From the NCBI RefSeq assembly GCF_035599575.1, contig NZ_CP141179.1, forward strand, positions 1,860,001 through 1,924,000: a DNA stretch of 64,000 bases. The letters run 5' to 3'. The stretch's first letter is position 1, and every line of letters begins with the position of its first letter. Origin of the DNA: Roseovarius sp. Pro17 (GTDB lineage: Bacteria; Pseudomonadota; Alphaproteobacteria; Rhodobacterales; Rhodobacteraceae). The notes under the pieces are model-generated. The model did no database searches. It was not told the origin of the DNA and was given only the letters and a program-made list of their open reading frames with translations. This document shows, piece by piece, positions 1 through 64,000 of the stretch. A program made the position numbers and the translations under genes.

Positions 1-1191
1 GCGGCGTGAATAGATGATCAGGCCGTTATCATAGGCGATATCGACCAACCGGGAATGGGCGTTCAGGCCCTTTGGCAGCGGCTCTTTCGTGGCGCGATCC
101 GCCATCAGTTCGAACGCGGTCAGCAGGCCCTTACCGCGCACATCGCCGATCAGCGGATAGCGCTGCATCAGGCCGTTTAGGCGCGTCGCCAATGCGTCGC
201 CCATGCTGGCGGCATTCGCGATCATGTCCTGACGTGCAATCTCGTCCAGAACCGCGCTGCCAGCCGCGCAGGCCAGCGGATTACCTGCATAGGTGAATCC
301 GTGGATGAAACCGCCCCCGTCCATCACCGCATCGACCATGTCATCCCTCGCGATCATCGCGCCAAGGGGGGCATAACCCGCACCAAATCCCTTGCTAAGG
401 CAGATGAGGTCAGGCGCAGTATCCCAATGCTCGGCGCCGAAAAACGCGCCGGTGCGACCGCCCCCGGTCATCACCTCGTCATGGATCAGCAGCACGCCGT
501 ATTCAGTGCAAATCTCGCGAATACGCTGCATATAGCCCGCAGGCGGCACCAGCGCGCCGGTGGACGCGCCGCCGACAGGCTCGACGATAAAGGCCATGAC
601 GGTTTCCGGCCCCTCGTCGAGGATCTTCTGCTCCAGCATGTTCGCATAGTGCAGGCCCGTCGCCGGATCATCCGCGTCCAGCCCATCCAGATACGCACGA
701 GGCGCGGGGATTTTCGGCATCCGCTGCATCATCGGGTCAAACGGCGCGGTCATGGTGGACATGCCGGTGATCGCCAGCGCGCCGAGAGTGCAACCATGAT
801 AGCTAGGAAAGCGGGAAATCACCTTAAATCGTTGCGCCTGCCTTTGGGTCAGCACATATTGCCGGGCCAGCTTCAGGCAGCTTTCCACCGCCTCGGACCC
901 GCCGGAGACAAAGAACACCTTGTTCAAATGCTCAGGCGTCAGCGCTACGATCTTCTGCGCCAGCTCCTCCGACGCATCGGTCTGGAAATGCAGGCGATAG
1001 CCAAAGGTGGATTTCTCCATCTGCGCGCGCATGGCTTCCAGCACGGCGGGATTCGAGTGGCCTATATTGGACACCATCGCACCAGACGAGCCGTCGATGT
1101 AACGCTTGCCCGACACGTCATACATATAGATGCCATCCGCCCGGTCCAGAACGGGACGGGGCGATTTGGTCTGATAAAACAGGTTCGACAT
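1..1191 (-). CDS. Class III (PLP-dependent) aminotransferase, 3' end cut by window edge
   Basis: The reading frame is open from an ATG at 1191 down to base 1 with no stop, so the C-terminus lies outside the window (397 codons seen). The protein has the class III layout: an N-terminal PRPVLDRADGIYMYDVSGKRY stretch, a glycine-rich SGGSEAVE phosphate-binding segment, IHDEVMTGGGRTG with the Asp that contacts the pyridine nitrogen, and LSKGFGAGYAPLGA carrying the PLP lysine. Members transfer amino groups from omega-amines or amino acids to 2-oxoacids. It starts 12 bases after the ATPase stop, so it looks like the last visible gene of the importer operon, and its substrate is probably what that transporter brings in. 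The exact specificity cannot be told from sequence. Confidence 0.9.
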   Translation of the reverse strand, partial: MSNLFYQTKSPRPVLDRADGIYMYDVSGKRYIDGSSGAMVSNIGHSNPAVLEAMRAQMEKSTFGYRLHFQTDASEELAQKIVALTPEHLNKVFFVSGGSEAVESCLKLARQYVLTQRQAQRFKVISRFPSYHGCTLGALAITGMSTMTAPFDPMMQRMPKIPAPRAYLDGLDADDPATGLHYANMLEQKILDEGPETVMAFIVEPVGGASTGALVPPAGYMQRIREICTEYGVLLIHDEVMTGGGRTGAFFGAEHWDTAPDLICLSKGFGAGYAPLGAMIARDDMVDAVMDGGGFIHGFTYAGNPLACAAGSAVLDEIARQDMIANAASMGDALATRLNGLMQRYPLIGDVRGKGLLTAFELMADRATKEPLPKGLNAHSRLVDIAYDNGLIIYSRR

Positions 1192-1203
1192 TTTAGCGCC
1201 TAT

Positions 1204-1965
1204 CTAACGGCTGAGATGTTTGCGCAGGAAGTTTTTGGTGCGCTCTTCCTTGGGGTTTTGGAATATCACCTCGGGCGGGCCTTCCTCGACCACCACGCCC
1301 TGATCCATAAAGAGGACGCGATCGCAGACGCTGGCTGCAAAATCCATCTCGTGCGTGACGATGATCATCGTCATGTGCTCCTCGGCGAGCTGCTTCATCA
1401 CCAGGTTGACCTCTTCGACCAGTTCGGGATCCAGGGCTGATGTCGCCTCGTCAAACAGCATCACCTTGGGCTTCATCGCCAGCGCGCGCGCGATAGCGAC
1501 GCGCTGCTTTTGGCCGCCTGACAGGCGCGAGGGGAAAACATCGATCTTTTCCGACAAACCTACCTTGGCCAGTTGCTCTTCGGCCAGCTTGTTCGCGTCG
1601 GCAGTGGACATACCCTTTAGCATCTTGGGCGCCAGCGTGATGTTGTCGCGCACGTTCAGATGAGGGAACAGGTTAAAGTGCTGGAACACCATGCCGATGT
1701 CCTGGCGCACCTGGTTCACGTGCTTTTCATACTGCCGGTGCGACAGCTTCTTGTTGATCTGCACACCCTCCAGCCAGACCTCGCCCGAGCTTAGCGGGTC
1801 CAACTCGTTGATTGCGCGTAACAGCGTGGATTTGCCCGAGCCCGAGGGGCCGATGATCGCGACGATCTGGCCGCGCTCGACGGTCAGACTGATGTCTTTG
1901 AGCACTTCCAGCGCGCCAAAGCTTTTGGCGGCGTGGCGAATGTCGATAAAGGGGGTATCGGTCAT
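1204..1965 (-). CDS. Amino-acid ABC transporter ATP-binding protein (HisP/GlnQ type)
   Basis: This 253-residue protein is the cytoplasmic ATPase of a polar amino-acid importer. Walker A (GPSGSGKST), Q-loop ([11 protein letters not shown]), signature (LSGGQKQR), Walker B ([13 protein letters not shown]) and the switch His (VTHEMDF) are all intact and correctly spaced. I chose the ATG at 1965, preceded by a good AAGGAGAG ribosome site. The longer frame to 2046 would run into the permease gene upstream. It lies 13 bases after that permease and 12 bases before the aminotransferase, in a co-directional operon with two permeases and a binding protein. The family usually moves histidine, glutamine, cystine or opine-like ligands; the ligand here is unknown. 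Confidence 0.95.
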
Positions 1966-1978
1966 GAATTGGCTCTCC

Positions 1979-2635
1979 TTAGCGCGAAGCCGCGATGCGG
2001 CGCTCGAGGCGGCGCAATCCGGCCTCAAGGCACAGGTTGACGACATAATAACAGGCGGCGGCGGCGATGTAGAATTCGAACGGGCGGTAGGTGCGGCTGA
2101 TCGCCTGCTGCGCGGCCAGCGTCAGCTCGGCCACGCCGATGACCGAGACCAGCGCGGAATCCTTGAGCAGCGCGATCATGTTGTTACCCATGGGTGGGAT
2201 CACCGCATGGACGGCCTGCGGGATCACGATGCGGCGCAGTGTTTGAACCCGCGACAGGCCGAGCGTGCGCGCGCCCTCGTACTGCCCCTTGTCGACGGCA
2301 AGGATCGACGCCTGGATCAGCTCGGAATTATAGACTGCAAAGTGCAGGCCAAGGCCGATGACACCGGCGACAAAAGCAGGCAGGTCGATGCCAATCTGGA
2401 TCAGGCCAAAGTAGATCAGGAACAGCTGCAACAGCAGTGGCGTGCCCATAAAGAGCCACGCGAACAGGCGGAACGGCAGGCGGATCACCCAATGGCCGTA
2501 TAACGCGATGACCGCGAAAACGATGCCGCCGAAAAAGCTGAGTAATCCCGCGCCGATCGTGATGGCGATGGTCCAGCCCATGCCCAGCAGAAGTACGCCG
2601 AAATATTCGGGGACGACGGTGAAATCAAGACCCAT
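1979..2635 (-). CDS. Amino-acid ABC transporter permease (HisM/HisQ type)
   Basis: A 218-residue inner-membrane protein with about five hydrophobic helices. The cytoplasmic EAA loop is visible as [23 protein letters not shown] (positions about 125-150), which docks on the ATPase. Length and layout fit the HEQRo family of polar amino-acid permeases. It ends 13 bases before the ATPase gene and starts 39 bases after the second permease, so the two permeases probably form the heterodimeric channel of one importer. Confidence 0.93.
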
Positions 2636-2674
2636 GGCGGCCTCCTGTCAGTGCGGTGTTGGGGATGCGGCGGC

Positions 2675-3322
2675 TCATGTGATCTGCGCCCTACGGTCCA
2701 GCCATTTGATGCCGTGACCGGCTACGTAGATAATGATCATGTAAAGAATGCCCGCGATCAGGAACATCTCGAACGGCTTGTACGTCGACCCGATAAAGCG
2801 TTGCGCGGTATAGGTCAGTTCGATCACCGAAATCGGCGCGACGAGGGCGGTGCCCTTGATCAGCGCGTTGATGTTGACGCCCAACGGCCGGATCATCAGG
2901 CGGGCGGCCTGCGGCAGGATCACCTTACGCATGGTCTGCCAGCGGCTCATCCCCAATGTGCGCGACGCCTCGCTCTGCCCCTTGTCGACGGATACTATGG
3001 CGCCGCGGATCGTTTCGGTCATGTAGGCGCCAATATTGACGCCCAGCGCGATAACACCGGCAGAAAAGCTATCCAGTTGGATGCCGATCTGAGGGCCACC
3101 GAAATAAAGAAGGAAGATCTGGATCAGCGCGGGCGTGCCACGAAAGAGGCTGACATAGGCGGCGGCGATCCAGCGGATTGGCGCCAGCCGCGACAGGCGT
3201 GCCGCCGCACCCAGCGCCCCACAGGCAAGGCCCAGAAGGCAGGTCAGCACCGATAGCTGAACGGTGACATACGCCGCCTCGATAAAGAACGGATAGACGC
3301 GCAGGATCAGGTCGATATCCAA
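2675..3322 (-). CDS. Amino-acid ABC transporter permease, TTG start
   Basis: Second membrane subunit of the importer, 215 residues, with the EAA motif SEASRTLGMSRWQTMRKVILPQAA and several hydrophobic helices. The frame is open further upstream (to 3514), but that extension lies over the creatininase gene and has no membrane-protein character. A TTG at 3322, seven bases after an AGGAG site, gives LDIDLILRVYPFF as the natural N-terminus; no ATG fits. The rare start codon may tune subunit levels. It follows the creatininase gene by 35 bases. Confidence 0.9.
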   Translation of the reverse strand: MDIDLILRVYPFFIEAAYVTVQLSVLTCLLGLACGALGAAARLSRLAPIRWIAAAYVSLFRGTPALIQIFLLYFGGPQIGIQLDSFSAGVIALGVNIGAYMTETIRGAIVSVDKGQSEASRTLGMSRWQTMRKVILPQAARLMIRPLGVNINALIKGTALVAPISVIELTYTAQRFIGSTYKPFEMFLIAGILYMIIIYVAGHGIKWLDRRAQIT

Positions 3323-3357
3323 GGGCAGTCTCCTGGGTTCGGGGCGCGGCCGCGCCG

Positions 3358-4149
3358 TCAGTGGTGGTCCTTGCGCTCCAACAGCGGCAAGGCGCGAATT
3401 TCTCGGACAAGCGCGGTAGTCTCCCCAATGGCCGCACTCAGGAATTTCTCGCCGTTCTCGGGCGTGGCGACGGTAGGATCGCCCATGGTCCCGTCGGGCG
3501 ACACTTCGGACCACCAGCGCATCAGCATCGCGCCACCACCCCGGCCCGCCAGATCGAGGTTAAAGAATTTCGATTGAGGATCGTGCAGGTTCTGCGTCGC
3601 GGATTTCTCCAGATGGACCCGCTCGGGATGCAGGTGCATATACATCGCCGCCTCGAATTCGCCTGCGTGGGCGATGCCACCCAACTCAGACTTGCGGATT
3701 TCATTGATCCTGTCCGACATGAGGTTCCAGTATGAGGCCGAGACGCAGATGATGCCGGTGTCGATCACCGTCTTGCGTGCTGCGAGGTCCAGAACCGGAT
3801 GGTTCGAGCCGTGCGAGTTCAGCAAGAGGATGCGGCGAAACCCGTGATGCGCCAGCGATTTGGTCACGTCGGTGACAAAGGCGATCAGCGTTTCGGGCTG
3901 AATCCAGATGACGCCCGGAAAGTCCTTGTGATGCTCGTTAAAGCCATATGGGATCGGCGGCATCACCAGCACTTCGTCGGGCGCAGCTGCAGCAACCCCC
4001 TCGGCCACCGCCATTCCCAGCACCGTGTCGGTGTCCAGCGGCATGTGCGGGCCGTGGTCCTCGGTCGCGGAAACGGACAGGATTACGACGCGATCCTTAT
4101 CGGCATCGCGCACGTCCTCCCATGTCAGATGTCCGTATGTCGTGCTCAC
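3358..4149 (-). CDS. Creatininase-family amidohydrolase
   Basis: A 263-residue protein of the creatininase/MftE family, metal-dependent enzymes that open cyclic or linear amides (creatinine, N-formyl or peptide-like substrates). Family hallmarks seen are SVSATEDHGPHMPLDTDT near residue 26, with the metal-binding Glu, His and Asp; the NSHGSN segment near residue 110 with another ligand His; and the HAGEFEAAMY segment near 160 with the catalytic/metal Glu. It sits inside the importer operon, between the binding-protein gene and the permease genes. That suggests the imported compound or its breakdown product is an amide or lactam. True creatininase activity is not implied, since the family is broad. 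Confidence 0.88.
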   Translation of the reverse strand: MSTTYGHLTWEDVRDADKDRVVILSVSATEDHGPHMPLDTDTVLGMAVAEGVAAAAPDEVLVMPPIPYGFNEHHKDFPGVIWIQPETLIAFVTDVTKSLAHHGFRRILLLNSHGSNHPVLDLAARKTVIDTGIICVSASYWNLMSDRINEIRKSELGGIAHAGEFEAAMYMHLHPERVHLEKSATQNLHDPQSKFFNLDLAGRGGGAMLMRWWSEVSPDGTMGDPTVATPENGEKFLSAAIGETTALVREIRALPLLERKDHH

Positions 4150-4172
4150 GCGTGCCGCCTCGATGGGTGGAT

Positions 4173-4201
4173 CAGGCCCGCCACTCTAGGCGGCGGGCCT
4201 G
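4173..4201. terminator. Stem-loop between binding-protein gene and downstream operon genes
   Basis: Perfect 10-bp GC-rich arms (4173-4182 and 4192-4201) flank a 9-base loop, just downstream of the binding-protein stop on the minus strand. There is no following U-run. The position is typical of an mRNA-stabilising or attenuating hairpin that keeps the periplasmic binding protein more abundant than the membrane subunits. Confidence 0.6.
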
Positions 4202-4218
4202 CTTGATCTTTGAGCGAA

Positions 4219-5004
4219 TTAGCGGATGTCGCCGCCGACCCACTCATTCGCGATCTCGAGGTAAGTGCCGTCTTCCATCATGTCGTCCAGCGCCTTTTGC
4301 ATGGCGGCGGCGAGGTCAGGATTGCCCTCGCGGATGGCGATGCCTGCGGGCACCGGCACGGCGTTCGGGTCCTTGATCTCGGCCAGATCATACTGACCGC
4401 TCTTCATGGCGAGGATAACGGGGATCGAATCATTGATGATGGCGTCGACACGACCATTGGTCAGTTCCAACAGCAGCTCGGGCAGACCTTTGTAGGTCTT
4501 GACGTTATAGCCCTGCTCGCGCGCCCATTCTTCGTGTGTTTCGCCCAGTGTGGCGCCGACCACGGCGTCGTCCAGCTGCTCGACCGTCGTGATAGGCGAG
4601 CCTGCGACGGTAAAGATCGCGCGGCTGGTCGTGTAGTAGGGGCCGACGAAATCAATGATCTTGTCACGCTCTTCGGTGATCGACATGGAGCCGACGACAG
4701 CGTCATATTTATTGGCCAGCAGGCCGCCGATGATGCCGTCCCACGCGGTGGTGACGATCTCGGTCTCAAGGCCCATACGCTTGGCAATCTCGGTGCCGAT
4801 GGCCGGATCGAACCCGACAACCTCGTTGGATTCGTTCACGAAATTGAAGGGCGGATACTGGCCCGTCATCGCGATCTTGAGCACGCCACGCTCCTTGATG
4901 CCTTCCAGTTCGTCCGCAGCGGCGGGGCCTGCGATCATCGCAGCGGCCGCGAGGGCGGTGGTCGCCAGGAATGTGCGGCGGATCATGCTTGTCGTTTTGG
5001 TCAT
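4219..5004 (-). CDS. Amino-acid ABC transporter substrate-binding protein
   Basis: A 261-residue periplasmic solute-binding protein (bacterial family 3). An N-terminal signal (basic MIRR, then an Ala-rich core ending GPAAA before DELEG) precedes the typical opening GVLKIAMTGQYPPFNF. The GFDPAIGTEIAKRMGLE and VVGSMSITEERDKIIDFVGPYY segments are hallmarks of this fold. It is the first gene of the minus-strand importer operon and is separated from the next gene by a strong stem-loop. Its promoter region is shared with a divergent LysR gene, which likely controls it. Confidence 0.94.
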   Translation of the reverse strand: MTKTTSMIRRTFLATTALAAAAMIAGPAAADELEGIKERGVLKIAMTGQYPPFNFVNESNEVVGFDPAIGTEIAKRMGLETEIVTTAWDGIIGGLLANKYDAVVGSMSITEERDKIIDFVGPYYTTSRAIFTVAGSPITTVEQLDDAVVGATLGETHEEWAREQGYNVKTYKGLPELLLELTNGRVDAIINDSIPVILAMKSGQYDLAEIKDPNAVPVPAGIAIREGNPDLAAAMQKALDDMMEDGTYLEIANEWVGGDIR

Positions 5005-5037
5005 GTTTTGGTTTCTCCCTTTGTTTTTTGTCGCATC

Positions 5038-5088
5038 AGACTACCGGGGCGGGTGCGGCGCACTACGCCACATCCGCCCCGGCGGTCT
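5038..5088. promoter_or_regulatory. Long imperfect hairpin in the leader of the binding-protein gene
   Basis: Arms 5038-5060 and 5066-5088 pair over 23 positions around a 5-base loop with four mismatches, all of the transition type that allow G-U pairs in RNA. It lies about 35 bases upstream of the binding-protein start, in the gap between two divergent genes. It could be a leader RNA structure or a DNA operator. Confidence 0.5.
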
Positions 5089-5103
5089 GGTCTGCTGAAA
5101 TGT

Positions 5104-5129
5104 TTGCACAAGGGCCAATCATCGTGCAA
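5104..5129. promoter_or_regulatory. Candidate LysR-type operator between divergent genes
   Basis: The inverted repeat TTGCAC-N14-GTGCAA lies 36 bases before the LysR start and upstream of the divergent importer operon. Interrupted dyads of this size in a lysR/target gap are the usual binding sites of LysR regulators. No binding data are available. Confidence 0.5.
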
Positions 5130-5164
5130 CTAAATAAAAGAAATACGATGGATTACTCAAATCT

Positions 5165-6121
5165 ATGACACGCCCTTACGAGCAGCGCTTTGCCTGGAAC
5201 CTCGACTGGAACCTTCTTCGCACCTTCATGGTGCTGGTCGACGAAGGCGGCATCACGCCTGCGGCGACCTTTCTGGGGCTGAAACAGCCGACCATATCCT
5301 CGGCGCTCAAGCGGCTTGAGGCGCAGGTGGGCCGCCGGCTGATCAACCGCTCGTCCACACATTTCAGCGTGACACCGCTGGGCGAGGTTCTATACCGCGA
5401 GGCCTGCACGATATTCGGCACGGTCATGCAGCTGCCCACCCTGCTGGACGGGGCCGAGGACAAGGTGACCGGCCATGTCGCCATCGCGCTGGCCAGCCAC
5501 GTCATTAGCCCGCATCTGGACGCTGTTTTGGAGCGGTTCAATATCCAACACCCCGATGTCACCTACAGCCTGTCCATCGCCGAAAGCGAGGACGTGATCG
5601 GGCGGGTTGCACATAACCGCGTGTCCTTTGGCATCTGCCTCGTGTCGCACCCGGCGCCCAAGCTGGAATATCGTGTGCTCTATCGCGAGTATTTTGGCCA
5701 TTACTGCGGACCGGGCCATCGCCTGTTCGGAAAATCGGGGCTGAAGCTTCGCGATTTGCGCGGCGAGCAGGCCGTGTCGTTCCAGACAGATACCGCCGCC
5801 GGCCCGCTGTTCGAACTGGCCCGCCTGCGCAGGCAAGCCGAAATGCGCCCTGACCTCAAGGGCGTGTCGTCCAGCCTGTCTGAGGTGCGGCGCATGATCA
5901 TGACCAATGTCGGCATCGGCGCGCTGCCTGTCCACATTGCCGCGCGCGATGTTGCGGCCGGGCGTCTGTGGCAATTGCCGCCCGAAACCGGCCTGCCCGC
6001 CATCGACATCCACATGGTGTCGAACCCGGCACGCACATTAAATCGCGCCGAAGCGGTTTTGACCGATATGCTGATCCGTGAGATCACCGAGGTGCCGCTG
6101 AGCGAGCGGTCCTATTCATAG
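5165..6121 (+). CDS. LysR-family transcriptional regulator
   Basis: A 318-residue regulator. The N-terminal winged helix-turn-helix covers about residues 10-75 (WNLLRTFMVLVDEGGITPAATFLG, then KQPTISSALKRLEAQVGRRLI), followed by a linker helix and a ligand-binding domain from about residue 95. It is transcribed away from the binding-protein gene, with a dyad (5104-5129) in the shared gap, so the likely role is autoregulation plus inducer-dependent control of the importer/creatininase/aminotransferase operon. The effector is unknown. Confidence 0.92.
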   Translation: MTRPYEQRFAWNLDWNLLRTFMVLVDEGGITPAATFLGLKQPTISSALKRLEAQVGRRLINRSSTHFSVTPLGEVLYREACTIFGTVMQLPTLLDGAEDKVTGHVAIALASHVISPHLDAVLERFNIQHPDVTYSLSIAESEDVIGRVAHNRVSFGICLVSHPAPKLEYRVLYREYFGHYCGPGHRLFGKSGLKLRDLRGEQAVSFQTDTAAGPLFELARLRRQAEMRPDLKGVSSSLSEVRRMIMTNVGIGALPVHIAARDVAAGRLWQLPPETGLPAIDIHMVSNPARTLNRAEAVLTDMLIREITEVPLSERSYS

Positions 6122-6225
6122 CGCGCCAGGGTGCTGTCGGATCATGCGAGGCGTTGACACTGCCCAGCCCCGGTCTACTACTCGATAGGCTATGATGCGC
6201 ACACGTTGATCCGGGGAATATCGAA

Positions 6226-6957
6226 ATGAGCACGAAAACGCTGCTGCTGACCGGCGCCAGCCGGGGCATAGGCCACGCGACGGTCAAGGCGTTTCAGGCC
6301 GCAGGTTGGCGGGTGCTGACCGTGTCGCGCACCGCCTTTGACACGCGCTGCCCATGGCACGCGGGTGCGACCGATCATTTTCAGGGCGATCTGGCCGACG
6401 CAGCGGCCCGCGCCGATCTGGTCGCCCGCGTGCGCGAGACACTGGGCGACGAAGGACTGGGTGCCATCGTCAACAATGCTGGCATCTCACCCAAGGGTGA
6501 GGGCGGCGCGCGGTTGGGCATTGCCGGAACGGACGACGAAACTTGGCACCACGTCATGAGCGTCAACCTGATCGGCCCCGCCGCCCTTATGCGCGATCTG
6601 CTGCCCGAGCTGGAGGTGGCCAAGGGCTGCGTCGTCAATGTCGGCTCGATCGTCGGCTCGCGCGTGCATCCCTTTGCGGGGGCGGCATATGCCTGTTCAA
6701 AGGCCGCGCTAGCAGCGCTGACCCGCGAGGCGGCGAGCGAGTTCGGACCTAGAGGCATCCGCACCAACATGGTGACACCGGGCGAAATCGAGACTGAGAT
6801 CCTGTCGCCCGGCACCGAAGAGATCACCCGCACCATCCCCCTGCGCCGCCTTGGCCAGTCCGAAGAGGTCGCGCGCGTCGTGCTGTTCCTGTGTTCGGAG
6901 CAGGCATCCTACGTCAACGGCGCGTCCATCGACGTCAACGGCGGCCAGCACGTTTAA
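6226..6957 (+). CDS. Short-chain dehydrogenase/reductase (SDR)
   Basis: A 243-residue classical SDR. It has the nucleotide-binding TGASRGIG motif at residues 8-15, NNAGIS in the middle, a VNVGSIVGS strand with the catalytic Ser, and YACSK with the catalytic Tyr and Lys. The C-terminal VNGASIDVNGG is also typical. It would interconvert an alcohol and a ketone with NAD(P)(H). A GGGGAA ribosome site precedes the ATG. It follows the LysR gene by about 100 bases on the same strand and ends only 15 bases from the convergent B12 gene. The substrate is unknown. Confidence 0.92.
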   Translation: MSTKTLLLTGASRGIGHATVKAFQAAGWRVLTVSRTAFDTRCPWHAGATDHFQGDLADAAARADLVARVRETLGDEGLGAIVNNAGISPKGEGGARLGIAGTDDETWHHVMSVNLIGPAALMRDLLPELEVAKGCVVNVGSIVGSRVHPFAGAAYACSKAALAALTREAASEFGPRGIRTNMVTPGEIETEILSPGTEEITRTIPLRRLGQSEEVARVVLFLCSEQASYVNGASIDVNGGQHV

Positions 6958-6972
6958 CAGCGGCCAGCACGT

Positions 6973-8703
6973 CTAACGGCGCAGCGCCGCCAACATGTCG
7001 TCGAGGTTTGCGCAGGGATATGCGCCCGCCTCGCGGATTTGCGCACTCACATCGACCGGCAGGCTAGAGTTCGAATCCTGCGGAATCTCGTTCAGCTTAC
7101 CGCCCATCAACACCGGCATTTCCACGCCGCGCGCCGCCAACTCGGCGATGACGGCGCGCGCATAGCCCAGCCCAATGCCGTTATACGTGCTGACGGCGAT
7201 GGCATCTGCCCCGGTTTCCAGCGCCCGAGCGACCATCACCTCGGCGTCGATTGCGACACCGGCCTCTAGCACTTCGACGCCCAGCCCCTCCAGCGCGCGG
7301 CGCACCAGATAGGCGCCATGCTCATGCACATCCGTCGTACCCAGCGCCACGCGTCGATGCGCGAGGGCCGCGCCCGCCTGCCGGCGCACCCATGCGCCTG
7401 CCATCTCATCCAGTTCCTCGGCCCAGTCGGCGGCGACCAGCGGCGCGCGGCGCGTGCCCTCCATCGGCCCGGCGCCCCACAGCGCCTCCATCCGCCGCGC
7501 ACCCAGCCGCCGGATCGCCAGCATCAGCGCTGCGGGGTCGCCAGTATCGACGCCCCGCTCAGCCAGACCGCGCAAGGCGGCCTCGGCAAAGGCGCGGCCG
7601 CCCGCAATCAGGCGATCTGCCATTTGGGCAATCAACGCGTTATCGCGCACAGCGGCATGTCCCGGCGCGTGATCGGCAAGCCGCGCGGCAAAGAGCTGGG
7701 CATCGAGGATTTCATCGACATCGGGGATGCGGACATTTTCGGTCACCGGCACCGGATTGACGGCATGGCCCGAATGATGTTCATGCAATGCCGCAAGATC
7801 GGACAACAAGTAATTGGCGAGGCTGGCATAATTAGCATACGGCCCGCCCTGATACGCCACCGTATTACCAAAGATCATCGTGCCGGGCGTGTCCGTCTCG
7901 CGCGCAAGCGCCGCCTGAAACGCCGCCCGCGTCAACGGAGCCGAGAAGTGATGGCCAAAGCAGAACGAAGCCGATGCGCCAATCAGATCCTCAACGATAT
8001 GCTTTTCAATCAGCATCATGCCAAAGGCCGACGTCATGTCCAGGAAAAGCCCCGCAAACCCGTCGTCCAGATTCGAATGCACCAGTATCTCGGCCTCTTG
8101 TGCCGCAATCAGGCCCAGCGCGCGCAACGTCGCGTCGGTGGTCGCCACGTCGTCGTCCCAGTATGGCAAGCGAAAGCTGAAATACTGCCCCAGATTGCCG
8201 ATGGCCGTCGCCCCTGCCGCGATGGCGGCGCGGGTGTTCTCCAGCGCGCCGGGAAGGCCCAGCATGAAGTCACCGAAATGCGCCGCGGCAGGGCTGGCCT
8301 GCGTGATACGCGCGAAATCCTCAGGGCCGTTTAGCACGATCCCGGTGCCGCGCGTCGCCCCCTTGCGCCGATCCTGAGGATAGCCCATCGTCCAGTCCAG
8401 CGTGACGCCAAAGCGGTCGATGCGCACGCCCTCGTCCGCTGCGCGCCCATGCAGTTCGCCCATCGCGCTTACCGTCCGGTCAATGCTGCGAAACCCAATA
8501 TGCGCGTGTTGCATCATGCGCCCTTCGGCCATGGCGCGGCGCTTGTAGTCGGCCTCTGACGCGACCCCTTCGCTGTCCAGAAACAGTGACCGTCCCAGTT
8601 GCCAGTCCCGGGCCATGCCCCGCCCCTCGGCCAGCAATTCGCGCCCCGGTGCAAGCGCGGGATCAGTCAGGATCGGATCGCCGGTGTTCCACAGCTCGTT
8701 CAT
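6973..8703 (-). CDS. Fused glutamate-mutase-like cobalamin-dependent protein
   Basis: The 576-residue protein has an N-terminal barrel region (about 1-430) resembling the E (catalytic) subunit of methylaspartate mutase. A C-terminal B12-binding domain starts near residue 449 with the DxHxxG motif (DVHEHG, about 458-463, His as lower cobalt ligand), an STYNGIG segment at the usual SxL position and a GG segment (MGGKLN). Classical glutamate mutase keeps these as two proteins, so this is an E-S fusion that may carry out a carbon-skeleton rearrangement. I chose the ATG at 8703; the frame extends to a TTG at 8745 without a better ribosome site. A ProC-family gene is divergent 80 bases away. The substrate is inferred only by family. 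Confidence 0.8.
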   Translation of the reverse strand: MNELWNTGDPILTDPALAPGRELLAEGRGMARDWQLGRSLFLDSEGVASEADYKRRAMAEGRMMQHAHIGFRSIDRTVSAMGELHGRAADEGVRIDRFGVTLDWTMGYPQDRRKGATRGTGIVLNGPEDFARITQASPAAAHFGDFMLGLPGALENTRAAIAAGATAIGNLGQYFSFRLPYWDDDVATTDATLRALGLIAAQEAEILVHSNLDDGFAGLFLDMTSAFGMMLIEKHIVEDLIGASASFCFGHHFSAPLTRAAFQAALARETDTPGTMIFGNTVAYQGGPYANYASLANYLLSDLAALHEHHSGHAVNPVPVTENVRIPDVDEILDAQLFAARLADHAPGHAAVRDNALIAQMADRLIAGGRAFAEAALRGLAERGVDTGDPAALMLAIRRLGARRMEALWGAGPMEGTRRAPLVAADWAEELDEMAGAWVRRQAGAALAHRRVALGTTDVHEHGAYLVRRALEGLGVEVLEAGVAIDAEVMVARALETGADAIAVSTYNGIGLGYARAVIAELAARGVEMPVLMGGKLNEIPQDSNSSLPVDVSAQIREAGAYPCANLDDMLAALRR

Positions 8704-8783
8704 CGCGTCACCGCCAGCCTCTTGCCACCATGTCCATCTGTGCAACTATGGCGCAGAACGGCACGCATCGCGAAAGGAATTGC

Positions 8784-9530
8784 ATGAAACTGGGCATCAT
8801 CGGGGTCGGGCATCTGGCGGTTTCGATCCTTCATGGGCTGATGCGGGCGGGTCATGCGCCCGAAGAAATCCTGCTGTCGCCGCGCGGACACGGCCCGCAA
8901 ATGGCGCGCGACCATGGCTTCGCTCAGGCCGACAGCAACGCCCAGATCGTGCATGAGTGCGACATTATCCTCGTGGCCGTGCGCCCTGATGACGCCCCCG
9001 GCGCGGTGATCGGCCTGCCATGGCGCGCCGGCCAGATCATGCTGAGTGCTTGCGCAGGTGTGCCACTGGCGGCCTATGATGTCGGCGCGGCCACGCCCAT
9101 GCGCATCATGCCAATCACGGCGGCCAAACTGGGCGCCAGCCCGACGCTCGCCTATCCCGACCTGCCCGAGGCGCGCCCCTTGCTGGAGGCGATCGGCACC
9201 GTGATCCCGCTGCGCAGCGAGGCCGAATTCGAGGCAGCGACCGTATCGGCGGCCATGTATGGCTGGGCGCAGGCGCTGATCCGCACCGGTGCTGACTGGA
9301 CCGCGACCCAGGGCATGGACGCAGGTGAAGCGCGTCAACTGGTTGCGCGTACATTCACCGCCGCAGGCCGCATGATCGCCGAAGAGGGCGCCCCGATGGA
9401 CGACATCCTCGCCAGCCTCTGCACCCCCGGCGGCATCACGCGCGCGGGGCTCGACCACCTTGAGGCGACGGGCGTTCCCTCCGCGTGGGAGGGGGCGTGC
9501 GATCTGGTCCTGCGCAGGTTGCAGGGCTAG
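8784..9530 (+). CDS. proC: Pyrroline-5-carboxylate reductase family protein
   Basis: A 248-residue Rossmann-fold reductase. It opens with MKLGIIGVGHLAVSILHGL, the glycine-rich NAD(P) site, and ends with the ProC dimerisation region including TPGGITRAGL, the typical proline/pyrroline-binding stretch. The ATG at 8784 follows an AAAGGA site; the longer frame to 8586 runs over the divergent B12 gene. ProC reduces 1-pyrroline-5-carboxylate to proline, but this copy lies in a catabolic setting and may act on another cyclic imine. It ends 10 bases before the convergent PhyH gene. Confidence 0.88.
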   Translation: MKLGIIGVGHLAVSILHGLMRAGHAPEEILLSPRGHGPQMARDHGFAQADSNAQIVHECDIILVAVRPDDAPGAVIGLPWRAGQIMLSACAGVPLAAYDVGAATPMRIMPITAAKLGASPTLAYPDLPEARPLLEAIGTVIPLRSEAEFEAATVSAAMYGWAQALIRTGADWTATQGMDAGEARQLVARTFTAAGRMIAEEGAPMDDILASLCTPGGITRAGLDHLEATGVPSAWEGACDLVLRRLQG

Positions 9531-9540
9531 CCCCGCCACA

Positions 9541-10365
9541 TCACGCAGGCACACCGCCATGCCCGATATCAAAGTTGTTGCCTGCCCGGTCCTGCCCACT
9601 GACCAGATGCAGGGGCCGCGTGCCATAGCCCTGACTGGGATGCTTCTTGCCAATCTCGGCGCCCCATGCGTGATCGTAAAACGACGTCGCGGGCATCAGG
9701 CGCACGATAAAGGCGGCGCGGCGGTGGTCTGTGTGGTTCGCCTTGGAGCCGTGAATCATGTAGACGTCATGGAACGATACCTGCCCGGCCTTAAGGATCA
9801 GCGGCTCGGCCTCGGCCTCGTCAAAATGCTCGGAATCGCAGACGAGGTTGATCGTTTTATTGTCCCCCTCCTGCCACGAATGACTGAACAGCTCATGCGC
9901 CTTGTGCGAGCCAGGGATGAAGGTCATCGGCCCGTTCTCGGGCGTGACGTCATCCAGCGGAATCCACATCGTCAGCGTTTCCAGCGGCTTGATCGGATAA
10001 TAGCCGCCGTCCTGATGCCACGGCGTTTCCTTGCCGTTTCGCGGCGGCTTGCCGAACAGCGTCGTGCCCCAGAGGATGATATCGTCGCCGATCAGCTGGC
10101 GCGCCGTCTCCATCAGCTTGGGATGCGTGGCAAACTCAAGGAATTTCTCGCTGCCCTTCACGCCCATTGAGCCGCCGCTGACCTGATGCGGAGCCAGAAT
10201 GATGTCGGACCCGATATCGGGATTGCGCGCCAGTAGCGACTCGTATTCGGCGCGCATCTCGGCGATCAGTTCAGGCGGGAATTCCCAGTCAGGGATGATC
10301 CAGCCCCTCTCGTGATATTCCGCGACTTGCGCCGCGTTCAGTGGGCCTGATGTATCGCTGGTCAT
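9541..10365 (-). CDS. Phytanoyl-CoA dioxygenase (PhyH) family protein
   Basis: A 274-residue non-haem iron, 2-oxoglutarate-dependent oxygenase. The metal triad is visible as WHQDGG (His and Asp near residue 145) and the distal FHDVYMIHGSKAN His, followed by an Arg (FIVRLMP) that would hold 2-oxoglutarate. The double-stranded beta-helix core segment GPMTFIPGSHKAHE is present. The ATG at 10365 has an AGAGGA site seven bases upstream. It is the last gene of the long minus-strand catabolic run and would hydroxylate a small organic acid or amine; the substrate is unknown. Confidence 0.88.
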   Translation of the reverse strand: MTSDTSGPLNAAQVAEYHERGWIIPDWEFPPELIAEMRAEYESLLARNPDIGSDIILAPHQVSGGSMGVKGSEKFLEFATHPKLMETARQLIGDDIILWGTTLFGKPPRNGKETPWHQDGGYYPIKPLETLTMWIPLDDVTPENGPMTFIPGSHKAHELFSHSWQEGDNKTINLVCDSEHFDEAEAEPLILKAGQVSFHDVYMIHGSKANHTDHRRAAFIVRLMPATSFYDHAWGAEIGKKHPSQGYGTRPLHLVSGQDRAGNNFDIGHGGVPA

Positions 10366-10534
10366 GGGATGTCCTCTCAAAGCGGTGGCGTGGCGGGCTG
10401 GCCGCACTATGCACGAAAGGATCGGCGCGCCGCTGTCATCCTGTCAAGCAGCAAGACCATTCGGAAGACGCAAGTTGCGCGGCTTCTGGCTATTCTCGGC
10501 CAAGTTATCCAAGTCCGCACTCTCGGCCCTGCGC

Positions 10535-11689
10535 TCAGCCTTTTAAACGCGTGCGGCAAATCTCGGCAAAACGCTCGGCGGCGGGCGACAGCCTGCGCCC
10601 GGTGCGATGCGCCAGTACGATTCCGCTGGCCTTTGGTGCCCCTGCCAAGGGTCGTGTAACCAACGCCTTGCCGTCATAGCTCATCGGCGATGCGGGCTTG
10701 GTCGCGAGTAGCGCATAGCCCATGCCGTGACCGACCATCGCGCGCACCATTTCCAGCGACGATGTGCGGTGCGCAACCTTGGGGATCACCCCGGCATCGG
10801 TCATCAGCCCGGTAAAATAATCGCGGCTGGGATCGACGTCGAGCAGGATCAGCGGCTCATCCGCCAGATCCTCGGGCGACACTTCGCGCTGCTCGGCCAG
10901 GGCGTGCCCTTCGGGTAGCAGCACGTAAGGCTCGAGCGACGTCAACAGCTCGGTCGTCAGTCCCTCGCCCAGCGCCATGTCATAAAGCAGCGCGACCTCG
11001 CTCTCGCCCGAGGCGAGGCTTTCGCGGATGCGGCGGTGGTCGCCCTCGATCAGTTTGACGTTTAGATCAGCCGCGTCATTCAACAACTGGGGGATCATGA
11101 ACGGTCCGAAGGTCTGGAAACAACCGACCGTTACCTTGGCTGTGCTGGTCTCGGCGGCCAGTTTCAGCGTGCTGGTCCCCTCTATCTGGCTGGAGGCGCC
11201 ATAGGCGCGATTGGCGTAAATCAGTGGCGATCCCGCGCGCGTGGCATGGATATCCTGCACTTCGCCGATGAAAATATGGTGCGTTCCAATCTGCTGCGAC
11301 GATTGCAGCTTGCAATCAAAGGCGACCAGCGCGTCGGCCATGCGTGGGGCGCCACCGGCGCAATCTTCCCATGTGGTGCAATCAAACTTGTCTTGGATCT
11401 CGTCCTTGAACCGGCCCGCGAACGTGTCCGAGACATAGGATTGATCGTCGCGCAGCACGTTAACGCAGAACGTGCCGTTCGCCGCGATCTTTTCTGCCGC
11501 AAGGCTCTTGTGATGAACGCAGACCAGCAGCGTCGGCCCTTCGCCGTCGGCCGATACCGACGACATCGCCGAGACCGTGACCCCTGCCCGCCCGGCCTTG
11601 CCGCCGGTGGTGATCACATTCACCGTGCAGGCTGCATAGCTCATGCCGGTGACAAAGCGTGTCCTCAGGTCTGGTGCCAGGTCGTTCAT
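10535..11689 (-). CDS. Flavin reductase fused to a LysR-type ligand-binding domain
   Basis: A 384-residue chimera. Residues about 1-165 form an HpaC-like flavin reductase split barrel (FVTGMSYAACTVNVITTGG, AGVTVSAMSSVSADGEGPTLLVCV, NGTFCVNVL). After a short linker, residues about 184-384 form a LysR substrate-binding domain (KVTVGCFQTFGP, YVLLPEGHALAE, DLADEPLILLDVDPSRDYF, GMGYALLATKP) with no helix-turn-helix. The ligand domain closely matches that of the neighbouring LysR gene at 11859-12788. The reductase probably supplies reduced flavin to the HpaB-type monooxygenase at 16315-17835, and I infer that ligand binding gates this activity. The ATG at 11689 follows AAGGGGG by seven bases. Confidence 0.9.
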   Translation of the reverse strand: MNDLAPDLRTRFVTGMSYAACTVNVITTGGKAGRAGVTVSAMSSVSADGEGPTLLVCVHHKSLAAEKIAANGTFCVNVLRDDQSYVSDTFAGRFKDEIQDKFDCTTWEDCAGGAPRMADALVAFDCKLQSSQQIGTHHIFIGEVQDIHATRAGSPLIYANRAYGASSQIEGTSTLKLAAETSTAKVTVGCFQTFGPFMIPQLLNDAADLNVKLIEGDHRRIRESLASGESEVALLYDMALGEGLTTELLTSLEPYVLLPEGHALAEQREVSPEDLADEPLILLDVDPSRDYFTGLMTDAGVIPKVAHRTSSLEMVRAMVGHGMGYALLATKPASPMSYDGKALVTRPLAGAPKASGIVLAHRTGRRLSPAAERFAEICRTRLKG

Positions 11690-11811
11690 CGGCTCGCCCC
11701 CTTTCCGGGTTGGTCGCAAAAAATCCTTGCGCCCAATGTGGACTGCGCGAGGCCGCGCGCAAAGACGGATTTCGATTGGCTGGCCTTCAGGATTTTAAAA
11801 GCAACCGCCGC

Positions 11812-11858
11812 AAGCGTCTCGCGAAAATCTGTGGATTCAGGTTTTTCGCGAAACGCTT
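11812..11858. repeat. Half copy (single hairpin) of the dispersed palindromic repeat
   Basis: A single hairpin with 14-base arms (GCGTCTCGCGAAAA and TTTTCGCGAAACGC, one mismatch) around a CTGTGGATTCAGG-type centre. It matches one hairpin of the full elements at 58326-58440 and 62255-62370. It abuts the stop codon of the LysR gene. Confidence 0.75.
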
Positions 11859-12788
11859 TCAGCGGCACATGCCGGGGATCGCGCCGGTGCGCACGGTGCC
11901 TTCGCAATGCTGGCGAAAGGCGTCCAGCAGCCGCGTCGCCTGCATGTCGCGTAGCATGGCGAGGCCAACGACCATCGAGGCGGCATCGTCGCCGATCCGC
12001 TCTAGCGGCACATATGCCAGCGGGCGGTCCGTTTCGGCGCGCATGTTCAAGGGCTTGGACGTCATCAGCGAATACCCGATCCCCGCCGCAACGAACGAAC
12101 GCAGCATCGACGGATCGCCGCATTCGGCGACGATGCGGGGCTTCAGACCCAATTGCTCAAAAAGCGAGATGAAATATTGCCGACTGATCGGCAGGTCCAG
12201 CAGCACGAAAGGCTCCTCGGCCAGATCCATCAGACTGAGTGACGCGCGCCCGGCCAGCGGATGATCGGCGGCCAGCAGCACATAGGTCGGCATCTGTGCC
12301 AGCGGATGAAACACCATTTCGGGGCTGAGGTGACTTTCGTAGGTCAGCGCCACGTCGATCTGCGCACGCCGCAACCCCTCCATCAGCTCGGCCTCGCTGC
12401 CTGCCGTGACCTTCAGCGATACATCCGGATAAAGAGCGGTGAAAGAACGCCAGATTTCCGGCAGGATTAACGGCGCAAACGTGTGAAACGTGCCGACATG
12501 CAGCGGGCCGGACACCAGTCCCGCCGTCTCGCCCGCGACCTCATAGAGGCGATGCGCCGAGCGTAGCGATTCCTTGGCCGCCTTTAGCATGCGTTTGCCC
12601 GCAGGGGTCAGCACCAGCCCTTGGGCATGCTGGCGGATGAACAGCTGCACGCCCAGCTCCTCCTCCAGATGCGAAATTGCGGAAGAGACTGAAGGTTGCG
12701 AGATGTTGATGGCCTCGGCGGCGCGTGTCACGCTGCCGGTTTCGCCCGCCGCAATGAAATAGCTGATCTGGCGGAGGGTAAAGCGCAT
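11859..12788 (-). CDS. LysR-family transcriptional regulator of the catabolic cluster
   Basis: A 309-residue LysR protein beginning MRFTLRQISYFIAAGETGSV. The helix-turn-helix covers roughly residues 3-62 (AINISQPSVSSAISHLEEELGVQLF), and the ligand domain starts near residue 92. I chose the ATG at 12788; the frame extends to 12836, but that end lacks a ribosome site and does not look like a LysR N-terminus. The ligand domain is clearly related to the C-terminal half of the next gene (10535-11689), sharing segments such as YVLL, SR-YF and GY-L--KP. The two proteins may therefore sense the same inducer, one acting on transcription and one on enzyme activity. Confidence 0.92.
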   Translation of the reverse strand: MRFTLRQISYFIAAGETGSVTRAAEAINISQPSVSSAISHLEEELGVQLFIRQHAQGLVLTPAGKRMLKAAKESLRSAHRLYEVAGETAGLVSGPLHVGTFHTFAPLILPEIWRSFTALYPDVSLKVTAGSEAELMEGLRRAQIDVALTYESHLSPEMVFHPLAQMPTYVLLAADHPLAGRASLSLMDLAEEPFVLLDLPISRQYFISLFEQLGLKPRIVAECGDPSMLRSFVAAGIGYSLMTSKPLNMRAETDRPLAYVPLERIGDDAASMVVGLAMLRDMQATRLLDAFRQHCEGTVRTGAIPGMCR

Positions 12789-12875
12789 GGCGGTGCGGTC
12801 CTTTGCTGGGGCCCCGGCCAGGGCCGGAACGCTCATAGTGCCGCAAAGGCGCGCTGAGGATCAATGGCCCTTGCG

Positions 12876-14033
12876 CTATAGCCCCGCTTCTAGCCGCTCT
12901 AGAACGTGGGCCAGCATCGCATCGCACGCATCCAACTGGCTGGCGTCGATGAACTCATCCGGCTTGTGGCCCTGTGCCATATGGCCCGGCCCGCAAACCG
13001 CCGTGGCGATGCCAAGGCGATTGTGAAACAGGCCTCCTTCGGTGCCGAAAGCGACCTTGATAGTGGGATCATTTGTGCCGGTCACATCGCGCAGGAACGC
13101 GACGATCGCGTCGTCCTGCGGGGTTTCGAGGCCGGGGTAAGCGTTCGTTTGTTCGATGTCGATGGCCACTTGCGGGTGGCTGTTGGCATAAGGCGCGGCG
13201 ATGCGCGCGGCATCCTCGGTCAGGCCCTCGACGATAACCGCGGGATCGTCGGCGGCGATATTGCGGATCTCGAAATCAAGCGTGCAGTGGTCCGGCACGA
13301 TATTCAGCGCGCGTCCGCCCTGCATGAGTCCTGCGTGAAACGTGGTGTAGGGCACGGAATATGCATCATCCCGCGCGCCATGAGCGGCGATATCGTCCTG
13401 ACGCGCGCGCAAGCGGGCGAGGAAATCCGCCCCCAGATGCAGCGCATTGACGCCCTCGGGTGCAAGGGCCGAATGGCTGGCATGACCGGTGCAGGTGGCG
13501 CGCAGGGCCGTCTTGCCTTTGTGGCCGGTGGCGATTTGCAATCCCGTAGGCTCGCCCACGATACAGAGTGCCGGTTTCACCGTCCGCCCTTCCAGCGCGT
13601 CGATCAGGCGGCGTACGCCGACACAACCGATTTCCTCATCATAGGAAAACGCCAGATGCAGCGGGGTTTTGAGGTTTCGCTGGCTGGCCAGCCGCGCTGC
13701 GCAAATGGCGCTGGCGACAAAGCCCTTCATATCCGCCGTGCCGCGCCCGTAGTATCGCCCCTCGCTTTCGCGCAAGCGGAACGGATCGCTGGACCACTCC
13801 TGCCCTTCGACCGGCACCACGTCCGTATGACCCGACAACATCACACCGGGGCGGTCCTGCGGGCCGATAGTGGCAAAAAGGTTGGCGCGGGTGCCATCCT
13901 CATTTTCCACCAGCTCGCAAGTGATGCCCACGTCGGCCAAAAGCTGCGCGATATAGGAGATCAGATCGCGGTTGGACGTCCGGCTGATGCTGGGAAATGC
14001 GATCAGCCGGTCCAGAATATCGAGCGTTTGCAT
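12876..14033 (-). CDS. argE: M20-family deacylase (acetylornithine deacetylase type)
   Basis: A 385-residue zinc-dependent amidohydrolase. The first metal His lies in LSGHTDVVPVEG and the bridging Asp in YGRGTADMKGF. The catalytic Glu and a metal Glu lie in SYDEEIGCVG, and the final His in VCGPGHMAQGHKPDEF. The length fits ArgE. ArgE removes the acetyl group from N2-acetylornithine, but alphaproteobacterial relatives hydrolyse many N-acyl amino acids. It ends 87 bases before the LysR gene and begins 4 bases after the DUF1028 stop, so it belongs to the catabolic operon rather than to arginine synthesis. Confidence 0.85.
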   Translation of the reverse strand: MQTLDILDRLIAFPSISRTSNRDLISYIAQLLADVGITCELVENEDGTRANLFATIGPQDRPGVMLSGHTDVVPVEGQEWSSDPFRLRESEGRYYGRGTADMKGFVASAICAARLASQRNLKTPLHLAFSYDEEIGCVGVRRLIDALEGRTVKPALCIVGEPTGLQIATGHKGKTALRATCTGHASHSALAPEGVNALHLGADFLARLRARQDDIAAHGARDDAYSVPYTTFHAGLMQGGRALNIVPDHCTLDFEIRNIAADDPAVIVEGLTEDAARIAAPYANSHPQVAIDIEQTNAYPGLETPQDDAIVAFLRDVTGTNDPTIKVAFGTEGGLFHNRLGIATAVCGPGHMAQGHKPDEFIDASQLDACDAMLAHVLERLEAGL

Positions 14034-14037
14034 GGGC

Positions 14038-14715
14038 CTAGAGGTCGCCCGGAACGCCGTAGCTGGGCGCCTCGGTCGGGTTCAGGGCGCGGCTGACATA
14101 GGCGTCCATCTCGCCCTTCCAGCGCTCCCACAGATCACCGAGCGCTTGGATCGGGCAATCGTCGCGCCAGTCGACGCGCAGGTCGGCGACGGGCCAGGCG
14201 ACATCCTTGGCCAGCAGCATTCCTGCGGAATGCACGTCGCCCTCTTCGCCGCCCGCGTCCAGCGCGGCCTTCATCGCAGCGATCAGGCGGTCGCCGAGGG
14301 GTTGGCCCTTGCCGGCGTCAAACGCCTTGACCATCGCCTCAGGCACGGCCTTGGACGTCAGAAGGTTGCCCGCTGCGACCACGCCATCGCCAGTGACGAC
14401 ATGGTGCGTGCCCAGCGTGTTGGCACCCGAAAAATGCGCTGTGCCACCCTTGGTATCCACCAACGCAAGCTGGCGATACTCCAGATGCGGTGCGTCCTTT
14501 TTCAGCGCTTCCAGCGCGTCAGAGGCGGACATCCCCTGCCCCATCAGGTCCAGCCCCTTGGGGCCAAGGCGGGGATCAGTAATGTTCTGCGTGGACACAG
14601 CGCCCGCGCCCGCGCGCACATGCGCGCAACGCGCAGCGACGCATGGCGAGGAAGAGGACACAGCAACGCCGAACATACCGGAATCAGGGCAGCGGGCGGA
14701 AATGGAAAAGGTCAT
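14038..14715 (-). CDS. DUF1028 (Ntn-hydrolase-like) protein
   Basis: A 225-residue protein matching DUF1028 in length and opening (MTFSISARCPDSGMFGVAVSSSSP). It also carries GAVSTQNITDPRLGPKGLDLM, and GNLLTSKAVPEAM in the second half. The family is thought to have an Ntn-hydrolase-type fold, but its reaction is not known to me. It lies between RidA (15 bases) and the M20 deacylase (4 bases) in a tight operon. In such settings it probably hydrolyses an amide or related intermediate. This is inference from context. Confidence 0.85.
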   Translation of the reverse strand: MTFSISARCPDSGMFGVAVSSSSPCVAARCAHVRAGAGAVSTQNITDPRLGPKGLDLMGQGMSASDALEALKKDAPHLEYRQLALVDTKGGTAHFSGANTLGTHHVVTGDGVVAAGNLLTSKAVPEAMVKAFDAGKGQPLGDRLIAAMKAALDAGGEEGDVHSAGMLLAKDVAWPVADLRVDWRDDCPIQALGDLWERWKGEMDAYVSRALNPTEAPSYGVPGDL

Positions 14716-14729
14716 ATCAGGCTCCGGTT

Positions 14730-15143
14730 TCAGTCAGGGATGACGGCGGTCGCTTCGATCTCGACCACCCATTCGGGGCGGGCGAGCGCCGGCACGACGA
14801 TACCGGTTGAGCAGGGATGAACGCCCTTCAGGAACCTGCCCATCTCCTGATAGACGGCCTCACGGTAGCGGATATCGGTCACATAGACCACGATCCGGCA
14901 CAGATGCGCCATCTCGCTGCCCGCTTCCTTCAGCAGCATTTCAATGTTCTCCATCGTCTTGCGAGTCTGCCCCGCAGGATCGCCGACGGCAACGCATTCG
15001 CGCGTGTCCAGATCCTGAGCAACCTGACCACGCAGAAAAACCATCGTGCCGCGCGCGACGACGCCTTGAGACAGGTCATTGTCCAGCTTCTGCTCGGGGT
15101 AGGTTTCCTTGGTGTTGAACGGGCGAAGGCGTTTGTGGATCAT
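14730..15143 (-). CDS. RidA/YjgF-family protein
   Basis: A 137-residue RidA-fold protein with VARGTMVFLRGQVAQDLDT near the N-terminus, the helix QTRKTMENIEMLLKEAG, and HPCSTGIVVPALARPEWVVEIEATAV at the C-terminus. RidA proteins speed hydrolysis of reactive enamines and imines. Its position next to oxygenases suggests that an imine or enamine forms in this pathway. Its ATG overlaps the stop of the Rieske gene by 4 bases, giving translational coupling. Confidence 0.9.
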   Translation of the reverse strand: MIHKRLRPFNTKETYPEQKLDNDLSQGVVARGTMVFLRGQVAQDLDTRECVAVGDPAGQTRKTMENIEMLLKEAGSEMAHLCRIVVYVTDIRYREAVYQEMGRFLKGVHPCSTGIVVPALARPEWVVEIEATAVIPD

Positions 15144-16294
15144 GTATTCAGTCCTTGGTTGCTGGCAGCAGGCGCGATGCGACCGCTGAGGTATTGGGCA
15201 AAATCGTAATTGGGCCGCTCAAGGTGCGACAGATGCCCCGGCGCAGCCATGCGCGACAGAAGACCCTGATAGACCTTTTCGGTGCAGCCACGATCCTCAA
15301 GATTGACGTCATCAAGGATGGTTTTCAGCGTTTCATTGTATTCGATCGCCTTGGGATCGCCCATGAAATGCGGATCAAAACCGCCGCCGAATATCATCCG
15401 CACGCGGCCCACACCATCGGGTTGCAGACACAGATACCAGAAATAGCCCGGCGTCAGCGTGACCATGTGGCTGGGGTAGATTGAGATCAGCGCCGAGGTC
15501 TTGCGCATGACGCCCGTAAGGCGGGTGTTGTCGGGATGCGCGTTGCCAATTGCCAGCTCCGCCTCTTTGGTGAACCAGTGAATGTTGAAATGCGGATGGC
15601 CTGGAGGGCAATCGACATTCGCCAGATCAGTAAACGGGCCGACGGTGCCCTTGTGGCAGACCGGTAAATGGTAGCTTTCCATGTAGTTTTCGGCCAATAC
15701 CTTCCAGTTCGTGTCCCAGACATGGACCTCATTGAAGGTTTCGACGTAGTTTTCCATGCCATAATCGCCGATCATATCAGCCAATGGCGCAAGCTGTTGC
15801 GCGACGGGCGGTGTATCCGGATCAAGCGTGACATAAACCCAGCCCAGCCATTCCTCACAGCGAATATCGCCCAGCTTGTAGTCGGCCTTGCAGAAGGCAT
15901 CGTTCCTGTCCATCTCGGGCGCGCCACGCAGAGAGCCGTCGAGATTGTAGGTCCAAGCGTGGTAAGGACACACGATCGAGCGCGTGTTGCCGCGCCCCTC
16001 CAGCAGGGTCGACATGCGGTGCAGGCAGACGTTGGACATGGCGCGCAACTCACCGTCGCGGCCGCGAATGACCGCGATGGGCTGACCTGCCAATTCAACC
16101 GTCACATAGTCGCCCGGCTCCTGCATCGCGCTGGCGCGTCCGACGCAGAACCATTCCTTGCCAAAAAGAAATTCCTGCTCCTGCGCCAAAAACTCTTCGG
16201 ACGTATAGACCGAGGGCGGCATGGCACGCGCCGCCTCGAAAGGCAGCGCTGCTGTTTTCATCAACTCGTCAATAGCGCGTGGTTGCTGTCCCAT
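15140..16294 (-). CDS. Rieske non-haem iron oxygenase, alpha subunit (first copy)
   Basis: A 384-residue ring-hydroxylating/demethylating oxygenase. The Rieske cluster motif CLH...CPYHAW (about residues 90-115) binds the 2Fe-2S centre. The catalytic domain carries the mononuclear iron ligands in NWKVLAENYMESYHLPVCH. The single-component size resembles carnitine, choline or stachydrine monooxygenases more than two-subunit aromatic dioxygenases. No reductase or ferredoxin gene is nearby. It follows the HpaB-type gene by 20 bases and is coupled to RidA. Confidence 0.92.
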   Translation of the reverse strand: MGQQPRAIDELMKTAALPFEAARAMPPSVYTSEEFLAQEQEFLFGKEWFCVGRASAMQEPGDYVTVELAGQPIAVIRGRDGELRAMSNVCLHRMSTLLEGRGNTRSIVCPYHAWTYNLDGSLRGAPEMDRNDAFCKADYKLGDIRCEEWLGWVYVTLDPDTPPVAQQLAPLADMIGDYGMENYVETFNEVHVWDTNWKVLAENYMESYHLPVCHKGTVGPFTDLANVDCPPGHPHFNIHWFTKEAELAIGNAHPDNTRLTGVMRKTSALISIYPSHMVTLTPGYFWYLCLQPDGVGRVRMIFGGGFDPHFMGDPKAIEYNETLKTILDDVNLEDRGCTEKVYQGLLSRMAAPGHLSHLERPNYDFAQYLSGRIAPAASNQGLNT

Positions 16295-16314
16295 TGGTAA
16301 GCCTCCCGGTTGGG

Positions 16315-17835
16315 TTATTCCGCCGCTTTCAGCATAGTCTCGCTGTAGTGTTGCGCAACGGCGGGGTCGCCGTTCTTGCTCTCAATTCCGGACATGACGT
16401 TGTCCGACAGATGTGCACCTTTTTTGACAAAGTTCAGCGGGCCATCCCAATCGAAATTGCGATAAACGGCGGCACTCTGCGCGAAGGGCGGCGATTGCGC
16501 GAAAAGTTGGAAGGTCAGGCGGTGGCCCGCATAGTCCGAGTTCAGCAGATCGCGCGCATAGGCCAACAGCTTGCGACGATCCTCGGCAACCCAGTTTTCG
16601 TTGATGGAGTAATACTTATCCATCCACGGCTTGGTCTCGGGCGCATCAAAGGTTGCGGCATTGGGCGTCACACAGATCTGACCGCCGCACAGCTCGCGGG
16701 CGATATGCATCATCGGGCTGAGATTGTTCAGCGCGTGGCAGCGCCCCGACATCAGCAGCGACTGGTTCGGCATCATCAGACCCGCGGGCGAGCGTTCGCC
16801 GAGCGCAATGGAGGCTGTCAGATGCGCGTTGATCCCCTCGCGCCAGATCGCCAGATCGGCCAGCTTTTCCTGAACGGCGGGCTGCTTGTCCAAACCGGTC
16901 TGGCGCACATTGAACAGCGCCGAGCCGATCATCTGGTCAGCCTGCTTCAACGTGCGCTGAACAAAGGCGAAGGCCGAATAACGGTGCAACGTGTTGCGGA
17001 TGAACGCGGCCGCCTTAGTGTGGCGATAGAACAGCACATTTTCCCACGGGATCAGCACGTTGTCAAAGATGACGATGGTGTCGACCTCGTCAAAACGTGC
17101 CGCCAGCGGATAGTCGCGATCATCCGCGCGCGTGCTGGCAAAGCCGCCACGGCAGAGGAATTTCAAACCGGGCGAGCCCAGATCGCAGATGAATCCGACG
17201 GCGTAATCGCTCAGCTCGGCATTGCCCCAATTGGCGATGGTCGGCTTGGTAAATGCTTGGTTGGCATAGGCTGCCGCTGTCTCGTATTTCGCGCCGCGCA
17301 CGATCAGGCCTGCGTCGGTTTCCTTGACCACATGCAGCAGCATGTCGGGGTCTTGATCCTGCGGCGCGAGGCTGCGATCACCCTTAGGGTCGGTGTTGGC
17401 CGACACATGAAAGGGGTCTTCTTTCAGCACCTTGTGGATATGCGTTTCGATATTCTTGGAGAACTGCGGATCAACCTCGTTGAGCATGTCCTGCCCATCA
17501 TAGAGAGACCACATCTCGCCCACCGTCTCATCGCCGACGCGGGTCACGACGCCGCCGATATCCTCCATCACGGCATCGGTCGAGCGGCGCTTGGCCCACC
17601 AGTCTTCTTGCGTGTAGGGCAGCGCATTGCCGATGGCGTTCTTCTCAGAACCGTCGTGATCGACCATGACATCGGCGGTCGCGGGATCATGGGCCATGTC
17701 GTAGATACGTGCGCGGATATCGACCAGCGGCTTGAACATCGGGTGTGTGGTGACGTCCTTGACCCGCTCGCCGTTCATATAGACCTCGCGGTTATCGCGG
17801 ATCGAGTCCTTGTATTCCTTGCCGGTTCTGATCAT
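16315..17835 (-). CDS. HpaB-type FADH2-dependent monooxygenase
   Basis: A 506-residue member of the 4-hydroxyphenylacetate 3-hydroxylase large-component family. It starts MIRTGKEYKDSIRDNREVYMNGERVKDV, carries AVGFICDLGSPGLKFLCRGGF mid-protein and NNLSPMMHIARELCGGQICVTPN toward the end, all typical. These enzymes take reduced FAD from a separate reductase and hydroxylate phenols or, in some cases, pyrrole-type rings. The likely reductase partner is the chimera at 10535-11689. The ATG at 17835 has a GAGGA site, and the 150-base gap upstream holds repeats suggestive of extra control. Confidence 0.9.
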   Translation of the reverse strand: MIRTGKEYKDSIRDNREVYMNGERVKDVTTHPMFKPLVDIRARIYDMAHDPATADVMVDHDGSEKNAIGNALPYTQEDWWAKRRSTDAVMEDIGGVVTRVGDETVGEMWSLYDGQDMLNEVDPQFSKNIETHIHKVLKEDPFHVSANTDPKGDRSLAPQDQDPDMLLHVVKETDAGLIVRGAKYETAAAYANQAFTKPTIANWGNAELSDYAVGFICDLGSPGLKFLCRGGFASTRADDRDYPLAARFDEVDTIVIFDNVLIPWENVLFYRHTKAAAFIRNTLHRYSAFAFVQRTLKQADQMIGSALFNVRQTGLDKQPAVQEKLADLAIWREGINAHLTASIALGERSPAGLMMPNQSLLMSGRCHALNNLSPMMHIARELCGGQICVTPNAATFDAPETKPWMDKYYSINENWVAEDRRKLLAYARDLLNSDYAGHRLTFQLFAQSPPFAQSAAVYRNFDWDGPLNFVKKGAHLSDNVMSGIESKNGDPAVAQHYSETMLKAAE

Positions 17836-17845
17836 GTCGCATCCT

Positions 17846-17939
17846 CTAATCTGGCCCTAATCTGGCTATCCGTTCGATGGTGAGGTTAGCAGCAGCGCTG
17901 GACCCTGAAAAATATCCGTTTCCTTGGAGGGTCCAAGGA
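17846..17939. promoter_or_regulatory. Repeat-rich control region upstream of the HpaB-type gene
   Basis: Two copies of CTAATCTGG (17846-17854, 17857-17865) are spaced exactly 11 bases apart, one helical turn. Further out, TCCTTGGA-GGG-TCCAAGGA (17921-17939) is a perfect 8-bp hairpin. It overlaps an alternative pairing of GGACCCT (17900-17906) with AGGGTCC (17928-17934). The two hairpins exclude each other, as in an attenuator. The only other gaps in this operon are short, so this is a likely internal control point. Confidence 0.45.
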
Positions 17940-17985
17940 TTTTCTGAGGATTGGGAGGACATGCCCTGAGCCGGGCAAAGTGGCG

Positions 17986-19137
17986 TTAAGCCGCTCCTTG
18001 CCCGTCGCCGCCCAGCGCCTCAAGCACCTGCATGTGGAGCCAGTGCAGCTGATATTCGGTGAACCAGCTATCCTCCTTGTCGCAGATATAGCGGCCCTGA
18101 TCATAGCCCATGGACGCGAGGCCGCGCTGGACGCTCTCGACAATCGCGATGTCTTCAATGTTGAACATATGCATGAAAAGATCACGCACCGCGCCCAGAT
18201 TGGGGTTATTTTCTTCGCCCTTGGGCGTGTAGATGTCCACCCGTTCGGAACATCCGCCGACGCCATCAGGCGCCATGCGCAGCACGATCAGGTTGTTCGA
18301 TCCCGGCAGGCTGAGCGCGCAAAAATGCGGCCACGCCTGCCACGCGTAGTAGGGCGAACCGGGCGTCAACTCAAAGCCGGGAAACCCCTCTTTGCTTTTG
18401 AAGCGGTTGAAGGTCCAGCGACGCTCTGCCTTTAGCTCTTCCATCTCCTGTTCCAGAACTTTGGACAGTTGCGGGTGGCAGATCGGGATGTGATACGCCT
18501 CGGAAAAGTTATCGACGACGGTTTTCCAGTTCGCCTTGATGTCATAATGCAGACGCTCGGCGACGACGAAATCCTTGGCCGTCGGCAGGAAATGCTCGAT
18601 ATTCTCGACAAAGCCGTCCATTTCCGTGGCGAAATCAGGCGCGTCAGGATCCAGCGTCGCAAAGATGAGCCCGGCGGCAAAGGCGATGCGGATTTCCTTT
18701 AGCCCGAACTGCGATTTGTCGAAATCCTTGACGTGTTCTGTCAGGCGCGCAACGCCAAGGCGGCCATCGAGGTGGAACATCCAAGCATGATAGGGACAGC
18801 TAATGCCCTTGGCCTTTAGCTTGCCGGCGCCCTCGACCAGTTGGTGGCCGCGATGCGGGCAGACGTTGTAGAAACAGCGCACCACGTCATCGCCGCCGCG
18901 CACCACGACAATGGGCTGCTCGCCCACGGTGTCGGTGAAATAATACCCCGTCTCCGGCACGTCGCCGACATGGCCGACATAGGTCCAGGCCTTGCGGTGT
19001 ATATGTGTCATCTCTTGGCGATAGATGCCCTCATCCGTGTAATAGCGCGACGGCAGCGTGGGCGAATTCAACGGATCAAGCGTGACTTTGCCACGCTCGC
19101 CGGTGGGCAGCATGGAGTCATTGATCTTAATGTTCAT
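17986..19137 (-). CDS. Rieske non-haem iron oxygenase, alpha subunit (second copy)
   Basis: A 383-residue Rieske oxygenase with cluster motif CPHRGH...CPYHAW (about residues 83-110) and mononuclear iron ligands in NWKTVVDNFSEAYHIPICH. The ATG at 19137 follows AGGGAA; the frame extends to 19176 but overlaps the upstream gene's end. It is homologous to the copy at 15140-16294 but clearly divergent, so the two probably catalyse different steps. The acidic C-terminal region and single-subunit type recall amine N-demethylases. It is flanked by the deacetylase-fold gene (19 bases) and the HpaB-type gene (150 bases). Confidence 0.92.
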   Translation of the reverse strand: MNIKINDSMLPTGERGKVTLDPLNSPTLPSRYYTDEGIYRQEMTHIHRKAWTYVGHVGDVPETGYYFTDTVGEQPIVVVRGGDDVVRCFYNVCPHRGHQLVEGAGKLKAKGISCPYHAWMFHLDGRLGVARLTEHVKDFDKSQFGLKEIRIAFAAGLIFATLDPDAPDFATEMDGFVENIEHFLPTAKDFVVAERLHYDIKANWKTVVDNFSEAYHIPICHPQLSKVLEQEMEELKAERRWTFNRFKSKEGFPGFELTPGSPYYAWQAWPHFCALSLPGSNNLIVLRMAPDGVGGCSERVDIYTPKGEENNPNLGAVRDLFMHMFNIEDIAIVESVQRGLASMGYDQGRYICDKEDSWFTEYQLHWLHMQVLEALGGDGQGAA

Positions 19138-19156
19138 GGTGAATTTCCCTGCATAG

Positions 19157-20257
19157 TTATTTAATTTTATTAGCAAATTCGGCGGCAGTGTCGATCACCG
19201 CCTCTTGGTGTGGATAGAGCTGATGGCCCCCCATCCCCTCAAGGATCGGCGCGAACGGATCGTCGATACGGGTCTCGGCCTCGCACAGTTCTTCGATAAC
19301 GGCATGGGCGCAGAACGGGACATGCACGGCGGCATATCCGCCCTCGTGGGTAAAGAGCAGGCGACCGCCGCAAAGGTCCGCCGCCAGCGATTTCATCGTC
19401 GCCGCAATCTCGCGGTAGCTGCCCGAAGACAGCATCATGCGGCCGAGCGGATCAAAACCCCCGGCGTCAAATCCCGAGGGGACCACGATCAGATCGGGCT
19501 TGAACGCGGTGATGGCCGGCACAACAACACGCTCGAACGTGGCGCGATAGGCCTCGCGGCCACTGCCCGGCGGTAGCGGAACGTTGATGTTATAGCCCTC
19601 GCCCTTGCCGCGCCCAGTGTCGCCAGCCGCACCTGAATCAGGAGGAAAGCAGTTGTCCTGATGGATCGAAATTGTCAGCACATTAGGGTCGTCGTAAAAC
19701 GCATGTTCGGCGCTGTTGCCGTGATGCACATCGTAATCCAGCACGGCAACACGTCCGATACCGCGCGTCGCCTGCACGTGCTTGATGGCCAGAACGCCGT
19801 TGGCCAGCAGGCAAAATCCCTTGCCCACATCTGCCTCGGCGTGATGGCCGGGCGGGCGCACCAGCGCATAGGCATTGTCGACCTTGCCGTCTACCACCGC
19901 CTCGGCGGCGGCAATCACGCCGCCCGCAGACAGCAGCGCGATGTCATAGCCACCACCGGCAAAGGGCGTGGTCATGCCCGCATCCCCACCCCGCTCGGCG
20001 CTGAGCTGCGCCAGCCGGTCGATGTAGTCAGGCGTATGATAACGCAGCACCTCGTCGCGCGTGGCTGGGCGCGGCGCAATAAGGATCAGCTTCTCCAGCA
20101 GCCCGGTCACCTCCATGAGGTTACGGATTCGCCGCTTGCTCTCGGGGCTTTCGGCGTGCTCGGCAGGTTGCACATACCCTATCGAGGGGATGAAAATTCC
20201 CGCGTGGCCGGTATCGTGCCACATGTATTTCTCGTGACAAACAAAGCCCGTCTTCAT
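19157..20257 (-). CDS. Histone-deacetylase-fold amidohydrolase (acetylpolyamine deacetylase type)
   Basis: A 366-residue zinc amidohydrolase of the arginase/deacetylase fold. All key motifs are present: RPPGHHA (active-site His pair), DYDVHHGN (zinc Asp and His), SGFDAG (zinc Asp) and EGGYA (catalytic Tyr). In bacteria such proteins deacetylate acetylpolyamines or other acylated amines. It lies directly after the binding protein of a polyamine-type importer (54 bases) and before a Rieske gene, so it probably removes an acyl group from the imported amine or an intermediate. Confidence 0.9.
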   Translation of the reverse strand: MKTGFVCHEKYMWHDTGHAGIFIPSIGYVQPAEHAESPESKRRIRNLMEVTGLLEKLILIAPRPATRDEVLRYHTPDYIDRLAQLSAERGGDAGMTTPFAGGGYDIALLSAGGVIAAAEAVVDGKVDNAYALVRPPGHHAEADVGKGFCLLANGVLAIKHVQATRGIGRVAVLDYDVHHGNSAEHAFYDDPNVLTISIHQDNCFPPDSGAAGDTGRGKGEGYNINVPLPPGSGREAYRATFERVVVPAITAFKPDLIVVPSGFDAGGFDPLGRMMLSSGSYREIAATMKSLAADLCGGRLLFTHEGGYAAVHVPFCAHAVIEELCEAETRIDDPFAPILEGMGGHQLYPHQEAVIDTAAEFANKIK

Positions 20258-20311
20258 CGCTGACCTCCCGAAAAATGGGCCTGCGCGCGCACGCCGCGCA
20301 GGCCGTAGATG

Positions 20312-21352
20312 TTAACGCAGGACGTTGGTCCAGACGCGGTCGATCAGCTTTTGCGACTTTTCGTTACACGCAAAGGAAAAGATCATCTTGGCATCCTCAG
20401 GGACGTTGATCTCAGGCGCATCGCGCAGCTCAGGCGTCATGAATTCGCGCTGGCCTTCGATCGGCCCGCCATAGCCCGCGAAATTGGACTGCATCCCCAT
20501 GTTTTCGGGGTCCATGATGAAGTTCATGAAGATCTTGGCATTCTCGACATTCTCAGCCGAAACGGGGATCATAAGGCTGTCGGACCAACCGACCACACCC
20601 TCCTTGGGATAGGCGTAAACGATCTCCTTGCCCGCCTCTTCGGCCAGCTTGCGGCCCTTGAACGAATAGCCGTTCCAATGCGACGTGATGATCGTGTCGC
20701 CGTTGATCAGCCGGTCGTTCATCCCCTCCGAACTATAGGCAACGACGCTGGGCTTCTGCGCGACCAGCAGATCCTGCACCTTTTGCATTTCCTCGGGGTT
20801 CTCGTTGCAGAAATCCTGACCCAGATAGAGATGCGCGAGGTTCACGATCTCTTCGGGCGTCTTGAACACGCCGATGCGACCCTGCACCTCTTCGGCAGGC
20901 TCGAAATACTCACCATAGCTGGTCAGTTCCTTGCCATAGAGGTCGGGGCGGTAAGATACCGAGGCCGATCCCCAGTGGAATGGCACGGTATATTGCTGGT
21001 CGGGGTCCCATTCGGGATTCTTCCAGCGATCCTGCACATTGGCGAAGTTTTCCATCTGGGTCGCGTCGACCTTCTGCACCAGCCCTTCGGAGATGAAGAT
21101 CGGCACAAAGTTGTGGCTGGGTACGATGATGTCGTAGCCCGTCGCGCCTGCTTGCATTTTGGCCAGCAGCGTCTCGTTGGAATCGTAGGTGTCGAGGACG
21201 ACGTCGATGCCGGTCTCGGCCTCGAACTTCTCGATCATCTCGGGCGAGGTGTAGTCGGTCCAGTTGTAGAGGTTCAGCGTGCCTTCGGCCATCGCGGCCC
21301 CCGCGATCAGGCTGGTCCCGGCCATCAGGCCGAACATTTTGGTAAGTTTCAT
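20312..21352 (-). CDS. Polyamine/betaine-type ABC transporter substrate-binding protein
   Basis: A 346-residue periplasmic protein of the PotD/PotF family. A signal peptide (MKLTKMFGLMAGTSLIAGAAMA) is followed by GTLNLYNWTDYTSPEMIEKFEAETG, the typical start of the mature protein. YDIIVPSHNFVPIFISEGLVQK and ITSHWNGYSFKGRKL are further family segments. It would capture a cationic amine. It is the last of four importer genes, 24 bases after the second permease. Polyamine selectivity needs particular acidic residues that I cannot confirm, so a betaine or related ligand is equally possible. Confidence 0.92.
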   Translation of the reverse strand: MKLTKMFGLMAGTSLIAGAAMAEGTLNLYNWTDYTSPEMIEKFEAETGIDVVLDTYDSNETLLAKMQAGATGYDIIVPSHNFVPIFISEGLVQKVDATQMENFANVQDRWKNPEWDPDQQYTVPFHWGSASVSYRPDLYGKELTSYGEYFEPAEEVQGRIGVFKTPEEIVNLAHLYLGQDFCNENPEEMQKVQDLLVAQKPSVVAYSSEGMNDRLINGDTIITSHWNGYSFKGRKLAEEAGKEIVYAYPKEGVVGWSDSLMIPVSAENVENAKIFMNFIMDPENMGMQSNFAGYGGPIEGQREFMTPELRDAPEINVPEDAKMIFSFACNEKSQKLIDRVWTNVLR

Positions 21353-21376
21353 TTGGTCTTCTCCCTGTTGAGTTTC

Positions 21377-22222
21377 TTAATGGTTTTTGCCGTCGGGCTT
21401 GGTGCGCGTGGTGAACCAATAGGCGGTCACCAGCACGATCGAAAAAAGCAGCAGGATCGACGAGACCGCGTTGATCTCGGGCGTGATGCCCTGCCGGATC
21501 ATGGAATAGATATAGACGGGCAGCGTCGTGTCGCCGGCGCCAGCCACCATCAGCGTGATGATGAAATCGTCCATCGAGATGACAAAGCTCAGCATCGCGC
21601 CGGCCAGAACACCGGGCATGAGCTGGGGTAGCGTGACCAGTCGAAACGTCTCCCAATCCGAGGCGTAAAGGTCACGCGAGGCTTGCTCTAACGTGGTGTC
21701 CATCCCGTCGAGGCGCGCGCGGATCGGCATGAAGGCGAACGGGATGCAGAACGTCACATGGGCCAAGATCACGTTTCCAAGGCCAAGACTGAGGCCGAGG
21801 TTCGAGAAAAACACCAGCATCGCCACGGCGGTCACGATTTCCGGCACCATCAGCGGCAGGGTGATGATACCGACAGTCGCGCCCTTGCCCCTAAATGAAC
21901 CGCCCCGCGCCAGTGCCAGCGCGGCCAATGTGGCGCAGGTCGTGGCAATCGCCGTCGCGCTGGTCGCCACGACCAGCGAGTTGAGCGCGGCCTTGCGGAT
22001 ATCGGCGTTGGCGAACGCCTTGGCATACCAGTCGGTCGAAAACCCGGTCCAGACCATCACGATATTGCCCGCGTTGAACGAATAGATCACCAGCACGATG
22101 ATCGGCAGATAGAGGAACACCATGAAGGCGATGGCCACCGCGCCGAGGCCCGGCACCTCACCAAAGGCGCGGCGCTTCTTCGCTTTGGTCGCGACGGGTG
22201 TGATCTGATCCGAGACGGCCAT
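21377..22222 (-). CDS. ABC transporter permease (PotC/PotI type)
   Basis: A 281-residue inner-membrane protein with about six helices (first at AIAFMVFLYLPIIVLVIYSFN) and the EAA loop EQASRDLYASDWETFRLVTLPQLMPG. The ATG at 22222 shares one base with the stop of the preceding permease and has a GGAG site eight bases upstream. The longer frame to 22504 merely overlaps that permease. It pairs with the PotB/H-type permease to form the channel. Confidence 0.92.
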   Translation of the reverse strand: MAVSDQITPVATKAKKRRAFGEVPGLGAVAIAFMVFLYLPIIVLVIYSFNAGNIVMVWTGFSTDWYAKAFANADIRKAALNSLVVATSATAIATTCATLAALALARGGSFRGKGATVGIITLPLMVPEIVTAVAMLVFFSNLGLSLGLGNVILAHVTFCIPFAFMPIRARLDGMDTTLEQASRDLYASDWETFRLVTLPQLMPGVLAGAMLSFVISMDDFIITLMVAGAGDTTLPVYIYSMIRQGITPEINAVSSILLLFSIVLVTAYWFTTRTKPDGKNH

Positions 22223-23130
22223 CAGTGCAGCTCCATCTTTTGCTGACCACGCGCGGCGCGGGCATAGATCATCAGGAACGCGACCACTGCCGCCAGCAGG
22301 ATCATTGCGATCGCGGCACCGAACGGCCAGTTGCGCGCCGTCGAGAATTGGAACTGCACCAGCGTGCCCAGCATCATATTCTTGCCCCCACCTAAAAGGT
22401 CGGGCTGGATAAACGCGCCAAGGCTGGGGATAAAGACCAGCAAACAGCCCGCAATGATGCCCGGCTTGGAGAGCGGGATAATGACCTTGGTGAACGCCTC
22501 CCATTTGGAGGAATAGAGATCGGCTGCCGCTTCGACCAAGGTAAAGTCCAGCTTTTCAAGGCTCGCATAGATCGGCAGGACCATCAGCGGGATGAACGTG
22601 TAGGTCAGCCCCACTGCGATGGCGAAATTACTGTACATCAGGCCCAGCGTGTCATCACTGCCAAGGATGCCCAACCAGTGAAACGGCGTCTCGATAATGC
22701 CGTTGCGGCCCAGAATGATGATCCACGCGAACGTGCGCACCAGCTGGTTCGTCCAGAACGGGATGGTGATCAGCAGTATCCACATATTGCGATGCTGAAG
22801 CGGCTGGCGCGAGATGAAATATGCCACCGGAAAACCAACGACGAGGCAGCAGAGCATTGCAATTCCGGCCAACAGGAATGACCGCGCTATGATGATTAGA
22901 TAGCCGGGGCTAAGGATCAGGCTGTCATCCAGCGCCCGCTCATAGAGCAGCTGCACATAGGCGTCGGTCGAAAAGCTCCAGACAACGCCACCGAATGACT
23001 TGGCCTCAAGGAATGAGAATACCGCGATGATGCCGACAGGGATCAGCATGAAAATTCCGATGATGCCCAGCGCGGGCGTCAACGACAATGTGCGTCTGAG
23101 GGCGGGGCTGCTGGGCAGGTTCGCCATCAT
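22222..23130 (-). CDS. ABC transporter permease (PotB/PotH type)
   Basis: A 302-residue membrane protein with six predicted helices and the EAA loop VEAAADLYSSKWEAFTKVIIPLSKPG. Two adjacent ATG codons open the gene (23130 and 23127); the upstream ATPase stop overlaps them, so translation is coupled. It forms the importer channel with the next gene. Confidence 0.92.
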   Translation of the reverse strand: MMANLPSSPALRRTLSLTPALGIIGIFMLIPVGIIAVFSFLEAKSFGGVVWSFSTDAYVQLLYERALDDSLILSPGYLIIIARSFLLAGIAMLCCLVVGFPVAYFISRQPLQHRNMWILLITIPFWTNQLVRTFAWIIILGRNGIIETPFHWLGILGSDDTLGLMYSNFAIAVGLTYTFIPLMVLPIYASLEKLDFTLVEAAADLYSSKWEAFTKVIIPLSKPGIIAGCLLVFIPSLGAFIQPDLLGGGKNMMLGTLVQFQFSTARNWPFGAAIAMILLAAVVAFLMIYARAARGQQKMELH

Positions 23131-24269
23131 TCCACCAGAATCTGCAGGGCGGTGGGGCTGAGGATCACGCCCACCTTATCGCCGACGCGGCGCAGGCCTT
23201 GGTCGACCTCGCCAAGTGGCTCGGTGACGATCAGCGGTTCGGCCTCGCCTATGTCGATCTGCATCATGGTCGAGTTTCCGAGATATTGGATGTCCGTGAT
23301 TTCTCCATCAATCGTCCCTGCCCCGGCCTTGGCCAGTTTCACCTTTTCGGGGCGCAGAAACAGCGTCACGTCGCGCTGATCGGGCAGCAGGTTCTTGGCG
23401 TCGGCCTGCAACTCGGCCCCGCCCTTGGTGCGGCAGGTGACCGTCGCGCCGATGGGCGACGCGATGCTCGCCTCAATGAAATTCGCGTCCCCGACAAAGC
23501 CCGCGACAAAGCGGTTGGCGGGATGCTCATAAATCTCATTTGGTGTGCCGACCTGCTGTACAAGGCCCGCCGACATGACGGCGACGCGGTCGGACATCGA
23601 CAGCGCCTCGTCCTGATCGTGGGTGACAAAGATAAAGGTGATGCCGGTACGCGCCTGAATTTGCTTCAATTCCTGACGCATCGACTGGCGCAGCTTGAGG
23701 TCCAGCGCCGACAGCGGTTCGTCCAGCAGCAGCACCTTGGGGTGCGGCGCCAGCGCGCGAGCGAGTGCAACGCGTTGTTGCTGACCGCCCGATAGCTGCG
23801 TGGGCAAGCGCGGGCCGAATTCCGACATCTTGACCAGTTCCAGCATGTCGGCAACCGTCGTCTTGATCTCGTCCTTGGACTTTTTCAGCCGCTTGAGGCC
23901 GTAGGCGACATTTTCCGCCACGGTCATGTGCGGGAACAGCGAGTAGTGCTGAAATACGGTGTTGATCGAGCGTTTGTAGGTCGGCACGTCAACAATATCC
24001 TCGCCAAAGAGGCGAATGGTGCCAGCCGTCACATGCTCGAACCCCGCCATCGCGCGCAACAGCGTGGTCTTGCCGCAGCCCGAGGGGCCAAGCAGTGTGA
24101 AGAATTCGTTATCGGCGATGTCAAAGCTGACGCCTTTCAGCGCCTTGACCGCCGTCGCGCCCGATCCGTATGTCTTTTCGACGTTCTCCAATTCGACCGC
24201 CGCACGAGCAGAGCTGGCAGCGCCCGGAGTGGCGTCATGAATTGGCGCGGCAGCCACGGCGTTACTCAT
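23127..24269 (-). CDS. ABC transporter ATP-binding protein (PotA/PotG type)
   Basis: A 380-residue ATPase with Walker A GPSGCGKTT, signature LSGGQQQRVALARAL, Walker B VLLLDEPLSALD and switch His FVTHDQDEAL. A C-terminal TOBE-like regulatory region follows from about residue 290 (LFLRPEKVKLAKAG). The N-terminus has about 25 extra residues (AAAPIHDATPGAASSARAA) before the conserved VELENVEKTYG. Its ATG overlaps the flavoprotein stop by 4 bases, so importer and flavoprotein are translated together, which ties the flavoprotein to the imported amine. Confidence 0.94.
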   Translation of the reverse strand: MSNAVAAAPIHDATPGAASSARAAVELENVEKTYGSGATAVKALKGVSFDIADNEFFTLLGPSGCGKTTLLRAMAGFEHVTAGTIRLFGEDIVDVPTYKRSINTVFQHYSLFPHMTVAENVAYGLKRLKKSKDEIKTTVADMLELVKMSEFGPRLPTQLSGGQQQRVALARALAPHPKVLLLDEPLSALDLKLRQSMRQELKQIQARTGITFIFVTHDQDEALSMSDRVAVMSAGLVQQVGTPNEIYEHPANRFVAGFVGDANFIEASIASPIGATVTCRTKGGAELQADAKNLLPDQRDVTLFLRPEKVKLAKAGAGTIDGEITDIQYLGNSTMMQIDIGEAEPLIVTEPLGEVDQGLRRVGDKVGVILSPTALQILVE

Positions 24270-26362
24270 CGAAACGTCTCCTTTGGGGCCAGTTCGGTCA
24301 CTTCGCGGCGAAAGGACAGTTCATCCTCGCCGCGCACCACGTCCAATTCGCGGGCAAAGCGGTGACCGGCATAGGTGGCCCATGCGATGGGCGCGGGCGC
24401 GTTGGCATCTCCAATGCGCTCGATCTTTTTGATGCCTGCACCCTTCCACTCATCCTCGCGCGCTTTCAGCGCCTGCCACAGATCGTCATTGGGCAGACGG
24501 CAGGTGACAAGGACCGTCGCATCGCAGTCAATCGTGCGCGTACGCCCGGTAAACGCACAGGCCAGCGTTACGCCCTTGGCCTCGACCGACGTTACGGCCT
24601 GCGCAGTGATGATGTTCACGCCCAGTTCGATCATGCGGGCTTGAATGCGGTGCTGCTCCAGCGTGTTCAGCGTCCACTCGCTGACGAGGTTCGCGGGCGT
24701 GACCAGCGTCACCTCCAGCCCCTTTTGCACCAAGAGTTCGGCCAGAACGCCGCCCATGTAATAGTGATCGTCGTCATATAGCACGACATGCCCGCCCTCG
24801 GGCAGTTTCCCCGCCATCAGATCGTCGGGGGTAAAGATCGCCATCGCGTCGTCGATGGAAATGGGCAGCAGGTTATGGCGCGCCACCCCGTCGCGCCGCC
24901 AGGTTGACCCGGTGGCAATCGCGACGTTCTCAAATCCGAAATCCAGCACGTCCTGCGCGCTAAGCCGCGAGTCGAAGTAGACCTCGACGTTCGGCATGGT
25001 GCTGATCTGGTGCTGGCGATAGTCGCACACACGCCCCCACGTCGCCAACCCCGGCAACTGACATTCCAGCGCGACGCGCCCGCCCAGTTCGGTTCCCGCC
25101 TCGGCCAGTGCCACCTGATAGCCGCGTTCACCAGCGGCGCGCGCCGCCTCAAGGCCAGCTGGACCGGCGCCGATAATCAGCACGTTTTCAGTCTCGCCCT
25201 TGGCGTCGATCTCTTCGGGGTGCCAGCCCTTGCGCCACTCTTCCATAAAGGTGGGGTTTTGCGTGCAGCGACTGATCGACATCGTCATATCGCCGGTCAC
25301 GCAGATATTGCAGCCGATGCACTCGCGAATATCCTCGACGCGGCCCTCATCGATCTTGCGCGGGATGAACGGATCGGCAATCGAGGGGCGCGCCGCGCCG
25401 ATGAAATCCAGCACACCGCGCTTGATCTGGCTGACCATCGCATCGGGCGAGGTAAAGCGGCCGACGCCGACCACAGGCTTGTCCGTCAGCTCCTTGATGC
25501 CGCGCACCAGCGGTTCCTGCGCGCCCTCTTCGGTAAAGCGGGACGGGCCGGAACAATCCTCCCATGTGCCGTGGCCCAGATCCCAGAGGTCCGGCAGATC
25601 GGCGTTCATTTCGATCATGTCGCGTACTTCCGGGTTTTCCAGCCCGCCGATTTCCTCCAGCGACAGGCGCACGGAAATAGCGATGGAATCGCCGACAGCA
25701 TCCTTGCACTCGCTGATAAGTTCACGGAACAAGCGCGCGCGATTTTCCAGGCTGCCACCATATTCGTCATCCCGCTGGTTCGTCAGCGGCGACAGGAAGT
25801 GCTGGATCACGCCAAACCCATGCGCACCATAAAGTTCAATGATATCATATCCGGCAGTTTTCGCCCGCAGGCAGGCATTGCGGTGCCAGCGGCGCAGATC
25901 GCGAATGTCCTGCTTGTCCATCGCGCGGGCGCTGACCGGGTCCTTGTAAAAGGTCAGGATCGGCGAATGCGACGGCGCCATCGGCACCTCTTTGGTATAG
26001 AGATTGCCGCCATTGACGCCGCTATAGGCCAGTTCGATCCCCGCCAGCGCGCCGTCCGTCTTCATCGCCTCGGCCATGCGCGCGAGGCCCGGAATATCCT
26101 TGTCCTCCCAGAGCCTTAGCTCAATAAACGGAGTGATTTCGGACGTCTGGTGCATCTCGACCTGCTCGGTAAAGATCACGCCCCAGCCACCTTGCGCCTT
26201 GATGTTGCGCATCTGCGCGGCCGCCGACGGGTCGCGATAGCCGCCACCGTTGCAATGAGGCACCTGATAGAACCGGTTCTTGGCCGTCACGGGGCCGATC
26301 TTGACTGGCTCAAACAGGATGTCATAGCGCGGATCGCGTTTGGAGGTGCTGTCCTTGGGCAT
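24266..26362 (-). CDS. Trimethylamine-dehydrogenase-family FMN/4Fe-4S/FAD oxidoreductase
   Basis: A 698-residue three-domain flavoprotein. An old-yellow-enzyme barrel (about 1-345) opens with KNRFYQVPHCNGGG as in trimethylamine dehydrogenase. The iron-sulphur ligands are Cys348, 351, 354 and 366 (CIGCNIC...C). A second region from about residue 392 has an FAD/ADP-binding IIGAGPAGLEAARAAG and GTELGGR. Relatives demethylate tri- or dimethylamine and N-methylproline, or oxidise histamine. Coupled to an amine importer and near two Rieske oxygenases, it most likely removes an N-methyl or amino group. The precise substrate is not evident. Confidence 0.9.
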   Translation of the reverse strand: MPKDSTSKRDPRYDILFEPVKIGPVTAKNRFYQVPHCNGGGYRDPSAAAQMRNIKAQGGWGVIFTEQVEMHQTSEITPFIELRLWEDKDIPGLARMAEAMKTDGALAGIELAYSGVNGGNLYTKEVPMAPSHSPILTFYKDPVSARAMDKQDIRDLRRWHRNACLRAKTAGYDIIELYGAHGFGVIQHFLSPLTNQRDDEYGGSLENRARLFRELISECKDAVGDSIAISVRLSLEEIGGLENPEVRDMIEMNADLPDLWDLGHGTWEDCSGPSRFTEEGAQEPLVRGIKELTDKPVVGVGRFTSPDAMVSQIKRGVLDFIGAARPSIADPFIPRKIDEGRVEDIRECIGCNICVTGDMTMSISRCTQNPTFMEEWRKGWHPEEIDAKGETENVLIIGAGPAGLEAARAAGERGYQVALAEAGTELGGRVALECQLPGLATWGRVCDYRQHQISTMPNVEVYFDSRLSAQDVLDFGFENVAIATGSTWRRDGVARHNLLPISIDDAMAIFTPDDLMAGKLPEGGHVVLYDDDHYYMGGVLAELLVQKGLEVTLVTPANLVSEWTLNTLEQHRIQARMIELGVNIITAQAVTSVEAKGVTLACAFTGRTRTIDCDATVLVTCRLPNDDLWQALKAREDEWKGAGIKKIERIGDANAPAPIAWATYAGHRFARELDVVRGEDELSFRREVTELAPKETFR

Positions 26363-26404
26363 TAAAAATCCCTTTCTCGGGAGGGTCTTGGGAGGGTGGC
26401 GCGC

Positions 26405-27883
26405 TCAGGCGATCTTCATATCATACCAGCCGACGCCGCCGCCCGCCTTCCAACGCGTTTTTTGTTTCGGCTCAAGGAACGCATCCAGTCCCCAGCGTCC
26501 CAGTTCGCGGCCCATGCCGCTTTTCTTGACGCCGCCCCAAGGGGCCTGAATGACCACCATGTTGTTGCAGTTCTGCCAAGTGATCCCGGCCTCGAGCGCG
26601 TCTGCCACACGTTCAGTCCGAGCCTCGTCGGCGCTCAGAACCGTAGCGGCAAGGCCGTAGGGCGTGTCGTTGGCCAACTGGATCGCCTCGGCCTCGTCGG
26701 CAAAGCGCATGACGCTAAGGACCGGGCCAAAGATCTCTTCGCGCCAGACCCTCATATCCGCAGTAACGTCGGTAAAGATCGTCGGCGCGATGTAATAGCC
26801 CTTGTCCATTTCGTCAGGGCGCCCGCCACCGGTGAGAACGCGCGCGCCCTCGCTGCGACCGGTCTCAATATAACCCATCACCTTGTCATATTGCGACTGG
26901 CTGACCAGCGGCCCCATCTTGACGGCGTCGGTATCGCCGCTACCGATCTTGACGTTAGCGGCCACCTCGGCCAGCCGCGCTTCGAACTTGTCGGCAATCG
27001 CCTCGTGCACCAAAAGGCGCGAAGTGGCCGTGCAAACCTGCCCCTGATTGACGAAGGCGCCGAAAGTGACCCACTCCGCCGCCGCGTCGATATCAACATC
27101 GTCGAATACGATCACAGGGTTCTTGCCACCCAGTTCCAGACTAACCCGCTTTAGGTCCTCCGCCGCGCCGCGCATGATCTGCTTGCCCGTTGCGGTGCTA
27201 CCGGTGAACGACACTTTGTCGACACCCGGATGCATCACCAGCGCCTCGCCCACGCGAGGCCCCGTGCCGGTCACGACGTTCAAAACGCCCGCAGGCAGCC
27301 CCGCCTCGCCCATCAGCCGCGCAAGGGCCAGCGAACTGAGCGAGGTAAATTCCGACGGCTTGATCACGGCGGTGCAGCCAGCGGCAAGCGCGGGCGCAAC
27401 CTTCCACGTGAACTGCTCCAGTGGAAAATTCCACGGGGTAATCATACCGATCACGCCAATAGGCACGCGCGCGACGGTGACCTCCATCACGTCGCCGCCG
27501 GTTTCGACCACCTCTTCGGGGTTCGTGGCCAGATCGTCGGCCATATCAGCATACATGCCGAAAATGGCGGCGATGGTATCGACGTCGATGTAGGATTCGG
27601 CCATGGGCTTGCCGTTGTCGCGCGTCTCAAGCGCGGCCAGATCCTCGCGATTGTCGACAATGGCCGCCGCCACCTTGCGCAGCAGTGCCGCGCGTTCGCC
27701 CGCAGGCGTGCTGCGCCAGCCAGGCAATGCGGCGCGTGCAGCTTTTACAGCGGCATCCACGTCCTGCGCATTTCCATTGGCAATCTTGTCGAAGGCCTCG
27801 CCAGTTGATGGGTCGACGCAATCCAGTGTTTCGCTGGCGTTCGACGCCACCCAATCGCCCGCGACATAGATCTGCTGCGTCAT
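26405..27883 (-). CDS. NAD(P)-dependent aldehyde dehydrogenase
   Basis: A 492-residue aldehyde dehydrogenase of the betaine/gamma-aminobutyraldehyde type. The oxyanion Asn lies in ITPWNFPLEQF, the cofactor loop in FTGSTATGKQIM, the catalytic Glu in LELGGKNP and the nucleophilic Cys in GQVCTATSR. It is the first gene of the long minus-strand run, 42 bases ahead of the flavoprotein. It would oxidise the aldehyde made by amine oxidation or demethylation. The ATG at 27883 has an AGGGGGA site. Confidence 0.93.
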   Translation of the reverse strand: MTQQIYVAGDWVASNASETLDCVDPSTGEAFDKIANGNAQDVDAAVKAARAALPGWRSTPAGERAALLRKVAAAIVDNREDLAALETRDNGKPMAESYIDVDTIAAIFGMYADMADDLATNPEEVVETGGDVMEVTVARVPIGVIGMITPWNFPLEQFTWKVAPALAAGCTAVIKPSEFTSLSSLALARLMGEAGLPAGVLNVVTGTGPRVGEALVMHPGVDKVSFTGSTATGKQIMRGAAEDLKRVSLELGGKNPVIVFDDVDIDAAAEWVTFGAFVNQGQVCTATSRLLVHEAIADKFEARLAEVAANVKIGSGDTDAVKMGPLVSQSQYDKVMGYIETGRSEGARVLTGGGRPDEMDKGYYIAPTIFTDVTADMRVWREEIFGPVLSVMRFADEAEAIQLANDTPYGLAATVLSADEARTERVADALEAGITWQNCNNMVVIQAPWGGVKKSGMGRELGRWGLDAFLEPKQKTRWKAGGGVGWYDMKIA

Positions 27884-27895
27884 ATCGTCCCCCTG

Positions 27896-27950
27896 TTGCG
27901 CAATTTTCTCAGGTTACGCGCTGGTGGCGCTAGGGGCAAAACAGGGTTTT
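27896..27950. promoter_or_regulatory. Candidate promoter/operator region of the 16-gene catabolic run
   Basis: The 99-base gap upstream of the aldehyde dehydrogenase gene holds two small dyads: TTGCGCAA (27896-27903) and AAAAC-AGG-GTTTT (27938-27950). As the first gene of the run starts here, this is the most likely main control region. No clear sigma-70 hexamers were identified. Confidence 0.35.
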
Positions 27951-27982
27951 CCTATCCTTTGCTTTACCAAATCCTATCGGTG

Positions 27983-28399
27983 CTACCGCGAGGGCCGGCT
28001 AAGCACGTAGATCGCCGCGCCACTCATGCAGATCGTCTGCACAGCAATAAGCCGCCATGACAGCCCGCCTAACAGAGAGGCCAGCAAGACGGCGCCCATC
28101 GCCGTACAGGCCATAGCCTTGTAGCGCGGCGCGATGGCGCCATGTGCTTCCCAGTCGGCGATGATCGGGCCAAAGGCGCGATTGCCGGTCAGCCAAGCGC
28201 GCAACCGCGGCGCGCTGCGTGCGAATGCAAAAGCGGCCAGCAGAACAAAAGGCGTCGTCGGCAAGAGCGGCAGTATCACCCCCACCGCACCCAGCGCCAA
28301 GGAAACCGACCCGACGCAGACCCATAGCGCGCGGATCACAGCGCCGCTCTTGGGGCGCTCAATCGGGCCTTTTTCCGGCGGGGGCGGATCAGGTTGCAT
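27983..28399 (-). CDS. DUF454 (YbaN-like) inner-membrane protein
   Basis: A 138-residue membrane protein with the DUF454 core: a first helix WVCVGSVSLALGAVGVILPLLPTTPFVLLAAFAFARSAPR-like segment (about 35-75), then the NRAFGPIIADWEAHGAI turn and two further hydrophobic stretches. The function of the family is unknown. The ATG at 28399 follows GAGG closely; an upstream start at 28438 is possible. It is not obviously part of the catabolic operon, since the main promoter gap lies between them. Confidence 0.8.
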   Translation of the reverse strand: MQPDPPPPEKGPIERPKSGAVIRALWVCVGSVSLALGAVGVILPLLPTTPFVLLAAFAFARSAPRLRAWLTGNRAFGPIIADWEAHGAIAPRYKAMACTAMGAVLLASLLGGLSWRLIAVQTICMSGAAIYVLSRPSR

Positions 28400-28616
28400 G
28401 GCACCTCGCGCTCTTGTCAGTGATCTTTGGCAGACCAATAACGTTTTACCTGAATTCTCAATCAGAAATTATGGCCAAACGCTCCAACGTCCAAAACGCT
28501 TTAGCGTCGCGCCCGCATTCTGAACAGACCAAGAGTCGCGCAACGTCTATCAATTGGGCGAGGTCGCACACGGCCAAACGCGCCGATGTTGGACGATCGC
28601 GCCTAAGTCAAATTCC

Positions 28617-29396
28617 TCAGGCCGATTTCAACACCGAAACCGGGCCATGCCCCGCCGCCCAATGGCGCGCCGCCGCGCCGAACGCCTCAAACAGCGGGCG
28701 CGAGACAGGGTCAATTGCGGCGTTCCACTCCGGATGCCATTGAACAGCCAGCGCAAAGCCGGCCGCACCGCTGATATGGATCGCCTCGGCAGTACCGTCG
28801 CGCGCGTGGCCATCAACAATCACGCGAGGGCCCGGCGTCGCGATACCCTGCCCGTGCAGCGTGTTGGTCATAACCTCGCGCGCGCCCATCAGGCGGTGAA
28901 ACACACCCCCTTCGGTAAAGCTGACAAAATGGCGCAGGGCAAACTGCTCTTCCAGCGTGCCTTCGGGTGGCATCCGATGATCATCGCGCCCCGGCAGGTC
29001 GCGGATTTCGGGATAGAGGGTTCCCCCCAGCGCCACGTTCACCTCCTGAAAGCCGCGGCAAAGGCCCAGGATCGGCTGGCCTGCCTCGACGCAGGCGCGC
29101 ACCAGTGGCAATGTGATCGCATCGCGCGCCGGATCAAACGCGCCATGAGCGTCTGTTGCAAGCTCGCCGTACTGATCCGGGTGCACGTTCGCGCGCCCCC
29201 CGGTCAGCACGAACCCATCACAAACCTCCATCAACTCGTCCACGCCGACCAGTTCGGGGTCGGCGGCGATAATATAGGGCATCCCGCCCGCCACCTGCGC
29301 CACCGCGTCCAGATTCATCCGCCCGACGGCATGGACCGGATAGCGATTCTCAATGACATAATGATTGCCTATGATGCCGATGACGGGACGTTTCAT
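28617..29396 (-). CDS. Gamma-glutamyl-GABA hydrolase family (peptidase C26, PuuD-like)
   Basis: A 259-residue class I amidotransferase-fold hydrolase. The nucleophile Cys lies in ILGLCRGFQEVN (about 110) and the catalytic His/Glu in VQWHPEWN near the C-terminus. The first-strand segment GIIGNHY and the GFVLTGGRANVHP loop match the PuuD family, which cleaves gamma-glutamyl-GABA to glutamate and GABA. Its likely pathway partners, glutamine-synthetase-like ligases and a PuuB-like oxidase, lie 25 kb away at 53-58 kb, so the pathway may be split. It stands alone here, about 220 bases from DUF454. Confidence 0.85.
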   Translation of the reverse strand: MKRPVIGIIGNHYVIENRYPVHAVGRMNLDAVAQVAGGMPYIIAADPELVGVDELMEVCDGFVLTGGRANVHPDQYGELATDAHGAFDPARDAITLPLVRACVEAGQPILGLCRGFQEVNVALGGTLYPEIRDLPGRDDHRMPPEGTLEEQFALRHFVSFTEGGVFHRLMGAREVMTNTLHGQGIATPGPRVIVDGHARDGTAEAIHISGAAGFALAVQWHPEWNAAIDPVSRPLFEAFGAAARHWAAGHGPVSVLKSA

Positions 29397-29513
29397 ATGT
29401 GGCCTTCGCGATGAAATTCAGATGCCCGCACTTTCACCGCAGATTGCGAAAAATTCAACCCTATCGCGCGTCATCCGCGCCCCGCTAACAAAAAGCCAGA
29501 GCAGGGCCTCGCG

Positions 29514-29723
29514 CTAGTCCGAACCAGCGTCAGAGCCGGTCACTTCGGTGCCGATACCATCCTCAACTCCGCCCGCCTCACCGGGGTCGTTCCCGGCATA
29601 GCTAAGCCACGTCACCAGCCCAAACAGCAGCACGACAGCGAAAACCACCATGCCGATCATTCCAGCGATGGGTGTCTTGTGCGCGGCCTTAGTCTTTTCG
29701 GTGTTTGTGTCGGGTGCAGACAT
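29514..29723 (-). CDS. Small single-helix membrane protein
   Basis: A 69-residue protein with a polar N-terminus, one membrane helix (about residues 19-42, GMIGMVVFAVVLLFGLVTWL) and an acidic Gly/Asp-rich tail. I do not recognise the family. The tail is probably periplasmic by the positive-inside rule. It lies divergently before pepN, with a 117-base gap. Confidence 0.55.
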   Translation of the reverse strand: MSAPDTNTEKTKAAHKTPIAGMIGMVVFAVVLLFGLVTWLSYAGNDPGEAGGVEDGIGTEVTGSDAGSD

Positions 29724-29840
29724 CTGCGTACTCCATTTGCTGAATGCGCGGCCTCTGCGCCGCGATAGGCCATTGAAGGCCGATTATTAACGCTCTAACT
29801 CTGACACGAGCCAAGAGGTTCCGACCAAAAGGATGCAGCA

Positions 29841-32393
29841 ATGTCGCACGCCGCCCCCCAAGCCATTCACCTTGCCGACTATACCCCGCCAAACTGGCTG
29901 GTGAGCAGTGTGCATCTGACGTTCCGGCTGGACCCCACCGGCACGCGGGTGCTTAGCCGCATCGAATTCGCACCGAATCCCGACGCGTCCAGTCGCGATT
30001 TCGCGCTGGACGGCGAGAACATGAAATTGATTTCGGCCCGTATCGACGGCGCTGAGGTCACGCCCGACGTCGGCGCGCATGGCCTTACCTGCGACGTCCC
30101 GGACGGCGCGTTCACCTGGGAGGCGGAGGTTGAAATCAATCCAGCGTCCAACACCGCGCTCGAAGGGCTCTACATGTCCAGCGGCATGTATTGCACCCAA
30201 TGCGAGGCCGAAGGCTTTCGCAAGATCACCTACTACCCCGATCGCCCTGATGTGATGAGCGTTTTCACCGTTCGCATCGAGGGCGACGAGCCTGTGATGC
30301 TCTCGAACGGCAATCCCGGCAATAGCGGCGATGGCTTTGCAGAATGGCATGACCCGTGGCCAAAACCGGCCTACCTCTTTGCGCTGGTGGCCGGGCGACT
30401 GGTCAATCATCCGGGCAGTTTTACCACCATGTCAGGCCGCGAGGTCGACCTGAACATCTGGGTGCGCCCCGGCGACGAGGGCAAATGCGCCTTTGGAATG
30501 CAGGCGTTGAAGGATTCCATGCGCTGGGACGAAGAGGTTTACGGGCGCGAATACGATCTGGACCTGTTCAACATTGTCGCCGTCGATGATTTCAACATGG
30601 GCGCGATGGAAAACAAGGGGCTGAATATCTTCAACTCGTCCTGCGTCCTCGCCTCACCCGAGACGTCGACCGACGCCAATTTTGAGCGGATTGAGGCGAT
30701 AATTGCGCATGAGTATTTTCACAACTGGACGGGCAACCGCATTACCTGCCGCGACTGGTTTCAGCTGTGCCTGAAAGAAGGGCTGACGGTCTTTCGCGAT
30801 GCGCAGTTCACCTCAGACATGCGCAGTGCGCCGGTCAAGCGGATCGAGGATGTCATCGTCCTGCGCGCGCGGCAATTCCGCGAGGATAACGGGCCATTGG
30901 CGCATCCGGTCCGGCCCCACAGCTTTGTCGAGATCAACAATTTCTACACCGCGACTGTCTATGAAAAGGGTGCCGAGCTGATCGGGATGCTGAAAACGCT
31001 AGTTGGCGATGAGGCATGGTCCAAGGCGCTAACGCTCTACTTCCAGCGCCACGACGGGCAGGCCTGCACGATCGAGGACTGGCTGAAAGTGTTCGAGGAT
31101 GTGACGGGCCGCGATCTGGCACAGTTCAAGCGTTGGTACGAGGATGCAGGCACACCGCGCCTGTCGGTCACCGATGAGTTTAAGGACGGCACATACACCC
31201 TTAATTTCAAACAAGAAACACCTCCAACGCCGGGGCAGGACAGCAAGCCGCCTCGCGTCATCCCCATTGCCGTCGGCCTACTGGGCCAGAACGGTGATGA
31301 GGTAGTCGAGACGCGCATCCTTGAGATGAACAAGGCCGAGCAGAATTTTGAATTCACTGGGCTTTCCGCCCATCCTATCCCATCGATCCTGCGCGGCTTT
31401 TCGGCCCCGGTGATCCTGATGCGCGAGACGAACGATGCCGAGCGCGCCTTCCTTCTGGCCCACGACACTGACCCCTTCAATAAATGGGAGGCGGGGCGCG
31501 CCCTTGCCCGTGCGGGCCTGTTGGAAATGATCAGCGAAGGGGCCAACCCCGATGCCGCCTATCTTGAGGCGGTTCGCACGATGGCGACGGATGACAGTCT
31601 TGATCCCGCCTTTCGCGCGCTGACGCTTGGGCTGCCCAGCCAGGACGATCTGGCGCAGGCGATCCATGATGCCGGCAGCACGCCCGATCCGCAGGCGATC
31701 TGGGACGCGCTGGAAGCACTCAAAGACGCCCGCGCGGAGGCGTTGGAGGATACCGCCAACGCGCTATACAGCCAGCATCAGGTCGGCGAGACCTACCGCC
31801 CCGACGCCGAACAATCCGGCGCACGTGCGCTGGCAAATGCAGCGCTGGCAATGATCACCCGCCGCGATGGCGGTGCTGCGGCGCAGGCGCAGTACGATTC
31901 TGCCGACAACATGACCCAGCAGTTGGCGGCGCTGGGGTGCCTTTTGCAAGCGGGCAAGGGCGATACGGCTGTGCAGGCCTTTTACGAGCAGTGGCAGGAT
32001 GACCGACTGGTGATCGACAAATGGTTCGGCCTGCAGATCGCTCATGCCGCGCCCGATCAAACGGTAGCAGTGACCGAGCGGCTGACTCAGCATCCTGATT
32101 TCACAATGAAAAATCCCAACCGGTTTCGCGCAACGCTTGGCGCGTTGGCAGGATCACCTGCCGGATTCCATCACGCCAGCGGCGAGGGGTATCGCCTGCT
32201 CGCGGACTGGCTGATCAAGCTTGATCCGCTGAACCCGCAGACGACAGCGCGCATGTGTTCGGCGTTCGAGACCTGGCGACGCTATGACGATGCGCGTCAG
32301 ACACTTATCAAAAAACAACTGCGGCGTATCGCGGATCAACCAAAGCTAAGCCGCGACACCACCGAGATGGTCGGGCGCATCCTGCAAAGCTAA
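29841..32393 (+). CDS. pepN: Aminopeptidase N (M1 family)
   Basis: An 850-residue M1 metallopeptidase. The exopeptidase motif GAMENKGLN (about 255) and the zinc site HEYFHNWTGNR, with the downstream Glu in LKEGLTVF (about 290-315), are intact. Length and the opening TFRLDPTGTRVLSRIEF resemble E. coli-type PepN. It removes N-terminal residues from peptides in the cytoplasm. An AAGGATG ribosome site precedes the ATG. It ends 16 bases before the convergent lytic transglycosylase gene. Confidence 0.97.
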   Translation: MSHAAPQAIHLADYTPPNWLVSSVHLTFRLDPTGTRVLSRIEFAPNPDASSRDFALDGENMKLISARIDGAEVTPDVGAHGLTCDVPDGAFTWEAEVEINPASNTALEGLYMSSGMYCTQCEAEGFRKITYYPDRPDVMSVFTVRIEGDEPVMLSNGNPGNSGDGFAEWHDPWPKPAYLFALVAGRLVNHPGSFTTMSGREVDLNIWVRPGDEGKCAFGMQALKDSMRWDEEVYGREYDLDLFNIVAVDDFNMGAMENKGLNIFNSSCVLASPETSTDANFERIEAIIAHEYFHNWTGNRITCRDWFQLCLKEGLTVFRDAQFTSDMRSAPVKRIEDVIVLRARQFREDNGPLAHPVRPHSFVEINNFYTATVYEKGAELIGMLKTLVGDEAWSKALTLYFQRHDGQACTIEDWLKVFEDVTGRDLAQFKRWYEDAGTPRLSVTDEFKDGTYTLNFKQETPPTPGQDSKPPRVIPIAVGLLGQNGDEVVETRILEMNKAEQNFEFTGLSAHPIPSILRGFSAPVILMRETNDAERAFLLAHDTDPFNKWEAGRALARAGLLEMISEGANPDAAYLEAVRTMATDDSLDPAFRALTLGLPSQDDLAQAIHDAGSTPDPQAIWDALEALKDARAEALEDTANALYSQHQVGETYRPDAEQSGARALANAALAMITRRDGGAAAQAQYDSADNMTQQLAALGCLLQAGKGDTAVQAFYEQWQDDRLVIDKWFGLQIAHAAPDQTVAVTERLTQHPDFTMKNPNRFRATLGALAGSPAGFHHASGEGYRLLADWLIKLDPLNPQTTARMCSAFETWRRYDDARQTLIKKQLRRIADQPKLSRDTTEMVGRILQS

Positions 32394-32409
32394 ACGGGAC
32401 CGGCGCGAT

Positions 32410-33105
32410 TCAACGGTCGGTCTTGGCGCTGCGCAGTAACTCGATGGATTTCGGGCGCCGCTGCGGACGTGGCGATTTGGTGATGGCGCAATAACTCTGG
32501 CCGCGCAGCCAAGACGACATGTCGGTCCGCTTGTTCGAAATGCGTAACGGTCCCCAATCGGCGGCGACGCCGCGCCAGCGCCCCTCCTTGATCGCGATCG
32601 CCTTGTCGCGTGTCACGGTGCGCGCCATGATGCGGATCGCACAGCTGAGGTTGTCGCCCCCATCCTTTAACGCTCCGCCTGTGCGTGCGCGGCAGCCATG
32701 GCCGCGCGCGGTGCTCGGCAGGATCTGCAAGAGGCCAAACCACAGCCCACCGCCGCCCACTGCCTTGGCGCGATAGGTGCTTTCGTGTTTGGACAGTGTC
32801 GACAGAAACCCGACCCAAAAGGCGCGGCGCTGCGCCACATTCGCCGATGGATAGCCGGGGCACCACGCGGCAATGTCGCGGGGCACGGTGCTGACCAGCG
32901 GCGCGCCGTGCTGGGCCAGCGCCGCCAGTGCGTCGCGCGTCCAGGCCGCGCCGCCGGGGCGGTGATCCCAGCGGGCCTTGGGGATTTCAGCCGAGCGCGC
33001 GGCGGGTCGGGTCGGCGTGGTGGGCACGACATCTGAGGCGTGCGCGATCTGCGCTGCGGGCGCTGCGCACAACAGCGCGCAAAGGCATAGGGAGGTCCAG
33101 TTCAT
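32410..33105 (-). CDS. Secreted lytic-transglycosylase-like protein
   Basis: A 231-residue protein with a signal peptide (MNWTSLCLCALLCAAPAAQIAHA) and an SLT-like domain. LSTLSKHESTYRAKAVGGGG carries the putative catalytic Glu, and FGLLQILPSTARGHGC is the second SLT segment. A Cys-containing C-terminal part (CAIRIMARTVTRDKAI) follows. It would cleave peptidoglycan glycan strands in the periplasm. The arrangement is shorter than Slt70 and resembles stand-alone lysozyme-like domain proteins of Rhodobacterales. Confidence 0.8.
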   Translation of the reverse strand: MNWTSLCLCALLCAAPAAQIAHASDVVPTTPTRPAARSAEIPKARWDHRPGGAAWTRDALAALAQHGAPLVSTVPRDIAAWCPGYPSANVAQRRAFWVGFLSTLSKHESTYRAKAVGGGGLWFGLLQILPSTARGHGCRARTGGALKDGGDNLSCAIRIMARTVTRDKAIAIKEGRWRGVAADWGPLRISNKRTDMSSWLRGQSYCAITKSPRPQRRPKSIELLRSAKTDR

Positions 33106-33151
33106 GCGCCATAATCGCTGAAAATCCGCGGGCAGGCAATGCCGCCCCCCA

Positions 33152-33205
33152 CGGGCCTTGGTTAGCGGCGGTTTAACGCATCATCACCGCATTTCCCAAG
33201 GCCCG
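33152..33205. other. Nested inverted repeat in an intergenic gap
   Basis: Outer 10-bp arms CGGGCCTTGG (33152-33161) and CCAAGGCCCG (33196-33205) enclose an inner GCGGT...ACCGC pair. The structure lies upstream of the lytic transglycosylase start and could be a leader structure or a small RNA. No U-run is seen in either direction. Confidence 0.4.
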
Positions 33206-33248
33206 ACATGTTTTGGCCCGAAAGCGAAAGCAAACCGGTCACATGACT

Positions 33249-33357
33249 AGAGCGTTTAGGCTCAGACCTGAAACCGGGATGACCCGAAACGCAGCGAAAC
33301 AAATGAGTATTGCCCGCGTTCCGTGAAAATCTGTATCTCAGGTTTTCGCGAAACGTG
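33249..33357. repeat. Degenerate copy of the dispersed palindromic repeat
   Basis: The segment aligns along its length with the good copy at 62255-62370: an AGAGCGTTT start, ACCTGA block, GAAACGC centre, then GTGAAAATCTGTATCTCAGG and TTTTCGCGAAACG. The terminal arms have decayed. A TTG-initiated reading frame passes through its right end into the next gene. Confidence 0.7.
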
Positions 33358-33393
33358 GTAGCACAGGAAGGCCCGCTGATCGTGATCCCCCCG

Positions 33394-34665
33394 ATGACCA
33401 GAACGATGACCAGACTTTGGGGGCGCGCCAGTGCCCTGCTTGGTCGCAGCGGAGCGCATCCCGGCACCAGCGGGCGTGTTTCCACCAGCCGCTCGCACGC
33501 TGATCTGGACAGGCTCAGCAGCCACATCATCCTGCCCTCGATCCACGTCACCGACGAAGAAATGGCGCGCGCTGCCTATCAGGATCGCGGCCTGTATCTC
33601 GCCCGCCAAGAGATGTGGGATCAACTGGCACAACAAATCCGGCAGGCGGACCATGACCGCACGGCGACCCCCGGCGGCGAATCGGCGGCGATGCTGCTGG
33701 CCTTCGGTGCGCGCAGCGACGTGATTTCGATGGCCGAGGATGCACTGCATGACGGCGTCGCCCCGAAACCCGATGGTATCGATGCGTTCGAGTCGGTCGC
33801 GCAGGAGCATCCGGGCGCGTACCCAATTCAGCTGATCGTGGCGCTGGCGCATCTCGATATGTTTTGGGCTTGGCACGCCATCCCTGCCGCCAATACGCTG
33901 GACAGCGCACCGTCCAAAGCGCGCCATCATGCCGGGCGTGCGCACGCATTGCTCGAGGGTCTGTGCGGTTTTGAAGAAGACGCGCCGTCGCTGGTCGCCG
34001 CACATTGCGCGCTGTCGGGCGCCCTATCGACCACCGCCAGAGGCCACGAGCCGCGCATTGCAGATCACTTTGAAGATCTGATTGATCTGGACCCGGCGAG
34101 CCCGCGCCACATGCGCGCCCTCGGCGCCGCCATGCTGCCCGCCCGAATGGGCAGCTACCGCGAACTGGAACTGGAAGCGCGCCGCACCGCTGTGCGCACC
34201 GGCGATGTCTGGGGTGCAGGGGCATACACTTGGGTCTATTTCGATGCGCTTGCGCAGGACGCGGGCGCATTGACGTTGCTGGATGCCGCGTTTTTTGTCG
34301 ACGGGCTGCATGATATCCTGCGCCGCCGTCCCGACCAGCACAGCGCGAACCTGCTGGCCGCCTTCTGCGCGGTCACGATGCGCGCCGGTATTGAGGTTGC
34401 GCCCGCAGATCGCACCGCGCGCGCAACGCTGCACGATAGCCTGACATGGATCCTGCGCGACCACCTGCATGAGTTACATCCGCTGATCTGGACACAGGCG
34501 TTGCATCGCCCCGGCGCCGCGCCTCTGCCCTCGCGCAAGGCCCTGATCAGCGAAGGGAGGCGCACTGCCCTGCACGCTATCGCCGCGCAATTTGCCGACG
34601 ATATCGGCCGCGGCCAATCCATCGCATTCTCACCTTCGGGCATGTATATGCTGCCCTCGCCCTGA
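33394..34665 (+). CDS. Hypothetical helical-repeat protein
   Basis: About 423 residues from the ATG at 33394; a GTG at 33382 and an ATG at 33406 are also possible, and the frame is open to 33310 through a repeat element. I recognise no family. It is alpha-helical and Ala-rich, with helix pairs that resemble TPR-like repeats (SYRELELEARRTAVRTGDVWGAGAY), and no signal peptide or catalytic motif that I can see. The base and codon composition match neighbours, so it looks like a native core gene. It ends 72 bases before gatB. Confidence 0.75.
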   Translation: MTRTMTRLWGRASALLGRSGAHPGTSGRVSTSRSHADLDRLSSHIILPSIHVTDEEMARAAYQDRGLYLARQEMWDQLAQQIRQADHDRTATPGGESAAMLLAFGARSDVISMAEDALHDGVAPKPDGIDAFESVAQEHPGAYPIQLIVALAHLDMFWAWHAIPAANTLDSAPSKARHHAGRAHALLEGLCGFEEDAPSLVAAHCALSGALSTTARGHEPRIADHFEDLIDLDPASPRHMRALGAAMLPARMGSYRELELEARRTAVRTGDVWGAGAYTWVYFDALAQDAGALTLLDAAFFVDGLHDILRRRPDQHSANLLAAFCAVTMRAGIEVAPADRTARATLHDSLTWILRDHLHELHPLIWTQALHRPGAAPLPSRKALISEGRRTALHAIAAQFADDIGRGQSIAFSPSGMYMLPSP

Positions 34666-34737
34666 AGGGCGCGCGCCTCTTGCCCCACGCGCGCGGCTGA
34701 CTTAGAACGCAGGCGACCTGACCAAAGGACGCCGCCC

Positions 34738-36249
34738 ATGCTGGACCTGACATATGAGACCCCGAAACCACGCGTGATCGCAGGTGCGAAACACGATTGG
34801 GAACTGGTCATCGGCATGGAGGTGCATGCGCAGGTCGCGTCGAACTCGAAACTGTTTTCGGGCGCGTCTACCCGTTTTGGCGCCGAGCCCAATTCAAACG
34901 TCGCGTTTGTTGATGCCGCAATGCCCGGCATGTTGCCTGTCATCAACGAATTTTGCATTGAGCAGGCGGTGCGCACGGGCCTTGGCCTTAAGGCGCAGAT
35001 CAATCTGAAATCGGCGTTTGATCGCAAGAATTACTTTTATCCCGACCTGCCGCAAGGCTATCAGATCAGCCAGCTATACCACCCCATCGTCGGCGAGGGC
35101 GAAGTGCTGGTGGATATGGAGCCCGGCATCGCTCGGCTGGTCCGGATCGAGCGCATCCATATGGAGCAGGACGCAGGCAAATCCATCCACGACATGGACC
35201 CGAACATGTCCTTCGTCGATCTGAACCGCACGGGCGTCTGCCTGATGGAAATCGTCAGCCGCCCCGACATTCGCGGCCCCGAAGAGGCGGCGGCCTATGT
35301 CCTGAAAATGCGCCAGATTCTGCGTTACCTCGGCACGTGCGACGGCAACATGCAGAACGGTAATCTGCGCGCCGATGTGAACGTCAGCATCTGCCGCCCC
35401 GGCCAGTACGAAAAATATCAGGAAACGCAGGATTTCAGCCACCTTGGCACGCGCTGCGAGATCAAGAACATGAACTCCATGCGGTTCATTCAGGCCGCCA
35501 TCGACGTCGAGGCGCGCCGCCAGATCGCCATTGTCGAGGGTGGCGGCGAGGTGGTGCAGGAAACGCGCCTCTATGATCCGGACAAGAACGAGACGCGGTC
35601 AATGCGCTCCAAGGAAGAGGCGCATGATTATCGCTACTTCCCCGATCCCGACCTTCTGCCGCTGGAGATTGAGCAGGAATGGGTCGATCAGATAGAAGCG
35701 TCCCTGCCCGAGCTGCCTGACGCCAAAAAGGCGCGCTTTGTCAAAGATTTCGCCCTGTCTGAATACGACGCCAGCGTCCTGACAGCTGAGGTCGCCAACG
35801 CCGCCTATTTCGAATCCGCAGCCCTTGGTCGCGATGGCAAGCTAGTGGCGAACTGGGTCATCAACGAGTTGTTCGGGCGCCTGAAAAAGGAAGCTGCGGA
35901 TATCACCGACAGTCCGGTCAGCCCCGCGCAAATGGGCGCTATCGTGGACCTGATCGCATCCGACGCAATCTCAGGCAAGATCGCCAAGGATCTCTTTGAG
36001 ATCGTCTATACCGAGGGTGGTGATCCCGCGAAAATCGTCGATGAGCGCGGCATGAAACAGGTCACCGACACCGGCGCGATTGAGACCGCCGTTGATCAGA
36101 TCATTGCCGACAACCCCGCTCAGGTCGAAAAGGCGCAGGCCAATCCAAAGCTGGCTGGCTGGTTCGTCGGTCAGGTGATGAAAGCAACCGGCGGCAAGGC
36201 AAACCCCAAGGCGGTGAACGACATCGTCGCTGCCAAACTGGGGCTATAA
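34738..36249 (+). CDS. gatB: Asp-tRNA(Asn)/Glu-tRNA(Gln) amidotransferase subunit B
   Basis: A 503-residue GatB. It has the typical start [25 protein letters not shown], the [19 protein letters not shown] motif of the kinase-like active site, [17 protein letters not shown], and [12 protein letters not shown]. The C-terminal YqeY-like tail ([16 protein letters not shown]) is present. With GatA and GatC it amidates misacylated tRNA. It shares one base with the next gene's ATG (TAATG). Confidence 0.98.
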
Positions 36250-36740
36250 TGACGGACGACGCACAAATCGGCCCTGCCCTGTCGGACTGGATGGTCGTTC
36301 GACCTGAATGGATCGACTACAATGGGCATCTGAACATGGCCTATTATAGTGTGCTCTTCGATGATGGCATCGTCGACGTTTATCGCCTGATCGGCTTTGG
36401 CGCGGACTATGCGCGCACGCGCGGCATGACCACCTATGTTGCCGATTTCCGTGTGCGCTATCTGCGCGAATTGCATGAGGGGGATCGCGTGCGCTGCTCG
36501 GTCCAGCTGCTGGATCACGACGCTAAACGCTTTCACAGCTTTCAGCAGTTGATTCACGAGGACGGCTGGGTCGCCGCCACAGCCGAGGCGCTGACGCTGC
36601 ATATCGACATGAGTGGCCCGCGCGTCGCACCCATGCCCGACGATATCGCCGCGCGCGTCGCGGCCATGCAGGCAGCACATAACGCCCTGCCCGTTCCCGA
36701 GGCCGTGGGCCTGCCCATGGGTATCAGGCGCAAGAGCTAG
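36249..36740 (+). CDS. Hotdog-fold acyl-CoA thioesterase
   Basis: A 163-residue hotdog protein of the 4-hydroxybenzoyl-CoA thioesterase class. The motif WIDYNGHLNMAYYSVLFDDG near residue 20 carries the conserved Asp and His of the active site. Relatives accompany carnitine and betaine metabolism, but here the gene is coupled to gatB by a one-base overlap. The substrate is unknown. Confidence 0.85.
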   Translation: MTDDAQIGPALSDWMVVRPEWIDYNGHLNMAYYSVLFDDGIVDVYRLIGFGADYARTRGMTTYVADFRVRYLRELHEGDRVRCSVQLLDHDAKRFHSFQQLIHEDGWVAATAEALTLHIDMSGPRVAPMPDDIAARVAAMQAAHNALPVPEAVGLPMGIRRKS

Positions 36741-36814
36741 GCGCGGACCTTTCAACCATGCGGCCACGCGGATAAGCTGACGCAAATCAACCCAATCGAC
36801 GAGGAAGCGGCACC

Positions 36815-37273
36815 ATGGCGCATTATGAATACAAGGTGATCCCCGCCCCCGCCAAAGGCACCAAGACGCCCGGCGTCAAGGCGCCCGAGGCGCGGTTTGC
36901 CAACACAGTCGAGGCACTGCTGAACCTACAGGCAGCCGAGGGCTGGGACTACATGCGCACCGATATTCTACCCAGCGACGAGCGGCAGGGCCTGACCTCG
37001 ACGCAAACGGTCTATCGCACGCTGATGGTGTTCCGCCGCGCCAAGGCCGAAGAAGAGAGCGCCGCTGATGAGGTCATCTCGACTGCCCAGACCGTAGCCG
37101 AGGCAGTATCGCCGGATGTTGATGAGCCCGATACCGCTAAACGTGAGCGTCGCGAACCTGCTCTGACGCCAATCCAGCCCTCTCGTGCGGACCCAGCCGA
37201 GCCGATCAAGACACCGGCAGAGCCGGGATCGGAACCTGACACGCCGGGGCCAAAGACACCGAAAGAAGACTAG
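36815..37273 (+). CDS. DUF4177 domain protein
   Basis: A 152-residue protein. The N-terminal 75 residues match DUF4177 (HYEYKVIPAPAKGTK...VEALLNLQAAEGWDYMRTDILP...TLMVFRR). The C-terminal half is a disordered Pro/Glu/Asp-rich tail. Its function is unknown. A GAGGAAG ribosome site precedes the ATG. It converges on bolA with 25 bases between stops. Confidence 0.8.
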   Translation: MAHYEYKVIPAPAKGTKTPGVKAPEARFANTVEALLNLQAAEGWDYMRTDILPSDERQGLTSTQTVYRTLMVFRRAKAEEESAADEVISTAQTVAEAVSPDVDEPDTAKRERREPALTPIQPSRADPAEPIKTPAEPGSEPDTPGPKTPKED

Positions 37274-37298
37274 ACCGGGGCGCTCTGGCCAAAGCGGC

Positions 37299-37556
37299 TC
37301 AGGCATCCACCTCGATCGCCAACGCATGAATGCGCCCGATCAGGTCTGGACCGATGGCCGTATGGATCGCCCTGTGGCGCGCAATTCGGGACAAAGGCGT
37401 GAGCGCATCCGCCCGAATGCGCACCCGAAAATGCGATTGTCCGCCCTCTGGATAACCGGCGTGACCACGATGCGACTCACTTTCGTCAATAACTTCAAGG
37501 AATTGTGCATCAAAGCTGCGTTCCAACGCCGCGCGGATTTCTGCCGCCTTATCCAT
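37299..37556 (-). CDS. bolA: BolA-family protein
   Basis: An 85-residue protein starting MDKAAEIRAALERSF, with the BolA core VIDESESHRGHAGY...SHFRVRI (the His-containing loop that binds 2Fe-2S with monothiol glutaredoxin) and HTAIGPDLIGRIHALAI at the end. The ATG at 37556 has a GAGGGG site; the longer frame to 37712 overlaps the divergent J-domain gene. The divergent bolA/J-domain pair is common in Rhodobacterales. Confidence 0.93.
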   Translation of the reverse strand: MDKAAEIRAALERSFDAQFLEVIDESESHRGHAGYPEGGQSHFRVRIRADALTPLSRIARHRAIHTAIGPDLIGRIHALAIEVDA

Positions 37557-37632
37557 ATTAATGCCCCTCGCCCCCTTCAATTCGCGTGAGTTTAGGGTAA
37601 TGTATCCGCTTCGACTCGAAAAGGGGTGCCAG

Positions 37633-38259
37633 ATGAGCAAATCAGATCCATTCGGTTTTGACATGTCCGTGTCATCGGCCAAAAAGAAAAACCCCCGCGG
37701 TCGGCGTGGCATGTCCGGCGCGTCCGAGACGTCGACCCGCCTCTGCGAGCATGAGGGCTGTCAGGAGCCGGGCAAATACCGCGCGCCCAAGGCGCCCGAC
37801 GTGCTGGACGAATTCTTTTGGTTCTGCCAGCAGCATGTGCGCGAATATAACCTTAAGTGGAACTTTTTCGACGGCACAACCGAGGCCGAGATCAACGCAC
37901 AGCTGTCAAAGGACAAGGTGTGGGAACGCGAGACCAAGGCATTCACCGACCCCGAGGCGCGCGCCTGGGCACGGCTGGGGATCGAAGATCCGCATCAGGT
38001 GCTGGGCGTTAACGCCACACGCAACCCCGGCAAGGACAAGGCCGGCGGCGGCAAGCGCCTGCCCCCGACCGAGCGTCAGGCCATCGACATCCTCGAGGCC
38101 AAGGACACCATGACCAAGGCCGAAGTACGCAAGAGCTACCGTGCCCTCATCAAGGTGTTGCACCCCGACATCAACGGCGGCGACCGCAGTCAGGAAGAGC
38201 AACTGCAGCAGGTCATGTGGGCATGGGAGCAGATCAAGAATAGCCGCAATTTCAAGTAG
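37633..38259 (+). CDS. J-domain (DnaJ-like) protein with C-terminal J domain
   Basis: A 208-residue protein with a J domain at the C-terminus (about 140-205) containing the HPD motif (KVLHPDINGGDRS). The N-terminal half has a CEHEGC...CQQH pattern that may bind zinc. J domains recruit and stimulate Hsp70 (DnaK). The ATG at 37633 follows a weak site; the upstream frame overlaps bolA. The reversed order (J domain last) differs from classical DnaJ. Confidence 0.88.
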   Translation: MSKSDPFGFDMSVSSAKKKNPRGRRGMSGASETSTRLCEHEGCQEPGKYRAPKAPDVLDEFFWFCQQHVREYNLKWNFFDGTTEAEINAQLSKDKVWERETKAFTDPEARAWARLGIEDPHQVLGVNATRNPGKDKAGGGKRLPPTERQAIDILEAKDTMTKAEVRKSYRALIKVLHPDINGGDRSQEEQLQQVMWAWEQIKNSRNFK

Positions 38260-38354
38260 GGGCGTCTGCGAGAATTGGGAGGCGGCTTTGAGCCTATCCT
38301 ACCGAGCTTCTGTGACGCAGCAAATGGCTGCTTTCACATAAGCCCTTAATAACC

Positions 38355-38378
38355 ACTCCGGTTATGCACGGGGTTTTT
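38355..38378 (+). terminator. Candidate terminator after the J-domain gene
   Basis: A short stem (ACTCCG with CGGGGT, one G-U pair) is followed by a T-run (38374-38378), about 95 bases downstream of the J-domain stop. It is weak but correctly placed. Confidence 0.35.
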
Positions 38379-38474
38379 GGTGGCTCTAAGCGAGATCCTT
38401 AGCATATGTTCCAATTAGAAGCGTTTGTTGAACGCTCACAGATTATCGCAATGCTGACATCAGATACTCCCCCC

Positions 38475-39233
38475 CTAAGAGTTGAAGTTTGGTTGACGTG
38501 GCAGGAGGTTATGCGCTCCGCCCGGGATTGTGGGCACATGACCCTCTCGCATTCGCACCACGCGCCGATTCATCCAGTGTCGGATGATCAAGCGATACAG
38601 GGCCCCTCGCAGACCAGTAAGCTGTTTATGTTTACCATAGAAAGCATCTGGTGCATCGAAAATGCCAAGATCGTTATTGATCCCCGTCCGTTGAATGTAT
38701 GTGCTTTCTCCACACCATTTCACTTTCGGATTCTGAAGATTGTCGGTCCCCGCTCCGTACGCGCACAGGCTGCTCCTGTCAGGAAACCGAGCCTGAAGTG
38801 CCGCTAAAACACCCTGATCAAGGATGAAGCCTTCCAATTCCAGCCACGTCCCATCATGGAGCACCTCCACCCAAGAATGCAGAATATTCTTGGGAACCAG
38901 TGGATAGATGGCTTCTGGCACAATGCCGCGTTGAAGGCCCTTATGAATCGTAAATCCGTGGAAGCGACAAGATATGTCTACAGCCCGTAAGAGGGCCATC
39001 AGCAGTGTAGCCTTGGTATTGCACTGACCATAACCATCTACGAGCACCCGCGACGCTGGCAACGCATCGATTGAATTATATCCAAACAGGATTTCGTTGC
39101 GCACATAATCATAGATCGCACCAATCCGGTTTACCGGAGTAAGCTTGCGCCATCCCCGCGCTTCGATGAGCCTTTGGATTGTTGGGGCGTTGAAGTCGAG
39201 GATAGGTGTTTGGGTAAGGTATTGATTGGACAT
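38475..39233 (-). CDS. Transglutaminase-like (papain-fold) protein
   Basis: A 252-residue protein with the transglutaminase-like triad: Cys in GYGQCNTKATLLMALLRA (about residue 80), His in ILHSWVEVLHDGTW (about 135) and the acidic residue shortly after. Such proteins act as thiol proteases or amidases; the substrate is unknown. The ATG at 39233 was chosen because it follows the promoter at 39262-39292. The gene and its divergent MerR regulator have lower GC than the surroundings, which suggests transfer. Control by a metal-sensing MerR protein is unusual for this family. Confidence 0.8.
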   Translation of the reverse strand: MSNQYLTQTPILDFNAPTIQRLIEARGWRKLTPVNRIGAIYDYVRNEILFGYNSIDALPASRVLVDGYGQCNTKATLLMALLRAVDISCRFHGFTIHKGLQRGIVPEAIYPLVPKNILHSWVEVLHDGTWLELEGFILDQGVLAALQARFPDRSSLCAYGAGTDNLQNPKVKWCGESTYIQRTGINNDLGIFDAPDAFYGKHKQLTGLRGALYRLIIRHWMNRRVVRMREGHVPTIPGGAHNLLPRQPNFNS

Positions 39234-39261
39234 GACACACTCTTGCTTCTCTGATTCCCCT

Positions 39262-39292
39262 AACCTAATGTCTCTAGTAACTAGAGGTTCAA
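39262..39292 (-). promoter_or_regulatory. MerR-type promoter/operator driving the transglutaminase-like gene
   Basis: On the minus strand, TTGAAC (-35, 39287-39292) and TAGGTT (-10, 39262-39267) are separated by 19 bases. The spacer contains the perfect dyad CTCTAG-TTA-CTAGAG (39272-39286). An over-long 19-bp spacer with a central dyad is the hallmark of MerR-activated promoters. The dyad is close to the usual CueR/ZntR/PbrR-type core. Confidence 0.8.
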
Positions 39293-39304
39293 GAGGTGTT
39301 CTGA

Positions 39305-39721
39305 ATGTATTCCATTGGAACGCTTGCAATGCGCACTGGGGTGAAGGTGCCGACGATCCGCTACTACGAGCAAATCAGGCTTCTTCCTGAACCAGAGCGG
39401 ACACAAGGCAATCAAAGACGATACGGGCAATCAGAACTCGAAAAACTTGGCTTCATCAAGCACGCCCGCGATCTGGGATTTCCAATTGAGGCCATCTCAT
39501 CCTTGATTTCTTTGAATGACCGCCCTGATCGGTCATGTGCAGAAGCCGGGGAGATAGCTCAACGTCAGCTCGTTGATGTGCGTGATAGGATTGCAAGTTT
39601 GACCCGTCTTGAAGCAGAACTTGCCCGAATAGCTGACGGCTGCTCTGGCGTCGGAGTAGCTGATGATTGCTATGTATTAGCGTCGCTGGCCGATCATGCA
39701 AAATGTGAGTCTGAACATTGA
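39305..39721 (+). CDS. MerR-family metal-responsive regulator
   Basis: A 138-residue MerR protein: helix-turn-helix MYSIGTLAMRTGVKVPTIRYYEQIRLL, then the dimer helix. Cysteines at 78, 113 and 122 have the same spacing (35 and 9) as the mercury-binding Cys82/117/126 of Tn501 MerR and, as I recall it, match the positions of the lead site in PbrR691. A fourth Cys (134) lies in the short tail. A thiophilic heavy metal such as Pb(II) or Hg(II) is the likely signal. It is divergent from the transglutaminase-like gene, whose promoter has a MerR operator. No metal pump gene is adjacent. Confidence 0.92.
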   Translation: MYSIGTLAMRTGVKVPTIRYYEQIRLLPEPERTQGNQRRYGQSELEKLGFIKHARDLGFPIEAISSLISLNDRPDRSCAEAGEIAQRQLVDVRDRIASLTRLEAELARIADGCSGVGVADDCYVLASLADHAKCESEH

Positions 39722-39895
39722 GATAGCCGACCTTCGCCACACCCGCACAGCCTTTGCAAAAACCACCGTTTGTTGAACGCCAGAATTGCAGTTGATCGGA
39801 TACTCGTTTTTTGAAAGCACTCATTGGCCCATTCAAGGCCAAAGTCTGCTTTGTCCGGCATAGCAAACAAGCGCCATTCGCTAGCGTCGTATAAA

Positions 39896-39926
39896 AAGGC
39901 CCCCGGTGATAACTACCGGAGGCCTT
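39896..39926 (-). terminator. Rho-independent terminator of the OsmC gene
   Basis: Twelve-base arms (39896-39907, 39915-39926, one mismatch) flank a 7-base loop. On the minus strand the stem is followed by a T-run, 24 bases after the OsmC stop. Confidence 0.8.
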
Positions 39927-39949
39927 CCAACGTTTAGGGATGCCCCCCC

Positions 39950-40372
39950 TTATACCAGCTTCGCATCCAGCGTAATCTCGGCCGTCAGCAGCTTGGAAAT
40001 CGGGCAGTTCTTCTTGGTCGCTTCTGCAACCTCCTGAAAATCCGCCTCGCTGATACCGGGGATCTTGGCGGTGACGTCCAGATGCACCTTGGTCACAGCG
40101 AACCCGCCATCGACCTCGGACAGTGTGACGTTGGCCTTGGCCTTGATCTCATCCGCTTTCAGATCCTTTTCACCCAGCCCCAGCGACATCGCCATGGCGT
40201 AGCAACTGGCATGGGCAGCGCCGACCAGTTCTTCGGGGTTGGTGCCGGGGGTGTCCTCGAAACGGGTGTTAAAGCCATAGGCATTGTCCTTGAGCGCGCC
40301 ACTCTCGGTGCTGACCTTGCCTTTGCCGGATTTCAGATCGCCGCTCCAAACGGCGGAACCGCTGCGTTGCAT
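39950..40372 (-). CDS. OsmC-family peroxiredoxin
   Basis: A 140-residue OsmC/Ohr-fold protein with the two redox cysteines in GAAHASCYAMAMS (about 56) and KKNCPISKLL (about 121). The N-terminal SGSAVWSGDLKSGKGKVST matches the OsmC (rather than Ohr) subgroup. It reduces organic hydroperoxides. A clear terminator follows. Together with MsrB and the fasciclin/ECF locus it forms a stress-related block. Confidence 0.92.
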   Translation of the reverse strand: MQRSGSAVWSGDLKSGKGKVSTESGALKDNAYGFNTRFEDTPGTNPEELVGAAHASCYAMAMSLGLGEKDLKADEIKAKANVTLSEVDGGFAVTKVHLDVTAKIPGISEADFQEVAEATKKNCPISKLLTAEITLDAKLV

Positions 40373-40509
40373 GTTGCTCTCCTTATTGTACCTCTAAAAT
40401 ATCTATCGCGTGGTCAAACGCGGAAAGGCCACCCTCGCGACCTGTCAGACAGACAACGCGGCGGCGGCCTTTGGGGTTTCATCCTACGCGCGATATGTGC
40501 GCGGCGCGC

Positions 40510-40992
40510 TCAGGCGGCGACGAATTTCAGGCTGACGCCGTTCAGGCAGTGTCGCTTGCCGGTAGGCGCCGGACCGTCGTCAAAGATATGGCCCAGATGG
40601 CTGCCGCAGCGACCACAATGACATTCGGTGCGCACGCCAAAGAACGAGCGGTCCTCCTTGGTGCCGATCGCGCCCTCCTTGGCCTGCCAGAAGCTGGGCC
40701 AGCCGGTGCCGCTGTCGAATTTCGTCTCGGACGCGTAAATCGGCAGATCGCAACCGCGGCACAGATAGGTGCCATCGGCGTAATTCTTGTCCAAAGGCGA
40801 GCTTCCGGCACGCTCGGTCGCCTCTTCGCGCATGACTTGATACTGCGCGTCGCTCAGCATAGCGCGCCATTCGGCCTCGGTGCGCGTGATCTCGAAACTG
40901 CCTTCGGACGCGGCAGTGGCACCTCCAAAGCGAGCGAAAGTGGCGGCCGATCCGGCGGCCAGCACGGCGGTGATGAAAATGCGTCGGTCCAT
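40510..40992 (-). CDS. msrB: Exported peptide-methionine (R)-S-oxide reductase
   Basis: A 160-residue MsrB with an N-terminal export signal starting MDRRIFITAVLAAGSAATFARF, whose twin Arg suggests Tat export. The catalytic domain has zinc Cys pairs in YLCRGCDLPIY and ECHCGRCGSHLGH and the active-site Cys in KRHCLNGVSLKF. The protein would repair oxidised methionine in the periplasm. The ATG at 40992 was chosen over the frame to 41046, which gives an unlikely N-terminus. It lies downstream of the fasciclin gene on the same strand. Confidence 0.93.
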   Translation of the reverse strand: MDRRIFITAVLAAGSAATFARFGGATAASEGSFEITRTEAEWRAMLSDAQYQVMREEATERAGSSPLDKNYADGTYLCRGCDLPIYASETKFDSGTGWPSFWQAKEGAIGTKEDRSFFGVRTECHCGRCGSHLGHIFDDGPAPTGKRHCLNGVSLKFVAA

Positions 40993-41060
40993 TGTCTCAC
41001 TCCTCTGGATCTCGTTGGTTCGGCAATACAGCCGTCTGAATTTCATTTAATGTGAAAGCA

Positions 41061-41090
41061 TCGGGCCCAGCCCGCAAGAGCCGGGCCCGA
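41061..41090 (-). terminator. GC-rich hairpin after the fasciclin gene
   Basis: Perfect 8-bp arms (TCGGGCCC, GGGCCCGA) with a 14-base loop, about 32 bases after the fasciclin stop on the minus strand. No U-run follows, so this may be a transcript-stabilising end rather than a full terminator. Confidence 0.5.
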
Positions 41091-41121
41091 AAATCACCTG
41101 ATCGTGTTTTCGCGTGCGATG

Positions 41122-41676
41122 TTACTCGGCAGCGGGCAGGACGACCGTATCGACCACGTGGATCACGCCATTGGATTGATCGACATCCGCGATTGTGACG
41201 TTGATCGTCTGACCCTGCTCGTCCTCGAGCATGATCATGTCGCCGTCATACGTCGCGTTCAGCATGCAACCGCCCAGCGTGGGAACGACATGCGCGCCGC
41301 CGTCATCGTCGATCATGCCCATGATCGCAGTCGACATCGCATCAGCGCCGACGACGTGGCAGGTCAGGATCTTGGTCAACTGATCCTTGTTCTCAGGCTT
41401 CAGAAGGTTCTCGACCGTGCCCTCGGGCAGTTTGGCAAAGGCATCGTTGGTGGGGGCAAACACGGTGAACGGACCCTCGCCCGACAGCGTTTCGACAAGG
41501 CCGGCGGCCTTGACGGCGGCGACCAGCGTGGTGTGATCAGCCGAATTCACGGCGTTTTCGATGATATTCTTGTCTGCGAACATCGCAGCGCCGCCGACCA
41601 TCGGGTTTTCGGCATAGGCGCCCGTGGCAAGGATTGCGGCGGTGGCGGTGGCGGTCAACATGGTCTTGAAGGTCAT
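41122..41676 (-). CDS. Secreted fasciclin (FAS1) domain protein
   Basis: A 184-residue protein with a signal peptide (MTFKTMLTATATAAILATGAYA) and one FAS1 domain. The H1 box FTVFAPTNDAFAKLP and the H2-type end NGVIHVVDTVVLP are clear. FAS1 proteins act in adhesion or envelope maintenance. It lies 130 bases downstream of the anti-sigma gene on the same strand, in the order sigma, anti-sigma, fasciclin. It is therefore a likely target of the ECF sigma factor, as MPT70/MPT83 are of SigK. Confidence 0.93.
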   Translation of the reverse strand: MTFKTMLTATATAAILATGAYAENPMVGGAAMFADKNIIENAVNSADHTTLVAAVKAAGLVETLSGEGPFTVFAPTNDAFAKLPEGTVENLLKPENKDQLTKILTCHVVGADAMSTAIMGMIDDDGGAHVVPTLGGCMLNATYDGDMIMLEDEQGQTINVTIADVDQSNGVIHVVDTVVLPAAE

Positions 41677-41805
41677 GGGTAACTCCCTGGGTTATGCAGG
41701 CGATACTGCCTGCTGACCCTTGGACTCACGCGGCCCGCATACTCAGAGTTTCAGAATTCTTATAATTAATTTGGCGATCCCATTTTCCACAGCCTCACCA
41801 AACCC

Positions 41806-42504
41806 TTAGATCGGAGTGACTGCGCCGGTCGCTAGCACGCTACCCGTCGGCGCCCCTGTCGGAGAGCCGCCCGGCGGCTCGTCCGAGATCGCCAGAACGC
41901 CGCCCGGCATCTGCGCGCGCAGCGCCTCGTCCACCGTGAGGCTGGCGTCATCCGCTTCGGGCAGAACGCCCAGCGATACAGGGGCGGCATCCCCCGCGAT
42001 CAGCCACAGCTCCAGCGCGCGACCCTCGGGCGCAGCACCTCTGCTGTGCTGGATGATCAGCGCGCCATCGTTGGCGTCGTAGCTGGCCAACAGCAGCATG
42101 GAGCCATCCTCGGCCGCAATCTGTGCCGTGTAGCCGGGCAGGTCCGGACCCTGCCCCAGAATGCCTGTGTTCAGCGCAACGAACAGCGCCAATGCCGCCG
42201 CGACGCCGCCTCCGATCAGCCAGCCAAGGCCGCGCAAACCCGCGAAGGGCCGCCGCACAGTCGTGTTACCGAACAACTGCGCCTCGATCCGGCCCTGCAC
42301 GGCGGCGGGCGGATCAACCGGCGCGATACTGTCGGTCAGCCCGGCCAGATCCTCGGCCCAGTCGGCATAGAGCGCGCGTAGCTGAGGCTCGCCCACCAAA
42401 CGCGCCTCGAACGCGCTTGCGCTGTCCGGTCCCAGCAAGCCAAGGGCGTATTCACCCGCGAGGACAGGATCGTCGCCCTCGTCATATGGCGGTCGGCCGG
42501 TCAT
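41806..42504 (-). CDS. Membrane anti-sigma factor (RskA type)
   Basis: A 232-residue anti-sigma factor. The cytoplasmic N-terminus (LAGEYALGLLGPDSASAFEARL) matches the zinc-less RskA domain. A membrane helix follows at about residues 88-110 (GLGWLIGGGVAAALALFVAL), then an extracytoplasmic domain with the RskA-like GRALELWLIAGDAAPVSLGVL segment. The ATG at 42504 overlaps the sigma-factor stop by 4 bases. It would hold the ECF sigma factor at the membrane until a periplasmic signal triggers release. Confidence 0.9.
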   Translation of the reverse strand: MTGRPPYDEGDDPVLAGEYALGLLGPDSASAFEARLVGEPQLRALYADWAEDLAGLTDSIAPVDPPAAVQGRIEAQLFGNTTVRRPFAGLRGLGWLIGGGVAAALALFVALNTGILGQGPDLPGYTAQIAAEDGSMLLLASYDANDGALIIQHSRGAAPEGRALELWLIAGDAAPVSLGVLPEADDASLTVDEALRAQMPGGVLAISDEPPGGSPTGAPTGSVLATGAVTPI

Positions 42505-43040
42505 CGCGTCAGACACTCCTTCAGTTTCATCAAGCTGCGGCGCAACCACGTGCGCATCGTATTGAGCGGCACATCAAAGCGCGCCGCAAGTTCGGCGTAG
42601 GTCTCGCCGCCGAGGTAAGCGCGGCGCACAGCCTCGGAATGACCCTCGTCCAATTCCGCGAGGCAGGCGCTCAGATGGCCCCGCTCGCTTGCCGCGATCG
42701 CCTGTGCCTCGGGTCCGGGGGCGGAGTCGGCCATCGTCTCGGCCACGTCCAGCCCTGGCTGCACCTCGCGCCGTCGGCGCGCGCGGTCAATCGCGGTATT
42801 GCGCGCGATAGTGATCAGCCAGGTCATCGGGCTAAGCCCGTTTGCGCGATAGCGATCAGCATGGCGCCAAATCTTGACATATGCCTCCTGTATCGCCTCT
42901 TCGGCTTCGGCCCGGTCATGCAAGACACGCAGGCAGATGCCGAATAGTTTCGCGGCCGTATGGGTATAAAGGTCTGAAAATGCCGCGCGCTCGCCCAGCG
43001 CGGTGCGGGCGATTAGCATTTCTATGTCGTCTCGCGTCAC
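42501..43040 (-). CDS. ECF-type RNA polymerase sigma factor
   Basis: A 179-residue ECF sigma factor. Region 2 is visible as FSDLYTHTAAKLFGICLRVLHDRAEAEEAIQEAYVKIWRHADRY with WLITIARNTAIDRARRR. Region 4 is visible as YLGGETYAELAARFDVPLNTMRTWLRRSLMKL. It is coupled to a RskA-type anti-sigma factor, and the nearby fasciclin, MsrB and OsmC genes suggest an envelope oxidative-stress regulon. It is divergent from cobS. Confidence 0.95.
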   Translation of the reverse strand: MTRDDIEMLIARTALGERAAFSDLYTHTAAKLFGICLRVLHDRAEAEEAIQEAYVKIWRHADRYRANGLSPMTWLITIARNTAIDRARRRREVQPGLDVAETMADSAPGPEAQAIAASERGHLSACLAELDEGHSEAVRRAYLGGETYAELAARFDVPLNTMRTWLRRSLMKLKECLTR

Positions 43041-43207
43041 GGGCAGTTCGGACCTCGGGCTGTGAATTGGTACAGGTCTGGGCGAGGATATATGTCACGG
43101 GCCGCCGAGGACCAGCATTTCTTTCAGTTTCCCTTTCCCTTGCCCTTCCACGCGATATGTTGCACCACGGAACGCAACCGAAAGACGCGATTTGAGGACC
43201 CTTTAGA

Positions 43208-44194
43208 ATGGCTGATGGCATGATCGACCCGCACGCAAAACCCACCGAAGACATCGACGTTCGCGAGGTGTTCGGTATTGAATCCGATATGCATATCAAA
43301 GGTTTTGCCGAGCGAACCGACCGTGTGCCCGACATTGACAGCACCTATAAATTTGACCGCGACACAACGCTGGCGATCCTGGCCGGGTTTGCCCATAACC
43401 GTCGCGTGATGATTCAAGGCTATCATGGCACCGGCAAATCCACCCATATCGAGCAGGTGGCATCCCGCCTCAACTGGCCCTGCGTGCGCGTCAATCTCGA
43501 CAGCCACATCAGCCGGATCGACCTGATCGGCAAGGACGCGATCAAACTACGGGACGGCGTTCAGGTCACCGAATTCCACGAGGGCATCCTGCCTTGGGCG
43601 CTGCGCAACCCGACCGCCATCGTGTTCGACGAATATGACGCCGGTCGTCCGGACGTAATGTTCGTCATCCAGCGTGTGCTGGAGGCAGACGGCAAGCTGA
43701 CGCTGCTCGACCAGAACGAGGTGATCACACCGAACCCCTATTTCCGCCTGTTTGCGACTGCCAACACCGTCGGCCTCGGCGATACCACCGGCCTCTACCA
43801 CGGCACCCAGCAGATCAACCAAGGCCAGATGGACCGTTGGAGCCTGGTCGCGACGCTGAACTACCTCAGCCACGACGCCGAGGTGGCGATCGTTCTGTCG
43901 AAAAACCCGACCTATAACACAGCAGAAGGCCGCAAGACGGTCAGCCAGATGGTGACCGTCGCCGACCTTAGCCGCACTGCGTTTATGAATGGTGAACTTA
44001 GCACGGTCATGTCACCGCGCACCGTCATCACATGGGCGCAGAACGCCAGCATCTTTCGCGATGTCGGCTATGCCTTCCGCCTGACCTTCCTCAACAAATG
44101 CGACGAATTGGAGCGCCAGACGGTTGCGGAGTTTTACCAGCGCTGCTTTGACGAGGAACTGCCGGAGAGCGCGGCGAGTGTGAGCTTGGGGTGA
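43208..44194 (+). CDS. cobS: Aerobic cobaltochelatase subunit CobS
   Basis: A 328-residue AAA+ ATPase. Walker A is GYHGTGKST (about 80), Walker B is [14 protein letters not shown], and sensor-1 is [12 protein letters not shown]. CobS and CobT form the ATPase motor that, with CobN, inserts cobalt into hydrogenobyrinic acid diamide in aerobic B12 synthesis. Its stop overlaps the start of a small orphan gene rather than cobT, which is unusual. Confidence 0.97.
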
Positions 44195-44670
44195 TGATTT
44201 GGGGCCAAAACCTAGGCCTTGCCACGGCAATCGTGCTCGCATCTAATTTTGCGCCTAATTGTGGTTTCTCGCAGACCCTCGAAGGTATTCAGCCGCAGAA
44301 CCTGAGTTTCTGGGACGCATCAGCGCGGTGCGCAGCACTCTTTAAGTTTAGTGGTGGCGTTGTATACGCGGAAGCCGGAGAACACTCCGATGGACTAGAT
44401 GAAGTTCTACAATCTCTATCGCTCGAATATTCGAGACTTTCTCTGCAATTGTCGATGATGTCTCTTGATTTAGCGCTTAAGTTAAACGTTGTTCACGAAG
44501 ACGATGCGATCAGCTTTGTTCAGAATGCTGTCGACAATTATTTTTTGCGATACGTTCGCTATACGTCTGACCACAGCGAGCGCTGGTTGCAGGAAGGGAT
44601 TTCAAAGATTGACTTCGAAGTCTGCACCCGTCTTGCAACAATAGCCGATGATCAAGGTTATGCCCCATGA
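44191..44670 (+). CDS. Orphan exported protein between cobS and cobT
   Basis: A 159-residue protein of unknown family. It starts [27 protein letters not shown], a plausible signal peptide, followed by a mostly helical mature part with no recognised motif (three Cys in total, including ARCAALF and EVCTRL). Its base composition is visibly more AT-rich than cobS and cobT, with rarer codons, so it looks acquired. Yet it overlaps cobS by 4 bases and cobT by 4 bases, which keeps the three genes translationally coupled. Confidence 0.65.
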
Positions 44671-46535
44671 AAAAACCATCCGACAACCCCGCCGATCCGT
44701 TCAAGAAGGCACTCGCCGAGGCGACCAAGGTGCTGGCCGATGACCGCGACCTAAACGTCAGCTATTCGGTCGACCCCTCGGGCGTTAGCGGCGATGCGAT
44801 GCGCCTGCCCCAGATCTCCCGCCGCATGACCCGCGAAGAGGTATTGCACGCGCGCGGCACCGCCGACGCGCTGGCGCTGCGGCACAAGTATCACAACGCA
44901 AAAACCCACGCGAAATACGTCCCCCCCGGCGCCATGGCCCGCGACATCTACGAGGCGATGGAAACCGCCCGTTGCGAGGCTGTCGGCGCGCGCACCATGC
45001 CCGGCACGGCCAGCAATATCGACGCCAAGATCGCAGCCGAGGCCGCGCGTGCGGGCTATGAACAGATCACAGATCCCGCCGATGCTCCGCTGAGTACCGC
45101 GGCAGGCTATCTGATCCGCCACCTCGCAACAGGGCGCGAGTTGCCTGAGGGCGCGCGTAACGTGATGGAACTGTGGCGCGGTTTCATCGAGGGTGAAGCA
45201 GGCGAAACGCTGGAGAATTTGCAGGGCACGCTGGCCGATCAAAGCGCCTTTGCCAAATTCGCGCGCAAGGTGATTGAGGATCTGGGATACGGTGATCAGC
45301 TGGGCGACGATCCCGATGCCGAGGATGACGACCTAGACAACGAGGCCGAGCAGAACCCCGATGACGACGAACCCGACAGCGGCGGCGAGGACGACAGCGA
45401 TACCGAAGAGGCCGACGCCGAACAAAGTCAGGAAGAGCAGCAGGATGCCTCTCAGGCGCAGGTCAGCATGGACGAGTCTGCCGCCGAGGATGCAGGCGAC
45501 GAGGCCGACATGCCCGAGGGCGAGGCCCCGATGGAGCCCCCCGCACCGCAGCCCGTGTCCGACGCAGACCCCAATTATCAGGTCTATTCCACCCAGTTCG
45601 ACGAGGAAATCCACGCCGAGGATCTGGCCGAACCGATCGAATTGGACCGCCTGCGCGCCTATCTGGACCAGCAACTAGAGCCGCTGAAAGGCGCAGTCAG
45701 CCGCCTCGCGAACAAGTTGCAGCGCCGTTTGCAAGCGCAGCAAAGCCGCTCTTGGGAGTTCGACCGCGAGGAGGGTATTCTTGACGCCGGACGCTTGGCG
45801 CGCGTGGTGGCCAGCCCGACGACACCGCTAAGTTTCAAGGTCGAAAAAGATACTGAGTTTCGCGATACGGTCGTGACGCTGCTCTTGGACAATTCCGGCT
45901 CGATGCGCGGCCGCCCCATTTCCATCGCCGCAATCTGCGCCGACGTTCTGGCCCGCACGCTGGAGCGGTGCAACGTCAAGGTCGAGATACTCGGCTTTAC
46001 CACCCGCGCGTGGAAGGGCGGGCAAAGCCGCGAGGCGTGGCTGGGCGAGGGTCGCCCGCAATTGCCGGGACGCCTGAACGATCTGCGCCACATCATCTAC
46101 AAATCCGCCGACACGCCGATGCGCCGGACACGTCAGAACCTTGGTTTGATGATGAAGGAAGGTCTGCTAAAGGAGAACATCGACGGCGAGGCGCTGGAAT
46201 GGGCGCACCGCCGCATGATGGCCCGCCGCGAGGCGCGCAAGATCCTGATGGTGATCTCGGACGGGGCGCCGGTCGATGACAGCACGCTGTCGGTCAATCC
46301 CGCCAATTACCTCGAAAAGCACCTGCGCGATGTGATCGGCATGGTTGAAAAGCGCAAGGCAGTGGAACTGCTGGCCATCGGCATCGGCCATGACGTGACA
46401 CGCTATTACGACCGCGCCGTGACCATTACGGATGTCGATCAGTTGGCAGGCGCGATGACCGAACAGCTAGCCGCGTTGTTTGACAGCGATCCTCGCGCAC
46501 GGGCGCGGGTGATGGGCATAAAAAGGGTCTCGTGA
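44667..46535 (+). CDS. cobT: Aerobic cobaltochelatase subunit CobT
   Basis: A 622-residue protein. The N-terminal half (to about 210) is CobT-specific. A very acidic stretch follows (about 210-275, runs of Asp and Glu). The C-terminal von Willebrand A domain has the MIDAS motif [12 protein letters not shown] (about 410). It pairs with CobS in the cobaltochelatase. Its stop overlaps the aminopeptidase P start by 4 bases. Confidence 0.97.
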
Positions 46536-48349
46536 TGTTCCAGGACTTTACCGACAAGGCGAGCCCTGAACAGGGGCCGCCCCGCCTGAAGCTTCTCCGG
46601 GATGCGATGCAGGCCGGGCAACTGGACGGCTGGCTGGTGCCGCGTGCGGACGTGCACCAGGGCGAATATGTCGCGCCGGGGGACGAGCGTCTGGCGTGGC
46701 TGACCGGCTTTACCGGTTCGGCGGGCTTTGCGGCAGTTACTCACACTCAGGCGGGGGTTTTCGTGGACGGTCGCTATCGCACGCAGGTGCGAGTGCAGAC
46801 CGATCCAAACGCCTACCAGCCCATAGACTGGCCCGAGGTGAAGCTGGCCGATTGGCTGCGCAAGGCCCTGCCCGTAGGTTGCAAGCTGGGTTTCGACCCG
46901 TGGCTGCACACGCAAAAAGAAATCACCGATCTAAAGGCGGCGCTGGAGGGCAGCGGGGTCACGCCCGTGCCCCATGCCAATCTGATCGACGGCATTTGGG
47001 CGGACCGCCCGGCCCCGCCCACCGGCGCGATCACCGCCTATCCCGATGCGCTGGCAGGCAAGACTGGCGCAGAAAAGCGCGCCGAACTGGCCGAAACGCT
47101 GCGCGAGGCTGGCCACCGCGCTGCGATCCTCACCCTGCCCGACAGCATCGCGTGGCTTTTGAATATTCGCGGCGCAGATATCCCGCGCAATCCGGTCCCG
47201 CACGCATTCGCCATCCTACATGACGACGCGCGGGTCGAGCTATACGTGCATCCCGCCAAGCTGGCCAGCCTGCCGGACCACTGCACCACGGACGGCGTCA
47301 CTGCGCATCAAACCGACAGCTTCTCTGCTGCGCTGACCCTGCTTCTCAACCCAGTGCGCGTCGACCCGGCCAGTATCCCGGTGGCGATCGTCACCGCGCT
47401 GGAGGAGGCCGACATCACCCCCGCCTTTGCCGCCGATCCCTGCATCCTGCCCAAAGCGTGCAAGACCGAGGCCGAAATCGCCGCCACCCGCGAGGCACAT
47501 CTGCGCGACGGCGCGGCGCTGTGCGAATTCCTCACGTGGTTTGACGCACAGCCCCCCGGCACGATCACGGAAATCGACGTAGTGACCCGGCTGGAAGAGG
47601 CGCGCCGCGCCACCGGCAAGCTGCTGGATATCAGCTTTGACACCATCGCAGGCTCTGGCCCCAATGGCGCGCTGGCGCATTACCGCGTGTCCGAGACGTC
47701 GAACCGCACGCTGAGCGCGGGCGATCTGTTGGTTCTCGACGGGGGCGGTCAGTATCTGGACGGCACCACGGATATCACCCGCACCCTGCCCGTGGTAGAG
47801 GTCGGCGAAGACGAGCGCGCCGCCTTTACCCGCGTGCTGCAAGGCATGATCGCCATCAGTCGCCTACGCTTTCCCAAGGGGTTGGCTGGCCGCGATATCG
47901 ATTCGATCGCACGCTATCCGCTATGGCTGGCCGATCAGGATTATGCCCATGGCACCGGGCACGGCGTCGGTGTCTATCTGTGCGTTCATGAGGGCCCGCA
48001 GCGCATCAGCCGCGCCAGCGACGTGGCCTTGAAACCCGGCATGATCGTCTCGAACGAGCCGGGATATTACCGCGAGGGGCATTTCGGTATCCGCATCGAA
48101 AACCTTGTCGTCGTTCAATCCGCGCCACCCCTGCCCGGCAGCGATCCGGCGGACAGCGCCGAGGGCCGCCTTGCTTTTGAAACGCTGAACTTCGTGCCAA
48201 TCGACCGACGCCTTATCCAGCGCGCGATGCTGGCGCAGCCCGAAGTTGACTGGCTCAATGCCTATCACGCTGAGTGCCGCACGAAAATCACGCCCCGCCT
48301 TAGCCCATCGGCAGCAGACTGGTTGGCCCAGGCAACGGCGCAGATCTGA
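46532..48349 (+). CDS. Xaa-Pro aminopeptidase (M24B)
   Basis: A 605-residue aminopeptidase P with two creatinase-like N-terminal domains and a C-terminal pita-bread metallopeptidase domain. Metal ligands are visible as Asp in [19 protein letters not shown], His in [12 protein letters not shown], Glu in IVSNEPGYY and Glu in [10 protein letters not shown]. The size is that of the three-domain APP1 class. It removes N-terminal residues preceding proline. It is translationally coupled to cobT. Confidence 0.95.
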
Positions 48350-48431
48350 AAGACCTAAGATCACGGCACTGGCGCTGCCGTATCAAAAAGGTCATGCTGC
48401 GCCCCACGCGTTAGCGAGGAGATACGAAAAT

Positions 48432-48773
48432 ATGACAAAGATCACCATTGGCAAAGCCAGCGGCACGTGGACCGTCCGTGCAGGCGGCGCCGTCATTGGC
48501 GAAAGCCAGAATGCGCTTGAGCTGCGCGAGGGAGACATCGCGCCGGTCATCTATTTTCCGCGCGCCGATATTGCCACGGCGTTCCTCGATCCTAGCGCCC
48601 ACAGCACCGTCTGCCCGGCCAAGGGGACGGCCAGCTACTACTCGATCGTCACCAAAAGCCGCACGATTGAAAACGCCGCGTGGAGCTATGAGGACCCCAT
48701 CGCAGAGGTCGACGACATCAAGGGCCATCTCGCCTTTCACTCCGACGATCTGGTGACTGTCGAACGGGTCTGA
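48432..48773 (+). CDS. DUF427 domain protein
   Basis: A 113-residue single-domain DUF427 protein, ending in the typical ENAAWSYEDPIAEVDDIKGHLAFHSD block and with YFPRADI in the middle. The function is unknown. The ATG at 48432 has a GAGGAG site; the frame to 48246 overlaps the aminopeptidase gene. Confidence 0.87.
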   Translation: MTKITIGKASGTWTVRAGGAVIGESQNALELREGDIAPVIYFPRADIATAFLDPSAHSTVCPAKGTASYYSIVTKSRTIENAAWSYEDPIAEVDDIKGHLAFHSDDLVTVERV

Positions 48774-48807
48774 CAACCTGCTGCATCTCCTGACCTGAAA
48801 ATATCAT

Positions 48808-48828
48808 GGGGAGGCGGTGACGCCCCCC
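48808..48828. terminator. Bidirectional hairpin between convergent genes
   Basis: A G-rich arm GGGGAGGCG pairs with CGCCCCCC around a GTGA loop, with one bulge. It lies between the DUF427 and ClC stops. Confidence 0.45.
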
Positions 48829-48839
48829 GGCAACGGCCC

Positions 48840-50528
48840 TTACCCATGCTCTTCGCGCGATAGCGACGCCAGCGCCAGATTGAATGCCTTCAGCGCGTCC
48901 ACATGATAAAGGACGCCCTTATACACGGACGGCGCATCGCCTGCGGCCTGCGCAATTACCGGCACGTAATTCACGTTATGCGCATCAAAGAGCGGCATGA
49001 CCGTCTCAAGCGTTGCGCTGATATCCACATGGATGCCCTTGTCGATCATCGCGCGGCACACCTCTTCCGACGGCGCACTGTCATCCCCGGCCGGGCGCAT
49101 CAGCCCTGCAACTGAGGTCATCGACAAAAGATAGGCCTGCGGCCCCTCGGCCAGGTGGATGCCCCGCCGTTTCAACTGCGTAAGAAAGAACGAGCGGTTC
49201 ACCAGCCGCGTGCCCAACGCGGTCGAGGTAGAAACAGCCACCATAACGGCGATGCCGATCTGCCAGTCGCCGGTCAATTCGAACACGATCAGCGTCGTCG
49301 AAATCGGCGCGCCCAGCACCGCCGCCGCGACCGCCGCCATTCCCGCCAGCGCATAGAGCGCGTAGGAGCCGGACACATCGGGGAAAATCGCCGTCGCCAT
49401 TAGCCCGAACGCCAGCCCTGTCAGGGCGCCCAGCATCAGCGAAGGCGAAAACACCCCACCACCCATGCGTCCGCCCAGTGTGATCGCCACCGCCAGCACC
49501 TTAAGAATCGCGAATATGATTGCCTCATGCAGCAGCAATTCGCCGGTCAGCGCCGCCGATGTCGTCTCGTACCCGACGCCGATGATATGCGGAAAATAGA
49601 TGGCCAGCCCGCCCAGCATCGCGCCCGCGACAGCAGGGCGCAGCCAGCGAGGGATCGACAGGCGCCGGCAGGCCACATCGCCGAAATCCTCCGCCAGAAA
49701 AATGCTGCGGATCAGCGCGGCGGCCACCAGCCCGCACACGAGGCCGAGGATCAAAAAGGCGGGCAATTCGACGTAAAATTCCAGTTCGGACGAATCGGGC
49801 ATCGAAAATTCGGTGATATCGCCGAATTCCAACCGGTTGATAACAGTTCCGGCCACGCTGGCGATGACGATCGGCGCAAAGGCGCGGATGGCAAAGTGGC
49901 GCAACACCACTTCCAGCGCAAACAGCGCCCCGGCAATGGGCGCATTGAACGATGCCGACACGGCCGCCGCCACAGCGCAGCCCAGTAGCTCGCGCCCCGT
50001 GATACCGCTTGCGTTGATGTGCGTGCTGATCGAGGTGGCGATGACACCCGCCAGATGCACCACCGGCCCCTCGCGCCCCGAAGAGCCGCCCGCCCCCAGC
50101 GTGATCAGGGACGCGACCGCCGATGCCAGCCCGGCGCGCCGCTCGACCCGGCCCTCGGTCAGCGCGGCACCCTCGATGACGTCGGCAACCGCACGCACAC
50201 GCCCGTCATTGGTGAAACGGCTCAGGATCAACCCCACCGCCAGCCCGCCGACGATAGGGATTACCAGAATCCAGTACCATGGCATGTCGATTGCAAAACT
50301 GTTCAGATTCCGCGGGTCGCCCACGCCGTAGAGCAACTCCTGCAGCCATGAGATTCCCTTGCGGAAAAACAGCGCGGCAAACCCGGCTGCAATCCCGGTC
50401 AGAAGCGCGATCACCCAGAACTGGAATTGGCTGGGCCCACGCGTCAGCAGCACATGCCACGCACGCTGCGAGCCGCTGCGCATGTCGGCCAGCGTTCGTG
50501 CAGCGAAGGAGGGTTCAGGCGTGCTCAT
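48840..50528 (-). CDS. ClC-family chloride channel/transporter with CBS-like tail
   Basis: A 562-residue membrane protein. The selectivity-filter motifs are present: GGSSGREGPVV with the gating Glu (about 150) and GGGVFSPSLMLGA (about 355). The C-terminal 100 residues (from about 455) look like a CBS domain pair, partly degenerate. ClC proteins move chloride, often with counter-transported protons. The leader carries two tandem hairpins (50553-50588). Confidence 0.93.
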   Translation of the reverse strand: MSTPEPSFAARTLADMRSGSQRAWHVLLTRGPSQFQFWVIALLTGIAAGFAALFFRKGISWLQELLYGVGDPRNLNSFAIDMPWYWILVIPIVGGLAVGLILSRFTNDGRVRAVADVIEGAALTEGRVERRAGLASAVASLITLGAGGSSGREGPVVHLAGVIATSISTHINASGITGRELLGCAVAAAVSASFNAPIAGALFALEVVLRHFAIRAFAPIVIASVAGTVINRLEFGDITEFSMPDSSELEFYVELPAFLILGLVCGLVAAALIRSIFLAEDFGDVACRRLSIPRWLRPAVAGAMLGGLAIYFPHIIGVGYETTSAALTGELLLHEAIIFAILKVLAVAITLGGRMGGGVFSPSLMLGALTGLAFGLMATAIFPDVSGSYALYALAGMAAVAAAVLGAPISTTLIVFELTGDWQIGIAVMVAVSTSTALGTRLVNRSFFLTQLKRRGIHLAEGPQAYLLSMTSVAGLMRPAGDDSAPSEEVCRAMIDKGIHVDISATLETVMPLFDAHNVNYVPVIAQAAGDAPSVYKGVLYHVDALKAFNLALASLSREEHG

Positions 50529-50830
50529 ACAGATCCAAGGGTCTCAGGGGGCGCGACGATGCGTCGCGGCGGCGTATGAGACGCCGCCCACTCTTCCTAA
50601 CGCAGTTCGAACCGCACCGGAACGCCCCTTATGCCGCGTCGGGAGGGCATCCGTATGTGACCTCCTTTGCGGTACGCGAGGTGGTCTGACGTTGGTATCG
50701 GGTCCCGTCCGGGTCATTGCTGGTTGCGACAATGTTCTTGAGGCGACGCGCCAATGCCCCCGATCCCGGCCATTGGCATCGGTGATGAAATCGCTTGCCC
50801 TGCCCTGCGTACCGGTTAAACGTGGGCACC
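50529..50830. other. Intergenic region with two tandem hairpins
   Basis: This 302-base gap separates ClC and the first TerB-like gene, which are divergent. It holds hairpins GCGACG-ATG-CGTCGC (50553-50567) and GGCGGCGT-ATGAG-ACGCCGCC (50568-50588), within 60 bases of the ClC start. I see no gene in the rest; short frames here have no family resemblance. Confidence 0.5.
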
Positions 50831-51268
50831 ATGTTGTCGCGTATTCTGAACCTCTTCAAAGGGCATCCGTCCGAACCGCTGCCCGAAACCGATGCGCGCC
50901 TCGCGCTCGGCGCGCTGATGGTGCGCGTGGCCAAATCCGACGACGACTATAAGGTTCGCGACATCAGCCGCATCGACGCGCTGCTCGCCCGGATGAACGG
51001 CATCGGCCCGGTCGACGCCGCCAAGATGCGCGCCACCTGCGAAAAGATTGAGGCCGAGGCGCCCAGCACCCGCAAATTCGCCCTTTTGATCCGCGAAACC
51101 GTCAGCTTCGAGGCCCGTATCGAGGCGCTCGAGGCGCTTTGGCAGGTCATGTTGGCGGATGGCGCACCCAGCGACGGCGAAATGGCCATCGTCGCGCAGG
51201 TCTGCGAGGCGCTCGGCCTCAGCAAGGCCGATTGTGAAGACGCTCAGTCGCGCGCCGCGCCGCTCTGA
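50831..51268 (+). CDS. TerB-like protein, first of a tandem pair
   Basis: A 145-residue alpha-helical protein of the tellurite-resistance TerB-like superfamily. It has DARLALGALMVRVAKSDDDYKVRDISRIDALL and EALEALWQVMLADGAPSDGEMAIV, the repeated acidic helix-loop segments that may bind metal. The ATG at 50831 begins MLSRILNLFKG. It is paralogous to the next gene (LALxALxVRxAxxDxDY; EALWQVxLxDG). Its function is not established. Confidence 0.85.
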   Translation: MLSRILNLFKGHPSEPLPETDARLALGALMVRVAKSDDDYKVRDISRIDALLARMNGIGPVDAAKMRATCEKIEAEAPSTRKFALLIRETVSFEARIEALEALWQVMLADGAPSDGEMAIVAQVCEALGLSKADCEDAQSRAAPL

Positions 51269-51396
51269 TCCGCAGGGCGTTGCGCACCTTGCTTTTGCTT
51301 TAATACCCGCCCCAGAGGCTCTGACGCCCGTATCATGTATGATGACCTGAAAATTTAGCATTGGCCGCAGCGCCGCGCCGCCTTATATGATTTGCC

Positions 51397-51837
51397 ATGA
51401 TTGCAGATTTTTTCCAACGCCTCACCGCGGCGCATGAGCAGCCGCTGACCGACACTGACGCGCGCCTTGCGCTGGCCGCGCTTTTGGTGCGGGCCGCGCG
51501 CACCGATGGCGACTACGCCCCCAGCGAAATCGCGCGCATCGACCGCATCCTGTCGGCGCGCTATTCCCTCAGCCCGGACGACGCCGCCGACCTGCGCAAA
51601 GACGCCGAGGAAACCGAGGCCAGCGCGCCAGACACGGTCCGCTTTACCCGCGAAATCAAGGATGCGGTGCCCTACGAGGATCGTATCAGTGTAATCGAGG
51701 CGCTCTGGCAAGTGGTCCTCGTCGACGGCGACCGGGCCGCCCCTGAAAACGCGCTTTTGCGGCTGACCGCCAGCCTTTTGGGCGTGACCGATGTGGACAG
51801 CGCCGAGGCGCGCCAGCGAGTCGCCAAATCCCTTTGA
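51397..51837 (+). CDS. TerB-like protein, second of a tandem pair
   Basis: A 146-residue paralogue of the upstream gene, with DARLALAALLVRAARTDGDYAPSEIARIDRIL and IEALWQVVLVDGDRAAPENALL. The 128-base gap and the similarity suggest a local duplication. It is followed after 22 bases by the PhnD-like gene, so these three may be one transcript. Confidence 0.85.
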   Translation: MIADFFQRLTAAHEQPLTDTDARLALAALLVRAARTDGDYAPSEIARIDRILSARYSLSPDDAADLRKDAEETEASAPDTVRFTREIKDAVPYEDRISVIEALWQVVLVDGDRAAPENALLRLTASLLGVTDVDSAEARQRVAKSL

Positions 51838-51859
51838 TCCCTTGCCCAAGGCGCGCGCC

Positions 51860-52618
51860 ATGATCGCCAGCCTACCGATGTATGACCGCGCCGAAACGGC
51901 GGATATTCTTGATACGCTTTGGGCTGAAACCCGCGCTCGGCTGCCCAAAGGGGCACCTGATCACCTGACGCGCGATGGCGATCTCTGGGGTCAGTGGACC
52001 CACCCAGATCTGATCCTGTCGCAGACCTGCGGCTATCCTTACCGCACCAGCCTGATTGGCAAGGTCCAACTCATCGCCGCCCCCGACAATCAACTGCCGG
52101 ACTGCCCGCCCGGCCATTACAACAGCGTGTTTGTCGTGCGCGATGACGAGTCGCGCCGCGATCTGACGGCCTTCGCCAACGCGCCCTTTGCCTATAGCGA
52201 GGCGCTGTCGCAATCGGGCTGGGCCGCACCGCAGAACCACGCGGCGGGGCTGGGTTTTACCTTCGCCAATACCATCCCGACGGGGGCGCACGTAAACTCG
52301 ACCCGGGCCGTGGCAGAGGGGCGCGCCGACATCGCCTGCATCGACGCGCTTAGCTGGCAGTTGATCCTGCGTCATGATCCTCACGCCGCCGCTCTGCGCG
52401 AGATCGGACGCACCATTCCCACACCATCGCTGCCGTTCATCACCGGGCGGGGACAGTATGCATCCGCCATTGCGGCGGCGCTGGGCGCCGCGATCGCCGC
52501 GCTGCCCCCTACAGCACGCGACGCCATCGGCCTGCATGGGCTGGTGCAGATCGCCGACGCCGATTACCTCGCCGTCGCGAATCCCGCACCGCCGCAATCG
52601 GTCCCCTCCCGCGCCTAA
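51860..52618 (+). CDS. PhnD-like periplasmic-binding-fold protein without a signal peptide
   Basis: A 252-residue protein resembling phosphate/phosphonate-type substrate-binding proteins. It has DLILSQTCGYPYRTSLIGKVQLIAAP, YNSVFVVRDDESRRDL, and RAVAEGRADIACIDALSWQLI, the family's ligand-binding turn. The start MIASLPMYDRAE shows no signal peptide, and no permease or ATPase gene is near. It is probably a cytoplasmic or solitary ligand sensor. The function is unknown. Confidence 0.78.
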   Translation: MIASLPMYDRAETADILDTLWAETRARLPKGAPDHLTRDGDLWGQWTHPDLILSQTCGYPYRTSLIGKVQLIAAPDNQLPDCPPGHYNSVFVVRDDESRRDLTAFANAPFAYSEALSQSGWAAPQNHAAGLGFTFANTIPTGAHVNSTRAVAEGRADIACIDALSWQLILRHDPHAAALREIGRTIPTPSLPFITGRGQYASAIAAALGAAIAALPPTARDAIGLHGLVQIADADYLAVANPAPPQSVPSRA

Positions 52619-53092
52619 CATTCGATCCCACAAGACCGAACTGCCTGACTTTTGTCCCCAACCGAGAGCCAGCTCAAACGGCGACCGACGGGCACGCTTT
52701 ATTGCCCCATGACCCCGCCCGACACAGCGATCATGACCCCGCGCAAAATCTACGGCACGCTCTAAGTGATGAAAAGGTGTCGGTGTCAGCGCCTCTCGCG
52801 GTAACGTTGCGTCGCTCATCTGGTCGTCGGGGTCGGGCCAAATTGAGGATCCTGCGCATTCGCCAGCCGCTCCGCCGGATACTGGTGCAGGACATGTGGG
52901 TTTGCGCCCTGTCCAGCCTTGGCAGAGTCTCGATCGTACTGGTCTAGGCCACGAGTTTGCGCGTTAAGCGCCGCGCGCGCAGCAGGCGACAACGCGACTA
53001 GGCCCGCACATGCCGCAGGAGCAGCGCAGCATAATGAGGTTGCGCCCAAACCTGATCCGGTGAATCAATCCCCTCAAAGGGAAGGATACCTG
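52619..53092. other. Gene-free stretch before the first glutamine-synthetase-like gene
   Basis: A 474-base gap. Short open frames exist on both strands (for instance one ending at 52947 and a TTG-initiated one from 53049 on the minus strand), but none resembles a known protein. The glutamine-synthetase promoter must lie here. I see no structured element of note. Confidence 0.5.
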
Positions 53093-54409
53093 ATGAGCAT
53101 CGACAATTTCGCCACTTTCCGCGTGGCTGCCTGCGATCTGAACGGCCAGATGCGCGGCAAGAGGATGCCAGCCAGCTATTTCGCCAATCTCGAAAATGAC
53201 GCCGTGCGGATGCCGCTTTCGGTGCTGAACGTCGATATCAAGGGCGCCGATATTGAGGACAGCCCCCTGCTGTTCGGGACCGGCGATGCCGACGGCATCA
53301 TGCGCCCCACCTCGCGCGGGCCTGTTCCCCTGCCGTGGCTGGATAGCGCGCAGCCGCTGGTGCCGATGCAGATGTATTTCGAGGATGGCACGCCATTTTA
53401 CGGCGACGCGCGCCACGCCCTTGGGCGCGTGCTAGAACGCTACGCGGCGCGGGGCTGGCAGGTGATCGCCTCGACCGAGCTGGAATTCACCCTCGTAGAT
53501 GACAGCGGCAAGCAGCTGAAACATGTGCGCGATCCGCGTAATCGGCGTCGCATTGATGCGTCCGAGATCCTGTCCCTCAGCCAGATGGACGCGTTCGATC
53601 CGTTCCTGTCGGCCCTTTACGAGGCCTGCAATGCAATGGGGATCGAGGCGCAGACCACCACCTCCGAGGCGGGTGTCGGCCAGTTCGAAATTACGCTGAA
53701 CCATCAGGACGCAATGCGCGCCGCCGACGACACATGGCTTTTCAAATCGCTCATTCGCGGCCTTGCCCATCGCTATGACTGTGCGGCAACGTTCATGGCC
53801 AAACCCTTTGCGCTGGATTCAGGCAACGGGATGCACATGCATTTCTCTGTTCTGGATGCTGAGGGGAACAATATCTTCGACGATGGCGGCCCCAAGGGCA
53901 CCGATATGCTGCGCCACGCGATCGGGGGCTGCCTTGCAGCGATGCAAGGCTCGACGCTGATATTTGCCCCTCACGCCAACAGTTATGCAAGGATGACGCC
54001 CGGCGCGCACGCCCCAACGGCGATCTGCTGGGCCTATGAGAATCGCACAGCAGCTATCCGCGTTCCCGGCGGCTCGCCCAAGGCCCGCCGGATTGAGCAC
54101 CGCGTCGCGGGCGGGGACATCAATCCCTATCTCAGCTTTGCTGCGATCCTCGGCGCGGCACTGATCGGGATCGAGGACGCGATGGACCCCGGCGCGCCCC
54201 TGAGCGGCAGCGCCTATGGGCAGGATCTGCCGCAACTTGCGACCGACTGGACGCGCGCCGTCGACCTTTTCGAGGCTGAACCGCTCATGCCGCGTATCTT
54301 TGAGCCGCGCCTCATTCGCAACCTCGTTCAGACCAAGCGGCAGGAGATCACCGTCATGGGCGAGATCGACGAATCCGACCATTGGAAGACCTATCTGGAC
54401 AAGGTCTGA
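53093..54409 (+). CDS. Glutamine-synthetase-like ligase (first copy)
   Basis: A 438-residue member of the glutamine synthetase fold, close to gamma-glutamylpolyamine synthetases. Glutamate/metal-site features seen are STELEFTLV, the GVGQFEITLNHQDA block and the GNGMHMHFSVLD motif. The C-terminal IRVPGGSPKARRIEHRVAGGDINPYL is present. The start was set at the ATG 53093 (GGGAAGG site); the longer frame to 52919 does not resemble the family. It probably ligates glutamate to an amine, as in PuuA. Confidence 0.9.
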   Translation: MSIDNFATFRVAACDLNGQMRGKRMPASYFANLENDAVRMPLSVLNVDIKGADIEDSPLLFGTGDADGIMRPTSRGPVPLPWLDSAQPLVPMQMYFEDGTPFYGDARHALGRVLERYAARGWQVIASTELEFTLVDDSGKQLKHVRDPRNRRRIDASEILSLSQMDAFDPFLSALYEACNAMGIEAQTTTSEAGVGQFEITLNHQDAMRAADDTWLFKSLIRGLAHRYDCAATFMAKPFALDSGNGMHMHFSVLDAEGNNIFDDGGPKGTDMLRHAIGGCLAAMQGSTLIFAPHANSYARMTPGAHAPTAICWAYENRTAAIRVPGGSPKARRIEHRVAGGDINPYLSFAAILGAALIGIEDAMDPGAPLSGSAYGQDLPQLATDWTRAVDLFEAEPLMPRIFEPRLIRNLVQTKRQEITVMGEIDESDHWKTYLDKV

Positions 54410-54445
54410 AAACCCTTGCCCGCCTGATTTCACTGCGCTACCCTG

Positions 54446-54459
54446 AATTTGATCAAATT
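54446..54459. promoter_or_regulatory. Perfect 14-bp palindrome before the amidotransferase gene
   Basis: AATTTGATCAAATT is perfectly symmetric and lies 11 bases before the GTG start of the amidotransferase gene, in an otherwise GC-rich region. It looks like an operator for a dimeric regulator. Confidence 0.5.
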
Positions 54460-54470
54460 ATGAGGCACCT

Positions 54471-55190
54471 GTGAGCGTCCCCCACCCATCGCTGAGCCCC
54501 GAGGATGGCACCACCACCGTCGGAATCCTTCTGACCGGCCATTCGCCCGAAGATATCAAGGCAGATCTGGGCGATTACGACGCCATGTTTGCCGATCTGT
54601 TAAAGGGCCATGGCCTCACCTATCGCACCTATGCCGTGGTTGATGGCGAATTCCCCGACGCCGTTCAGGATTGCGACAGTTGGCTCATCACCGGCTCGAA
54701 ACACGGCGCATATGAGCCGCATGATTGGATTCCCCCGCTGGAACAGTTCATTCGCGACGTCTATGACGATGGCCGCCCGATGGTGGGCATCTGCTTTGGC
54801 CATCAGATCATCGCGCAGGCGCTGGGTGGCACGGTCCAGAAATACTCAAAGGGCTGGGCCGTAGGCCGGCAGGACTACCTTATCGACGGCCAGCCCGTTG
54901 CGCTGAACGCGTGGCATCAGGATCAGGTTACAAAGCTGCCGGCAGATGCCACAGTGATCGGCCAAAACGCCTTTTGCGACAACGCTGCGCTGCTCTATGG
55001 CAATCGCATCCTGACGCTGCAGCCACATCCAGAACACACCGCCGAATTCTTTGGCCGACTGGCCGAAAGCCGGGGGCGCGGGCTGGTCCCGGACGACGTG
55101 CTGGATGCCGCGATCGCGCAGATGGATAAACCAACCCAACACCAGAGTGTGGCCGACCGCATGGCCGCCTTCCTGAAACGAGGTGCCTGA
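54471..55190 (+). CDS. Class I glutamine amidotransferase-like hydrolase
   Basis: A 239-residue protein with nucleophile Cys in VGICFGHQIIAQALGG (about 105) and His-Glu in LQPHPEHTAEF (about 185). It starts at a GTG (54471) preceded by GAGG. Between two glutamine-synthetase-like ligases it probably cleaves a gamma-glutamyl amide to release glutamate, like PuuD, although the sequence is closer to GMP-synthase-type GATase relatives. Its stop overlaps the next ATG by one base. Confidence 0.87.
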   Translation: MSVPHPSLSPEDGTTTVGILLTGHSPEDIKADLGDYDAMFADLLKGHGLTYRTYAVVDGEFPDAVQDCDSWLITGSKHGAYEPHDWIPPLEQFIRDVYDDGRPMVGICFGHQIIAQALGGTVQKYSKGWAVGRQDYLIDGQPVALNAWHQDQVTKLPADATVIGQNAFCDNAALLYGNRILTLQPHPEHTAEFFGRLAESRGRGLVPDDVLDAAIAQMDKPTQHQSVADRMAAFLKRGA

Positions 55191-56551
55191 TGGCAAACGA
55201 CTGGACCGACGACCTGCCCGAAGCGGCACGCGAATACCTCGAAGGTAAGCGCCTTGATGAGGTCGAGTGCATCATCTCGGACCTGCCGGGGATCGCGCGC
55301 GGCAAGGCTGTTCCGGCCACCAAATTTGCCAAACAGAAACATTTCCACCTGCCGGATTCGATCTTTTACCAGACGATCACCGGCGATTGGGGCGAGGCGG
55401 CAGGCGAAAGCGGCTTTATCGAACAGGACATGATCCTGAAACCCGACATGAGCACCGCGACCGCCGCGCCATGGACGGGCGACTGGACGCTTCAGGTCAT
55501 TCACGACGCCTATGACAAGAATATGGAGCCAATCCCGTTTTCGCCGCGCAATGTGCTAAAGCGCGTGGTCGAGGCATATGCCGAACGCGGGCTGACTGCC
55601 GTCGTCGCACCCGAGATGGAATTTTACCTTGTTGCACGCAACATAGACCCTGCGCAAAGCATCAAGCCAATGATGGGTCGTTCGGGCCGTCCCGCCGCCG
55701 CACGGCAGGCTTATTCGATGACCGCCGTGGATGAGTTCGGCCCTGTCATCGACGACATCTACGATTTCGCCGAGGCACAAGGGTTCGAGATCGACGGCAT
55801 CACGCAAGAGGGCGGCGCAGGCCAACTGGAAATTAACCTCGCCCATGGCGATCCCGTGAAGCTGGCCGACGAGGTGTTTTACTTCAAACGCCTCATCCGC
55901 GAGGCGGCGATGCGCCACGATTGTTTCGCCACTTTCATGGCCAAACCCATCGCCGAAGAGCCCGGCTCGGCCATGCATATTCATCATTCAGTGCTGGACA
56001 TAAAGACGGGCAAGAACGTCTTTACCGACGACGAAGGCAATGAGACGGACGCGTTCTATCACTTTATCGGCGGAATGCAGCGCCATCTACCCAGCGCCAT
56101 CGCGGTGCTGGCGCCCTACGTCAATTCCTACCGCCGCTACGTCAAGGATCACGCGGCGCCGATCAACCTCGACTGGGGCCGCGACAACCGCACGACGGGC
56201 ATCCGTATCCCCATCGCCGGGCCAGAGGCGCGACGCGTCGAGAACCGGCTGGCGGGGATGGATTGCAATCCCTATCTCGGCATCGCGGTTAGCCTCGCCT
56301 GCGGCCTTCTAGGCCTTCAGGAAAAGGAAAACCCAGCGCCGGAATGTACGACTGACAGCTATAAGGGCGAGGGCGATGTGCCGCCCGTTCTGGGCGATGC
56401 ACTGGACCTTTTCGACGCGGCGCCCAAGCTTCACGAGATCCTCGGCCCCGAATTCGCGCGCGTTTATTCCATCGTCAAACGCGCCGAATATGGGGAATTC
56501 CTGCAAGTGATTTCGCCGTGGGAGCGCGAGCATCTGCTACTGAACGTCTGA
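55190..56551 (+). CDS. Glutamine-synthetase-like ligase (second copy)
   Basis: A 453-residue glutamine-synthetase fold protein with APEMEFYLVARN, GGAGQLEINLAHGDP and the GSAMHIHHSVLD motif. IRIPIAGPEARRVENRLAGMDCNPYLG is the C-terminal signature. It is diverged from the first copy, so the two may use different amine acceptors. It lies in a tight operon with the amidotransferase and the PuuB-like oxidase, and belongs to gamma-glutamylated amine catabolism. Confidence 0.92.
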   Translation: MANDWTDDLPEAAREYLEGKRLDEVECIISDLPGIARGKAVPATKFAKQKHFHLPDSIFYQTITGDWGEAAGESGFIEQDMILKPDMSTATAAPWTGDWTLQVIHDAYDKNMEPIPFSPRNVLKRVVEAYAERGLTAVVAPEMEFYLVARNIDPAQSIKPMMGRSGRPAAARQAYSMTAVDEFGPVIDDIYDFAEAQGFEIDGITQEGGAGQLEINLAHGDPVKLADEVFYFKRLIREAAMRHDCFATFMAKPIAEEPGSAMHIHHSVLDIKTGKNVFTDDEGNETDAFYHFIGGMQRHLPSAIAVLAPYVNSYRRYVKDHAAPINLDWGRDNRTTGIRIPIAGPEARRVENRLAGMDCNPYLGIAVSLACGLLGLQEKENPAPECTTDSYKGEGDVPPVLGDALDLFDAAPKLHEILGPEFARVYSIVKRAEYGEFLQVISPWEREHLLLNV

Positions 56552-56555
56552 TCTC

Positions 56556-57866
56556 ATGGCGCTGAACCTTCTGCACGCAAATGACCGCGCCGGGGAATAC
56601 CCTGCCAGTTGGTATGCTGCTACCGCCGATACCTTTCCCGAATATGCGCCCCTGACCGGCGAGATGCGCGCTGATGTGGTCGTCGTCGGCGCGGGCTATA
56701 CAGGTCTTTCCGCCGCTCTGCATCTGGCCGAGGCGGGCATGGACGTGGCCCTGATCGAGGCCCAGCGCGTCGGATTTGGCGCGTCGGGGCGTAATGGCGG
56801 GCAGTTGGGCAGCGGGCAGCGCATGGACCAACAGGGTCTTGAGCGTCTGATGGGCGACGCCGACGCCGCCAAGCTGTGGGAACTGGCCGAGGACGCCAAG
56901 GCGCTCGTCAAGTCACTGATTACAAAACACAATATCGATTGCCACCTCAAACCCGGCATAGCCGAAGCCTGTTTTTCTGCTGGTGAGGTCGCGCATGAGC
57001 ACACCTATGCCGATCATCTGGCCCAGCGCTATGGCTATGACCAGTTGCAAAAACTGGATCGCGAACAGATGCAGGCCCTTTGCCCCTCGCCCGCCTATCA
57101 CGGCGGCGTTCTGGACATGGGCGCGGCACATCTGCACCCCTTGCGCTACGCCCTGGGCCTTGCCCGCGCGGCCAAGGCGGCAGGCGTGCGCATCTACGAG
57201 CGCAGCGAAGTCACAGGCATAGACGAAGGCGCGCGCGCATTGGTGCATACCACGACCGGACGCATCAGCGCCGATCACGTCATTCTGGCCTGCAATGGCT
57301 ATCTGGGCGGGCTGAATGGCAAGGTCGCGTCCCGCGTCATGCCCATCAACAATTTCATTGCCGCGACAAAGCCGCTGGGCGAAGACGCAGCGCGCGTCCT
57401 GACGCAGGACGTGGCGATTGCGGACACAAAATTCGTGGTCAACTATTTCCGCCTCAGCCACGACAAGCGGCTGCTCTTTGGCGGGGGTGAAAGCTATGGC
57501 TACCGCTTTCCCGCCGACATTGAGGCATTGGTGCGCAAGCCGATGACCCAGATTTTCCCGCATCTGAGGGACGTGCAGATCGACTACGCTTGGGGCGGCA
57601 CGCTGGCCATCACGATCAAGCGGATGCCGTATCTGGCGCGGATTGCGCCGAACATCCTCAGCGCGTCGGGCTATTCCGGCCACGGCGTCGGCAGCGCCAC
57701 CCATGCGGGCAAGCTGATGGCAGACGCCGTCGCAGGTCAGGCTGCGGGATTCGACACCATGGCGAGCGTGCCGGCGACCCCATTCCCCGGCGGTGCCGCG
57801 CTGCGCACGCCGCTGCTGATCCTGGCGATGACGTGGTATTCGCTGCGCGACCGGCTGGGTGTTTAA
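56556..57866 (+). CDS. FAD-dependent amine oxidase (gamma-glutamylputrescine oxidase type)
   Basis: A 436-residue DadA/PuuB-type flavoprotein. The dinucleotide-binding motif VVVVGAGYTGLSAALHLAEAG is near residue 33, then the GFGASGRNGGQ flavin segment follows. It would oxidise a gamma-glutamylated amine to an aldehyde. The next step would be an aldehyde dehydrogenase such as the one at 26405-27883. It starts 4 bases after the ligase stop. Its TAA stop codon is the first three bases of a dispersed repeat element. Confidence 0.92.
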   Translation: MALNLLHANDRAGEYPASWYAATADTFPEYAPLTGEMRADVVVVGAGYTGLSAALHLAEAGMDVALIEAQRVGFGASGRNGGQLGSGQRMDQQGLERLMGDADAAKLWELAEDAKALVKSLITKHNIDCHLKPGIAEACFSAGEVAHEHTYADHLAQRYGYDQLQKLDREQMQALCPSPAYHGGVLDMGAAHLHPLRYALGLARAAKAAGVRIYERSEVTGIDEGARALVHTTTGRISADHVILACNGYLGGLNGKVASRVMPINNFIAATKPLGEDAARVLTQDVAIADTKFVVNYFRLSHDKRLLFGGGESYGYRFPADIEALVRKPMTQIFPHLRDVQIDYAWGGTLAITIKRMPYLARIAPNILSASGYSGHGVGSATHAGKLMADAVAGQAAGFDTMASVPATPFPGGAALRTPLLILAMTWYSLRDRLGV

Positions 57867-57977
57867 AGCGTTTCGCGAAAGCCCTGAATCACAGATTTTC
57901 TCGAAACGCACACAACATATCAGCGTTGCGCGCGTTGCGCCTTTATCTGATGCCTCAGGCTAAAGGTGAAACGCTTT
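57864..57977. repeat. Dispersed palindromic repeat, copy A
   Basis: A 114-bp element with near-perfect terminal inverted repeats (TAAAGCGTTTCGC at the left, GAAACGCTTT at the right). It contains an AAGCGTTTCGCGAAAG...CTCGAAACGC hairpin, a central CAGCGTTGCGCGC block and a second weaker hairpin. The first TAA is the stop codon of the oxidase gene. Confidence 0.85.
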
Positions 57978-57982
57978 GGACG

Positions 57983-58300
57983 TCAGAACGTCGCCGCGAC
58001 ATCGTACATCACCGGCTCGAAACTGCGGCACAGCGCGTGGATCTCGCGGTTGCGGCGACGCATTTCATCGCTACGCAGCATCGCCTGAAAATCCTCGCGG
58101 CGCTTCCATTGCGAATAGTTGGCGATGCGTGTCTGCGCATCGTTCACATGCAGCCCCGCCCCCACAAAACCGGGCTGGTGCGAGATGAAGTTGGCATAGG
58201 CATCGGTCAGCGCATCCAGTAGATCCTGACACGTGCCGGGGCTCATCTCGAAAGTGGTGATAACGCTCTGATACGGACTGGGGTGGGTGATCTGGGGCAT
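57983..58300 (-). CDS. Antibiotic-biosynthesis monooxygenase (ABM) domain protein
   Basis: A 105-residue ferredoxin-like fold protein of the ABM family, with FISHQPGFVGAGLHVN and IANYSQWKRREDFQAML. Members are small oxygenases or dimeric scavengers acting on reactive quinone-like compounds. It is flanked on both sides by dispersed repeats, so it may be a mobile-like cassette. No further function can be assigned. Confidence 0.85.
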   Translation of the reverse strand: MPQITHPSPYQSVITTFEMSPGTCQDLLDALTDAYANFISHQPGFVGAGLHVNDAQTRIANYSQWKRREDFQAMLRSDEMRRRNREIHALCRSFEPVMYDVAATF

Positions 58301-58325
58301 GTCATTCTCCTTCTTCGCACCAGTC

Positions 58326-58440
58326 TAAAGCGTTTCGCGAAAAACCTGAATCAAAGATTTTCGCGAAACGCGCGCGACGTATCAGCGTTGCGCGCGTTTC
58401 GCCCTAGCTGAGTGCCTCAGGTTAGAGGCGAAACGCTTTA
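58326..58440. repeat. Dispersed palindromic repeat, copy B
   Basis: The best-preserved copy, 115 bp with perfect 13-bp terminal inverted repeats (TAAAGCGTTTCGC / GCGAAACGCTTTA). It consists of a strong left hairpin (GCGTTTCGCGAAAA...TTTTCGCGAAACGC), a spacer with ATCAGCGTTGCGCGC, and a weaker right hairpin. Confidence 0.9.
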
Positions 58441-58474
58441 GCACCGGCCACATGCGACGCAAACTATGACACGC

Positions 58475-58515
58475 TTAACCTTTCGTTTATCAAGTTTAAC
58501 CTTTCGTTTACCAAG
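58475..58515 (+). promoter_or_regulatory. Tandem 20-bp direct repeat resembling CtrA boxes
   Basis: TTAACCTTTCGTTTATCAAG (58475-58494) and TTAACCTTTCGTTTACCAAG (58496-58515) repeat with one mismatch and a 21-base period. Each contains TTAA-N7-TTTA, one base away from the CtrA consensus TTAA-N7-TTAA. They end 18 bases before the next start codon. Confidence 0.5.
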
Positions 58516-58533
58516 TTGACCGATTGTGTGCGC

Positions 58534-59172
58534 ATGAGCCGAGCTTTCACCCTGCTTCTCGCCCTTCTTTGCGTCGCGGGTTCCGCAAATGCGGGCGCAT
58601 GGCTGCGCGCAGACGGCGACGGATTCCTGTCGTGGAACATCAAGATTCAGGACGGCGCGGATACCCTGACATACAGCACAATCTACGCCGAATATGGGAT
58701 CAATCCCGATCTGACGGTCGGCCTCGATATGGGCAGTGACGAGGGCGGCGATCACAAGGCGCTGGCCTTTGTGCTGATGCCGCTATCGCGTGAAGGGTTG
58801 CATATCGCGTTCGAATTGGCGGCTGGCACGCTGGACAAGGGCGCGGCGATCCGGCCCGGCCTGTCGGTGGGCCAGGGGCTGAGTGTCGGCGATCTGAACG
58901 GCTGGTGGACCGTGGATACGCGCGCGCGGATCACGGGGGACGGCACCGCGCTGGCCATCGACACGACACTAGGCGTTAATCTGTGGGACGAAACGAAGCT
59001 GATCGGACAGGTGCAACAGGGCGGCCCGCTGAGCGATCCCGATTTCCTGCGGCTCACCGGATCGGTGGTTTGGGGCATCGCGCCTGGTCGGCATATGGAG
59101 GCTGGACTGACCACCGGCCTCATGAATGCCGAGGATTTCGGCGTCAAACTGGGCATGTGGCGGTCTTTTTAG
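58534..59172 (+). CDS. Exported beta-rich protein of unknown function
   Basis: A 212-residue protein with a clear signal peptide (MSRAFTLLLALLCVAGSANA), then about 190 residues of alternating strands (WLRADGDGFLSWNIKIQ, AEYGINPDLTVGLDMGSD, GRHMEAGLTTGLMNAEDFGVKLGMWRSF). The final aromatic Phe and repeated amphipathic strands suggest an outer-membrane beta-barrel. No family was recognised. Two CtrA-like boxes directly upstream hint at cell-cycle control. The ATG at 58534 was preferred to the TTG at 58516. Confidence 0.7.
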   Translation: MSRAFTLLLALLCVAGSANAGAWLRADGDGFLSWNIKIQDGADTLTYSTIYAEYGINPDLTVGLDMGSDEGGDHKALAFVLMPLSREGLHIAFELAAGTLDKGAAIRPGLSVGQGLSVGDLNGWWTVDTRARITGDGTALAIDTTLGVNLWDETKLIGQVQQGGPLSDPDFLRLTGSVVWGIAPGRHMEAGLTTGLMNAEDFGVKLGMWRSF

Positions 59173-59231
59173 ACTATTTGCCGCAGGAAAAGGGTAGTTT
59201 TTGCTTTCGACGGCGACGCTTAACCTTTATG

Positions 59232-59256
59232 TTTTCCGAAATCTCTTTTCGGAAAA
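59232..59256 (+). promoter_or_regulatory. Hairpin adjoining the ribosome site of the DegT-family gene
   Basis: Perfect 10-bp arms TTTTCCGAAA (59232-59241) and TTTCGGAAAA (59247-59256) flank a 5-base loop. The right arm leads straight into the AAGGTG ribosome site of the gene starting at 59266. Folding could hide or expose the ribosome site. Confidence 0.5.
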
Positions 59257-59265
59257 GGTGAAACA

Positions 59266-60486
59266 ATGTCCGTCAGCACCCTCCCGCCCAACACCTACGA
59301 CGCCGAGCCAATCCCCGAGGCCGCCCGCGCCGCAATCGACGCGATGCTGAAGTCGGGCGATCTGTTTCGCTACACCGCGGCGCAGGATTCGCCCGTCGCA
59401 TTGTTGGAGTCCGAATTCGCGGCGGTGATGGGCTCGCGCTATGCGCTGGCCGTATCCAGCTGCTCGGCGGCGCTGTTTTTATCGCTAGAGGCGCTGGATC
59501 TGCCCAAGGGCGCGCGGGTGCTGATCCCGGCCTTTACCTTTGCCGCCGTGCCGTCGTCGGTAATCCACGCCGGTTGCGTGCCGATCCTGTGCGAAGTGGG
59601 CGACAATTACCGCATCGACATGGCTGATTTCGAGGCCCGGCTCGACGGTGGCATCGACGCCGTCATCATCAGCCACATGCGCGGCCATACCTCGGACATG
59701 GACGCGATTATGGCGCTGTGCGACGCGCGCGATATCCCGGTGATCGAGGACGCGGCACATTCGCTGGGCACCACTTGGCACGGGCGAAATATCGGCACAA
59801 TCGGGCGGATCGGCTGCTTTTCCTTTCAATCCTACAAGCTGTTGAACGCGGGCGAAGGCGGCATCTTGATCACCGACGATGCCGATCTGGTGGCGCGCGC
59901 GATCATTATGTCGGGCGCGTATGAGCATAATTGGGCCAAGCATCTGACCCATGGCGACAACGCGCTGAAGGCCGCGTTCGGGCGCTGGCAGAACCGTCTG
60001 CCGCTCTATAATCTGCGGCTGAACAACCTGAGCGCGGCGATCATCCGCCCCCAGTTGGACGAGATCCCGCGCCGTGTGCGCGATGGCCGTGCCGCTCACG
60101 ATCATGTGGCGGCACTGCTGGAGCAGAGCCCTTGGTTGAGTGTACCCGCGTCGCTGGCTCCGGAAGTGCGTGCACCGGATTCGATCCAGTTCAATCTGGT
60201 TGGAATGGACGATTCGGACGCGCGCGCCTTTGCCGACGCGGCGGCGCAGCGTGGGGTCAAGGTGCAGATCTTTGGCCAGAGTCAGGACAATGCGCGCGCC
60301 TTTTGGAACTGGCAGTTCATCGAGGGCGAAACACCCGATCTGCCGATGACACGCGCCATGCTGGCCCGCGCCTGCGACACCCGTCTGCCCGCCCGCCTGA
60401 CAAAGGATCAGCAGGACGCTATTGCGGCCACCATTCTGGGCGCCGCCGATGAGGTCATGGGCGGCGCACGTGCTTACGGTACCTGA
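59266..60486 (+). CDS. DegT/DnrJ/EryC1-family PLP aminotransferase
   Basis: A 406-residue aminotransferase of the sugar aminotransferase family. It has ALAVSSCSAALFLSLEAL (PLP phosphate binding), VIEDAAHSLG with the pyridine-contacting Asp, and FSFQSYKLLNAGEGG with the PLP lysine. Relatives transaminate nucleotide-linked sugars, but no sugar-biosynthesis gene is nearby, so another acceptor is possible. It lies alone between an exported protein gene and a LysR gene, with a hairpin at its ribosome site. Confidence 0.88.
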   Translation: MSVSTLPPNTYDAEPIPEAARAAIDAMLKSGDLFRYTAAQDSPVALLESEFAAVMGSRYALAVSSCSAALFLSLEALDLPKGARVLIPAFTFAAVPSSVIHAGCVPILCEVGDNYRIDMADFEARLDGGIDAVIISHMRGHTSDMDAIMALCDARDIPVIEDAAHSLGTTWHGRNIGTIGRIGCFSFQSYKLLNAGEGGILITDDADLVARAIIMSGAYEHNWAKHLTHGDNALKAAFGRWQNRLPLYNLRLNNLSAAIIRPQLDEIPRRVRDGRAAHDHVAALLEQSPWLSVPASLAPEVRAPDSIQFNLVGMDDSDARAFADAAAQRGVKVQIFGQSQDNARAFWNWQFIEGETPDLPMTRAMLARACDTRLPARLTKDQQDAIAATILGAADEVMGGARAYGT

Positions 60487-60586
60487 TATTCTAGTGAAAC
60501 ACGGGCACCACGTGCTACGTGGCGCGGCACCCACTGGCAGGGCAATTTCGGATAATTGTCCCTAGAAAAGCCACCGGGGCCGCCCG

Positions 60587-61552
60587 TCATAGCACGGTCA
60601 GCGCGTCCTGCAGAAAGGGATAGCGCGCCAGTGCAGGGGTGACGATGGCCTCTTGAAGGATGGGCTTGAGCGTCGCGGCTACTTCGCCCGGCATGGCGCC
60701 AAGGACATCTTTGCGCGCGGTCAGCGCGATGGTGCGCGTCAGCGGCGCTAGCGGCAGGGGCAGCACGTCGATCTGATCCTCGAAACGACGGCCTCGCATC
60801 AGTGCAAGGGGCGGCAGTATGGTCCAGCCACTGCCCTGCCCCACCAGCGCAAGGATCGCGTGATAACTGTCCAACTCGAACCGGTGTGCGATCGGGGTGC
60901 TGTGGCGCGCAAGATGTGCGGCGATAAGGCGGCCCATATAGTGCCGGGTCGTGTATTGCACCAGCGGCACACGACCCAGCTGATCCAGCACGTTACCAGT
61001 CGGATCGATCTGCCCCTTGGGTGCGGCCACGACAAAGCCTTCGCGCATCAGCGGATGCACCTCGGCCCAAGTGGCGTCGCCGCCCAGCTGCGCCGCCACG
61101 ATGATATCCAGATGCCGCGCATCCAGCTGATCGTGCAGCATGTGGCTGGCCCCGGTTTCCAGCAGAAACTGGCACGAGGTCAGTTGCCCCGCCATGTGGG
61201 TCAGCAGCCTTGGCGTCACGTCGGCCTCGAAATCCTCGATCATGCCGAGGCGCACGTTCGTCAGGCGCGCGAGGTCGGCCATGGCCAATTCGGCCTTGGC
61301 CTGCGCCGCCTCCGCGAGGATTGTCTGCGCGCGGCGGTGCATGATCTCGCCCGCGCGGGTCAGGCGCAGGGGGCGCGCGCTGCGCTCAAGCAGGGGCGCA
61401 CCGACGGCGGCCTCCAGATTGCTGAGCTGCTGGCTGACGGTGGACGCAGCGGTGCCAAGGCGGCGCGCGGCGGCCGAAATCGATCGCTCATCTGCTACGG
61501 AGATGAACACCTCAATCCCCCAGAGCGTGATCCGACCGGGGTTGCCAGCCAT
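60587..61552 (-). CDS. LysR-family transcriptional regulator
   Basis: A 321-residue LysR protein with helix-turn-helix SAAARRLGTAASTVSQQLSNLEAAVGAPLLERS (about 27-58) and a ligand-binding domain (MLHDQLDARHLDIIVAAQLGG, VGQGSGWTILPP). It starts 6 bases after the phaR stop on the same strand, so it may be co-transcribed with phaR. A convergent DegT-family gene lies 100 bases away. The target is unknown. Confidence 0.9.
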   Translation of the reverse strand: MAGNPGRITLWGIEVFISVADERSISAAARRLGTAASTVSQQLSNLEAAVGAPLLERSARPLRLTRAGEIMHRRAQTILAEAAQAKAELAMADLARLTNVRLGMIEDFEADVTPRLLTHMAGQLTSCQFLLETGASHMLHDQLDARHLDIIVAAQLGGDATWAEVHPLMREGFVVAAPKGQIDPTGNVLDQLGRVPLVQYTTRHYMGRLIAAHLARHSTPIAHRFELDSYHAILALVGQGSGWTILPPLALMRGRRFEDQIDVLPLPLAPLTRTIALTARKDVLGAMPGEVAATLKPILQEAIVTPALARYPFLQDALTVL

Positions 61553-61558
61553 GGCGGC

Positions 61559-62122
61559 TTACTTGCCCATCTTGGTCAGTTGGCGCTGCAACGCGGCCAA
61601 CTGCGCCTTGATATCGTCAAGGTCGCCGCCACTACCTTCGCGCGGTTCTTTGGGCTGTTTGGACGCGGACATACCGCTGAGGCCACCGATCCCGCCGGTC
61701 ATCGCCTTTACGAACGCCTCCTGCTGGGCGCGCATCGCCTCCATGCCCGGCATCTGCGACATGGGATTGGTCTGCGTCATGTTGGCCAGCACCTTTGATT
61801 GCCCGTCGCGCAACATCTCAAAGCTGGCGGCGAGGAATTCTGGCACCACACTGGTGGCCTGCGTCGTATAGCTGCGTACCAGATCGTTCAGCACGTTGAT
61901 CGGCAGCACGTTTTCGCCGCGGCTTTCGTGGTCGGCGATGATCTGAAGCAGGTATTGCCGTGTCAGATCATCGCCCGATTTCAGGTCGATAATCTGCACG
62001 TCGCGCCCGTCGCGGATGAATTGGCTGATATCATCGAGAGTCACGTAATCGGACGTCTCGGTATTATAAAGACGCCTACTGGCGTAGCGTTTAATCAAGA
62101 GTGGTTTCGGCTTGTCGGACAC
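61559..62122 (-). CDS. phaR: Polyhydroxyalkanoate synthesis regulator PhaR
   Basis: A 187-residue regulator with the PhaR N-terminal domain LIKRYASRRLYNTETSDYVTLDDISQFIRDG and the PHB-binding domain following. I chose the GTG at 62122, which follows GGGAGG by eight bases; the frame extends to 62158 without a better site. PhaR represses phasin genes and leaves DNA when PHB granules are present. A consensus PhaR box lies upstream of phaP (62922-62932). Confidence 0.9.
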   Translation of the reverse strand: MSDKPKPLLIKRYASRRLYNTETSDYVTLDDISQFIRDGRDVQIIDLKSGDDLTRQYLLQIIADHESRGENVLPINVLNDLVRSYTTQATSVVPEFLAASFEMLRDGQSKVLANMTQTNPMSQMPGMEAMRAQQEAFVKAMTGGIGGLSGMSASKQPKEPREGSGGDLDDIKAQLAALQRQLTKMGK

Positions 62123-62254
62123 TATGCGTGCCTCCCGGATAATGCAGCGGTGCAGCATAGCCTAAGCGCTGCGCGCGCAAAAAGAAAGGGCGAGCCGCAT
62201 GGCGGCCCGCCCAATCAATGTCACATCCCTTTCAGGGAGGAGGAAGGGTGAGAC

Positions 62255-62370
62255 TAAAGCGTTTCGCCTTTAACCTGAGGTATCAGATATAGGCGAAACG
62301 CGCCCAACGCTGATATGTCCCGCGCGTTTCGCGAAAATCTGTGCTTCAGGTTTTTCGCGAAACGCTTTAG
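62255..62370. repeat. Dispersed palindromic repeat, copy C (inverted orientation)
   Basis: A 116-bp copy with perfect 13-bp terminal inverted repeats. The strong hairpin (GCGTTTCGCGAAAATC...TTTTTCGCGAAACGC) is here on the right, so the element is in reverse relative to copy B. It lies 7 bases beyond the phaP stop, in the phaP-phaR gap. Confidence 0.88.
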
Positions 62371-62376
62371 GTCAGC

Positions 62377-62826
62377 TTACTGCTTGACGCCTGCTTTTTT
62401 GGCGGCGCTGGTCATGTCGTCGGTCGCCTTCTTGACGGCTGTGGAGGCGTCTTCCTGAAGGTCGCGACCTGCGGACATCATCAGTTCAACAGTTTCCATC
62501 TGAACCTTCTTGGCGATTTCGGCGAATGCGGCCATGTTCTCGGCAGCAACTTCGGCGTTGGCGGATGCGAAATCGCTCATCGCCTTGGCGTAGTCGGCAG
62601 GCTCGGTCTTGGCTTTGGTCATGTCCGACATCTTCTCAAGCGTGGTCTTGGTCCATGCGCTGGAGATTTCAGCCGACTTTTCAGCAGCGCTGAGGGCGAC
62701 GCCCGACAGCTTTTCGCTAAGAGCGGCTTGGTTTTTGAAGGCATCTTCCATCGACTTGGTGTCGACCGGGAATGCGCCCATCATCTCTTTCATTGTCGCG
62801 TTCATGTCTTGTGCTTTATTAGCCAT
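62377..62826 (-). CDS. phaP: Phasin family protein
   Basis: A 149-residue helical, Ala/Lys-rich protein (FKNQAALSEKLSGVALSAAEKSAEISSAWTKTTLEKMSDMTKA) of the phasin 2 family, which coats PHB granules. The C-terminal STAVKKATDDMTSAAKKAGVKQ is a Lys-rich tail. It lies between phaC (141 bases upstream) and phaR. A PhaR box lies about 96 bases before the start. Confidence 0.9.
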   Translation of the reverse strand: MANKAQDMNATMKEMMGAFPVDTKSMEDAFKNQAALSEKLSGVALSAAEKSAEISSAWTKTTLEKMSDMTKAKTEPADYAKAMSDFASANAEVAAENMAAFAEIAKKVQMETVELMMSAGRDLQEDASTAVKKATDDMTSAAKKAGVKQ

Positions 62827-62921
62827 GGTGTAGCTCCTTTACTGAGGGCGGAAGCGGTCCCGCCTGTTCTGCGTCTGCAAACAATATGCATGCTGCGCCG
62901 CGGCATTTCAAGTAGTTTTTC

Positions 62922-62932
62922 TGCACTGCAGC
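62922..62932. promoter_or_regulatory. PhaR-binding site upstream of phaP
   Basis: CTGC-ACT-GCAG matches the CTGC-N3-GCAG box reported for PhaR in Rhodobacter. It lies between phaC and phaP, in position to repress phaP. A second partly matching CTGC-GCCGCG-GCA stretch lies near 62894. Confidence 0.6.
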
Positions 62933-62966
62933 ATAAATCTGCCAAAGTGTTGACGTTGCGTAATTT

Positions 62967-64000
62967 TCAGCGTGTCGCGCGGCGCCGGACATACGTTCCG
63001 GGCGCGTCATCCAGAGCGGGATGATCCGAATCACCGGGCTCGCGGGCCGCGATCTGATCGCCCGAGCGCTCTTGTAGCCAATCCTTCCAGCGGGGCCACC
63101 AGCTACCTTCGCTAAAGGTCGCAGCCTCCATCCAGGATTCAGCATCGCCGGACCAATCACCGTTGGTGTAGTGGCCATATTTCTTTTTGCTGGGCGGATT
63201 GACGATGCCCGCGATATGGCCCGATTGTGACACGATAAAGGTGCGATCCTTGGACGGCACCTGCAGCATCCCGCGAAAGCAGTCCTTCCATGGGGCGATG
63301 TGATCCGTCTCGCAGGTGACTGCCATCAGCGGCACATCAATATCGCTCAGCTTCAGCTTGTGACCCAGCAGTTCGAACCCCTCGCCAGCAAAAGCGTTTT
63401 TCTGGCACAGCTCGCGCAGGTATTGCAGCGTCATGCGGCCCGGCAGATTCGACCCGTCGCCATTCCAATAGAGCAGATCAAAGGCTGGGGGCGCCTCGCC
63501 CAGCATGTAACTGCGGATCGCGGGCGTATAGATCAGATCGTTCGAACGCAGGAAGCTCATCGTGCGGCCCAGAATGAACGAGCGCAGGATGCCTTGCGCC
63601 TCGACCTCGGCCTCAATCCCGTCGACAAAGTCATCCTGCAGGAAGGGCGTGAATTCGCCCTGATTGTCAAAATCCGTCAACGCGGTAAAGAACGTGACCG
63701 CGTTTATCGGCGCCTCGCCACGTGCCTTGAGCAGCGACAGCGTCAGCGCCAGCGTCGTGCCTGCGATGCAATAGCCAACGACGTTGACTTTGGCCGCGTC
63801 GGTGATGCTACGCACCTCACGAATGGCGGCCAGATACCCATCCTCGATATACTCTTCGAGCCCGATATCGGCATGGCTGACATCAGGATTCACCCACGAC
63901 ACGACAAACAGGGTAAAGCCCTGCTCGGTGATCCATTTGATCAGGCTGTTCTTTTCCTTGAGGTCCAGAATGTAGAATTTGTTGATCCAAGGCGGGAATA
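62967..64000 (-). CDS. phaC: Class I poly(3-hydroxyalkanoate) synthase, 5' end beyond window
   Basis: The frame is open to base 64000 and the start lies outside; 344 codons are visible. The enzyme polymerises hydroxyacyl-CoA into granule polymer. The catalytic Cys is in VNVVGYCIAGTTLAL and the catalytic His in SQSGHIAGIVNPP, with the Asp in the TCETDHIAPWKDC region between. The segment WINKFYILDLKEKNSL at the right edge matches class I synthases. Confidence 0.95.
   Translation of the reverse strand, partial: FPPWINKFYILDLKEKNSLIKWITEQGFTLFVVSWVNPDVSHADIGLEEYIEDGYLAAIREVRSITDAAKVNVVGYCIAGTTLALTLSLLKARGEAPINAVTFFTALTDFDNQGEFTPFLQDDFVDGIEAEVEAQGILRSFILGRTMSFLRSNDLIYTPAIRSYMLGEAPPAFDLLYWNGDGSNLPGRMTLQYLRELCQKNAFAGEGFELLGHKLKLSDIDVPLMAVTCETDHIAPWKDCFRGMLQVPSKDRTFIVSQSGHIAGIVNPPSKKKYGHYTNGDWSGDAESWMEAATFSEGSWWPRWKDWLQERSGDQIAAREPGDSDHPALDDAPGTYVRRRATR

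Follow-up and report, generated by a model that had tools for sequence, protein, structure and literature searches.

The window, a 64,000-nucleotide stretch of DNA from Roseovarius sp. Pro17, carries a gene whose product joins a flavin reductase domain to a LysR-type ligand-binding domain (LBD) across an interdomain stretch of about 17 residues (Table 1). A longer frame with a TTG start is listed at the same locus (10535..11719); the ATG used here is preceded in the DNA sequence by a GGAAAGGGGG stretch, plausibly a ribosome-binding site. In Pfam scans the reductase half matches Flavin_Reduct at 117.8 bits (cut-off 27, profile positions 5-151 of 153) and the C-terminal half matches LysR_substrate at 127.5 bits (cut-off 28, profile positions 5-208 of 209). 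No HTH_1 match was obtained in the fusion; because the same scan recovers both HTH_1 (77.9 bits) and LysR_substrate in the neighbouring regulator LysR_B, the helix-turn-helix is truly absent. The protein is not a LysR regulator, and the sequence-only reading of a LysR substrate-binding domain lacking its DNA-binding part agrees with these scans. That reading's description of the N-terminal half as an HpaC-like reductase stands for the domain type but not at the level of an equivalog, as the score with the HpaC model TIGR02296 (NCBIfam) is 114.7 bits against a cut-off of 205.95. The RutF equivalog cut-off was likewise not reached (133.7 of 254.75 bits). Across 67 aligned fusions, T38, S40, G135 and H137 of the reductase half are invariant, as is N77 among others, and in the LBD so are P196, L275, V319, G324 and G340.

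Table 1 The fusion gene, its domains and the surrounding gene cluster in the window
Feature	Position	Strand	Basis and remarks
LysR-LBD-fused flavin reductase	10535..11689	(-)	384 aa, ATG at 11689
Flavin_Reduct domain	11195..11632	(-)	Residues 20-165 of the fusion, Pfam
LysR_substrate domain (LBD)	10544..11143	(-)	Residues 183-382 of the fusion, Pfam
Complete LysR regulator LysR_B (HTH + LBD)	11859..12836	(-)	Pfam; best solved match 6m5f/3fzv
ArgE-type M20 deacylase, candidate HinG	12876..14033	(-)	Domain scans; HinG mapping from gene order
DUF1028 protein, candidate HinH	14038..14715	(-)	Pfam; HinH mapping from gene order
RidA family protein, candidate HinL (enamine deaminase)	14730..15143	(-)	Pfam and hin comparison
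Rieske oxygenase (Rieske1)	15140..16294	(-)	Pfam; homologue in 25/80 fusion loci (best 80 of 189)
HpaB-type flavin monooxygenase; putative partner of the fusion and putative imidazole-4-acetate monooxygenase	16315..17835	(-)	Pfam
Second Rieske oxygenase	17986..19134	(-)	Domain scans
Histone-deacetylase-like amidohydrolase	19157..20257	(-)	Pfam
Four-gene ABC transporter encoding a binding protein, two permeases and an ATPase	20312..24269	(-)	Pfam
Histamine dehydrogenase homologue	24266..26362	(-)	Match to solved structures
Further cluster gene	26405..27883	(-)	Pfam/NCBIfam scans

The set of genes typical of histamine clusters is complete in the window, comprising histamine dehydrogenase, aldehyde dehydrogenase, RidA, DUF1028 and ArgE-type genes. 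Compared with solved proteins, the histamine dehydrogenase homologue scores 1084.8 and 876.4 bits with the histamine dehydrogenases 6de6 and 3k30 against 509.3 bits with trimethylamine dehydrogenase. It is adjoined by an aldehyde dehydrogenase and by the four-gene ABC transporter, which we read as polyamine type and as a candidate for amine uptake. The fusion and LysR_B have homologous LBDs, with 29% identity over a local alignment of 228 aa. The histone-deacetylase-like protein might deacetylate an N-acetylated amine; in Bacillus badius a gene of the same type (L141:13586-14704) lies next to an HpaB-RidA-DUF1028 cluster. Elsewhere in the window, a separate gene group with an ABC transporter includes a 576-aa protein (6973-8703) whose sole Pfam match is a B12-binding domain at the C terminus. 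Homarine catabolism was an early guess for the cluster that was set aside, the hin-like gene content giving the better fit.

In Pseudomonas, hinFLHG (PA5393 to PA5390) converts imidazole-4-acetate to aspartate according to PMC8231116. As given in PMC6467879, HinF is an FAD-monooxygenase (EC 1.14.13.5), HinL an enamine deaminase, HinH an amidase, HinG the amidase EC 3.5.1.8 and HinI an aspartate ammonia-lyase. The window cluster shares the RidA, DUF1028 and ArgE-type set with this operon and has the histamine and aldehyde dehydrogenases nearby, but in place of the FAD monooxygenase HinF it has an HpaB-type two-component enzyme. No HinF-type imidazole-4-acetate monooxygenase was found in the window cluster, and we infer that HpaB takes this step. 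The only HinF-like match of the window genome sits elsewhere (G000:C1:419846-421093), and neither RidA nor DUF1028 was recognised among its neighbours. Candidate equivalences of HinH with DUF1028, HinG with the ArgE type and HinF with an FAD oxidoreductase are mapped from gene order, as opposed to Pseudomonas sequences. The order in question is that of a Burkholderia plasmid (L130), on which RidA, DUF1028 and argE lie between an FAD oxidoreductase and a LysR regulator in the arrangement of hinG-H-L-F. The label HinF-like denotes gene context; the best NCBIfam model for the protein, TIGR04046, is sub-threshold at 365.4 of 498.35 bits.

The association of these genes recurs in other genomes. Aminobacter sp. 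MSH1 has the order flavin reductase (unfused), HpaB, RidA, DUF1028, LysR, argE (on the other strand) and aspartate ammonia-lyase, the last corresponding to the activity of HinI. Around the HinF-like genes of four other family members (L216-L219), histamine dehydrogenase, LysR and DUF1028 lie alongside in three (L216-L218) and LysR only in the fourth, and RidA was recognised in two of the four. Neighbour counts within 12 kb or 8 kb drew on 39 histamine dehydrogenase places of at least 57% identity (the remaining places, at 57% or less, were left out), 68 HinF-like places and 17 regulator-type places. Histamine dehydrogenase and a HinF-like gene occur within 12 kb of each other in 28 genomes, counted from the 39 dehydrogenase places. 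Either gene alone is weak evidence for the pathway because both are common in the family (51 and 67 of 198 genomes, respectively). On its gene content, the window cluster is probably of the histamine-degradation type.

The sequence-only reading had proposed a search for the same domain order, and this search yielded 80 near-full-length relatives. Named genomes were scanned with a ten-row alignment as query and the best 80 of 189 encoding stretches were kept; these are 48-90% identical to the window protein and, judged by record titles, belong to Alphaproteobacteria and Gammaproteobacteria. The full-length fusion is present in 10 of 198 genomes sampled from the same family, and full-length matches at E 1e-60 in four of 398 genomes across the phylum, the window's own being included in both counts. 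Among 1228 plasmid records with a match, six cover at least 80% of the fusion query; four of the six carry the annotation ‘LysR substrate-binding domain-containing protein’, one reads ‘hypothetical protein’ and one has none. The near-full-length relatives (best 80 of 189) and the ten family genomes rule out chance juxtaposition, a frame error or a sequencing artefact. No publication on such a fusion of reductase and LysR LBD was found in the open-licence literature.

Selection was estimated with our own Nei-Gojobori script on 14 hand-picked pairs of close relatives. The LBD is under purifying selection in all 14 pairs (dN/dS 0.018-0.374), which rules out a vestigial LBD, and the reductase domain gave 0.016-0.186 in 13 of the 14 pairs tested, one being not computable. 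Between the window protein and that of L038, the relative closest to it, dN/dS is 0.067 in the LBD and 0.072 in the reductase. The LysR-LBD-fused flavin reductase is a conserved and selected family.

Phylogenetic trees drew on 88 fused frames, represented by 54, 53 or 19 rows, with five long-branch rows dropped before the 53- and 19-row trees. In a careful LBD tree, a branch with 99/95 support separates 19 sampled fused LBDs from 45 regulators, so that a recent duplication of the neighbouring regulator is not supported as the source of the LBD. With 53 fused rows the fused set is again on one side of a branch, at a support of 9, and with 54 rows the fusion label needs two changes. A single origin of the fused LBDs is likely from these trees. 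In the reductase tree, built with 54 fused rows, three changes of the label are required, with the unfused reductases of L134 and L125 inside the fused group and an Aminobacter fusion (L135) outside, none of this with firm support. The latter, on an Aminobacter aminovorans plasmid (L135:9992-11170), is a divergent LysR-LBD-fused reductase (39%) in a different cluster of acyl-CoA dehydrogenase family, glutamine synthetase family and APC permease genes, and perhaps reflects another ligand or a second fusion event. Another divergent fusion, 45% identical to that of the window (L128:8893-10080, the same as L017), belongs to a genome (G137) whose HinF-like, histamine-type cluster is on a different contig.

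The best solved match of the fused LBD is a Pseudomonas aeruginosa LysR protein, 3fzv/6m5f (141.7 and 141.4 bits, next protein 106.3), with 38% identity over 204 aa. Its PDB title reads only ‘probable transcriptional regulator’. PMC2881104 gives Pseudomonas aeruginosa as the source of the 3fzv protein. We take this protein to be HinK: an apo HinK structure has been solved according to the review PMC8231116, and the L130 Burkholderia regulator beside the hin-like operon is 81% identical to 3fzv over 206 aa. In the careful tree 3fzv groups with L130 among the regulators, across the 99/95 branch from the 19 fused LBDs. As described in that review, HinK (PA0218) recognises imidazole-4-acetate, the ligand being placed between the lobes of the LBD, and controls hinFLHG; the affinity reported there is weak (1.56 mM), which could suit a catabolic substrate and is not taken as support for gating.

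Scored with a model of the fused LBDs, the 3fzv LBD reaches 206 bits and that of LysR_B in the window 146. The motifs PSxxYF, SxExVRGxVG, TxP and YDG are common to the fused LBDs and four HinK-like regulators, each position being kept in 77-100% of 53 fused sequences; the window fusion departs from the shared motif with an A at 317. If 3fzv is HinK, the two proteins share LBD kinship and a hin-type setting, with HinK controlling hinFLHG and the window holding hinLHG-like genes. HinK, however, is a gene regulator with its own DNA-binding domain, whereas the window LBD sits on an enzyme. From this kinship and the cluster, imidazole-4-acetate is the likely ligand of the fused LBD.

Matches to the LBD alone were found at 17 places in the 198 family genomes, seven of them within 8 kb of a HinF-like gene and four of these also of histamine dehydrogenase. 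One further such match (G036) adjoins HpaB. A regulator LBD scoring at least 180 with the fused-LBD model is present in 10 of 29 HpaB-centred stretches, the fusion in two and both in none, and among the fusion loci (best 80 of 189) such a regulator occurs once (L064). The score line of 180 was picked after the scores had been seen. At a line of 160 the counts are 15 of 29 HpaB stretches but also nine of the best 80 fusion loci, and the picture blurs, so the apparent tendency of the HinK-like LBD to sit on either the regulator or the reductase, and not on both, is only suggestive.

Gene neighbourhoods of the fusion were compared over the best 80 of 189 loci, using identity and coverage thresholds of our own choosing and approximated fusion starts for upstream distances. 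Homologues of window genes were recognised as follows: DUF1028 at 53 loci, RidA at 51, HpaB at 43, LysR_B at 39, ArgE at 35 and Rieske1 at 25; another clustering of the same loci gave 53, 47 and 42 for DUF1028, RidA and HpaB, with ArgE and Rieske1 unchanged at 35 and 25. Histamine dehydrogenase-type genes are present at 10 of the best 80 loci, aspartate ammonia-lyase at three and HutD at 13. All of these counts are lower bounds, since many contigs are short. HutD-like neighbours, for example L064:8816-9442 and also at the plasmid locus L133:11233-11781, might point to imidazole metabolism.

HpaB was the partner monooxygenase proposed from the sequence alone, and at the best 80 of 189 loci it is present in 43. 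The homologue count of 43 takes in L109 (a 27% match) and misses L115, and the dedicated count, also 43, includes L115, whose copy is only in pieces, and excludes L109. Within about 250 nt upstream, the first gene recognised is HpaB at 18 loci (best 80 of 189), Rieske1 at 17, HutD at one and a luciferase-like monooxygenase at one (L110), with none at 43. The pairing is therefore supported but is not general: six of the best 80 loci have a HinF-like gene and no HpaB, two of 19 fusion genomes have neither enzyme, and 27 of 29 HpaB stretches are without the fusion. At two loci, HpaB upstream of the fusion (L115) and Rieske1 (L126:10843-11984) are split over two frames beside intact fusions, and these splits appear to reflect decay or assembly error. 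The gene read as a luciferase-like monooxygenase (L110:8430-9785) is 32% identical to an L134 gene annotated ‘nitrilotriacetate monooxygenase’, and RidA, aspartate ammonia-lyase and a HinF-like gene are found at the same locus.

Among the 198 family genomes, HpaB orthologues (E 1e-120) are found in six, the fusion in ten and both in four. One of the four (G108) has an intact HpaB on another contig and HpaB pieces beside the fusion. Two genomes have HpaB but lack the fusion. In G036, HpaB lies with RidA, a Rieske gene and DUF1028, and the divergent regulator there gives the highest-scoring regulator-type match among the 198 family genomes. In G059, the gene after HpaB encodes a reductase that shares one frame with RidA. 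From the 37 fusion loci without HpaB, 19 genomes were searched for HpaB elsewhere; seven have it and 11 have a HinF-like gene, so that 17 of the 19 have one or the other, with both in G199 and neither in G214 and G215. The six of the best 80 loci at which a HinF-like gene occurs and HpaB does not, most of them close relatives, are joined by L127, and HpaB was not found in the six genomes at E 1e-60. This HinF-like clade keeps the fusion even though an enzyme of the EC class of HinF should not depend on a separate reductase.

HpaB and a HinF-like gene occur together at none of the best 80 fusion loci. At genome level the two nevertheless coexist in three of the six HpaB-bearing family genomes (the window's own, G026 and G108), so HpaB is not a simple replacement of HinF, and the two lie together in L140, L142 and L213, stretches without the fusion, which suggests that they may not do the same job. 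A class-wide survey of 29 HpaB-centred stretches, from 26 of 28 class-level genomes (the window's own and G232 were examined separately), found the fusion in two and not in the other 27. Unfused or RidA-fused reductases occupy the slot of the fusion in other HpaB clusters, and the fusion is dispensable. The HpaB-RidA-DUF1028 cluster of Rhizobium sp. ACO-34A (L134) has, like the window, a reductase of this kind between HpaB and RidA, its domain 58% identical to that of the fusion, but this reductase has no LBD and a separate LysR regulator lies downstream. A reductase in one open frame with RidA lies next to HpaB in L125:6775-7734 (the same as L019) and in the RidA frame of L136:4293-6818 (the same as L147). 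The two genomes with reductase-RidA fusions, G059 and G232, belong to different families, and RidA is thus a second fusion partner for the reductase.

The proposal of ligand gating takes its precedent from C1, the reductase of Acinetobacter baumannii p-hydroxyphenylacetate hydroxylase, which the earlier reading had cited for its MarR-like domain in terms that match PMC10816480. In that account the C-terminal MarR domain is self-inhibitory and substrate relieves the inhibition, binding of 4-hydroxyphenylacetate to the domain raising flavin reduction at least 30-fold; C1 serves there as one example of a substrate-gated flavin reductase, and the effect is called uncommon. Like the fusion, C1 (PDB 5zc2) combines an N-terminal flavin reductase with a C-terminal sensor domain of transcription-factor type, and its partner is a separate flavin monooxygenase. 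The reductase domains of the two are distantly alike (39.3 bits). The fusion differs from C1 in its sensor domain: no C-terminal MarR domain was found, its place being taken by LysR_substrate, and the NF045919 score is 61.9 of 340 bits. Gating is reported for C1, and for the fusion we infer it by analogy; if gating holds, the fusion would be a LysR-LBD variant of the C1-type substrate-gated reductase.

At about an even chance, we read the fusion as a substrate-gated NADH:flavin reductase serving the HpaB of the window, with imidazole-4-acetate as both ligand and substrate. The histamine and aldehyde dehydrogenases encoded in the cluster would turn histamine into imidazole-4-acetate, which HpaB probably oxygenates. 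The N-terminal domain would make reduced flavin for a two-component monooxygenase, most likely HpaB, and imidazole-4-acetate in the LBD cleft would, by analogy with C1, lift the inhibition of the reductase, so that reduced flavin would be made only when substrate is present.

It is unlikely, though to be weighed seriously, that the gated reductase serves a Rieske oxygenase or some monooxygenase other than HpaB, or that its LBD responds to a compound different from imidazole-4-acetate. Rieske1 rivals HpaB as the nearest recognised upstream gene (17 versus 18 of the best 80 loci), the fusion is kept in the six genomes with a HinF-like gene at the locus and HpaB not found, and Rieske1 is without an obvious electron donor there because a Pfam scan of the 16 genes in 9541-27883 gave no ferredoxin reductase domain. 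Against this, HpaC-type reductases supply diffusible flavin and do not serve Rieske proteins. The order HpaB-Rieske1-fusion in several loci (for example L051, L067, L070, L075, L084 and L106) also means that adjacency to Rieske1 may be secondary.

We think it rather improbable that the LBD leaves reductase activity unchanged and serves passively, for oligomerisation or for holding substrate. HpaB clusters with unfused reductases do exist, and the reductase-RidA fusion in two genomes means that the reductase is also fused to a partner that is not a sensor; the HinK-like motifs kept throughout the fused set argue the other way.

There is little likelihood that the protein is a trigger enzyme whose LBD pairs with that of the neighbouring LysR regulator and modulates transcription, with or without gating. 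LysR proteins oligomerise through their LBDs, and the LysR_B-type regulators at 39 of the best 80 fusion loci share LBD homology with the fusion. The 99/95 branch nonetheless sets the 45 regulators apart from the 19 sampled fused LBDs, and about half of the best 80 loci have no such regulator in the stretch. Equally slight is the chance of a wider role in which one metabolite would control the pathway at two levels, transcription and the delivery of electrons, the LBD having moved from regulator to enzyme; the enzyme may then also pair with the pathway's LysR regulator, because such domains oligomerise, and report flux. Redox sensing by an OxyR-like LBD that would stop the reductase when peroxide accumulates is highly improbable: OxyR LBDs are among the solved relatives and most fused sequences keep Cys190 (79%) and Cys378 (96%), but the same two cysteines are present in 3fzv, read as a metabolite-sensing type, and the redox cysteines of OxyR are placed elsewhere.

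The fusion family links a widespread and poorly annotated protein to probable histamine breakdown, and the cluster names imidazole-4-acetate as a concrete candidate ligand and leads us to propose an HpaB-type imidazole-acetate monooxygenase. If the preferred reading of a substrate-gated reductase is true, gating would avoid both waste of NADH and formation of peroxide. The fusion would then be a second gated reductase with an unrelated sensor domain, and the placing of a regulator's ligand domain onto a flavin reductase would have evolved more than once.
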